From assembly GCA_900315765.1 (NCBI GenBank), contig ONAK01000074.1, forward strand, positions 1 through 37,000: DNA of 37,000 nucleotides. Reading direction: 5' to 3'. The notes below the pieces were generated by a model. The model ran no database searches, was not told where the DNA came from, and saw nothing but the letters and a program-made list of their open reading frames with translations. Below are positions 1-37,000 of this stretch, piece by piece (position 1 is the stretch's first letter; each line of letters starts with the position of its first letter). The translations under genes were made by a program, and so were the position numbers. The DNA is from an uncultured Prevotella sp. GTDB taxonomy: Bacteria; Bacteroidota; Bacteroidia; Bacteroidales; Bacteroidaceae.

Positions 1-2
1 AA

Positions 3-617
3 GATTCGGCCAACTGGTTTGTACTGCTTAAGAACGCTCCATCGGCATTCTGGCGTATCGGACTGGTACAGTTCTGCTGTTGGGCAGCATTCCTATATAT
101 GTGGACCTATGTTGTTGATGCCGTATCGATAACAGTATGGAACACTGCCGACTCTGCAAGCGAAGAGTATCAGGTAGCAGGAAACTGGACTGGTGTACTA
201 TACGCCCTGCAAGCTGTAAGCGCAGTTTTATGGGCAGCTACCATACCAAGATTCAAGAACATCAAGGTTGCATACGCCGTGAGTCTGGTAATAGGAGGTC
301 TGGGCTTTGCACTCATTCCATTCTGCCCAGGACAGTATCTGCAGATTATACCATTCCTACTTATCGGATGTGCCTGGGCTGCCATGTTGGCATGTCCATT
401 CACTCTGGTTACCAATGCACTGCAGGGGTATGGACACATGGGCGCTTATCTGGGACTCTTCAACGGCACAATCTGTGTGCCACAGATTGTAGCTGCACTG
501 CTTGGTGGCACCATTCTCACCATAGTTGGAAGCAACCAGGCATATATGATGATTGTTTCTGGCATCCTGCTGGTAGCAGGTGCAGTATGCGTATTTGGAA
601 TCAAGAATAATAAGTGA
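3..617 (+). CDS. MFS sugar transporter, C-terminal part (5' end outside window)
   Basis: The frame is open from the first bases of the window, so the gene begins upstream and about 204 C-terminal residues are seen. They hold about five hydrophobic helices. The run Trp-Arg-Ile-Gly-Leu-Val-Gln followed by Met-Trp-Thr-Tyr and Ala-Val-Ser-Ile resembles the second half of SLC45/GPH-like major facilitator sugar carriers found beside Bacteroidota PULs; this is a family resemblance recalled from memory. The likely role is uptake across the inner membrane of mono- or oligosaccharides released by the downstream enzymes. The TGA stop at 615-617 overlaps the GTG start of the regulator at 614, which suggests translational coupling. 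The exact substrate cannot be read; arabinose or arabino-oligosaccharides are an inference from the GH43 genes. Confidence 0.75.
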   Translation, partial: DSANWFVLLKNAPSAFWRIGLVQFCCWAAFLYMWTYVVDAVSITVWNTADSASEEYQVAGNWTGVLYALQAVSAVLWAATIPRFKNIKVAYAVSLVIGGLGFALIPFCPGQYLQIIPFLLIGCAWAAMLACPFTLVTNALQGYGHMGAYLGLFNGTICVPQIVAALLGGTILTIVGSNQAYMMIVSGILLVAGAVCVFGIKNNK

Positions 618-1285
618 ACCGTTTAACGACGATTATATTATCCTGCATGTTGTCGTTAGCTTGCCTGGCTAACGGTAACATTCTGACTGAGCGATATAAC
701 CAGTCGTTTATCAACCTCGACAACGGTCTGCCACATAATAACGTCAGTTGGTTGTTTACTGACTCAAATGGTTTTCTTTGGATAGCCACCTATGGAGGCG
801 GACTGGTAAGATACGATGGTTTCAACATGATGACACCAGCCTTGGGTCTGAAGAGTCTTTCATGCAAATCGGTGGCCGAGGATAGATTCAAGCGCCTATG
901 GGTTGCATTCGATGAGGGAACAAACGTAATAAACCTAAACACGATGCTGCCAATAGTGCCCAAAACGGCTAGTGGCGACATAAGCGAGCTACTATCGCAA
1001 CCAGGAGTAAAGACCTATTGTGATGCATTGGGGCGCATCTGGCTCATCACTACAAAACATGTAAACCTTATCACATTTGATGAAAACGGACAAGTAAGCC
1101 ACATGGGCACATATCGATATACCGACAACACACCAGAGATCAGCGTATGCGATATAGAAGGTAACGGAAACGTGTGGATAGGCATCGACAGAGGTCTCTA
1201 TCGTATGGTAGAGAAAAACGGCCAGTTGATTGAAACGAGGCAATGTCGTATGGTTCAGCACCAATCACGGACTCTACCGCTATGA
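614..1285 (+). CDS. Propeller/AraC sensor-regulator, segment 1: signal peptide and first propeller blades (broken gene)
   Basis: This is the N-terminal part of a PUL sensor-regulator that spans 614-3341 in four frame segments. It starts at GTG 614, overlapping the MFS stop. A hydrophobic signal sequence (about residues 4-20) precedes two-component-regulator propeller repeats with Asn-Gly-Leu-Pro, Asp-x-x-Gly-x-x-Trp-Ile and Gly-Leu-x-Arg-Tyr motifs. The intact family senses oligosaccharides in the periplasm with a beta-propeller, passes the signal through a Y_Y_Y domain and one membrane helix, and binds DNA with an AraC-type HTH. No histidine kinase or receiver is present, so this is a one-component version. 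Near 1240-1250 the reading moves to frame 3. The distance between the two Gly-Leu-Tyr-Arg motifs there is about 24 residues instead of the usual 40-50, so roughly 20 codons seem to be missing. Confidence 0.75.
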   Translation: MNRLTTIILSCMLSLACLANGNILTERYNQSFINLDNGLPHNNVSWLFTDSNGFLWIATYGGGLVRYDGFNMMTPALGLKSLSCKSVAEDRFKRLWVAFDEGTNVINLNTMLPIVPKTASGDISELLSQPGVKTYCDALGRIWLITTKHVNLITFDENGQVSHMGTYRYTDNTPEISVCDIEGNGNVWIGIDRGLYRMVEKNGQLIETRQCRMVQHQSRTLPL

Positions 1286-2249
1286 CCCGTATCTGCATAA
1301 GCTGGAACAGATTCCTACCCAGAATCTCTCTCATGAGTTCCTGTCGCGACTGGCTCTGATGCCCGACAACACGCTTTTGGTAGGTTCACTATGCGGCGTA
1401 AACATATACGATGACAAGACAGAAAGTTTTACAGCATGGACACAAGCAAGTAGTCCGCCACTGAAAAATGACTTTGTTCACAACCTGTGGGTAGACAAAG
1501 GACTCATATATATAGGTACCGAAGCAGGAGGCGTTATAAGACTTGTGCCCAGGCAGTTGCTGCTACAAAACAGCGTACATAGTGCAGATCCAGGGTCGCT
1601 ATCACCCAATCCCGTAAACGCCATGTACGCAGCACCTGATGGGACGCTTTGGGTTGGTACAGTTGAAGGCGGTCTGAACCGCAGGATGAAAGGAGAAAGC
1701 GACTTTACACACTATACCAAAAGCAACTCGGCACTACCCCACAATAGTGTTTCAACGCTTGCTGCCGATGATTACGGACGGTTATGGATAGGCACATGGG
1801 GAGGCGGACTATGCTGGATAGACATGAAGAACCCGCAAACGATAATACGCCTTGAATTGCCACCCGAACAAGCCCGACTGATGAACTTTATAGGCGCTAT
1901 GGTCTACGACCATATCAACAATGGTATGTGGATTGGAAGTAACGATGGCGTGTTCTTTTATAACTTTAAGACAAATCAGCTGACAGAGCCTTTTGAAGGC
2001 TGCCAGTTAGAACGAGGCTGCATCGGTTCTATCATTACCAGGGACGGTTATCTGTGGATGGGATGTATGCAGGGCGTAGTGATTGTCGACCTGAGATCGG
2101 GTAAGAACGGCAAGTTTAAGAATCGCGCTATTCGTCACCTGCTTTCCGACCCCCAATCGAAAATTGTAGATAAAATATCTTCATTCTGCGAAACCGAAGA
2201 TGGAACACTATGGCTGGGAAGTAACGGTTACGGACTCAGGTATCGTTGA
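1230..2249 (+). CDS. Propeller/AraC sensor-regulator, segment 2: middle propeller blades (broken gene)
   Basis: This continues the regulator in frame 3. It reads as several propeller repeats, for example Asp-Gly-Thr-Leu-Trp-Val-Gly-Thr, then Gly-Arg-Leu-Trp-Ile-Gly-Thr with Gly-Gly-Gly-Leu, and Gly-Met-Trp-Ile-Gly-Ser. The apparent TTG start at 1230 lies inside a blade and is not a real start. Near 2240 the text leaves the frame inside the motif Leu-Trp-Leu-Gly-Ser-Asn-Gly-Tyr-Gly-Leu, and the next blade resumes in frame 1 only about 18 residues later, where about 45 are expected. About 27 codons seem lost. The blade spacing elsewhere in this segment is regular, so the break is local and is not general decay. 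Confidence 0.72.
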   Translation: MKRGNVVWFSTNHGLYRYDPYLHKLEQIPTQNLSHEFLSRLALMPDNTLLVGSLCGVNIYDDKTESFTAWTQASSPPLKNDFVHNLWVDKGLIYIGTEAGGVIRLVPRQLLLQNSVHSADPGSLSPNPVNAMYAAPDGTLWVGTVEGGLNRRMKGESDFTHYTKSNSALPHNSVSTLAADDYGRLWIGTWGGGLCWIDMKNPQTIIRLELPPEQARLMNFIGAMVYDHINNGMWIGSNDGVFFYNFKTNQLTEPFEGCQLERGCIGSIITRDGYLWMGCMQGVVIVDLRSGKNGKFKNRAIRHLLSDPQSKIVDKISSFCETEDGTLWLGSNGYGLRYR

Positions 2250-2796
2250 AGACACTAACGGGCGATTGTGGATAACAACACAGAACGGGCTGTCGGTATA
2301 TGACCCCAAACTGCAGGCATTTACTAACTACTCGCAGTATGACGGACTGATAAGTCCACATTTCTACTGGAATTCGGCAATCAAAGATGCAGCTGGAACC
2401 ATCTATCTGGGCAGCGAGGCCGGACTGATTGAGATGATTGCCAACAACACCGAAACCCACTACCACGGCCACCTTACATTTACTAAACTGATGGTAGACA
2501 ATCAGGAAGCCATAGCCCAGAGCGAATATCTTAAAGAGGATATTTCGGTGGCAAAGACCATCTATCTGAAAGAAGGGCACCGCTCATTCTCAATAGACTT
2601 CTCGGCTCTCGACTTTGGTTACGAGATGCAAGGTGTTTACAGCTACCGCCTAAAAGGATTCGACAACAACTGGGAAGTTCTGAAACCCGGACAGCATTCT
2701 GTGAGATACAGTGCCCTACCAGCTGGCAACTATACCTTCGAAGTGAAATACAAGTCAGTACAGACTGGCGAAGCTGGTGGTTCCGCTTGTTATTAA
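2200..2796 (+). CDS. Propeller/AraC sensor-regulator, segment 3: last blades and Y_Y_Y domain (broken gene)
   Basis: Frame 1 carries the last propeller blades (Asp-Thr-Asn-Gly-Arg-Leu-Trp-Ile-Thr-Thr, then Gly-Leu-Ile-Ser with Phe-Tyr-Trp-Asn) and a Y_Y_Y domain. The Y_Y_Y domain is recognised by Tyr-Arg-Leu-Lys-Gly-Phe-Asp-Asn-Asn-Trp and Ala-Gly-Asn-Tyr-Thr-Phe-Glu-Val. Only the part from about 2243 is genuine text; the stretch before it is a shadow of segment 2. In intact relatives the Y_Y_Y domain ends with a strand and a Pro-Pro-Phe-Trp motif just before the membrane helix. Here the Trp-Arg-Ser-Trp-Trp-Phe that opens the helix (about 2769-2786) is in frame 3, about 22 codons too close to the Glu-Val-Lys-Tyr strand. 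Confidence 0.72.
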   Translation: MEHYGWEVTVTDSGIVEDTNGRLWITTQNGLSVYDPKLQAFTNYSQYDGLISPHFYWNSAIKDAAGTIYLGSEAGLIEMIANNTETHYHGHLTFTKLMVDNQEAIAQSEYLKEDISVAKTIYLKEGHRSFSIDFSALDFGYEMQGVYSYRLKGFDNNWEVLKPGQHSVRYSALPAGNYTFEVKYKSVQTGEAGGSACY

Positions 2797-3341
2797 GCAT
2801 CTTGTTTGTGGCTACACTTATATATATATATAATAGGTGGATGGCAATAGTAAAACGCCGTGAGGCCGAACAACTATACAATCCTATTCGCAAGGTCTTG
2901 GAGGAATCAGAAGATCCTCGTCAGCTGCAGACACGTATCCAGAATATCCTGGATAATCAGGAGCGTTACAAAAAGAGTGTAACAAAGAGCGTGGAAGCCG
3001 ATCGTGAGGAAGTCATGAAGAGCACCAAACCATTTATGGAACGCGTTATGGAGATCATGGAAAACCACTATATGGATTCTGAATTCGGCGTTCAGGAGTT
3101 CTGCGATGCATTAGGCATGAGCAGATCTGTTGCAAGCAAGCATTTAAATGCTGAAGCAGGTCTGCCTGTTGGACAATTCATTCGTAATTACCGTCTGAAC
3201 ATGGCCAAAGAGATGTTATCATCCAAGAGCGGCAATCGCAACATTACAGAAATAGCATACGCCGTAGGCTTTAATGATCCCAAATACTTCACACGTTGCT
3301 TTACCAAATTGTTTGGCACTAATCCTAGTTCTTGGTCTTGA
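2787..3341 (+). CDS. Propeller/AraC sensor-regulator, segment 4: membrane helix and AraC-type HTH (broken gene)
   Basis: Frame 3 gives a membrane helix (Leu/Ile/Val-rich, about 2781-2835), a charged linker with heptad-like spacing and a C-terminal AraC-type double HTH. The first HTH contains Phe-Cys-Asp-Ala-Leu-Gly-Met-Ser-Arg-Ser. The second contains Ile-Thr-Glu-Ile-Ala-Tyr-Ala-Val-Gly-Phe-Asn-Asp, then Tyr-Phe-Thr-Arg-Cys-Phe, which is the AraC signature. The real frame runs back to about 2769, before the first ATG at 2787. The segment could still be made on its own as a short membrane-anchored DNA-binding protein if translation restarts at 2787, but that is speculation. It lies 184 bp upstream of susC on the same strand, and the repeats in that gap are its likely targets. 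Confidence 0.8.
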   Translation: MLLSILFVATLIYIYNRWMAIVKRREAEQLYNPIRKVLEESEDPRQLQTRIQNILDNQERYKKSVTKSVEADREEVMKSTKPFMERVMEIMENHYMDSEFGVQEFCDALGMSRSVASKHLNAEAGLPVGQFIRNYRLNMAKEMLSSKSGNRNITEIAYAVGFNDPKYFTRCFTKLFGTNPSSWS

Positions 3342-3377
3342 TATAGCTCAAGAACGTGTCTTGATATAGCTCAAGAA
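3336..3377. repeat. Two tandem copies of an 18-bp partly palindromic element
   Basis: CTTGATATAGCTCAAGAA occurs at 3337-3354 and again at 3360-3377, a 23-bp period. With the preceding T, each copy is an inverted repeat with 6-bp arms (TCTTGA and TCAAGA) around TATAGC. The first copy overlaps the regulator stop codon (TGA 3339-3341). The element could be a protein-binding site or weak mRNA hairpins. The arms are short and AT-rich and no T-tract follows, so a terminator is less likely. Confidence 0.6.
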
Positions 3378-3398
3378 GTGGAAAATACGCACCATAGA

Positions 3399-3443
3399 GG
3401 ACAAAAAACGTTTTGTCCACCTTATAAAACGTTTTGTCCACCT
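3399..3443. promoter_or_regulatory. Likely activator operator: direct repeat with 21-bp spacing upstream of susC
   Basis: AAAACGTTTTGTCCACCT occurs at 3405-3422 and exactly again at 3426-3443. The start-to-start spacing of 21 bp, two helical turns, puts both copies on one DNA face. The first copy also belongs to a perfect inverted repeat, GGACAAAA (3399-3406) and TTTTGTCC (3411-3418). The second copy ends 19 bp before the -7 box of susC, where a -33 box would sit. Direct repeats next to a weak -33 region are typical of AraC-type activator sites, so the upstream regulator is the natural candidate binder; that link is inferred. Confidence 0.65.
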
Positions 3444-3462
3444 ACCCTTTATAATATATATC

Positions 3463-3470
3463 TATATTTG
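3463..3470 (+). promoter_or_regulatory. Bacteroidota -7 promoter element for the susC operon
   Basis: TATATTTG matches the Bacteroidota -7 consensus TAnnTTTG, 55 bp before the susC start. No TTTG is found 19-20 bp upstream; the closest, at 3433-3436, is 26 bp away and lies inside the operator repeat. A promoter with a good -7 and no -33 fits activator-dependent expression. The leader from about 3477 to 3525 is A/T-rich without a Shine-Dalgarno motif. Confidence 0.6.
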
Positions 3471-3525
3471 CACCCAAATTTAGTACAATTAACTAATTCA
3501 CAATTAAAACTTAAAACAATTAACA

Positions 3526-6500
3526 ATGAGAAAACAAGTATTATTCTCTGCAATGCTAACGCTGGGTATGCTTGGAGGTCTGTCGGCCTATCCTGTTCCA
3601 GCAATGGCATTAGTGGCACAGCAAACCATAAAGGTTAGCGGCCAGGTTGTAGACCAAGAGGGAGAACCACTCATTGGTGCAACAGTTAAGTTGAAGGGGA
3701 CACAAACAGGTGTCATCACCGACTTCGACGGTAAGTTTACCATCGACGCACCATCAAATGGAACTCTCGTAGTAAGCTACGTAGGTTACAAAGATCGCGA
3801 AATAGCTGTACGCGGACGCGCGATCATTGAACAGATCCAGCTGGAGAGCGATGCCATGATGCTCGACCAAGTGGTAGTAGTAGGTTATGGTGTACAGAAG
3901 AAGGCCGACCTTACCGGTTCGGTTTCTATCGTTAACGCCGATGAACTGAAACGCGTGTCACACTCAAACATTTCTTCAATGCTTGAGGGTAAGGTTGCCG
4001 GTGTACAGATTACCTCTGACGGTCAGCCTGGAGCCGACCCATCAGTACGTATCCGTGGTATTGGTTCGTTCGGTAGCACAGCACCTCTGTATGTTATCGA
4101 CGGTGTGCCCATGGGTACATCAATCCGTGACTTCTCACCAAACGACATTGAGACCATTCAGGTTCTGAAGGATGCATCTGCTGGTGCCATCTACGGATCA
4201 CGAGCTGCTAACGGTGTGGTAATTATCACTACCAAGGGCGGTAAGAAGGAGCAGCCACTGAAGGTTGACTATAAAGGATACGTGGGTATTGACCAGATTC
4301 AGAAGAATGCTTACGACATCATGAATGCCGACCAGTACAGCCAGTATCTGGGTATTGCTGCCGAGAATGCAGGAATTCCTGTTCCTGGTGGTTACAGCAA
4401 GGGAGCCGACGGTCTTTATCATTTCCGAGACAATACCAACACCAACTGGCTCAACGAGGCCTTTAAAACAGGTATCCGTCAGAACCACAGCGTAAACCTT
4501 AGCGGTGGTGGTGTTAATAATACATATAATATAAGTCTTGATTACTATAATCAGAAAGGTACTCTGGAAGGTGCTGGTCCTAACTTTGAGCGTTACACTG
4601 CTCGTGTTAACAACACCATGGACACTAAGTTCGTGAAGTTCCGCACAAGTCTTGTTTACTCTCACTCTGACCAGGACAACATGGCCGTATCTAATGCCAG
4701 CGAGTATGTTCAGGGTCTGTATGGTAATCTGGGTAACGTGCTCAGCGGTGTACTGAACATGCAGCCAACCATCAAGGCATACGATCCAAACACTTGGGTA
4801 CTCGACGACGTTGTAGGTTCTGCCAGCGCCTATAAGTATGATGCTTACGGATATGGTGTTTACTACGACACTGTTCATGGTGATATCTCAGCAATGAACC
4901 CACTGCTTGTAAACAACATGCTTACACGTAAAACCATTGTTGACCGCTTTGTAGGTACAGCTTCTGCTGATGTTGACCTGCTGAACATGATTGGTGTAAA
5001 GAGCAAGAACCACGAGCTCACTTATAAGATCAACCTCTCATACAGCACAACATCATGCAACGATAAGACTTGGATTCCTGCATGGATTCAGAGTAACCGT
5101 GTATATCTTGCCAAGGAGAATGAGCGCCTCACCAAGGCACACCGCAAGTATACCGATGCACTTATCGAGAATACTCTGACATATAACGGAACCATCGGTC
5201 TGCACCATGCAAACCTGGTAGTAGGTCAGACTTTCGAGCAGGAGAACACAAACACTATGTCGGCTACTGGTGTTAACCTGTCACAGCCTTACTTCCTGCA
5301 GTTGCAGAACGCAAGTTCTTGGAGTGCTGACAGCTATGAGTACAAGCACACCCTGGCTTCATATCTTGCTCGTCTTAACTACGATTTCGACGGTAAGTAC
5401 CTCATCTCTGGTATCATTCGCCGCGACGGTAGCTCTCGTTTGTCAAAGGACATTCGTTGGGACACCTTCACCTCAGTATCTCTGGGTTGGCGTTTCGATA
5501 AGGAAAAGTTCTTCCCCATCAGCCGCGATATCGTAAACATGTTCAAGATCCGTGCCAGCTATGGTGAACTTGGTTACGAGGCAGCCGTAGGCGACTACGC
5601 TATTCAGGCAACTATGGCACGTAACAACATGACTTATAGCTTCGGTAATCAGCCTATTACCGGTTCGGCTATTTCTAACTTCGTAAACGAGAAACTCTCA
5701 TGGGAGAAGAGAAAGACCATGAACGTAGGTCTTGACCTTGCCTTCTTCAACAACCGCATCGAGTTTACTGCTGAGTGGTACAAGAACAAGTCACAGGATC
5801 TGCTCTACGGTGTTCCTGTTCCTGCAAGCGCTGGTGTAGCAAACACATCAGTAACCATGAATGCGGCCTCTATGGAGAACAGCGGTTTTGAGTTCTCTCT
5901 GACATACCGTAACAACGACCACGCTCTTAAGCACCAGATCAGCGCAAACCTGAGCACTCTTAAGAATAAGGTAACATCACTCGGTTTCGGTACAGATAAG
6001 TACATCACAGGTTCATACATCACAGAGATTGGCCAGGAGGTTGGTAAGTTCTATGGTTGGGATTATCAGGGCATCATCCGCACCCAGGCCCAACTCGATG
6101 AGCTGAACGCTTTGGCACAGGCTAAGGGTCTCGACGAATACCAGCCAGGTGCACAGGTAGGTGACTGTTTCTATCGCGATATCAATGGCGACGGACAGAT
6201 CAACGGTGACGACCAGACCGTTCTCGGCAGTGGTCTGCCAAAAGTAAACTTCGGTCTCAGTGCACATCTGGAGTATAAGATATTCGACTTCAGCATCTCT
6301 ACATTCGGTGCTCTTGGATACCATGTATCTGACTACCTCTACAACACGCTGAACTCTAGCTACGGATATGGCAACAAGGATGTAGCTGTATTAAGTGCAA
6401 ACCAGTGGGATGGAGACACATATGTTTCAAGCATTCCTCGCACTTATCTCTCTAACAGTGCTACACTGGCATGGAACGATCTGTTCAGCAGCCGTCAGAT

Positions 6501-6741
6501 TCAGAATGCTGCCTACTGGAAGATTGCCAATATTGAGTTGGGATGCAATCTGCCTAACAAGTGGTTTGGTAACTATGTTTCAGGTGTTCGTATTTACGTA
6601 TCTGCTCAGAACCTCTACACCTTTACAAAATACAAGGGTTACAACGTAGACTATGCAGGCGGCACATTCACACCAGGTTACAACTTCTGCTCATATCCTA
6701 CAGCACGAAGCTTCATGGCCGGTTTGAACTTCACCTTCTAA
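3526..6741 (+). CDS. SusC/RagA-type TonB-dependent outer-membrane glycan transporter
   Basis: This protein of 1071 residues imports oligosaccharides across the outer membrane using TonB energy, working with the SusD lipoprotein encoded next. It has a signal peptide (about residues 1-35), a carboxypeptidase-regulatory-like domain (about 38-115) with Val-Ser-Gly-Gln-Val-Val-Asp and Ser-Tyr-Val-Gly-Tyr, and a TonB-box-like Asp-Gln-Val-Val-Val-Val-Gly-Tyr-Gly near 117. A plug domain follows (about 125-240) with Val-Arg-Ile-Arg-Gly and Leu-Lys-Asp-Ala-Ser-Ala-Gly-Ala-Ile-Tyr-Gly, then a long barrel ending in a C-terminal Phe. The length is normal and no missing motif was noticed. It is the first gene of the operon, and susD follows after 37 bp. 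Arabinan-derived oligosaccharides are the likely cargo, judged from the GH43 genes. Confidence 0.96.
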   Translation: MRKQVLFSAMLTLGMLGGLSAYPVPAMALVAQQTIKVSGQVVDQEGEPLIGATVKLKGTQTGVITDFDGKFTIDAPSNGTLVVSYVGYKDREIAVRGRAIIEQIQLESDAMMLDQVVVVGYGVQKKADLTGSVSIVNADELKRVSHSNISSMLEGKVAGVQITSDGQPGADPSVRIRGIGSFGSTAPLYVIDGVPMGTSIRDFSPNDIETIQVLKDASAGAIYGSRAANGVVIITTKGGKKEQPLKVDYKGYVGIDQIQKNAYDIMNADQYSQYLGIAAENAGIPVPGGYSKGADGLYHFRDNTNTNWLNEAFKTGIRQNHSVNLSGGGVNNTYNISLDYYNQKGTLEGAGPNFERYTARVNNTMDTKFVKFRTSLVYSHSDQDNMAVSNASEYVQGLYGNLGNVLSGVLNMQPTIKAYDPNTWVLDDVVGSASAYKYDAYGYGVYYDTVHGDISAMNPLLVNNMLTRKTIVDRFVGTASADVDLLNMIGVKSKNHELTYKINLSYSTTSCNDKTWIPAWIQSNRVYLAKENERLTKAHRKYTDALIENTLTYNGTIGLHHANLVVGQTFEQENTNTMSATGVNLSQPYFLQLQNASSWSADSYEYKHTLASYLARLNYDFDGKYLISGIIRRDGSSRLSKDIRWDTFTSVSLGWRFDKEKFFPISRDIVNMFKIRASYGELGYEAAVGDYAIQATMARNNMTYSFGNQPITGSAISNFVNEKLSWEKRKTMNVGLDLAFFNNRIEFTAEWYKNKSQDLLYGVPVPASAGVANTSVTMNAASMENSGFEFSLTYRNNDHALKHQISANLSTLKNKVTSLGFGTDKYITGSYITEIGQEVGKFYGWDYQGIIRTQAQLDELNALAQAKGLDEYQPGAQVGDCFYRDINGDGQINGDDQTVLGSGLPKVNFGLSAHLEYKIFDFSISTFGALGYHVSDYLYNTLNSSYGYGNKDVAVLSANQWDGDTYVSSIPRTYLSNSATLAWNDLFSSRQIQNAAYWKIANIELGCNLPNKWFGNYVSGVRIYVSAQNLYTFTKYKGYNVDYAGGTFTPGYNFCSYPTARSFMAGLNFTF

Positions 6742-6778
6742 AGAATAGATTAATTGAAAATTTAAAACTTGAAGAAAT

Positions 6779-8521
6779 ATGAAACTATATAATATTTCCC
6801 TGGCTGTTCTGTTAGGCATCGGCACACTGACATCTTGCGAAAGCAAACTGGACGTGACGAACCCTAACCAGCAAACGGCAGCAACCTTTGGTTTTTCAGC
6901 CGAAGATCTTGAGGAGAACGTGATTGCTGCCTACAACCACATACGTATGGAGGGAACATACGCTCGTGTAGGTTATATGCTCGACGTTTGTCGTGGTGAC
7001 GAAGTTTGGAACTCTTCTCAGGTATGGTACATGCCTTTCGATGATCTGAATGCGCCTTTCACCGATGAAATCGGACAGTGGTCATGGCGCGACTGGTATT
7101 ACACCATCAACGTAACAAACTTCACTCTTTCTCGTTTGAAAGAAGACAACAGTATCCTCACCGAGCAGCAGAAGCGCATCAAGGGACAGATGTTGTTCCT
7201 CCGCGGTTTGGCTTACTATAATCTGGCTGGTTACTATCAGAATCCTATCCTGATTACCGACTATGCTACATATTCTACACTTGACGGTCTCTATGGCACC
7301 AACAACACATACGATGAGGTATGGGATCAGGTTGAGCAGGATTTTTCAGAGGCTATGACATTGCTTCCTAGCCGCAACGAAGGCGGTGAGTGGGCTAAAG
7401 GTCGCGCCACCTGTGGTGCTGCAGCAGGCTACTATGCACGTGCTCTGATGATGCGCCACAAGTACAGCGATGCTCTCACAGTACTTAAGAACATCATCAA
7501 TGGTCAATATGGAACCTATAAGCTGATGGCTAACTATGGTGATAACTTCCGCGAGGGTGCTGCTTATGAAAACAACGATGAGAGTCTGTTCGAGATTCAG
7601 TATCTGGACTATGGTTCACAGGGAACCGACGACGAGTGGACACCAGTAAACACCAGTGCCAACGCTACTCAGGGTTCGGCCATCGAGTCTAACTTCGGTC
7701 CTGGCGACTTCGGTGGATGGGCTGACCTCTCTGCATCAAACTGGTTGTACGACTTGTTTAAGAAGGAGCGCACAACAAGTGGTTCACTCGACCCACGCCT
7801 CTATTGGACTATTGGTACATACGAGAATGAGTGGGAAGGCTTTGAATTCGGTAACGTATGCTATGGAACTCCTATGACAGCCGATGCACCTGTTACTACT
7901 AATAATAACTATGGTGGACTGCCTGTAGCCAAGAACACCAACTTCCGCACAGGTATTTACGACAAGGTGGTTACCGGTTTGCACTGTGGTATCAACCTTC
8001 GCATGATGCGTTACTCTGACGTTCTGTTGCGTGCTGCTGAGTGTGAGAACGAGGTTAACGGACCAACACAGCAGGCTATCGATTGGATCAACCAGGTTCG
8101 TGAGCGTGCAGGACTGGCCGATCTGAAGCTTGCCGATTTCAACTCTGCCGACAAACTGTTCGAGCAGATTGCCAATGTTGAGCGTCCAAAGGAGTTCGGT
8201 TGCGAGTTTGGTCGTGGTTTCGACCTTATCCGCTGGGGATTCTTCTACGATGCAGGACGCTTGCAGCAGCTGAAGGAGCATGGCACCTTCCGTCGTACTA
8301 CCGACAAGTCAAGAGTGAAGGAGTCTGTTAGTTACTCTGAGGTTGGCGTCGATGAACAGCTTAAGAGTTCATACGACAGCTGGATTCCGGGTCACGAGTT
8401 CTTCCCAATTTATCAGGGAACACTGAACGATAACCCAAATCTTGAGGGTAACTCAGCAAACAGCAGTACCAGCAACGCCGACAAGCTGTACGGTCCGGTA
8501 CACCCAGTTGTAGGCCTCTGA
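6779..8521 (+). CDS. SusD/RagB-type glycan-binding outer-membrane lipoprotein
   Basis: This is the partner lid of the SusC porin; it captures oligosaccharides at the cell surface. Residues 1-20 form a lipoprotein signal with lipobox Leu-Thr-Ser-Cys (Cys20), followed by acidic residues as in surface-exported Bacteroidota lipoproteins. The middle has the TPR-like SusD helices, including Gln-Met-Leu-Phe-Leu-Arg-Gly-Leu-Ala-Tyr-Tyr-Asn-Leu. The C-terminal half has Leu-Arg-Met-Met-Arg-Tyr-Ser-Asp-Val-Leu-Leu-Arg-Ala-Ala-Glu, Val-Arg-Glu-Arg-Ala-Gly, and Phe-Gly-Arg-Gly-Phe-Asp-Leu-Ile-Arg-Trp, all standard SusD marks. The length of 580 residues is usual for the family. It lies between susC and the surface glycan-binding gene with short gaps on both sides. 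Confidence 0.96.
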   Translation: MKLYNISLAVLLGIGTLTSCESKLDVTNPNQQTAATFGFSAEDLEENVIAAYNHIRMEGTYARVGYMLDVCRGDEVWNSSQVWYMPFDDLNAPFTDEIGQWSWRDWYYTINVTNFTLSRLKEDNSILTEQQKRIKGQMLFLRGLAYYNLAGYYQNPILITDYATYSTLDGLYGTNNTYDEVWDQVEQDFSEAMTLLPSRNEGGEWAKGRATCGAAAGYYARALMMRHKYSDALTVLKNIINGQYGTYKLMANYGDNFREGAAYENNDESLFEIQYLDYGSQGTDDEWTPVNTSANATQGSAIESNFGPGDFGGWADLSASNWLYDLFKKERTTSGSLDPRLYWTIGTYENEWEGFEFGNVCYGTPMTADAPVTTNNNYGGLPVAKNTNFRTGIYDKVVTGLHCGINLRMMRYSDVLLRAAECENEVNGPTQQAIDWINQVRERAGLADLKLADFNSADKLFEQIANVERPKEFGCEFGRGFDLIRWGFFYDAGRLQQLKEHGTFRRTTDKSRVKESVSYSEVGVDEQLKSSYDSWIPGHEFFPIYQGTLNDNPNLEGNSANSSTSNADKLYGPVHPVVGL

Positions 8522-8566
8522 TTTTAAATAAGAGTAAAAATAAGAACTAAGAAAAAGTATACAATT

Positions 8567-10480
8567 ATGAGATACAATAAAATAGCAACAGCATTTTGTG
8601 CAGCAGCTCTTGGCCTGATGGCATTGACGAGCTGTGAGGGCGGTGATCTGTTCAGCATAAACGCTCCTGACTGGTTGTCGTCGAAGGCTGATTCTATAGC
8701 AGCCGAAAAGGCTAAGAACCAAGGCGATGACGTAATCGAAGGTATGGAAGAGGATGTGTACACCGTTGGTGCTACCGATTACTCTACCGGCTGGTGGGCT
8801 CAGTTCTCTAAGTACTATCAGATACCAGAGGGTGGAAAATGGATTGCTCAGTTCAACCTGAATATCAATCCAAATGCCAGCAACACCTATAAAAACTACG
8901 CAATGGTTATTTGTAACGATGAGGATCGTGGTGCTGCTAATTATAAGGAGTACGGAGCTATTCGTTTCGACAACCAGCCAAGCGGAAACTCTGAATGGGG
9001 TGACTACATCGACCGCAGTCTGGTAACAAGTGATCTCACTTTTGAGACAGATACCGACACTGGCGTTGATAAACTTGGAGGCAAGGTTACACTGACCGTT
9101 GACCGCACAAACGGTGGCTTGGTTGTTACCATGACTAATGGTACTGTAACTAAGGTTTACAACCAGACATCTCCTTTAGCAAATCTCAATGCAGATGCTT
9201 CTAACACCAATATCCGCTGCTTCCTGGTTCCAGAGGGTTCTTACATCAGTTTCCTCGGTTCTACCATCGAGCCTATCGGCGGTTTCACCTCTAGAGAGGA
9301 CAAACAGCCTCTGTCGATGACTCTGAATGGTGTGCCCAAGAAGGTGCTTCAGGGAACTGACATTGCTGATGCATTTGCAAATGTAACAGCTACCGTACAG
9401 TTCGAGCAGGAGGTATCAGCTACTGTAGCAGCTAAGGATCTTACCTTCCAGGCTGTTCCTGATATGTACACACTTGGTAAGAAGATGCTTGTTGCTGCTT
9501 ATGCTAAGACCTATAAGGGCGAGGCTGCTACTCCAGTTATCGCTACTGCAGAGTTCGAGGTTGTAGATAAGATGTACACCTCTATTGGTGCTACCGACAA
9601 CTCTACACCATTCTGGGGCGCTCACTCTGATAATATTAAAGTGAACCCAGGCGAGACCTTCGTTTCTACTTTCACTAACTATACTAGTGGTGTCAGCAAC
9701 TGGAATAACTTCTGTGTTGTTCTCTGCAGTGCTGACGGAGCAACTGAGTATGCAGTGGTACGTGCCGACAACTATGGTTGGGGCGGAGGCTATGACGCCT
9801 GCACTCACGAGGGAACACAGGGCGACTGGGCTACATGGCTCGCTGCTATGGACGGAGCAAAGGTAACTACTTACGTTACAAACAATGGCGATGGTACTGC
9901 CGATATCAAGGCTGTGATGGTTGGCAACGATGGCAATACCTATACCCAGAGCTACACAGGCATCAACACCGTTGATCCAAACAACTGCTATTTCAACTTC
10001 ACTGTTGACAATAGCCACATCGAGTTCGACACCGTGATTGGTGCAGAGGACAACTCATCACCTTTCTGGGATGCTCACTCAGCCGATATCAACGTACCTG
10101 TTGGTAAGACCATGACACAGCGCTTCCGCAACTACACCAACGGTGCTAACAACTGGAACAACTTCTGCGTAGTACTGACTCGTGAGGACAACTCAGAGTA
10201 TGCAGTGGTACGTGCAGACAACTACGGTTGGGGCGACAGCTATGCTGCATGCACACCAAGTGGTGGTCAGATAGACTGGGCAAGCTGGCTCTCTGCTATG
10301 GACGATGCACTGGTAACAGTATCTGTTACTAACAATGGTGGATCTGTTGACGTCAAGACTGTAATGATTGGTAACGATGGTGTAACCTATAAGCAGGATT
10401 ACATTGGTATCAGTCCTACCGATGGCGACAACGTAAGAATGCGTATGACTATTGACGGAAGTCACTTAGTATTTGAATAA
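8567..10480 (+). CDS. Three-module surface glycan-binding lipoprotein (SGBP)
   Basis: This lipoprotein of 637 residues (lipobox Leu-Thr-Ser-Cys, Cys23) sits where SusE/F-type or other SGBPs sit in PULs, right after susD. It has three related modules at about residues 66-235, 337-487 and 489-637, and an Ig-like spacer at about 247-335. Modules 2 and 3 are clear copies: both have Ser-x-Pro-Phe-Trp, Asn-Trp-Asn-Asn-Phe-Cys-Val-Val-Leu and Glu-Tyr-Ala-Val-Val-Arg-Ala-Asp-Asn-Tyr-Gly-Trp-Gly. Module 1 is a distant copy with Trp-Trp and Ala-Met-Val-Ile-Cys-Asn. The conserved aromatics suggest a carbohydrate-binding fold, but no named CBM family was recognised. It probably holds long arabinan chains at the surface for the GH43 enzymes; the ligand is inferred. 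Confidence 0.78.
   Translation: MRYNKIATAFCAAALGLMALTSCEGGDLFSINAPDWLSSKADSIAAEKAKNQGDDVIEGMEEDVYTVGATDYSTGWWAQFSKYYQIPEGGKWIAQFNLNINPNASNTYKNYAMVICNDEDRGAANYKEYGAIRFDNQPSGNSEWGDYIDRSLVTSDLTFETDTDTGVDKLGGKVTLTVDRTNGGLVVTMTNGTVTKVYNQTSPLANLNADASNTNIRCFLVPEGSYISFLGSTIEPIGGFTSREDKQPLSMTLNGVPKKVLQGTDIADAFANVTATVQFEQEVSATVAAKDLTFQAVPDMYTLGKKMLVAAYAKTYKGEAATPVIATAEFEVVDKMYTSIGATDNSTPFWGAHSDNIKVNPGETFVSTFTNYTSGVSNWNNFCVVLCSADGATEYAVVRADNYGWGGGYDACTHEGTQGDWATWLAAMDGAKVTTYVTNNGDGTADIKAVMVGNDGNTYTQSYTGINTVDPNNCYFNFTVDNSHIEFDTVIGAEDNSSPFWDAHSADINVPVGKTMTQRFRNYTNGANNWNNFCVVLTREDNSEYAVVRADNYGWGDSYAACTPSGGQIDWASWLSAMDDALVTVSVTNNGGSVDVKTVMIGNDGVTYKQDYIGISPTDGDNVRMRMTIDGSHLVFE
9749..10236 (+). repeat. Duplicated module segment in the glycan-binding lipoprotein gene
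   Basis: The DNA around the motif Tyr-Ala-Val-Val-Arg-Ala-Asp-Asn-Tyr-Gly-Trp-Gly is nearly identical at 9749-9786 and 10199-10236, a 450-bp spacing equal to one module. Surrounding parts of the modules have diverged more. This indicates tandem module duplication with stronger conservation, or gene conversion, of the probable ligand-binding strand. Confidence 0.7.
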
Positions 10481-10488
10481 TTGAATTA

Positions 10489-12231
10489 ATGAAGAAGTAT
10501 CTTTATATACTACTGTCTGCACTGGTTCCCATGAGTGCCGTGGCCTACACGCTGAATCGTGTCAGCGTGCACGACCCCAGCATCGTGTGGGAGCCAGTGT
10601 CCCAGACGTACTACATCTTTGGCTCGCATCGCGCATCAGCCAAGACAACCGACATGATGAATTGGACTGCCTTTACCGCACCATGGGCTACAGCTACAAG
10701 CACAAACGCTACCAACAGCGCAGCTTTGGCCGAAGCTATAAAATGGTCGAAACGAGGCAGCACCAGTTATAGTGTAGATGGTAACATGTGGGCGCCCGAC
10801 GTTATTTGGAACAAAGCCATGAACAAATGGTGTATGTACCTTAGCGTAAACGGCGACAATTGGTATTCAAGCATTGTGCTACTTACATCCGACAACATCG
10901 AGGGACCTTATCTTTATCAAGGTTCTGTGGTGATGAGCGGATTCCATTCCGGCACATCCTACAAGGATACCGACTTGGAAAAAGCTATCGGCACTCAGGC
11001 ATCGCTGCCTAGCCGATATGCAGTTGGTAACAAATGGGGTAACCGCTACCCCAACTGTATCGACCCATGCGTGTTCTACGATGAAAACGGTAAGTTGTGG
11101 ATGTCGTACGGTTCGTGGAGCGGTGGTATATGGATGCTTGAACTTGATGAGAATACAGGTCTGCGTGATTACACGATAGATTATCCTCTGACAGGATCGG
11201 GCGACGGCATAACCATTGACCCTTACTTTGGTAAGAAAATTGCCGGTGGATTCTATGTTTCTGGTGAAGCAAGCTACATCGAATATATCGGTGGTTATTA
11301 CTATCTGTTTGTAACCTATGGTGGACTTGCTGCCGGTGGTGTACCAACCGACTATAATAATGGTGGCTACCAGATGCGTGTATTCCGTTCAGAAAATCCA
11401 GACGGTCCGTTCATCGACTCGCGTAACAACAGTGCTGTATTCTCTTCATATCTGCTTAACTTCGGTCCAAAAGAAAATGACAACAACCGTGGTGAGAACA
11501 TCTTCGGAGCCTATACCTCATGGGGCAATCAGGCCAAGGGAAATCTTGGTGAGCGCTCGCAAGGTCATAACTCCATCATTGCTGCAGAAGATGGTCGCAC
11601 CTATCTGGTATACCATACCCGTTTCCAGAACTGGCTTGAAAGCCACCAGGTGCGTGTACACCAGGTATTCCAGAGCAAGAACGGTTGGTTGGTAGTTGCT
11701 CCTTTCGAGTATACTGGTGAGGAGGTAAAGAGTGCCGACATTGCCACAACGCAACAGATAGCTACAGACCGTATTCCTGGTAAATACAAACTGCTGATAC
11801 ACGAGTATAAGTTGGATCACACCAAGAAGGCGGCTGCTGAGCCTGTTGATATTGAACTGACTACTGATGGTAATATCACTGGTAAATATACAGGCACATG
11901 GAAGGTTGAGGCAGGCACATCCTACGTCACACTTAAAATAGGTAGTACTTACTACCATGGTGTGATGGTAGAACAGACCTTAGAACCCAGCACTACAAAA
12001 GCACCTGCTTTTACGGCTGTTGCTGCAACAACAGGTACTACTGCATGGGGCTATCAAACCGAATCCACTACAGGTATTCGTTCAATTGACAATGAACAGT
12101 TCTTGGACGAGCCAAGCGGCGGAGCCGAGCGGACAATTGATAACTGGTATGACCTTCAAGGTCGCAAAGTAAAATCCTCACAACGTAAAGGAATCTATAT
12201 CCGAAACGGCAAGAAATACATAGTAAAATAG
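10489..12231 (+). CDS. GH43 endo-arabinanase-like enzyme with C-terminal sorting-type tail
   Basis: This secreted five-bladed propeller glycosidase of 580 residues has a signal peptide at about residues 1-19. The GH43 catalytic set is visible: base Asp29 in Val-His-Asp-Pro-Ser-Ile, pKa-modulating Asp192 in Ile-Asp-Pro-Cys, acid Glu260 in Gly-Glu-Ala-Ser-Tyr-Ile, and His360 in Gly-His-Asn-Ser. The GH43 domain is followed by a beta-rich domain (about 415-520) like the GH43_C domain of Bacteroidetes endo-alpha-1,5-L-arabinanases. This placing near GH43 subfamily 4/5 is from memory. The last 32 residues (Trp-Tyr-Asp-Leu-Gln-Gly-Arg-Lys ... Gly-Ile-Tyr-Ile) resemble a type IX secretion tail and are also seen in the giant protein of region 4. 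It begins 8 bp after the SGBP gene. Confidence 0.88.
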   Translation: MKKYLYILLSALVPMSAVAYTLNRVSVHDPSIVWEPVSQTYYIFGSHRASAKTTDMMNWTAFTAPWATATSTNATNSAALAEAIKWSKRGSTSYSVDGNMWAPDVIWNKAMNKWCMYLSVNGDNWYSSIVLLTSDNIEGPYLYQGSVVMSGFHSGTSYKDTDLEKAIGTQASLPSRYAVGNKWGNRYPNCIDPCVFYDENGKLWMSYGSWSGGIWMLELDENTGLRDYTIDYPLTGSGDGITIDPYFGKKIAGGFYVSGEASYIEYIGGYYYLFVTYGGLAAGGVPTDYNNGGYQMRVFRSENPDGPFIDSRNNSAVFSSYLLNFGPKENDNNRGENIFGAYTSWGNQAKGNLGERSQGHNSIIAAEDGRTYLVYHTRFQNWLESHQVRVHQVFQSKNGWLVVAPFEYTGEEVKSADIATTQQIATDRIPGKYKLLIHEYKLDHTKKAAAEPVDIELTTDGNITGKYTGTWKVEAGTSYVTLKIGSTYYHGVMVEQTLEPSTTKAPAFTAVAATTGTTAWGYQTESTTGIRSIDNEQFLDEPSGGAERTIDNWYDLQGRKVKSSQRKGIYIRNGKKYIVK

Positions 12232-12235
12232 CATT

Positions 12236-13288
12236 ATGAGGACATCAGTCATTTCAGTGATGCTGTTTGCCTTAAGCGCCACTATTCCAGCGCAGGCACA
12301 ACAGCATCAGAGGAGGGGTTTGCCCTTCATTACAGATACACCGATGGTCCACGACCCTGTTATGGCCTATGAAGATAGTACTTATCATATCTTTGCCACA
12401 GGTATGGGCATACAGCATATGACATCTACCGACCGCAAGAACTGGACTGTTCATACAGAACCTGTAATGACAGTCATCCCAAAGTGGACCCACGATTCTG
12501 TTCCCGGTTTTACCCACCATGTATGGGCTCCAGATGTCATCCAGTGGCATGGTCGCTGGTGGATGGCGTATAGTTGTTCAACCTTTGGTAAGAACGGTTC
12601 TGCAATCGGTCTATTATCTACCCGCAAGTTGGCCTCAGGCCTCTGGGACGACGAGGGTTGTATCGTGACATCTCGCGAGAAACGCGATAATTGGAACGCC
12701 ATCGACCCGAACTTTGTTATCGACGATAAGGATCAGCCCTGGATAGTATGGGGATCATTCTGGGATGGTATACAGCTTGCCCGTCTTGATACGACTATGC
12801 ATATAGTAAAGGGGGGTAAACCTCAGACCATTGCCCGCCGATTTAATCTCGATAACAAGGCAAGCAAGAATGCCCTGCCCATCAATCCCAATCCGCCAAA
12901 GAATCCAACATCCGACTTTGCCGGACCAAATGCCATCGAGGCTCCATTCATTTTCAAGCACAATGGTTACTATTATCTCTTTGTATCATGGGATTACTGT
13001 TGTCAGGGTTCAAAGAGCAACTATCGTGTAGCTGTAGGCCGCAGCAAGAATGTAGAAGGTCCATATTTAGACAGTAAGGGTATAGATATGCGCTACGGTG
13101 GTGGCGATCTGTTTATCGAAGGTGACAAGAAGAATTTCGAAGCTGCCGGTCATTGCGCAGCTTATCATATTGATGACCAAGACATATTTATCTGTCATGG
13201 TTACAGTATCGCCCATAAAGGGGCATCGATTCTTATTCAGCGCCCCATCAGTTGGACTGCCGATGGATGGCCTAAATTAGCAAATTAA
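12236..13288 (+). CDS. GH43 arabinanase (exo/endo-1,5-alpha-L-arabinanase type)
   Basis: This is a single-domain GH43 enzyme of 350 residues with a signal peptide ending near Ala-Gln-Ala-Gln (about 19-22). The catalytic residues are base Asp40 (Val-His-Asp-Pro-Val-Met), Asp157 (Ala-Ile-Asp-Pro-Asn-Phe) and acid Glu235 (Ile-Glu-Ala-Pro-Phe-Ile with Tyr-Tyr-Tyr-Leu-Phe). Trp-Ala-Pro-Asp-Val is also present. Size and motifs match the arabinanase group exemplified by Cellvibrio Arb43A. It starts 4 bp after the previous GH43 stop, so the two are co-translated. It probably cuts debranched arabinan or arabino-oligosaccharides, at the surface or in the periplasm. Endo versus exo action cannot be told from sequence alone. 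Confidence 0.88.
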   Translation: MRTSVISVMLFALSATIPAQAQQHQRRGLPFITDTPMVHDPVMAYEDSTYHIFATGMGIQHMTSTDRKNWTVHTEPVMTVIPKWTHDSVPGFTHHVWAPDVIQWHGRWWMAYSCSTFGKNGSAIGLLSTRKLASGLWDDEGCIVTSREKRDNWNAIDPNFVIDDKDQPWIVWGSFWDGIQLARLDTTMHIVKGGKPQTIARRFNLDNKASKNALPINPNPPKNPTSDFAGPNAIEAPFIFKHNGYYYLFVSWDYCCQGSKSNYRVAVGRSKNVEGPYLDSKGIDMRYGGGDLFIEGDKKNFEAAGHCAAYHIDDQDIFICHGYSIAHKGASILIQRPISWTADGWPKLAN

Positions 13289-13297
13289 TATTTAAAA

Positions 13298-15415
13298 GTG
13301 AAAATGCGAAAAGCAAAAAGAGTAATGATGACTATAGGTAATTTTAAAATGGTTAGTAGTAATGTTTGGTTGATGGCGATCACAATGCTTTTCGCTTTTC
13401 ACTTTAGTTTTGTTCCATGTTCAGCCCAATCCTGGACAGCTGATAACGGAAACGGCACATATACCAATCCCCTATTCTACGATGAGTTTTCCGACCCCGA
13501 CATCATCCGTGTGGGTAACGACTACTATCTGGCCGGAACCACCATGCACACCGTACCCGGTCTGGTCATACTACACTCTAAGGACCTGGTAAACTGGGAG
13601 AATATATCGTATTGTTTCGACCGTTTCGACTTTAACGATGACGCCTTCTCGCTGAAGAACCATCAAGAGATATATGGGCAAGGAGTATGGGCACCCGCCA
13701 TCCGCTATGCAAACAGACAGTTTTATGTTTTCACAAACATCAATGGAAAAGGTTTGCAGTGTTACACTTCTAAAGATATACGTGGCCCATGGAAACACCA
13801 TAACATGCAGGGGCGTATCTACGACCTTTCTGTACTCTTCGATGACGATGGTAAGATTTATGCTATCCATGGTTATGGCGAAGTGAAGTGCACAGAGTTG
13901 AAACCAGATATGAGCGGACCTATTGAGGAAACTGAACGCACCATCATCCCCGAAGGTAACGCCGTGGGCGAGGGGCATCACATGTACAAAATAAATGGTA
14001 TGTATTACCTCATATCTACCGACTATCTCCCTAACGGACGTACACTATGCAGCCGCTCAAAGAATATTTGGGGACCATACGAAACAATCACTATAACTGC
14101 CGACGAGACTTTCGGCTACCATGCCGCACCACTAACACAAGTGCCACAAGGCGTAAAATATCGCATTGGTGAGGATGGAACCAAGTTTGGTATTCCCGCA
14201 GTCGACAAAGACGCTACTGCCTGCACCAACATCCATCAGGGCGGAATCGTTGAAGACCAAAACGGACAATGGTGGGCCTTGTTAATGATGGACTTTCATT
14301 CCATCGGCCGTACTGTCACACTTGCTCCTATCACATGGAAGGATGGTTGGCCCATGCTGGGACTTGAAGGCAACTTAGGTCGTGCCCCACGTACCTGGTT
14401 CAAGCCAAATATCAACGCAGATATTAAGCCACATGCTCCATATGAGCGAAATGAGGACTTCAATACAAAGAGTCTTGGTCGTGTTTGGCAATGGAACCAT
14501 AACCCAGATGATACCAAGTGGAGTTTAAAGAACGGTCGTCTGCGCCTGCAGTCTTTGCCAGCCGAACAACTGATGTGGGCTCGCAATTCTCTGACACAAC
14601 GTGTAATCGGTCCTACCAGCATAACTACCGTTGAATTATATATCAAAGGCATGAAAGATGGCGATGTAGCCGGATTAGGCAACATCAACGTACCATGCTC
14701 ATGGATTGGCATTGTGAAGGATGGCAAGCAGCAGATTCTGCGGTGTTTTGAGCAGGCCACCAACGATACCGTTGATGTTGCCCTCACCTCTCACCTCTTA
14801 CCTCTCGCCTCTAAAATCTACCTCCGTATGGTAGGCGATTTTGATCACGACCGGGCTCATTACGAGTATTCGCTCGACGGGACTAACTATCAGCAGTTAG
14901 GCCGCGAGATGCCCCTCAGCTATCAGCTTATTTCGTTCCAGGGTTCGCGTCACGCCCTCTTCGCCTTCAATTATAAAGGTAAGAATGGAGGCTATGCCGA
15001 ATTCGACAACTTCACCGTAGAAGAGCCCCAAGCCGACCGTAGTGGCAATATTCCTTATGGAAAAACATTCCGCATGCTTTACGACACCAACTCTAATGAC
15101 AAGAGTAAGCTTACCCGTTTCCGTATTATCGACAAAGGACAAGGTAAGGTCATCCTGCAATGCGAAGACGGTCGTTATGTATTTGTATCGGGTTACGGCA
15201 TTGCAGGCGATGTGCGCCTCACTACCGACGCATCTAAAGCCGAGGTCTTTCTATGGCAGGACTATCTCGACCATGAGTTCATGCTGATGTCGATGCGCAC
15301 ACACCGCTATCTTGGCAAGAATCCTACTACAGGCAGTCCATACTCTATGGACTATACTGGTGCCGACCCAGCCCGCCGCAATGGCGCCGTATTCCGATGG
15401 GAGCCGGCTAATTAA
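13298..15415 (+). CDS. GH43 alpha-L-arabinofuranosidase/beta-xylosidase-like enzyme with beta-sandwich and trefoil-like C-terminus
   Basis: This enzyme of about 700 residues has a long N-terminus. The GTG at 13298 and ATGs at 13304, 13325 and 13328 are all possible starts; the signal helix is at about residues 24-42, so a later start is quite possible. GH43 catalytic residues are Asp66 (Ser-Asp-Pro-Asp-Ile-Ile), Asp176 (Tyr-Asp-Leu-Ser) and Glu225 (Gly-Glu-Gly-His-His). After the propeller (about 55-370) comes a beta-sandwich like GH43_C2 (about 385-560), then about 140 residues with Arg-Phe-Arg-Ile and Gly-Arg-Tyr-Val motifs, like a beta-trefoil. The two-domain start resembles GH43 subfamily 12 enzymes. 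Substrate could be arabinose side chains or xylosides; the locus favours arabinose. A 7-bp tandem repeat lies inside the gene at 14783-14810. Confidence 0.85.
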   Translation: MKMRKAKRVMMTIGNFKMVSSNVWLMAITMLFAFHFSFVPCSAQSWTADNGNGTYTNPLFYDEFSDPDIIRVGNDYYLAGTTMHTVPGLVILHSKDLVNWENISYCFDRFDFNDDAFSLKNHQEIYGQGVWAPAIRYANRQFYVFTNINGKGLQCYTSKDIRGPWKHHNMQGRIYDLSVLFDDDGKIYAIHGYGEVKCTELKPDMSGPIEETERTIIPEGNAVGEGHHMYKINGMYYLISTDYLPNGRTLCSRSKNIWGPYETITITADETFGYHAAPLTQVPQGVKYRIGEDGTKFGIPAVDKDATACTNIHQGGIVEDQNGQWWALLMMDFHSIGRTVTLAPITWKDGWPMLGLEGNLGRAPRTWFKPNINADIKPHAPYERNEDFNTKSLGRVWQWNHNPDDTKWSLKNGRLRLQSLPAEQLMWARNSLTQRVIGPTSITTVELYIKGMKDGDVAGLGNINVPCSWIGIVKDGKQQILRCFEQATNDTVDVALTSHLLPLASKIYLRMVGDFDHDRAHYEYSLDGTNYQQLGREMPLSYQLISFQGSRHALFAFNYKGKNGGYAEFDNFTVEEPQADRSGNIPYGKTFRMLYDTNSNDKSKLTRFRIIDKGQGKVILQCEDGRYVFVSGYGIAGDVRLTTDASKAEVFLWQDYLDHEFMLMSMRTHRYLGKNPTTGSPYSMDYTGADPARRNGAVFRWEPAN
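14783..14810 (+). repeat. 7-bp tandem repeat (CTCACCT, four units) inside a GH43 gene
   Basis: Four heptamers follow one another: CTCACCT, CTCACCT, CTTACCT, CTCGCCT. They encode Leu-Thr-Ser-His-Leu-Leu-Pro-Leu-Ala within the beta-sandwich domain. The unit is not a multiple of three, so gain or loss of a single unit would shift the frame. Confidence 0.75.
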
Positions 15416-15445
15416 CAGTCTGAGGGTTGACACAGATTGACTGAA

Positions 15446-15490
15446 GGAAACAGGAGGTTCGCTGAATTTATTTGCGGACCTCCTGTTTCC
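15446..15490 (+). terminator. Strong hairpin closing the PUL operon
   Basis: The arms 15446-15462 and 15474-15490 pair over 17 bp (16 Watson-Crick pairs and one G-T) around an 11-nt loop. The outer 13 bp, GGAAACAGGAGGT against ACCTCCTGTTTCC, are perfect. It lies 30 bp after the last GH43 stop. No long T-tract follows (ATTATATCTTT), so termination is probable but not certain. The right arm lies between the -33 and -7 boxes of the next promoter. Confidence 0.7.
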
Positions 15491-15502
15491 ATTATATCTT
15501 TG
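15471..15502 (+). promoter_or_regulatory. Promoter of the polyphosphate polymerase operon
   Basis: TTTG at 15471-15474, a 20-bp gap and TATCTTTG at 15495-15502 match the Bacteroidota TTTG/TAnnTTTG promoter. Transcription should begin near 15509, which excludes any start codon before that and supports the ATG at 15523. The promoter overlaps the right arm of the upstream hairpin. Confidence 0.65.
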
Positions 15503-15522
15503 CAGCACAGAAATCAAAAATA

Positions 15523-16320
15523 ATGCAAGATATGAAAGAGATTCTCAACAGTTTCGCTCCGATTACCCTCGGGCAGATGGATAACATACGGCTGATGAAC
15601 CGTACTGACACCAAGTTTGTAACCAACATAGACAAACTCGAGAAATTGCTCATCATGGCCAAGGACGACTACTACATACAGGAAATCGATGGCGAGCGTA
15701 TCGCACCTTACTATACGCTCTATTTTGACACCGAAGACCATGCCATGTACACGGCCCACGAATCAGGACATACTAACCGACAGAAACTCCGTATACGCAG
15801 TTATGTGAATTCTGGCCTGAACTTCTTGGAGGTGAAGACTAAAAACAACCACGGGCGCACCAAAAAGAAACGCGTACTCGTGCATGAGTTCAACCCCATG
15901 AAGCCCGAACGCAACATCTGCTTCCATTGCCAGAACAAGGAATTCTGCGAATATGATGCGTTCCTTCGCTCCAATCTTCAATACAACCCCTATTCCCTGT
16001 GTGAACAGTTGGAGAATCGTTTCGACCGCATTACTCTCGTGAACAAAGGAATGACCGAGCGTCTGACCATCGACATCAATTTGAAGTTTCATAATATTGC
16101 GACCGATAACTACCGCTTTATGGATCACATCGCCATTATAGAACTGAAACGCGACGGGCGCGTTTACTCGCCCATCCTTTCGCTATTAAACCAGTTGCGC
16201 ATCAAGCCTCATGGTTTTTCAAAATATTGCATCGGCTCAGCCCTTACCAACAGTGATCTTCACTGCAACCGCCTGAAGCCGCGTCTGCATAGCATTGAAC
16301 GCATACTCATCGCATCGTAA
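15523..16320 (+). CDS. VTC-domain polyphosphate polymerase
   Basis: This protein of 265 residues has the VTC catalytic tunnel domain, which in yeast Vtc4 makes polyphosphate from ATP. The basic and acidic residues that line the tunnel are all visible in order: Lys31 (Arg-Thr-Asp-Thr-Lys-Phe), Arg90 and Arg92 (Leu-Arg-Ile-Arg-Ser), Lys105 (Glu-Val-Lys-Thr-Lys), Arg180 (Glu-Arg-Leu-Thr), Glu207 (Glu-Leu-Lys-Arg) and Lys234 (Phe-Ser-Lys-Tyr). The equivalence with Vtc4 is from memory. There is no signal peptide, so it is cytoplasmic. The start at 15523 fits the promoter; the open frame extends back to 15472 but would precede transcription. It is followed by a DUF4956 membrane protein, a common bacterial pairing. 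An unusual Cys-x2-Cys-x5-Cys cluster lies at about residues 131-140. Confidence 0.88.
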   Translation: MQDMKEILNSFAPITLGQMDNIRLMNRTDTKFVTNIDKLEKLLIMAKDDYYIQEIDGERIAPYYTLYFDTEDHAMYTAHESGHTNRQKLRIRSYVNSGLNFLEVKTKNNHGRTKKKRVLVHEFNPMKPERNICFHCQNKEFCEYDAFLRSNLQYNPYSLCEQLENRFDRITLVNKGMTERLTIDINLKFHNIATDNYRFMDHIAIIELKRDGRVYSPILSLLNQLRIKPHGFSKYCIGSALTNSDLHCNRLKPRLHSIERILIAS

Positions 16321-16349
16321 AAAGCACTTATTTATAATAAAAAAGAATC

Positions 16350-17006
16350 ATGGAATTATTCGGATTATCAGAACAGTATCTGATGATGATCATCAGACTT
16401 ATCATCAGTATCTTCTTCACCTGGCTTATCATCGACCGCTTGTATTATGCCAAGAGTCATCGGCGCGACTTCAGGTTCACATTTATGTTGATTCCTGTGG
16501 CAATCTTCCTCATTGTGTTCTTTATGATCTTCGTGCTCGAAGATATGAAAGGGAAGACATCGATGGGTGTGGGCATCGGACTCTTCGGCATTTTTTCCAT
16601 CATGCGCTATCGTACAGACACCATGCCCGTACGCGAGATGACCTATCTCTTCATAACCATCGCCCTTGCTGTCGTCAATGCCGTGTCGGTAGATATCCCG
16701 TTTGCAGAGGTGATACTTACCAATCTCCTCGTCGCTGCTGCCGTATGGGCTGGTGAGAAACAGTTGAAGTCGAATACCACTAAGCTGGTACAATACGACC
16801 GCATAGAATTGATTATCCCCGAGCGACGTCAGGAATTAATTGACGATCTTCAGGCGCGACTTGGTCTGAACATCACCAACGTCGAAGTCGGAGCTATTGA
16901 TTTCCTCAAGGATATGGCTATGCTTAAGATTACCTACGACGGACTATCTTCTCAGGAGGTCGATCATCTATTGAAATTCAAGAACGCGCAACTCACGGAG
17001 TTTTAA
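16350..17006 (+). CDS. DUF4956 membrane protein
   Basis: This protein of 218 residues has about four membrane helices in its first 130 residues, at roughly 8-28, 38-60, 70-85 and 88-128. The conserved core Gly-x-Gly-Leu-Phe-Gly-Ile-Phe-Ser-Ile-Met-Arg-Tyr-Arg-Thr is typical of DUF4956. A soluble C-terminal domain (about 145-218) has an alternating alpha/beta pattern. Bacterial VTC-domain genes are often followed by DUF4956 genes, so the pair may act together in membrane-linked polyphosphate synthesis or transport; this role is inferred. It lies 29 bp after the polymerase and 17 bp before the next gene. The biochemical function is unknown. Confidence 0.82.
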   Translation: MELFGLSEQYLMMIIRLIISIFFTWLIIDRLYYAKSHRRDFRFTFMLIPVAIFLIVFFMIFVLEDMKGKTSMGVGIGLFGIFSIMRYRTDTMPVREMTYLFITIALAVVNAVSVDIPFAEVILTNLLVAAAVWAGEKQLKSNTTKLVQYDRIELIIPERRQELIDDLQARLGLNITNVEVGAIDFLKDMAMLKITYDGLSSQEVDHLLKFKNAQLTEF

Positions 17007-17023
17007 ATATTAACATAAAAGAT

Positions 17024-17761
17024 ATGAAAAAGATTTTTGTTATGCTGATGATCCTACTGCCAATAGGCGTACAGGCTCAAAGCGAAGAGTTCGGTACATG
17101 GACCAGTATCTCCCTTGATAAGAAACTTTCGAAGAAACTAACCCTCGGCACAGAACTCGAACTGCGAACAGGTAATAATCTGAAGAATATAGACCGCTGG
17201 AGTATTGGCTTGGGTGTCGACTACCGATTAGCCAAATGGCTTAAGGCCAGTGCCGGCTATACCTATCTCTACGACTATCATCCCGAGGCGTACAGCTATC
17301 AGGACGACGGCGACCTGAACAAGCGCACCATGACCTATTTCGGCTCTCGGCACCGTCTTTATGCTTCACTTACGGCCAGTAAAGACTTCGGCAGGCTGAA
17401 CATCTCGTTGCGCGAACGCTGGCAATACACTTACCGCCCAGAACAGGCTGACAAGCGAATGGATTACCAACATGCCGATCTCGGTTATAGCTATGCTGTA
17501 AAGGGAAAGGCCACCAATGTGTGGCGGAACAAGTTGCAACTGAAGTATAAGACCGACGGACTGCTGCAACCCTATCTGTATGGTGAGACCTATGTCGGTG
17601 GCAGTGGCTTCGAGAAACTGCGCCTATCGCTGGGTACTGAATTGAAGCTTTCGAAGAAAAGCTCTCTGAACGTCGGCTACGTTTATCAGAGGCCTTATGG
17701 CGATGACGATGACAATGCCACCAGGCACACTCTCAACATCGGTTACAAACTGAAGTTCTGA
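17024..17761 (+). CDS. DUF2490-type outer-membrane beta-barrel protein
   Basis: The protein has 245 residues, with a signal peptide ending at Val-Gln-Ala-Gln (about 16-19). The rest is a series of amphipathic strands with alternating aromatic residues, ending in Tyr-Lys-Leu-Lys-Phe, as in small outer-membrane barrels. Motifs such as Trp-Thr-Ser-Ile-Ser-Leu-Asp-Lys-Lys-Leu and Ala-Gly-Tyr-Thr-Tyr-Leu-Tyr fit DUF2490. It is the third gene of the polyphosphate operon, and DUF2490 proteins recur next to VTC and DUF4956 genes in Bacteroidota. It might export or sense a product of that system, but nothing in the sequence shows this. It faces the CHR gene tail to tail, with 56 bp between them and no clear hairpin. 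Confidence 0.75.
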   Translation: MKKIFVMLMILLPIGVQAQSEEFGTWTSISLDKKLSKKLTLGTELELRTGNNLKNIDRWSIGLGVDYRLAKWLKASAGYTYLYDYHPEAYSYQDDGDLNKRTMTYFGSRHRLYASLTASKDFGRLNISLRERWQYTYRPEQADKRMDYQHADLGYSYAVKGKATNVWRNKLQLKYKTDGLLQPYLYGETYVGGSGFEKLRLSLGTELKLSKKSSLNVGYVYQRPYGDDDDNATRHTLNIGYKLKF

Positions 17762-17817
17762 ATCTTCATGATATTCTCTCCAATTGTCTATAAACGCCTG
17801 AGAAGTAGGTTCCTCTA

Positions 17818-18393
17818 TTAATAAAGTAGCAACAATCCTGCGAAAGCTGCGTAACAGATCATACGAATAGGATTAATCTTCAGATAGCCAGTACCAAAAG
17901 CTGTGGCTATCAGGAGTGCGCAACTAATAAAGAACTGCCAAGGATTCTCAAAAGGGGTAGAAAAATTCTCCTTATTGCATAGCAGTAAAGTGGCTGCAGC
18001 TAACAATCCCACAACTGCAGGACGCAGGCCCACGAATATCGACTGCACCAGATGAGTCTTCATGTACTTCATGAACATCTTACTGATGAGAATCATCAAG
18101 ATGAGCGATGGAAGTACCAAGGCAAAGGTAGCAGTAGCAGAACCCAGAATTGCCATCAAATGTCCAAAACCGGCATTATGGATGGCAGTATAACCACAGT
18201 AAGTGGCTGAGTTGATACCGATAGGCCCTGGCGTCATCTGCGAGATAGCCACAATATCGGTAAACTCGGATGTAGAAAGCCAGTGATGGCTCTCCACCGT
18301 CTCGTGCTGGATGAGCGACAGCATGCCATAGCCTCCACCAAAGCCGAAAAGACCTATCTTGAAGAATGTAACAAACAAACTAAGAAATATCAT
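17818..18393 (-). CDS. Chromate transporter (CHR) family half-protein, second of pair
   Basis: This hydrophobic protein of 191 residues is a one-domain member of the CHR family. The signature is near the N-terminus: Phe-Phe-Lys-Ile-Gly-Leu-Phe-Gly-Phe-Gly-Gly-Gly-Tyr-Gly-Met, then Gln-Met-Thr-Pro-Gly-Pro-Ile-Gly-Ile-Asn. Short CHR proteins act as pairs encoded side by side, with opposite membrane orientation. The start ATG overlaps the stop of the upstream half (TGA/ATG), so the two are translationally coupled. The family exports chromate in some bacteria, but the natural substrate in gut Bacteroidota is unknown. Its ATG immediately follows an 8-bp repeat tract. Confidence 0.88.
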   Translation of the reverse strand: MIFLSLFVTFFKIGLFGFGGGYGMLSLIQHETVESHHWLSTSEFTDIVAISQMTPGPIGINSATYCGYTAIHNAGFGHLMAILGSATATFALVLPSLILMILISKMFMKYMKTHLVQSIFVGLRPAVVGLLAAATLLLCNKENFSTPFENPWQFFISCALLIATAFGTGYLKINPIRMICYAAFAGLLLLY

Positions 18394-18947
18394 CTCTGTA
18401 TCTCTGTATCTCTGTGTTCAAATTTACCATAAACATAGCCACCCACTGCTGCTATTATTATAATATAAATAGGTGAAACGCCAAGAGCCCAAATAGCAAG
18501 GGCACAAGCAATGGGGATCCAAATAGTATACCTATTAAGTTTAGCACGCTGACCGAGTCGGAAGGTAGGTACAGCGATGAGCGCCACCACAGCAGGACGG
18601 ATGCCACGGAAGATAGCAGCCACAACAGGATTATCCTTAAACTGACTGAAAAACATCGCTATCGCCAGAATGATGAGAAACGATGGCAGGGCTGTGCCAA
18701 GGGTAGTGCAAATGGCACCACGTGTCTTGTGCAGCTTATAACCGATAAAGGTAGCTATATTGATGGCAAACACGCCAGGACAACTCTGCGCAATGGCTAT
18801 CAGGTCGAGCATCTCATCTTTCGACACCCATTTCTTCCTGTTCACCACTTCCTCCTCTATCAAAGGTATCATGGCATATCCACCACCAAGGGTGAATATG
18901 CCAATCCTAAAGAATGTCTTGAATGATTCCCAGTAAATATTATTCAC
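18390..18947 (-). CDS. Chromate transporter (CHR) family half-protein, first of pair
   Basis: This protein of 185 residues is the first partner of a short-chain CHR pair. It shows Phe-Phe-Arg-Ile-Gly-Ile-Phe-Thr-Leu-Gly-Gly-Gly-Tyr-Ala-Met-Ile-Pro, then Gln-Ser-Cys-Pro-Gly-Val-Phe-Ala-Ile-Asn, which mirrors the Pro-Gly-Pro site of the other half. The best start is a GTG at 18947, formed by the 7-bp repeat tract that fills the gap to purL. The C-terminus (His-Arg-Asp-Thr-Glu-Ile-Gln-Arg) is encoded by the 8-bp repeat at 18392-18415. Both ends of the reading frame therefore depend on simple repeats. It is transcribed after purL, 35 bp downstream. Confidence 0.88.
   Translation of the reverse strand: MNNIYWESFKTFFRIGIFTLGGGYAMIPLIEEEVVNRKKWVSKDEMLDLIAIAQSCPGVFAINIATFIGYKLHKTRGAICTTLGTALPSFLIILAIAMFFSQFKDNPVVAAIFRGIRPAVVALIAVPTFRLGQRAKLNRYTIWIPIACALAIWALGVSPIYIIIIAAVGGYVYGKFEHRDTEIQR
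18392..18415 (-). repeat. 8-bp tandem repeat at the CHR gene junction
   Basis: Three exact copies of ATCTCTGT (plus strand) fill 18392-18415. On the coding strand they encode the last residues of the first CHR gene and lead directly into the overlapping stop and start (GAGATGATA). Loss or gain of one unit would change the C-terminus and break the TGA/ATG overlap. Confidence 0.75.
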
Positions 18948-18984
18948 TATTCACTAATCACTATTCACTAATCACTATTCACTT
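18943..18984 (-). repeat. 7-bp tandem repeat filling the purL-CHR gap
   Basis: Six heptamers run without interruption: TTCACTA, TTCACTA, ATCACTA, TTCACTA, ATCACTA, TTCACTT (plus strand). The tract reaches into the purL stop codon (18983-18985) at one end and contains the GTG start of the first CHR gene (18945-18947) at the other. It is the whole intergenic spacer. Confidence 0.8.
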
Positions 18985-20533
18985 ACTTATGCGCCTCCAC
19001 CCACTTACGTGCATTGACGAAGGCCTCAATCCAAGGAGTTACTTCATCCTGACGACGATCAGCAGGATACCAAGCGTTCTGCCAGGGGAATACGGCACGC
19101 TCCAGGTGAGGCATCATGCATAGATGGCGACCATCCTCAGAGCAGATACCTGCCACATTATAATCAGAACCATTAGGATTAGCAGGATAGCCGGCGTAGT
19201 TGTACTTGGCAATCACGTTGTATGCGCTCTCAGCCTCAGGCAGAGAGAACTTACCCTCGCCGTGGGCTACCCACAGACCAAGCTTGTTACCGCTCAGTGA
19301 GCCAAACATCACGCTGTTGTTCTGAGGAATGCTCAGGCTGATAAACTCACTCTCGAACTTGTGACTATCGTTGTGCAGCATCTTAGCACCCTTAGCACCA
19401 GTCAGACCGAGTTCAACCATCAGCTGGCAACCGTTACAGATACCCAGTGAGAGGGTGTCCTTGCGGGCATAGAACTTATCGAGGGCCTCCTTAGCCTTGG
19501 GGTTGAAGAGGAAGGCACCAGCCCATCCCTTAGCAGAACCCAGCACATCGGAGTTAGAGAATCCACCACAGAACACAATCATGTTGATATCCTCAAGTGT
19601 CTCACGACCAGAGATCAGGTCGGTCATCATCACGTCCTTCACATCGAAGCCAGCGAGGTAGAGGCAGTAAGCCATCTCACGCTCACCATTGGTACCCTTC
19701 TCACGGATAATGGCAGCCTTAACGCCAGTCTTCTCACGACGATCGGCCGAGATGCCATACTGAGCCAACTTTCCGGTGAAGTCCTTGTTGAACTGCATCT
19801 CGATGGGTTGCTTCTTATAGTTTGCGAAACGCTCAGCAGCCTTGCCATTGAAGCTCTGCTTGCGATCGAGGAGATAAGAGGTTTTATACCAGGTATCGCG
19901 CAGAGCATCGATATCGAAGCTAGCAGTGCTAGTCTCGCTAACATGACTAGCATGACTAGCCTGACTAGGATAAACCACCTCGATGGTGCGGCTGTTTTCT
20001 ACTGGATAGCCAATCTTAGCAAAGCCAACACCCTGCTCCTCCATGAAGTCCTTGAACTCCTGCTTGTGTTCATCGCTTACCTCGATGACTACACCTGGGT
20101 TCTCTGCGAAGAGCGCCTTCACTATGTCGCCATCCTTGCAGATGTCGTGCAGGTTGATGTGCATACCACCCTTCTGGTTAGCGAAGCACATCTCGAGCAA
20201 AGTAGTGATAAGACCACCGGCAGAGATATCGTGACCAGCCAAAATCCAGCCCTTCTCAATCATCTGCTGAATAGCCATGAAGGCATCGGCGAAGTACTCG
20301 GCGTTCTTAACAGTAGGAACATCGTCGCCAACCTTACCTAAGCTCTGAGCGAAGGCAGAACCACCCAAGCGCTGCTCGTCGAAGCTGAAGTCGATATGAT
20401 AGAGTGATGCGTTCTTATCGTTAACCAATACAGGGCTTACCACCTTCTTGATATCAGAAACCTCACCGCCGGCAGATACGATAACCGTTCCTGGAGAGAT
20501 AATCTTCTCGCCGTTAGGATACTGCTGTGTGCA
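18983..20533 (-). CDS. purL: Phosphoribosylformylglycinamidine synthase, C-terminal part with glutaminase domain (frame-shifted purL)
   Basis: This is the second half of a one-chain PurL, which converts FGAR to FGAM in purine synthesis using glutamine. It reads in a different frame from the first half. Recognisable text begins at Thr-Gln-Gln-Tyr-Pro-Asn-Gly near 20530, so the GTG at 20443 is internal and not a start. It contains the second AIRS-like C domain (Gly-His-Asp-Ile-Ser-Ala-Gly-Gly) and the amidotransferase domain, with nucleophile motif Gly-Ile-Cys-Asn-Gly-Cys-Gln-Leu and His-Gly-Glu-Gly-Lys-Phe. At 19923-19974 a 9-bp repeat adds a Ser/Ala/His/Thr-rich insertion between the ATPase-like core and the Phe-Asp-Ile-Asp strand. 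Stop TAA is at 18983. Confidence 0.88.
   Translation of the reverse strand, partial: CTQQYPNGEKIISPGTVIVSAGGEVSDIKKVVSPVLVNDKNASLYHIDFSFDEQRLGGSAFAQSLGKVGDDVPTVKNAEYFADAFMAIQQMIEKGWILAGHDISAGGLITTLLEMCFANQKGGMHINLHDICKDGDIVKALFAENPGVVIEVSDEHKQEFKDFMEEQGVGFAKIGYPVENSRTIEVVYPSQASHASHVSETSTASFDIDALRDTWYKTSYLLDRKQSFNGKAAERFANYKKQPIEMQFNKDFTGKLAQYGISADRREKTGVKAAIIREKGTNGEREMAYCLYLAGFDVKDVMMTDLISGRETLEDINMIVFCGGFSNSDVLGSAKGWAGAFLFNPKAKEALDKFYARKDTLSLGICNGCQLMVELGLTGAKGAKMLHNDSHKFESEFISLSIPQNNSVMFGSLSGNKLGLWVAHGEGKFSLPEAESAYNVIAKYNYAGYPANPNGSDYNVAGICSEDGRHLCMMPHLERAVFPWQNAWYPADRRQDEVTPWIEAFVNARKWVEAHK
19923..19974 (-). repeat. 9-bp repeat insertion inside purL
   Basis: Two exact CATGACTAG units (19942-19959) and a close third (19960-19968) are flanked by decayed copies with the same 9-bp phase. 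On the coding strand the unit is GCTAGTCAT, read Ala-Ser-His. The unit is a multiple of three, so the frame is kept. Relatives recalled from memory have only a short loop here. Confidence 0.7.
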
Positions 20534-22631
20534 GGTCGCAGCAGAAATCTGAGAGAGCCTTCACGCCCTCATACAAACGGGCATCCTCACCCTCCTGAGA
20601 GCGGCAAGGCCACATCCAGTTGGCAGAGAGACTCAGTGAGTCCATACCCTCGGCCAATGGAGCCCATACAATATTGGTAAGAGCCTCAGCTACAGAAAGT
20701 ACAGAACCAGCAGCAGGATTAGCCAAACCGGCCTGTGGAGCGTGTCCGAGAGCGGTAGCGATACCCTTCACGCCACGATAGTCGAGTGCTACAACACCAC
20801 AGTCGCTCAGTGGCAACTGGATTTCGCCCTGACACTGCTGACGGGCAATCTTACCTGTTACCGATCGGTCTACCTTGTTAGTCAACCAATCCTTACAAGC
20901 TACAGCCTCAAGCTGAAGCACGCGGTCGAGGTACTCGTTAATCTTATCCTGACTATAAGTTACATCCTGATAATGACGCTCTACAGTATTATCCTTCATG
21001 ATGGTCTTTGGTGAGTGACCGAACATCTGAGCCACATCCAAATCGAATGGCTTAACACCATCGCCCTGCTTGAACGAGAAGTGGGCATCGCCTGTTGTCT
21101 CACCTACTACATACAGTGGGGCACGCTCGCGCTCAGCAATCTTACGTACATGTTCGATATGCTTCTCGTCGATGAGCAGTCCCATACGCTCCTGACTCTC
21201 GTTGGCAATGATTTCCTTAGAGCTCAGAGTCTTGTCGCCGATAGGCAGCTTGGTCATATCAATCTCACCACCGCACTCCTCAACGAGCTCAGAGAGACAG
21301 TTGAGGTGACCGGCTGAACCATGGTCGTGAATAGAAACAACTGGGTTTACGTCCTCCTCACAGAGTGCACGAACCAAGTTATAGGCACGCTTCTGCATCT
21401 CAGGGTTAGCACGCTGAACGGCATTCAACTCGATACCATTGCTGTAGCGACCAGTATCTACCGACGATACAGAACCGCCACCCAGACCGATGCGGTAGTT
21501 GTCACCACCTACAACGACCACCTTATTACCCTTCTGGGGCTCCTTCTTCAGACAGTCGCGCTTGGTGCCATAACCTACGCCACCAGCCAGCATAATCACC
21601 TTATCGTAAGCATACTTGGTATCATTTGGCTCTTGGTGCTCAAAGGTAAGCACAGAACCACAAATCAGTGGCTGACCGAACTTATTACCGAAGTCAGAAG
21701 CACCGTTCGAAGCCTTAATCAGAATCTGCTCTGGTGTCTGATACAGCCACTGACGAACGGGCAGGATGTTCTCCCAATCGCGAGTCAGCTTATCATCGTC
21801 AGTCAGACGTGGGTAAGCAGTCATATAAACAGCCGTACCAGCGATAGGCCATGAACCTACGCCACCACCCATACGGTCGCGAATCTCAGTCTCAGCCTTC
21901 AGCGAGATAACACTCTCGATATCCTTTACCTGGAAGTAATCGCTGGTGCTCTGATCCTTTGGAGCAAACTGCTCTACAACAGGGCCCTGTGCGAAAGCAA
22001 CATTATCCTTATAGGCCGAGAGTATCTTGTTGGGGTTCTCCTGTGTGGTCTTCTTAATCATAGCAAAGAGTGAACTTTCCATCTCCTTGCCATCGATGAT
22101 GAATGTTCCACCGAATATCTTATGACGGCAGTGCTCAGAGTTAATCTGGGCGAAACCGAAGATCTCTGAATCAGTCAGCGGGCGACCATTCTGTTTCTCC
22201 AGTCCGTGCAGGTACTCGATTTCCTCTGGACTGAGGGCCAAGCCCTCCTGCTCGTTGTATTCCTCCAGATTGTCCACATACTTGATGGGCTCAGGCTTGA
22301 TGTTGATGGTAAAGATATCCTGATTCAATCCATCATACATACGCTGCAGCATCTCATCATGCTCAGCATCCTTGCTGGCTGCGGGGAAGTACTCTTCTAT
22401 ACGCAAAATGCCGCTGAGTCCCATATTCTGAGTTATCTCAACGGCATTTGTTGACCAAGGGGTCACCATTTCACGGCGTGGACCGACATAGAATCCATCT
22501 AACGTTTGTGAATCCAACATGGTTGCACCGCCGTAAAGCCAGTTTAACTCATTGATTTCCTGTTCACTAAGTGAGTGATCAACCTCAGTGGCAATCACCG
22601 ATTTCTGTGGGGTCTGAAAGAAGCAAATCAT
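20514..22631 (-). CDS. purL: Phosphoribosylformylglycinamidine synthase, N-terminal part (frame-shifted purL with internal loss)
   Basis: This is the first 705 residues of PurL, starting at ATG 22631 just inside a good promoter. The N-terminal domain, the linker with Gln-Ile-Asn-Ser-Glu-His-Cys-Arg-His-Lys and the first synthetase half are clear. Also clear are Asn-Gly-Ala-Ser-Asp-Phe-Gly-Asn-Lys-Phe-Gly-Gln-Pro, the glycine-rich Asp-Asn-Tyr-Arg-Ile-Gly-Leu-Gly-Gly-Gly, and Ser-Leu-Ser-Ala-Asn-Trp-Met-Trp-Pro. Near 21888 the text passes straight from Leu-Lys-Ala-Glu-Thr to Glu-Ile-Arg-Asp-Arg. The near-invariant stretch His-Asn-x-Pro-Thr ... Gly-Ala-Ala-Thr-Gly-x-Gly-Gly is missing, about 19 residues in frame. 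The frame is then lost at about 20525, where Pro-Thr-Gly-Lys-Asp-Ser is expected. As written, the product should be inactive. Confidence 0.9.
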   Translation of the reverse strand: MICFFQTPQKSVIATEVDHSLSEQEINELNWLYGGATMLDSQTLDGFYVGPRREMVTPWSTNAVEITQNMGLSGILRIEEYFPAASKDAEHDEMLQRMYDGLNQDIFTINIKPEPIKYVDNLEEYNEQEGLALSPEEIEYLHGLEKQNGRPLTDSEIFGFAQINSEHCRHKIFGGTFIIDGKEMESSLFAMIKKTTQENPNKILSAYKDNVAFAQGPVVEQFAPKDQSTSDYFQVKDIESVISLKAETEIRDRMGGGVGSWPIAGTAVYMTAYPRLTDDDKLTRDWENILPVRQWLYQTPEQILIKASNGASDFGNKFGQPLICGSVLTFEHQEPNDTKYAYDKVIMLAGGVGYGTKRDCLKKEPQKGNKVVVVGGDNYRIGLGGGSVSSVDTGRYSNGIELNAVQRANPEMQKRAYNLVRALCEEDVNPVVSIHDHGSAGHLNCLSELVEECGGEIDMTKLPIGDKTLSSKEIIANESQERMGLLIDEKHIEHVRKIAERERAPLYVVGETTGDAHFSFKQGDGVKPFDLDVAQMFGHSPKTIMKDNTVERHYQDVTYSQDKINEYLDRVLQLEAVACKDWLTNKVDRSVTGKIARQQCQGEIQLPLSDCGVVALDYRGVKGIATALGHAPQAGLANPAAGSVLSVAEALTNIVWAPLAEGMDSLSLSANWMWPCRSQEGEDARLYEGVKALSDFCCDLHTAVS

Positions 22632-22665
22632 ACCTTATTATATTATATATTTTCAATTTTGCGTG

Positions 22666-22697
22666 CAAAGGTACTATTTTTTATCTTAACTAACAAA
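22666..22697 (-). promoter_or_regulatory. Promoter of the purL-CHR operon
   Basis: On the minus strand TTTG (22697-22694), a 20-bp gap and TACCTTTG (22673-22666) match the Bacteroidota promoter closely. Transcription should begin near 22658, about 27 nt before the purL ATG. It lies back to back with the promoter of the surface-protein operon, with only 16 bp between the two -33 boxes. No purine riboswitch or PUR-box-like repeat was noticed in the short leader. Confidence 0.65.
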
Positions 22698-22713
22698 TTT
22701 AAATACCAAAACA

Positions 22714-22745
22714 TTTGGAACTTTAGATTATATTTCATATATTTG
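22714..22745 (+). promoter_or_regulatory. Promoter of the PEGA/BACON/giant-protein operon
   Basis: TTTG at 22714-22717, a 20-bp gap and TATATTTG at 22738-22745 match the Bacteroidota consensus. The next three genes follow with gaps of 30 and 18 bp and no further promoter-like match in those gaps. The whole surface operon, including the 10-kb gene, may therefore depend on this site. Confidence 0.6.
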
Positions 22746-22789
22746 CCCCAAACAATCAATATTATTATCCTATAAAACTATAAATAAAA

Positions 22790-24328
22790 ATGAAGAAACT
22801 ATTACTCATTGCCATGATTGTCATGTCGCAATCCATATTGGCAGACGGTATTAGTGTGATTAGTTTCAAATTATTGGAGACTGACCTTACTGCCAATACC
22901 AGAGGAACAGAAAGACGTGATCAAAATGGTGACAAGGCAGCACTAATCAAGATTGTGACACCCGAAAGAGGATTCCGCTACGACGGAGGTTCGCTTGGAA
23001 TCGTAGGGACAGAAGAGAAAACTGGCGAAATATGGCTATATGTGCCACCGCGAGCACAGAAACTTACCATATCACATCAAGTGTTTGGTGTAATGCGCGA
23101 CTATTACTACCCCACATCTATCCAGGGTGGACGTACATACGAGATGTTACTTGACATCGGTACAGGTCGCTATGTTACCATCACCACATCACAAGCAAAG
23201 AGTGACGTAACCCTAGATGGAGAATATCTGGGCAAATCACCTATCTACAATAAGTACTTGACCTACGGACGTCATGCTGTATTTGCCCAAAACGACATCT
23301 ACGAGGGAAATGACACAATTATAGTGGCAACTACCGATGCGAAGGAGACCAAGATGGCCAACATAGAGATGCAAAATATGAGCGATCACTTCGGCGAAGT
23401 ATATATCTCTGTAGAAAACAATGCAGAAATCTGGTTCAACGGCCAACAGGTGGGTACAGGCAAATGGTTTACACAGCTACGTGAAGGTTCGTACACTATA
23501 GAAACCCGCAAGTCAGATTGTGACCCTATGAGAACAAACTTCAGAGTAGAACCCAAGAGATATAACCAAATTACTGCTTATCCGCCATCACCCCACACTG
23601 GTATATTAAACATCTTTACTCGACCGCGCAATGTCACAGCTCTTCTTAACGGAATGGAGCGTATCGACCTGACCCAAATTGCTGTTCTGCCTGTTGGAAC
23701 ATACCAACTGGACATCAGTAAGCATGGCTATATCGGCACCACCAATGAGTATACCATTAAGCACAACATTACTACTACAGATACCATAAATCTTGAAAAA
23801 ATAGAGTATATCAAGCATTTTGCATTTTATTTCGGAGCGGGCTTTAACTACCGTCAGATGTATGGTGTCAGTGCGATGGCCGGCTGCATTCTCTGGAATA
23901 TCGATCTACAGGCCAGCTACACTTTAGGTCTTGGCTCATCTGATCCCGTCAGATGGTATACTGCTGATGACAATGTTGCTTATATGAGCAGCATTACCTA
24001 CAAAAGATCTACATTTGCCGCTAAACTAGGTTATCAGATAAGGCTCACTGAGCGACTAGGCATAACACCTCAGGTTGGTTATCATATTGAACAATTAACA
24101 GGTACAGTTATTGATGGCACCAACCTGTACGGTGATAAAGCATCAGCCAGTTGCGTCTCTGCAAGTGCTAAATTCATATATGCCCCCCTTCGACACTTTC
24201 AACTCTTTATCGCGCCTGAATTTTCTCTCGGCCTAACCAAGGATGACGAATTCAATCGTATAGATGCCGCCAGCGACATTGCTGCCGGTGGATTCATGAT
24301 TAGCGCAGGCGCCTTCCTTAGTTTCTAA
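22790..24328 (+). CDS. PEGA-domain surface protein with C-terminal beta-barrel
   Basis: This protein of 512 residues has a signal peptide (about 1-18) and an N-terminal beta domain (about 25-120) with Asp-Gln-Asn-Gly-Asp-Lys-Ala-Ala-Leu-Ile-Lys-Ile, which often precedes PEGA repeats in Bacteroidota. Two or three PEGA-like repeats follow (about 125-190, 205-260 and 265-335), seen as Val-Thr-Leu-Asp-Gly-Glu-Tyr-Leu-Gly-Lys-Ser-Pro and Ile-Trp-Phe-Asn-Gly-Gln-Gln-Val-Gly-Thr-Gly. The last 170 residues are amphipathic strands ending in Leu-Ser-Phe, an outer-membrane barrel pattern. It likely anchors PEGA domains to the outer membrane. It is the first gene of the surface operon. The precise role is unknown. 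Confidence 0.78.
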   Translation: MKKLLLIAMIVMSQSILADGISVISFKLLETDLTANTRGTERRDQNGDKAALIKIVTPERGFRYDGGSLGIVGTEEKTGEIWLYVPPRAQKLTISHQVFGVMRDYYYPTSIQGGRTYEMLLDIGTGRYVTITTSQAKSDVTLDGEYLGKSPIYNKYLTYGRHAVFAQNDIYEGNDTIIVATTDAKETKMANIEMQNMSDHFGEVYISVENNAEIWFNGQQVGTGKWFTQLREGSYTIETRKSDCDPMRTNFRVEPKRYNQITAYPPSPHTGILNIFTRPRNVTALLNGMERIDLTQIAVLPVGTYQLDISKHGYIGTTNEYTIKHNITTTDTINLEKIEYIKHFAFYFGAGFNYRQMYGVSAMAGCILWNIDLQASYTLGLGSSDPVRWYTADDNVAYMSSITYKRSTFAAKLGYQIRLTERLGITPQVGYHIEQLTGTVIDGTNLYGDKASASCVSASAKFIYAPLRHFQLFIAPEFSLGLTKDDEFNRIDAASDIAAGGFMISAGAFLSF

Positions 24329-24358
24329 TTTACCCATGTTATATAAATTCAAAGACAT

Positions 24359-25993
24359 ATGAAAGCAAAGGTATTCAACAAGATATTGACTTCCCTTTCG
24401 TTACTTATGATTCTTACTGCTTGTAAGGGCGAATTTGCAAACGAAGTAATCCCTGCCAGAGAAATGCTAAGGGTACTAGACGGCACTATTGAAATACAAT
24501 CCGACGTCGAGGAAACCATTGTAAACGTCACCGCCGATTGTCATTGGAAAGTGGATAGTCTTGACTCTGGAGATTTTGGTAGCAATCTGACAATTCGACC
24601 ACGCGAAGGCGTAGGCGACGGAGTGCTTGTTATCGGTAATGACCAGAACACAACCAATGCAGACCGTACAGCACTAATAGTACTGGCTTCTGATGGCGGT
24701 TTGCGACAAAAAGTTACGATAAGACAGACAGGAAAGGGAGACGGTATCAACCTTTCGCGCGGATCATTCACATTCGATACAGAGCCTACTGAGGCACAGT
24801 TCTTAACTATCAGCAGTAACACCCAGTGGAAAATAGAGATTCCAGAAGGAGTTAACTGGGTAACACTCGACAAGACAAGCGGTGAAAGTGGCGAGAGCCT
24901 CATCCAAATCAAGGCCCAGCCTTCGTCTACAGATGCGCTTCGTTCCACTTCTTTGTCAGTATTATATGGCGAATCCTTTAATAAAGTAGAAGAGTTTACT
25001 ATTTCGCAAAAAGGTCTTACTAATTTATATCTCGAAACAGTCGAAAGCGTTGGTCGCTTTGAGTCGACTGGTGGCGAAACCGTGATTCATGTAGAAAGCA
25101 ATGCTCAGTGGTTTGCATTCATACCTTCATCGATATCTTGGTTGCACTTTGATGCTGAACTCGACTCGTTAACCTCTGAAGGAACTGCTTCTAGGATTGG
25201 CAACGGTGATTTGCATATCAAGTGTGATGAAAATAGCACCTCACGCGACCGCACCACAGGTGTGGTCATTGTGGCTGGCAGCCGAAGTCCCAAGGAAGTT
25301 GTTGTAACTATGGAACAAGTGAGAAACGGCTCAATATTGCCATTGGAAACCTCAGTCAGCCTAAGCGAACTGAGCGTATCATACGACTTAGCCAATTTCC
25401 TTATAAGTGTTGTATCAGAAGAGGTTGTTGGAGATTTCGGACTCGTTTACAGCACCAATGCCCATCCTACAGTATCCGAAGGTCGGAAGATAGTTACTGG
25501 TAACGGAGGTTTGTCTTCTGCGATGGCTTATAAGTTAGAAGGGCTTGAAACCAACACCACTTATTATGTTCGTGCTTTTGTGGAGAAGAAATCTACTCAA
25601 GAAACTCTATATAGCGACGAATTGACAGTTACCACATTAGCCTACTCTGCAATGATAGGAGAAGTAAGGTCGCTTTACGTAGGTGATACTTATGCCGACA
25701 TGCGATTCAGTTATGTGGCCGACGAAGAGATAATCGATTGTGGCTTTGTATATAGCGGCACTAATGAGACTCCTACTCGCGAAAACGACACTATGGTAAC
25801 TATCGGTCATAGCGGAATGGGAGGCAACGTAATGACAACTATTGCTGATCTTGAGAAGTCTACCACCTATTATATACGTGGTTATCTGCTCACCAAGCAA
25901 GGCATCATATATAGCCCGAATGTGGTTACTATCAAGACTTCAAAGACGAGCAAAGAGCCTGGAGAGAGCAGCAATCCCGACCCACAATTCTAA
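24359..25993 (+). CDS. BACON-domain lipoprotein with FN3-like C-terminal domains
   Basis: This lipoprotein of 544 residues has lipobox Leu-Thr-Ala-Cys (Cys22). Three BACON-like domains lie at about residues 42-125, 130-218 and 225-322. Each has a central Trp (Cys-His-Trp-Lys, Thr-Gln-Trp-Lys, Ala-Gln-Trp-Phe), an Asn/Ser-x-x-Arg turn and a closing Gln strand (Ile-Arg-Gln, Ile-Ser-Gln, Met-Glu-Gln). Two FN3-like domains follow at about 328-428 and 430-530, each ending in Thr-Thr-Tyr-Tyr-[Val/Ile]-Arg. BACON domains are often linked to glycan or mucin binding in Bacteroidota, but that role is not shown here. It lies between the PEGA gene and the giant gene in one transcription unit. Confidence 0.82.
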   Translation: MKAKVFNKILTSLSLLMILTACKGEFANEVIPAREMLRVLDGTIEIQSDVEETIVNVTADCHWKVDSLDSGDFGSNLTIRPREGVGDGVLVIGNDQNTTNADRTALIVLASDGGLRQKVTIRQTGKGDGINLSRGSFTFDTEPTEAQFLTISSNTQWKIEIPEGVNWVTLDKTSGESGESLIQIKAQPSSTDALRSTSLSVLYGESFNKVEEFTISQKGLTNLYLETVESVGRFESTGGETVIHVESNAQWFAFIPSSISWLHFDAELDSLTSEGTASRIGNGDLHIKCDENSTSRDRTTGVVIVAGSRSPKEVVVTMEQVRNGSILPLETSVSLSELSVSYDLANFLISVVSEEVVGDFGLVYSTNAHPTVSEGRKIVTGNGGLSSAMAYKLEGLETNTTYYVRAFVEKKSTQETLYSDELTVTTLAYSAMIGEVRSLYVGDTYADMRFSYVADEEIIDCGFVYSGTNETPTRENDTMVTIGHSGMGGNVMTTIADLEKSTTYYIRGYLLTKQGIIYSPNVVTIKTSKTSKEPGESSNPDPQF

Positions 25994-26011
25994 CGTAAAA
26001 AGTAATAGGCC

Positions 26012-29000
26012 ATGAAGAAGCTAATAATAAGTATCACTGCGTTGCTGGGCGTTATGGTGCCCAGCATCACAATGGCGCAAGGAACAGGCCCAGAGCCATA
26101 TGCGGTACTAAGCGAAAGCAATACAAAGCTTACGTTCTACTACAATGATAATAAACCTAGCGAAGATTGGAATAGTTATGCCTCAACTATTACATCAGTT
26201 GTTTTCGACGAATCATTTGCTAACTGTACTTCATTGGAAAGTACGGCGTATTGGTTTTATGACTGTACCAATTTGGCCAGTATTACAGGTATAGAACACC
26301 TCAACACTGCCTCTGTGAAGAACATGAATAGCATGTTCTATCGTTGTTCCAAACTGACAAGTCTTGACGTGAGCGGCTTCAATACAAGCAGTGCAACAAA
26401 CATGAGTTTTATGTTCTTTAACTGTTCACGTCTAGAAACCCTTGAAGTGAGTAACTTCGATACTTCTAGTGCAAAGAACATAAGCGGCATGTTCTATAAC
26501 TGTTCTGGTCTGACGAGTCTTGACGTGAGTCATTTCAATACAGCCAATGTGACAAACATGAGCGGCATGTTCAGAGATTGTAGAAATCTGTCGAGTCTTG
26601 ACGTTAGCGACTTCAATACGACCAATGTGACAGACATGAGTTCTATGTTCTATTGGTGTTCCGGTCTGACGAGCCTAGATGTGAGTAGCTTTAACACAGA
26701 CAAAGTAACAAAAATAAGCGCCATGTTCAATGGCTGTTCAAGTCTGACAACCCTTAACTTGAGTAACTTCAATACATCCAATGTGTCAGACCTGAGCGAA
26801 ATGTTCCAAGGTTGTTTAGGGTTAACAAGTCTTGACTTGAGTAGCTTCAATACAGACAATGTAACGAACATGAAAAGTATGTTCTATAATTGTTCTAGCC
26901 TGGCAAGCCTTGACTTGAGTGGTTTCAATACAGCAAAAGTGACAACCATGGAATATATGTTCGGAGGTTGTTCTAGCATGACGAGTCTTGACTTGAGTAA
27001 CTTCGTTACAAACAATGTTACGAACATGAGCGGTATGTTCTCTGGCTGTTCTGGACTAACGAGTCTCAACATAAGCAGTTTCAACACAGGCAGTGTAAAA
27101 GCCATGTATGAAATGTTTAAAGACTGTTCCAATCTGCCGAGCATTAACTTGAGCAACTTCAATACGGAGAATGTAACAAACATGTATTGGATGTTTGGTA
27201 ACTGTTCTAGTCTAACAACCATTAACTTAAGTAGCTTCAATACGACCAATGTGATAGAAATGACTTCTATGTTCAATGGCTGTTCAGGGCTGACAAGCAT
27301 TGACGTAAGTAATTTCAATACGGCCAATGTAACGAACATGGGCGGCTTATTCTCTGGTTGTTCTGGGCTGACGAGTCTCAATTTGAGCAATTTCAATACA
27401 AACAATGTGACGAACATGGCCGTTTTGTTCAATGGCTGTTCTGGCTTGACCATCCTTGATTTGAATAATTTCAATACGGCCAATGTAACGAACATGAGCA
27501 GTATGTTCAATGGCTGTTCTGGGCTGACGGAGCTTGATGTTAGCAATTTCAATACGGCCAATGTAAAGGACATGACCAAAATGTTCTATGATTGTACTAG
27601 TCTAACATCCATTTATGTAGATGACAATTGGAGTACAGAGGCTGTCACATCAAGTAACAGCATGTTCTATAACTGTTCAAACCTCGTCGGTGGAAAAGGA
27701 ACTACCTATATTTCCCCAAACTATAATGCAACCTATGCCCGTATCGACGACCCAGATAATGGTAATCCTGGTTACTTGACAGACGTTGCAGACAAAGGCA
27801 AAGTTCTGGAGCCCTACGCAGTGCTAACGGATAATGATGACGAGATAACAACTGATGCAGGCACTATTAAAGGTAAGACACTCACTTTCTACTACGATAA
27901 GCAGAAAGAGACACGCAGCGGTATGGATCTGACGTACACCCCGTGGCGTGATGATGAAACCAAGGAAACAATCACCAAGGTGGTGTTCGACGCATCGTTT
28001 GCTGATTGCACCAGCCTGACAACAACTGATAGTTGGTTCAACGAGTGTTCTAATCTGGCAACCATCGAGAACATCAGCAACCTGAAAACCGAACATGTCA
28101 CCAACATGAGTGCGATGTTCAGAATGTGTACCTCACTTACCAGTATCGACTTCGAAAACTTCAATACGAGCAATGCTACAACTTTAGACAACATGTTCTT
28201 TGGTTGTACAGGTTTGACCAACCTCGACTTGAGTCATTTCAATACTGCAAATGTAGAAGACATGCACAGCATGTTCGCAGGCTGTACCAAATTGACAACG
28301 CTTGACCTAAGCCATTTCGAAACGAGTAGCCTAACAAACATACAGGGAATGTTTTCAGGCTGTGAGTTATTAGAGACTGTTGACCTCAGCAGTTGGAACA
28401 CCGCAAGTGTTACAGACGTCCGATTCCTGTTTAATTACTGTACAAGTCTAACGACAGTATATGTTGGTTCCACATGGGACCTATCGAGCGTAACGACAGA
28501 AATGGGTAGCTACGTGTTTAACAACTGTAACAACATCGGAGGAGGACAAGGCACCTCATATAGTAGCAGCCATATCGACCACACCTACGCCCGTATCGAC
28601 GATCCAGATAATGGAAATCCAGGTTACTTTACAGACGTTGCAGATAAATATAAGGTTCCAGAGCCTTACGCCGTGCTGAAGGAGAATGGAGATGAAATAA
28701 CAACTGATGATGGAACTATTACAGGCAAGACACTTACATTCTACTACGATTCTAAGAAAAAGGATAGCGATTTTGAAATTGTACCATTCTCTTCTGAAAG
28801 TGACAGAGGGTGGGATAGCGAAAGAGGTTACATTACAGAGGTTGAATTCGATGCATCCTTTGCCAATTGCAAGACTTTGACAAGCACCGCTTATTGGTTC
28901 AGTTATTGCGCAAACTTAAAAAAGATCACACACATTGAGTACTTAGTAACTGATGATGTGGAAAATATGGCGGCAATGTTTAGGGGTTGTTCAGATCTTA

Positions 29001-32000
29001 CTGACCTTGATTTTAGCCACTTTAATACAGCTAATGTAAAGGATATGAGCGAATTGTTCCATACAGGTCCCAAAAGTCTCGATTTGAGAAGCTTCGATAC
29101 TCGCAATGTAACTGACATGAGCGCTATGTTTTACTATTCTAGTGTTACGAGCCTTGATTTAAGCAGTTTCGATACTCGTAATGTAGAAAATATGAATGGT
29201 ATGTTCATACAGTGTTCTAGTCTGAGCACTCTTGATTTGAGCAATTTCGAGACAGAAAACGTAAAAAACATGGCTTCTATGTTCTATCGTTGTACTGGTC
29301 TGACAAGCCTTAATGTGAGCAACTTCAATACTGCCAACGTGACAACCATGAAAGACATGTTTAAAGGGTGTTCTCATCTGACGACTCTTGATTTGGGCAG
29401 TTTCAATACAGGGAACGTGAAAGACATGTCAGAAATGTTCTGGGATTGTGGTCGTTTGAAAACCATCTTTGTCAGCGAATGGAATACATCTGCTTTAGAA
29501 GAAGGGAAAGACAAACTTATGTTTGAGTTCAGCACAAGTCTTGTTGGCGGGCAAGGAACGAAATATTCTGCAAGCTATACCGATGCTACTTATGCCCGCA
29601 TTGACAATCTCCCGGATAATCCAGGCTATTTTACTCGAAGTGGAGATGAGCCTTATAAGGCCCCAGAAGCCTATGCCGTATTGAGCGACAATAATACCGT
29701 ACTTACATTCTATTACAACAAGAATAAGGGAGAAGACGCCTTTGATGTCAAATCGTTTAATTCAATAACTGATAGAGGATGGAATGACGTAAGTAGTAAT
29801 ATTACCAAGGTTGTATTCGATGCCTCATTCGCCGAATGTACCACGCTGACCAGCACTGCATATTGGTTTGAAGGGTTCTCTAGTCTGACAACATTTGAAG
29901 GCTCCAATCTCGTTACATCTAGAGTGACGAACATGATCGCAATGTTCTCTGGTTGCTCTAGTCTGACAAGCCTTGACGTAAGTAGCTTCAATACGGTCAA
30001 TGTGACGAACATGACATCCATGTTCCAAGACTGTTCTAATCTACAGACGATATCTGTAGGCAGAGACTGGATTACAAAAAAATCAACGAATGGTAACAAT
30101 ATGTTCTCAGGTTGTACTAGTCTCGTTGGTGGCGCAGGCACAAGCTTCAATTCTAGTGCTGTAAATCATTATTACGCTCATGTTGATGGTGGTGCTGATA
30201 ATCCCGGCTATTTTACACTTAGTGCTGATGCACCTACGAAGTCACCAGAACCATATGCATTGTTGAGCGATGACGGCAAAGTACTATCCATCTACTACGA
30301 TGATATGAAGAGCAGCCATATTATCTTAAATATGATCAGTATCGATGAAGGATTTATGTATAATAACATCGGGTGGCCATACGGAACAAGCCAAACTGTG
30401 ACTACCGTAATATTCGATCCATCGTTTGCTGATTGCCGGCTGAAGAATCTTAATAGTATGTTCAGAGGATTTACCAAGCTCTCAAATATAAATGGCATTG
30501 AATATTTGAATACCAGCGAAGTGACGGATATGTATCTTATGTTTGCCTACTGTTATGAGCTTAAAAATATTGACTTGAGCAACTTCAACACATCAAATGC
30601 TGTAAGAATGTATGGCATGTTCGAGTATTGTACTTCACTCACGGCTCTCGATTTGAGCAGTTTCAATACATCAAAGCTTCGTGATATATCCTGTATGTTC
30701 TATGGTGATAATGCACTTAAGACTATATATGTAGGTAGTGGTTGGAATACATCTCAGATTATCAACCCCGATAGTCTTGATATGGTATTTAAACGATGCG
30801 AAAATCTAGTTGGCGGAAAAGGTACTATGTATGATGAAAGCCGATATGAGTATAGTGATACCGACGGAGCCTATGCCCGTATCGATGGTAGTTCGGGTAA
30901 GCCTGGCTACATGACAGATATAAATACGCGTAGTGCTTATGCAGTATTAAGCGATGAAAATACTGTGATGACGTTATATTACGATGGTCTGAAAGGTGTA
31001 CGCGGCGGAATAAATATTGGTGATTGGTATAGCTTTACTACAAGTGTTAGATCTGTTGTCTTTGATGAATCGTTTGCAAGCTATACTTCATTAACAAGTA
31101 CAAGTTGTTGGTTTTCTGGATTTAATTATTTGGAAAGTATTACAGGTATAGAGCACCTCAAGACAGACAATGTGATTGATATGAGTGATATGTTCCATTA
31201 CTGTTCTGTTTTGACGAGTCTTGACCTAAGCGGATTTAATACGAGCAATGTGACGGACATGAGTGAGATGTTTAATAAATGTTACGGTCTAACCAGTCTT
31301 GACGTGAGCAACTTCAACACAGCCAATGTGACGGACATGAGAAATATGTTTTGTGGCTGTATGAGCTTGTCTAGTCTTGACGTGAGCAACTTCAACACGG
31401 GCAATGTGACAGACATGGGGTATATGTTCTTTGGCTGTTCGAGCCTGACGAGCTTAGACTTGAGCGGGTTCAATACAACCAATGTGACGAACATGGGGTA
31501 TATGTTCGATGATTGCTATAATCTGTCGAGTCTAGACGTAAGTGGATTCAATACGAACAATGTAACGGACATGGGATGGATGTTCAGTGATTGCTCTAGA
31601 CTGACGAGTCTTGACATGAGTAATTTCAGCACGATCAATGTGACGAATATGACTGGTTTGTTTTCTGGCTGTTCAAGTCTGACAAGTCTTGACCTGAGTA
31701 GTTTCAACACTGCTAATGTAACGAGCATGACTCAGATGTTCTCTAATTGCGATAATCTGAGAACAATCTTTGTAGGAGAAGATTGGGGAACCACAAAGGT
31801 AAACTCCAGCCTGCACATGTTTTATCAATGTAAAACACTCGTTGGTGGAGCTGGAACTGTTTATGACGGAGGTCATATAGATAAAGCCTATGCCCGCATT
31901 GATGGTGGGGCTAATAGTTCTACTCCAGGCTACTTTACCCGGAGTGGTGAAGAGCCATACAGATTCCCAGAAGCATATGCCGTGCTGACGGAAAATGATG

Positions 32001-35000
32001 ATTACGTGACAACTGATGAGGGTACACTAAAACAAAAGACGCTTACCTTCTACTACGACTCCCATAAAGAGAGTAGAGGTGGTATGAGCGTTGGTCCGTT
32101 TGCTTTAGATTCAGATATGGCATGGTTTAATCAGACGAAAAGCATTACAACCGTTGTCTTCGACAATTCGTTTGCCAACTGCACCACATTGACAAGCACT
32201 GCTCATTGGTTTGAAAGATGTTCAAACATATCATCAATCTTAGGTATAGATAATCTTAAGACGGATAAAGTTACGAACATGGCCAGGATGTTCGAATACT
32301 GTTCTAGTTTGACGAGCCTTGACTTGAGTGGTTTCAAGACAGACAATGTGACAGACATGAGCTGCATGTTTGGCAATTGTTCTGGTCTGACGAGCCTTAA
32401 CATAAGTAGTTTCAACACAGAGAATGTGACGGACATGATTAGTATGTTCCATGGCTGTTCTGGCTTGACTAACCTTGATGTAACTAATTTCAAGACAGAC
32501 AATGTGACGGATATGAATGGTATGTTCTCCGACTGTTCTAGTTTGAAGAGCCTTGATTTGAGCGGATTTAACACAGAGAGTGTAACGGGTATGCAGGCTA
32601 TGTTCAGTGGTTGTTCTAATTTGGGAACCATCTATGTAGGAGATAAATGGAATGTTTCTAGTGTTACGTATCGTTTATTTGTGTTCGAAGATTGTACTGC
32701 TCTAGTTGGCGGTGCAGGAACTCCTTATGATCCAAATCATACAGACACAGAGTATGCCCGCATTGATGGTGGACCAGACAGTGATACTCCAGGCTACTTC
32801 GCCGTGTTGACGGATAATGAGCATGTCATTTATATTAATGAAGTTCCAATTAACGGTAAAACCCTTACCTTCTATTATGATAAGAATAAAACGGAGAGAG
32901 AAGGTATGAGTGTTGGACCGTTTGAGACTTGGACAGATAGAGGATGGAATGATGATCGAGAGTCTATTACATCAGTAGAATTCGACACGTCATTTTCAAA
33001 ATGTACCACTTTGAAGAGTACGGCTTATTGGTTTGAAGGTTGCACAAACCTGACATTATTTAGTGGTCTTGACAACCTAAAGACGGATAATGTGGAAGAC
33101 ATGACATGTATGTTTGCTAACTGTTTTTATCTACGCTATCTTGACATTAGCGGATTCAATACAGGAAAAGTAACATCGATGATGGGTATGTTCTATGATT
33201 GTAATTTTTTGGAAACCATCTTTGTCGGTGAAAAATGGAATACGGATAACCTCACAAATCTGGGGGGAAATTCCATGTTTTCTTTTTGTGATCGGCTTGT
33301 TGGTGGTCAGGGAACTAAATATGCTGACAACTACATTAATGATCATACATATGCTCACATCGACGAAGGCACTTCGAATCCAGGATACTTTACAGATATT
33401 AAATCGCCATATCCGTATGCTGTGATAAGTGACGAAAATACCAAAGTAACATTCTATTACGATGCAAAGAGAAAGGAGAGAAATGGTATATGGTTATTGT
33501 ATTGGCATAAGTATAGTGAAAGTATTACTCAAGTTATCTTCGAAAGTTCGTTTGCTGAATACAAGGATCTTCCAGATCTAGAATGTTGGTTTGCTGGTTG
33601 TTCAAAATTGACATCTATCGAAGGCTTTAGCAATTTGAATACAGAGAAAATAACAAACATGCGAGGCATGTTCATAAATTGTTCAAGTCTAACGACACTT
33701 GATTTGAGTAGCTTAAATACCTCTAATGTGACGACTATGGCTCAAATGTTCCAGGGCTGTTCTAATCTGGAAAGCCTTAACATAAGTTTCGAAAATACAG
33801 GCGAGGTAATAACTATGCAAAACATGTTCGGAGACTGTTCCAAGCTTAAGAATCTTAATTTAAGCAACTTTAACACCGCTAAGTTAGAGGTTATGAGCAA
33901 TCTGTTCTCGGGCTGTTCTAATCTGGAAAGCCTTGACATAAGTTTCGAAAATACAGGTAAGGTAATATATATGCAAAACGTGTTCGAAGGCTGTTCCAAG
34001 CTTAAGAGTCTTGATTTAAGCAGCTTTAACACAGAAAATGTAACGCATATGTCGGGCATGTTTAGTGAATGTTCCAGTCTGACGGATCTTGATCTGAGCA
34101 ATTTCATGACAAACAAAGTAGAGGACATGAGCAATATGTTCAATAATTGTTCAAGCTTAGCAACCATTTATGTAAGTAGCCTATGGAATACCGAGGCTGT
34201 AACGGAAAGCACAGACATGTTCTCCGGTTGTACCAGTCTTGTTGGTGGAGCAGGTACTACTTATGCTGATGCATATAAAGATGTAGCCTACGCCCATATT
34301 GATGATACATCTAATCCTGGTTACCTGACAGATGCAAACTCGCGAGAGCCATACGCCGTGCTGAGTGACAATGATGATGAAGTGACTGTTGATGGAATCA
34401 TTGTTAATGGAAAAACGCTTACCTTCTATTACGATAATAATAGAGGAGAAGATGGAATGGATATTGGACCGTTTAACTATTTTGATACACGAGGTTGGAA
34501 TGACGCTGATTCAACTATTACATCTGTCGTTTTTGATGCTTCATTTACCAGTTGCAATTCATTAAAAAGTACAGCTTATTGGTTCCACGGATGTAAAAAT
34601 CTTACTACAATCACAGGCATAGAGAACCTCAAAACAGACAATGTGACGGACATGAACCGGATGTTCTGTTACTGTTCAAAACTTACGAGCCTTGATGTAA
34701 GCGGATTAAACACAGCCAATGTGACAACAATGTACGATATGTTCTCTGGTTGTTCTAGTTTGACGAGCCTTGACCTAAGTGGATTCAACACGAGCAAAGT
34801 GACAAACATGGGATATATGTTTAATGAATGTTCTAGTCTGACGACCCTTGACATAAGCGGATTCAATACGGACAATGTGACTGACATGAATTTTATGTTC
34901 TATGGATGTTTTAGCCTGACGAGCCTTGACGTGAGCGGATTCAATACGGAGAATGTAACAAACATGTATGGTATGTTCTATGACTGTTCAGGTTTGACGA

Positions 35001-36034
35001 GCCTTGACGTAAGTGGATTCAAGACGGACAATGTGACATACATGGGGTGGATGTTCACAAGCTGTTCTAGTTTAGCAAGCCTTGACGTAAGTGGATTCAA
35101 GACGGACAATGTGACTGACATGAATTTTATGTTCTATGGATGTTCCAGCCTGACGAGCCTTGACGTGAGCGGATTCAATACGGAGAATGTAACGGGAATG
35201 GATTGTATGTTTTTTGACTGTTCTAGCTTGACGAATCTTGACGTGAGCGGATTCAATACGGACAATGTGACAGACATGGGGTTTATGTTCTCAGGCTGTT
35301 CTAGTTTGACCAGCCTTGACGTGAGTGGGTTCAAGACAGACGAAGTGACAAGCATGAAGTGGATGTTCCATGGATGTTCCAGTCTGACGAGCCTTGACGT
35401 GAGTGGTTTTAATACGGAGAATGTAGCGAGCATGGTTGGTATGTTCGAAGGCTGTTCCTGTTTGACGAGCCTTGACGTGAGCGGATTCAATACGGAGAAT
35501 GTAACGGGAATGGAATGTATGTTTTTTGACTGTTCTAGCTTGACGAATCTTGACGTGAGTGGATTCAATACGACCAATGTGACAGACATACATAGGATGT
35601 TCTATGGATGTTCTAGTCTGACAAGTCTTGACTTGAGCAGTTTCAATATATCAAAAGTGGAATATGATGCAGACAACGATTGTTATGGAATAGAATATAT
35701 GTTCTCTGGTTGTTCTGCTTTAACTACCATTTATGTGGGTGAGGGCTGGAATATCGAGAATTTGACTGAGAGCACTGATGTATTCAAAGATTGTACTGCT
35801 CTAGTTGGCGGTGCAGGAACTCCTTATGATCCAAATCATACAGACACAGAGTATGCACGTATCGATGACCCAGATAACAGTAAGCCTGGCTATTTCACCA
35901 AAGCTGGCAAGTTGGGCGATGTGAATGGTGATGGCTTTGTGAACATCGCGGATGCTCAGGCTATGGTTAGTTACATCTTGGGTACATACGAAGGTACATT
36001 CAATGTGGGTAGTAAACATTACGCTCGAGGATGA
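26012..36034 (+). CDS. Giant BspA-like surface protein: ten DUF285 repeat blocks and a dockerin half-repeat
   Basis: This secreted protein of 3340 residues has a signal peptide (about 1-22). Ten blocks begin near 26093, 27809, 28661, 29666, 30248, 30932, 31970, 32801, 33410 and 34346. Each block has a header (Tyr-Ala-Val-Leu, Leu-Thr-Phe-Tyr-Tyr-Asp, Val-Phe-Asp-x-Ser-Phe-Ala, Tyr-Trp-Phe), then 3 to 18 copies of a 26-residue repeat of the DUF285/BspA lipoprotein type (Leu-Thr-Ser-Leu-Asp-Val-Ser-x-Phe-Asn-Thr ... Met-Phe-x-x-Cys-Ser). It closes with Leu-Val-Gly-Gly-x-Gly-Thr ... Tyr-Ala-Arg-Ile-Asp ... Pro-Gly-Tyr-Phe. About 78 repeats were counted by eye. At 35911-36000 a dockerin half-repeat (Gly-Asp-Val-Asn-Gly-Asp-Gly) follows, then the frame ends. 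BspA relatives are adhesins; that role is inferred. The C-terminal domain continues in frame 3 from about 36009. Confidence 0.93.
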   Translation: MKKLIISITALLGVMVPSITMAQGTGPEPYAVLSESNTKLTFYYNDNKPSEDWNSYASTITSVVFDESFANCTSLESTAYWFYDCTNLASITGIEHLNTASVKNMNSMFYRCSKLTSLDVSGFNTSSATNMSFMFFNCSRLETLEVSNFDTSSAKNISGMFYNCSGLTSLDVSHFNTANVTNMSGMFRDCRNLSSLDVSDFNTTNVTDMSSMFYWCSGLTSLDVSSFNTDKVTKISAMFNGCSSLTTLNLSNFNTSNVSDLSEMFQGCLGLTSLDLSSFNTDNVTNMKSMFYNCSSLASLDLSGFNTAKVTTMEYMFGGCSSMTSLDLSNFVTNNVTNMSGMFSGCSGLTSLNISSFNTGSVKAMYEMFKDCSNLPSINLSNFNTENVTNMYWMFGNCSSLTTINLSSFNTTNVIEMTSMFNGCSGLTSIDVSNFNTANVTNMGGLFSGCSGLTSLNLSNFNTNNVTNMAVLFNGCSGLTILDLNNFNTANVTNMSSMFNGCSGLTELDVSNFNTANVKDMTKMFYDCTSLTSIYVDDNWSTEAVTSSNSMFYNCSNLVGGKGTTYISPNYNATYARIDDPDNGNPGYLTDVADKGKVLEPYAVLTDNDDEITTDAGTIKGKTLTFYYDKQKETRSGMDLTYTPWRDDETKETITKVVFDASFADCTSLTTTDSWFNECSNLATIENISNLKTEHVTNMSAMFRMCTSLTSIDFENFNTSNATTLDNMFFGCTGLTNLDLSHFNTANVEDMHSMFAGCTKLTTLDLSHFETSSLTNIQGMFSGCELLETVDLSSWNTASVTDVRFLFNYCTSLTTVYVGSTWDLSSVTTEMGSYVFNNCNNIGGGQGTSYSSSHIDHTYARIDDPDNGNPGYFTDVADKYKVPEPYAVLKENGDEITTDDGTITGKTLTFYYDSKKKDSDFEIVPFSSESDRGWDSERGYITEVEFDASFANCKTLTSTAYWFSYCANLKKITHIEYLVTDDVENMAAMFRGCSDLTDLDFSHFNTANVKDMSELFHTGPKSLDLRSFDTRNVTDMSAMFYYSSVTSLDLSSFDTRNVENMNGMFIQCSSLSTLDLSNFETENVKNMASMFYRCTGLTSLNVSNFNTANVTTMKDMFKGCSHLTTLDLGSFNTGNVKDMSEMFWDCGRLKTIFVSEWNTSALEEGKDKLMFEFSTSLVGGQGTKYSASYTDATYARIDNLPDNPGYFTRSGDEPYKAPEAYAVLSDNNTVLTFYYNKNKGEDAFDVKSFNSITDRGWNDVSSNITKVVFDASFAECTTLTSTAYWFEGFSSLTTFEGSNLVTSRVTNMIAMFSGCSSLTSLDVSSFNTVNVTNMTSMFQDCSNLQTISVGRDWITKKSTNGNNMFSGCTSLVGGAGTSFNSSAVNHYYAHVDGGADNPGYFTLSADAPTKSPEPYALLSDDGKVLSIYYDDMKSSHIILNMISIDEGFMYNNIGWPYGTSQTVTTVIFDPSFADCRLKNLNSMFRGFTKLSNINGIEYLNTSEVTDMYLMFAYCYELKNIDLSNFNTSNAVRMYGMFEYCTSLTALDLSSFNTSKLRDISCMFYGDNALKTIYVGSGWNTSQIINPDSLDMVFKRCENLVGGKGTMYDESRYEYSDTDGAYARIDGSSGKPGYMTDINTRSAYAVLSDENTVMTLYYDGLKGVRGGINIGDWYSFTTSVRSVVFDESFASYTSLTSTSCWFSGFNYLESITGIEHLKTDNVIDMSDMFHYCSVLTSLDLSGFNTSNVTDMSEMFNKCYGLTSLDVSNFNTANVTDMRNMFCGCMSLSSLDVSNFNTGNVTDMGYMFFGCSSLTSLDLSGFNTTNVTNMGYMFDDCYNLSSLDVSGFNTNNVTDMGWMFSDCSRLTSLDMSNFSTINVTNMTGLFSGCSSLTSLDLSSFNTANVTSMTQMFSNCDNLRTIFVGEDWGTTKVNSSLHMFYQCKTLVGGAGTVYDGGHIDKAYARIDGGANSSTPGYFTRSGEEPYRFPEAYAVLTENDDYVTTDEGTLKQKTLTFYYDSHKESRGGMSVGPFALDSDMAWFNQTKSITTVVFDNSFANCTTLTSTAHWFERCSNISSILGIDNLKTDKVTNMARMFEYCSSLTSLDLSGFKTDNVTDMSCMFGNCSGLTSLNISSFNTENVTDMISMFHGCSGLTNLDVTNFKTDNVTDMNGMFSDCSSLKSLDLSGFNTESVTGMQAMFSGCSNLGTIYVGDKWNVSSVTYRLFVFEDCTALVGGAGTPYDPNHTDTEYARIDGGPDSDTPGYFAVLTDNEHVIYINEVPINGKTLTFYYDKNKTEREGMSVGPFETWTDRGWNDDRESITSVEFDTSFSKCTTLKSTAYWFEGCTNLTLFSGLDNLKTDNVEDMTCMFANCFYLRYLDISGFNTGKVTSMMGMFYDCNFLETIFVGEKWNTDNLTNLGGNSMFSFCDRLVGGQGTKYADNYINDHTYAHIDEGTSNPGYFTDIKSPYPYAVISDENTKVTFYYDAKRKERNGIWLLYWHKYSESITQVIFESSFAEYKDLPDLECWFAGCSKLTSIEGFSNLNTEKITNMRGMFINCSSLTTLDLSSLNTSNVTTMAQMFQGCSNLESLNISFENTGEVITMQNMFGDCSKLKNLNLSNFNTAKLEVMSNLFSGCSNLESLDISFENTGKVIYMQNVFEGCSKLKSLDLSSFNTENVTHMSGMFSECSSLTDLDLSNFMTNKVEDMSNMFNNCSSLATIYVSSLWNTEAVTESTDMFSGCTSLVGGAGTTYADAYKDVAYAHIDDTSNPGYLTDANSREPYAVLSDNDDEVTVDGIIVNGKTLTFYYDNNRGEDGMDIGPFNYFDTRGWNDADSTITSVVFDASFTSCNSLKSTAYWFHGCKNLTTITGIENLKTDNVTDMNRMFCYCSKLTSLDVSGLNTANVTTMYDMFSGCSSLTSLDLSGFNTSKVTNMGYMFNECSSLTTLDISGFNTDNVTDMNFMFYGCFSLTSLDVSGFNTENVTNMYGMFYDCSGLTSLDVSGFKTDNVTYMGWMFTSCSSLASLDVSGFKTDNVTDMNFMFYGCSSLTSLDVSGFNTENVTGMDCMFFDCSSLTNLDVSGFNTDNVTDMGFMFSGCSSLTSLDVSGFKTDEVTSMKWMFHGCSSLTSLDVSGFNTENVASMVGMFEGCSCLTSLDVSGFNTENVTGMECMFFDCSSLTNLDVSGFNTTNVTDIHRMFYGCSSLTSLDLSSFNISKVEYDADNDCYGIEYMFSGCSALTTIYVGEGWNIENLTESTDVFKDCTALVGGAGTPYDPNHTDTEYARIDDPDNSKPGYFTKAGKLGDVNGDGFVNIADAQAMVSYILGTYEGTFNVGSKHYARG
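26093..35898 (+). repeat. 78-bp coding repeat array in ten blocks (DUF285 solenoid)
   Basis: The 26-residue unit gives a 78-bp DNA period through most of 9.8 kb. Unit counts per block are about 18, 6, 6, 3, 4, 9, 6, 3, 8 and 15. Most units carry one Cys at the same place. Units in block 10 are the most alike at DNA level, which points to recent unit duplication there. Block 3 has two shortened units (24-25 residues) that also lack the Cys. Confidence 0.85.
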
Positions 36035-36560
36035 CACCAATAATCCTAGCGGAAGCAGAGCCTTTACTCGTGGCGATAACAGCCAGGCTGAGATGATCAG
36101 ACTGAAAGCAGAAGCCAACAACATCTATCTGAGTATCGACGAGGCAGAACGATTCACTGCCTTCCAGTTCGATATAACCTTGCCAGAAGGTGTAGAACTT
36201 ACTGGCGTGGAATTGGCTGCTGGTACAACTGATCATATGTTGAAGTTCGTCAAGCACAGAGGTAACAGGTATCGCGTAGTCGGACTGTCGTTTACCAACG
36301 AATTGCTGGCAACTTCCGATGGTAAGTTGATTATGCTTCAGGTTTCTGACGCAGTTATTGAAAACGACGTAAGTATAGATAATGTACTCTTTGTGACACC
36401 TAGCAACAAGGTGGTTACACACATCGGCGGAATAGAATATAACCAGCAGGCTGAGGATGACACCATCTACAACCTGAGCGGTCAGAAGCTGAATGTAAAG
36501 AGACAGCAACTGAGTAAGGGAGTTTACATTATTAACCACAAAAAGGTGATAATTAAATAA
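36003..36560 (+). CDS. C-terminal part of the giant protein in another frame: cohesin-like domain and sorting-type tail
   Basis: From about 36009, frame 3 reads Val-Val-Asn-Ile-Thr-Leu-Glu-Asp, a plausible end of a second dockerin repeat. A beta domain follows with Phe-Thr-Ala-Phe-Gln-Phe-Asp-Ile-Thr-Leu-Pro-Glu-Gly-Val, a cohesin-like signature common in Prevotella secreted proteins. The last 30 residues (Ile-Tyr-Asn-Leu-Ser-Gly-Gln-Lys ... Gly-Val-Tyr-Ile-Ile-Asn) match the tail type seen on the GH43 enzyme at 10489-12231. Most likely this is the end of the preceding gene, cut off by loss of about 20-25 codons with a frame change near 36001-36009. The open frame runs back to 35952, but that part overlaps the dockerin out of frame. 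The stop TAA overlaps the next ATG. Confidence 0.75.
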   Translation: MWVVNITLEDDTNNPSGSRAFTRGDNSQAEMIRLKAEANNIYLSIDEAERFTAFQFDITLPEGVELTGVELAAGTTDHMLKFVKHRGNRYRVVGLSFTNELLATSDGKLIMLQVSDAVIENDVSIDNVLFVTPSNKVVTHIGGIEYNQQAEDDTIYNLSGQKLNVKRQQLSKGVYIINHKKVIIK

Positions 36561-37000
36561 TGAAAGCTATGCGTAAAAGAATAATGTGGTTTGCCATCTT
36601 ACTATTGGCAATATGTAATAAGATAGCGGCAGAGGATAGGGTGTACGTCAGTGACTTCAGTATCTCCCCAGGAGAGACGAGGCAGGTCAGCGTGATGTTG
36701 GATAACGAAGACGCCTATGTAGGTTTCCAGTTCGATGTGTATCTGCCTGATGGATTCACCATAACGTCTTGCTCCAAGAGCGACCGAATACCCGATGGTA
36801 CCACTGTATTGGGTAATCAGCGGACTGACGATACCGGCAGTTTCTATCGAGTTATAGGCGCTTCATTGACGGGTAATGCGATAACGGGCACGAGCGGTGC
36901 TATTGCCACACTCACCATCACGGCGGATGCAAGTGTCGCTCTCAACGATTACACAGGCTATCTCCGCAATATAAAGGTGTCGAAAGCCAACGGCACTGGT
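36560..37000 (+). CDS. Secreted cohesin-like domain protein (3' end outside window)
   Basis: The ATG at 36560 shares one base with the stop of the preceding frame (TAATG), which is translational coupling. The first 147 residues are seen. They start with a signal peptide (about 5-24, ending Ile-Ala-Ala-Glu), then a beta-sandwich with Ile-Ser-Pro-Gly-Glu-Thr, Tyr-Val-Gly-Phe-Gln-Phe-Asp-Val-Tyr-Leu-Pro-Asp-Gly-Phe and Ile-Ala-Thr-Leu-Thr-Ile. This is the same cohesin-like pattern found at the C-terminus of the giant protein. The gene runs off the window, so later domains are unknown. Its position right after a dockerin-bearing protein makes binding between the two a possibility, but no interface can be read. 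Confidence 0.8.
   Translation, partial: MKAMRKRIMWFAILLLAICNKIAAEDRVYVSDFSISPGETRQVSVMLDNEDAYVGFQFDVYLPDGFTITSCSKSDRIPDGTTVLGNQRTDDTGSFYRVIGASLTGNAITGTSGAIATLTITADASVALNDYTGYLRNIKVSKANGTG

Follow-up and report, generated by a model that had tools for sequence, protein, structure and literature searches.

Adjacent genes for two giant DUF285 solenoids, one with a dockerin and one with a cohesin-like domain, as a candidate surface complex in an uncultured Prevotella

The analysed window, a stretch of 37,000 nucleotides from an uncultured Prevotella sp., contains a giant gene (A) for a DUF285/PARCEL solenoid that runs into a dockerin, and directly after it the start of a second such gene (B), which opens with a cohesin-like module (CohB). 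On balance, we favour the reading that A and B are two giant surface solenoids and that the calcium-loaded dockerin of A would plug into CohB, giving a candidate surface complex. The homology of the domains, the order of the genes and their joint occurrence, both inside single genomes and across genomes, are observed; the binding, the export route, what the upstream genes do and a function in adhesion are inferred.

Table 1. Features of the two giant genes and their upstream neighbours (positions in the window)
Feature	Position	Strand	Evidence and remarks
PEGA-domain protein, first gene of the conserved cluster	22790..24328	+	PF08308 PEGA, E=1.2e-12
BACON/Ig-like domain lipoprotein, second in the cluster	24359..25993	+	PF13004 BACON, E=1.9e-11; lipobox-like LTACKG by eye
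Giant gene A as assembled	26012..36034	+	Start resembles a signal peptide; ten DUF285/PARCEL blocks; half of a dockerin; stop after frame change
Ten DUF285 blocks	26129..35896	+	Header-to-closer limits and PF03382
DUF285 blocks 1-5 of gene A	26129-27778, 27881-28630, 28733-29632, 29702-30214, 30284-30913	+	
DUF285 blocks 6-10 of gene A	30968-31936, 32042-32800, 32864-33391, 33446-34327, 34418-35896	+	
First EF-hand repeat of type I dockerin	35912..36007	+	Second repeat absent, 53 nt missing, junction near 36004
CohA, divergent cohesin-like domain	36111..36401	+	A5 profile, E=9.1e-11; frame differs from blocks
C-terminal sorting-tail-like segment (YNLSGQKL...KGVYIINHKKVIIK)	36444..36557	+	Self-built tail HMM
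Start of giant gene B	36560..37000	+	Signal-peptide-like start and CohB module; continues in contig C129
CohB cohesin-like domain	36629..37000	+	A5 profile, E=1.7e-46; the window row is itself an A5 member

ORF calling gives gene A, as assembled, as a single frame of 3340 aa; its signal peptide, like that of B, was assigned by eye from the translation. The first-pass annotation had described a ten-block DUF285 solenoid with a header and a closing motif in every block, and this description holds: each of the 10 xxxYY[DN] headers is followed by one of 10 PGY[FLM] closers. Pfam DUF285 (PF03382) matches 27 stretches of the protein (E=0), and the motif MFxx[CNG]xx[LMIF] is present in 66 copies, spaced by exactly 26 residues in 46 of 65 cases, against a mean of 0.4 and a maximum of 3 copies in 200 shuffles. 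The PF03382 match and the 26-residue repeat place the protein in the DUF285/PARCEL group. Searches of solved structures with residues 1-596 returned leucine-rich-repeat (LRR) proteins (best 6o60, E 1.9e-8) and also 4gt6, a 'Cell surface protein' (E 3.8e-8). TIGR02167 was matched in two homologues from genome G007, in an NCBIfam scan that covered homologues other than gene A itself. SusD, present in the giant A protein of G007, was rejected as a shared feature since blastp did not find it in four further giant A proteins.

Positions 26012-36560 had been taken for one gene uniting a dockerin, a cohesin-like domain and a sorting tail. As assembled, such a gene is not intact and is ruled out by its two frames: the first ORF stops at 36034 within the dockerin, and CohA and the sorting tail are encoded in a second one (35952-36560), in a frame other than that of the blocks. 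At the end of gene A, the Pfam Dockerin_1 match covers model positions 1-23 of 57 and scores 22.0 bits, below the 22.9 cut-off, while another Pfam scan of the same half dockerin reported positions 1-24 and 27.3 bits, above it; in both, the window falls short of complete two-EF-hand PF00404 coverage. In the closest relative found (locus L094) the dockerin is complete and unbroken. The window lacks 53 nt relative to it, corresponding to the second EF-hand repeat, and this gap causes the change of frame.

The half-missing dockerin is most likely an assembly fault. Were the 53-nt loss real, the window copy could not dock normally, and the strain would make a protein deprived of half its dockerin and of its tail, with neither docking nor anchoring. 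The gap relative to L094 is clean and shifts the frame, as a true deletion could; however, comparable damage is found elsewhere. On the same contig the housekeeping gene purL lacks 38 nt relative to that of genome G292, whose ORF is intact and 96% identical. The end of gene B is likewise broken, lacking about 41 nt by a noisy alignment, and a regulator-like gene at 614-3341, labelled a two-component regulator from a by-eye reading, is split into four ORFs. Several such faults within about 48 kb suggest an assembly error, and we consider true damage to gene A unlikely.

Relatives preserve what the window lacks. A cassette of dockerin (Doc), cohesin-like domain (Coh) and tail recurs at the ends of diverse related proteins. 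In all 16 relatives' cassettes of alignment A4, whose rows were chosen for holding the cassette, the dockerin is complete and PF00404-positive, and the calcium-ligand aspartates are invariant across 18 divergent aligned cassettes; those of both A1 and A4 were selected because they hold Doc and CohA. The profile of the relatives' cassettes matches solved dockerins, clostridial and ruminococcal ones among them (E 5e-9).

The first-pass annotation had spoken of two cohesin-like domains. Both were found by profile, but the second belongs to the next gene. The end of the window contig overlaps contig C129 exactly over 99 bp, and the second cohesin-like ORF is therefore the start of another giant DUF285 protein, whose remainder in C129 has five DUF285 blocks and six MBG_2 stretches. 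The profile of CohB (A5) aligned with R. flavefaciens cohesins with an hhalign probability of 90.8% (E=1.2e-6); among solved structures its best match was a scaffoldin cohesin at E=0.026 only. Pfam Cohesin (PF00963) matches 4 of the 14 A5 members at E<=1 (best 2.8e-8), and it found nothing in the CohA and CohB of the window, nor anything up to E=1 across the organism's own genome. We regard CohB as a putative remote cohesin homologue with a candidate cohesin fold. The CohA part of cassette profile A4 aligned with A5 (hhalign probability 99.3%, E=2.4e-20), whereas a direct link from CohA to true cohesins obtained no support (1.5% for the cassette profile that holds it).

The same two domains are linked by gene order. 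The organism's own genome, about 94% complete, has one dockerin, in gene A, just before the sole CohB-type module, and the A5 profile finds no cohesin-like domain in it besides the CohA and CohB of these two genes. The Doc-then-Coh order recurs in Prevotella, in other Bacteroidota and in one Ignavibacteriaceae MAG. For these counts genes were defined by a crude longest-ORF rule, and loci L134, L135, L138 and L141 duplicate L094, L054, L096 and L055. At 41 loci with the upstream PEGA cluster, a Coh gene directly follows 6/6 Doc genes (two from a separate L106 cluster) and 4/359 other genes. In a Doc sample not selected for Coh, it does so after 17/53 Doc genes versus 6/281 others. The cassette search yielded 59 loci. 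In the 24 from Bacteroidota and the Ignavibacteriaceae MAG, which are biased towards gene A because they were found by cassette similarity, Coh follows 24/34 Doc genes and 15/183 others. A further 25 loci, mostly from Firmicutes, gave 0/35, counted with a Coh profile from Bacteroidota, which may not recognise the cohesins of clostridia. Ten loci added later gave 2/15 (L179 and L186), including 1/6 in the three from Bacteroidota; with these, the count for Bacteroidota and the Ignavibacteriaceae MAG becomes 25/40.

Co-occurrence between genomes points the same way. Among 299 genomes of the genus, a Coh-like domain is present in 127 of the 138 with a strong Doc match (E<=1e-6, in a list compiled by hand) and in 20 of the 161 others, in counts that ignore shared ancestry and MAG incompleteness. 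No cohesin-like domain was found in genomes G276 and G153, where the PEGA cluster is present and the retrieved stretches contain no Doc gene; G153 has one weak dockerin match (7.7e-4). Linkage is far from universal: of 37 dockerin genes sampled, 21 lack a Coh-like domain both in their own ORF and up to three genes away. The 37 come from 40 high-scoring seeds, taken one per genome in listing order, of which three (L218, L224 and L225) were lost to the longest-ORF rule. At five loci (L213, L217, L238, L240 and L246) a Doc protein with neither cohesin nor tail of its own is followed by a gene for Coh plus tail, which fits an anchor. The earlier suggestion that the fibre docks to a cohesin-bearing surface protein thus gains from the adjacent CohB gene and from features that travel together between genomes, and is held back by the 21 dockerin genes that stand alone.

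Upstream of gene A, the BACON-lipoprotein homologue is the next gene after the PEGA homologue in 41/41 loci fetched, namely L054 and 40 stretches chosen from the listed homologues; L113 is a paralogue from the organism's own genome, and L096/L097 are near-identical copies on two contigs of one genome. The end of the PEGA protein appears to resemble an outer-membrane beta-barrel, and NCBIfam PorP/SprF models gave no match to this protein at E<=0.1. In SprB/SprF-type adhesin loci of type IX secretion, a giant repeat adhesin gene lies beside a gene for an outer-membrane protein. The arrangement here is similar, except that the PEGA-barrel protein and the BACON lipoprotein replace SprF. Curated C-terminal sorting domains match some of the 16 relatives' cassettes at E<=0.1 (TIGR04183 five, PF18962 three), and neither model matched the window ORF in the Pfam and NCBIfam scans. 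SprA is intact in the organism's own genome (PF14349, E=1.8e-213, 2353-aa ORF). A and B are probably exported by means of signal peptide and C-terminal tail, presumably along the type IX route.

In the mechanism that we propose, A and B would each be a surface-exported protein of DUF285/PARCEL leucine-rich-repeat-like blocks. In intact relatives gene A ends in a two-EF-hand dockerin, a diverged CohA and the tail, and B carries CohB, with its putative cohesin fold, straight after the signal peptide. Insertion of the calcium-loaded dockerin into CohB would join both solenoids in one surface complex, whose outer-membrane partners would be the two proteins encoded just upstream, the PEGA/barrel one and the lipoprotein with BACON domains.

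The dockerin might instead bind within its own chain, forming either an internal Doc-CohA clasp or a spacer stiffened by calcium, so as to order the stalk beside the tail, and CohB would have another job. Such a role accords with the adjacency of Doc and CohA in the 18 aligned cassettes (chosen for that), with the homology of CohA to CohB and with three of the 37 Doc genes (L215, L249 and L251) that read Doc-Coh-tail and next to which no Coh gene was seen; upstream of L249 the stretch ends. We nevertheless judge it improbable, given that five sampled Doc proteins without an in-ORF cohesin still adjoin a Coh-plus-tail gene, that CohA is far from true cohesins, and that the tracking of Doc with a neighbouring Coh gene would be left unexplained. 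Attachment to cohesins that other bacteria of the rumen make, for example on the cellulosome scaffolds of Ruminococcus, seems very unlikely: several named relatives do come from ruminant samples and the cassette profile does match clostridial and ruminococcal dockerins, but a cohesin-like gene sits right beside the dockerin and the two domains co-occur inside genomes. Least credible of all is a functionless chance addition at the C-terminus, for which one may cite the lack of a dockerin in the cluster at most PEGA-cluster loci fetched and the fact that the majority of the dockerin genes sampled have no Coh-like domain nearby. Invariant calcium ligands in 18 divergent cassettes and the linkage with Coh genes speak against it; a family in which the cassette recurs does not look like one with a random add-on, even if the unpaired dockerins weigh on the other side.

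Docking of A to B would share with the cellulosome and amylosome of Ruminococcus flavefaciens and Clostridium a two-EF-hand type I dockerin (in relatives here) and a putative cohesin-fold partner. It differs in having one dockerin and two cohesin-like domains in the whole genome with no multi-cohesin scaffold, in placing the dockerin on one solenoid and the cohesin-like module at the front of another, and in its sorting tails of Bacteroidota type; a cellulosome proper was ruled out, as one dockerin, one CohA and one CohB are too few modules. The first-pass annotation called a dockerin on an adhesin-like solenoid unusual; on leucine-rich-repeat proteins a dockerin is nothing unusual in itself. 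The available part of a study of R. flavefaciens FD-1 lists 28 leucine-rich-repeat modules with dockerins (PMC2930009), and LRR_4 and LRR_5 matches stand alongside dockerins within the genus itself (L217 and L213). With PARCEL/DUF285/TIGR02167 surface proteins the window shares the 26-residue repeat and PF03382, and it departs from them in its ten blocks with headers and closers, the Bacteroidota-type tail and the dockerin link; the terms dockerin, Bacteroid- and Prevotella are absent from the accessible text of the PARCEL paper (PMC2996958).

Rumen Bacteroidetes MAGs have been described, in the accessible portions of the reports, as having dockerins of unclear role and no recognisable cohesin (PMC7260996), with a role 'not defined yet' (PMC7480376); a camel rumen study mentions, in the part available, cohesins in certain Bacteroidetes (PMC6071333). 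The dockerins studied here are of the same domain and from the same group, and, unlike in the accessible part of PMC7260996, divergent cohesins adjoin many of their genes. Among the matches listed from the open-licence PMC literature, no description of adjacent Doc/Coh gene pairs in Prevotella was found. Such pairs bear on the published question of dockerins without recognisable cohesins, and they supply candidate cohesins, each beside a candidate dockerin, in genomes that include the named strain P. ruminicola KHT3 (L138), a rumen commensal. Tentatively, and with less assurance than we give to docking of A to B, we suggest that Prevotella and other Bacteroidota may have a cohesin-dockerin system of their own, overlooked because standard models fail to recognise such diverged cohesins. 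Adjacent Doc-then-Coh pairs, present in many loci and often with a tail-anchored cohesin, would serve to hold enzymes (proteases, nucleases and a lyase) as well as giant solenoid adhesins at the cell surface, and in the clade of the window would clip two giant PARCEL solenoids together. If the binding is true, cohesin and dockerin would here join two giant surface solenoids to each other, and not enzymes to a scaffold.

The ten-block DUF285 solenoid proposed in the first-pass annotation is real. Along the ORF of the giant gene A, 66 motif copies follow a 26-residue register (spacing of 26 in 46 out of 65 cases). Shuffled versions, 200 in number, averaged 0.4 copies; the register is beyond chance. 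The window is one whole contig (C128, 37,000 bp) of a 3.45-Mb genome in 140 contigs. The best nine named loci (L134–L142) belong to records of Prevotella, Prevotellaceae, Bacteroidales and Bacteroidaceae, P. ruminicola KHT3 among them.

Features of the window
Feature	Coordinates	Content or state
Regulator-like gene	614-3341	split into four ORFs
Polysaccharide utilisation locus	3526-15415	SusC-like receptor, SusD, further surface protein, three GH43 enzymes
VTC domain, DUF4956 and DUF2490 genes	15472-17761	in a row; perhaps a polyphosphate-related cluster
purL	18983-22631	frame break, 38 nt missing relative to genome G292
Gene A	26012-36034	3340 aa; signal-peptide-like start (by eye), ten DUF285 blocks
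CohA and tail	35952-36560	frame differs from that of the gene A ORF

The same annotation read the dockerin, cohesin-like domain and tail as the end of one gene; as assembled, this gene is broken into two frames. Its ORF stops within the dockerin, covering only positions 1–24 of the 57 in the Dockerin model, and alignment with the closest relative found (locus L094) revealed that exactly 53 nt are absent, namely the second EF-hand repeat. The purL ORF is intact in G292, with 96% identity over the first piece, and the breaks in purL and the regulator-like gene suggest assembly faults in this genome. Additionally, the end of gene B, the next gene, is out of frame, with ~41 nt absent in a noisier alignment. 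Because of these gaps, an assembly fault is the favoured, unproven explanation of the dockerin break.

The final 99 bases of the window recur without a mismatch, in reversed orientation, at the end of contig C129, as expected of neighbouring contigs in an assembly graph; the ORF from 36560 therefore runs on into C129. There gene B continues as a 2497-aa ORF, in which DUF285 accounts for 13 stretches and MBG_2 for six, and five blocks can be counted. The second cohesin-like domain reported earlier (CohB) is present, its actual place being the N-terminal module of gene B. In the relative L134, gene A (2399 aa) abuts gene B (2430 aa), and both are open through to their tails.

Pfam scans found no Cohesin match in CohA or CohB of the window, nor did PF00963 in the whole genome up to E=1. 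The profile of the CohB family aligned with R. flavefaciens cohesins over 113 columns (probability 90.8%, E=1.2e-6), and Pfam Cohesin itself hits 4 of the 14 member sequences at E<=1, with 2.8e-8 as the best value. A relative protein in locus L141 matches above the cut-off (1.2e-9); the best solved structure for the profile was a scaffoldin cohesin, at only E=0.026. CohA alone scored 1.5% against true cohesins, its cohesin identity being unrecognisable. Judged by profile comparison (99.3% probability), CohA is a paralogue of CohB. The dockerins of relatives are clear: Pfam-positive in 16/16 dockerin–CohA cassettes, which were picked for holding one, with an E of 5e-9 for the cassette profile against solved dockerins.

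The genome itself holds one dockerin, and its cohesin-like domains are only the two of the A/B pair (a third search row repeats a CohB piece through the contig overlap). Genome G007 has one dockerin and one CohB, while G292 and G269 have two of each. Two genomes with a PEGA cluster and no dockerin in the fetched stretches, G276 and G153, lack a cohesin-like domain; one weak dockerin match in G153 (7.7e-4) speaks slightly against a strict rule. Among 299 genus genomes, Pfam detected Cohesin in 77, Dockerin in 188 and both in 74. The CohB profile found its domain in 147, of which 141 also have a dockerin match; 47 have a dockerin without this domain. In raw counts that ignore kinship, the domain occurs in 127/138 genomes with a strong dockerin (E<=1e-6) and 20/161 of the rest. 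The p-values computed for co-occurrence leave kinship aside too and should not be taken as probabilities.

Gene order was studied for 37 genus dockerins not selected for cohesins. A cohesin-like domain lies directly downstream of 9, upstream of 3 and in the same ORF in 8; 21 lack one both in their own ORF and up to three genes away. Across all genes of these loci, such a domain comes next after 17/53 dockerin genes vs 6/281 others, and in 24 loci from Bacteroidota and an Ignavibacteriaceae MAG after 24/34 vs 15/183. In 25 mostly Firmicutes loci it follows 0/35, though the Bacteroidota-derived profile may overlook clostridial cohesins, and in ten further loci 2/15 (1/6 within three Bacteroidota loci). 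Outside Prevotella, dockerin genes in L153, L157 and L182 directly precede genes whose products have two or three cohesin-like domains; the dockerin proteins of the latter two loci are subtilases.

Upstream of gene A lie two genes, one for a PEGA protein whose end resembles a barrel and one for a BACON lipoprotein. PEGA homologues (E<=1e-20) occur in 46/299 genus genomes. In all 41 loci fetched around them (L054, L094–L133) the BACON gene comes next, followed in 20 by a same-strand gene with a sorting tail; L096 and L098 have a 339-aa gene ahead of gene A. Among the stretches seen, only the window, L054, L094, L096 and L098 have a dockerin inside this cluster, of which it is thus no general component. 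In all five, the dockerin gene is directly followed by gene B with an N-terminal CohB. In L106 the dockerin/cohesin cluster is separate and on the opposite strand; as an exception, L116 has a CohB protein ~8 kb downstream without a dockerin match. Elsewhere, the window's genome has a second PEGA-barrel gene, 54% identical (G000:C37:48782-50317), which is followed by a BACON gene and by one for a 2280-aa protein with a tail.

A Pfam scan of 20 dockerin-terminal proteins from the 37 sampled revealed peptidases (C10 in 6, M6 in 2, S8 in 1), endonuclease I (2), and rhamnogalacturonan lyase, CotH, Cthe_2159 and LRR (1 each); 5 belong to no listed catalytic or repeat family, with DUF7619 and Omp28 matches among them. 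Giants with LRR_5-like motifs (our own regular expression) and dockerin–cohesin–tail ends also exist. Dockerins in the genus are thus borne by enzymes and solenoids alike; PMC2930009 also lists LRR–dockerin proteins in R. flavefaciens FD-1. Minimal proteins of 220–246 aa with a signal-like start, one cohesin-like domain and one dockerin (L056:6121-6858, L059:3792-4451, L060:355-1089, L139:4278-4952) could chain head to tail. In G007, giant A (L054:5697-11093, on the contig that also gave L135) carries a SusD-like domain of ~480 residues in frame between DUF285 blocks (PF07980 and PF14322 above cut-off; NF033071 at E=1.2e-108, yet below its own), which was not detected in four other giant A proteins compared.

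Among earlier studies, PMC7260996 saw dockerins and no recognisable cohesins in its own Bacteroidetes MAGs, very diverged cohesins being one explanation offered, and PMC7480376 calls the dockerin role undefined. Firmicutes_A bins were the sole cohesin carriers found in PMC9177762, and PMC6118326 groups Clostridiales according to the dockerins and cohesins they contain. In PMC9763041, 25 MAGs, of which 13 are Ruminococcus or Ruminococcus_E, yielded 200 dockerins and 18 cohesins. PMC2996958 describes DUF285 as PARCEL. We found no description of adjacent dockerin/cohesin pairs in Prevotella among the open-licence PMC papers that our searches listed; the claim to novelty is limited by PMC6071333, where cohesins are mentioned for certain Bacteroidetes.

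Signal peptides (recognised by eye) would take both giants across the inner membrane, and their C-terminal tails across the outer one; SprA is intact in the genome, and TIGR04183 matches 5/16 of the relatives' cassettes. The dockerin of the gene A protein would then dock onto CohB of the gene B protein. Gene pairs and co-occurrence support the earlier docking idea better than sequence alone had done, the binding itself being what we infer. In five sampled loci, a tailless dockerin protein precedes a smaller cohesin-plus-tail protein (353–591 aa), which fits an anchor-and-cargo scheme. The DUF285 blocks presumably bind glycans or neighbours. Since each of the two partners carries a tail in the window's clade, they would together make up a bound double fibre.
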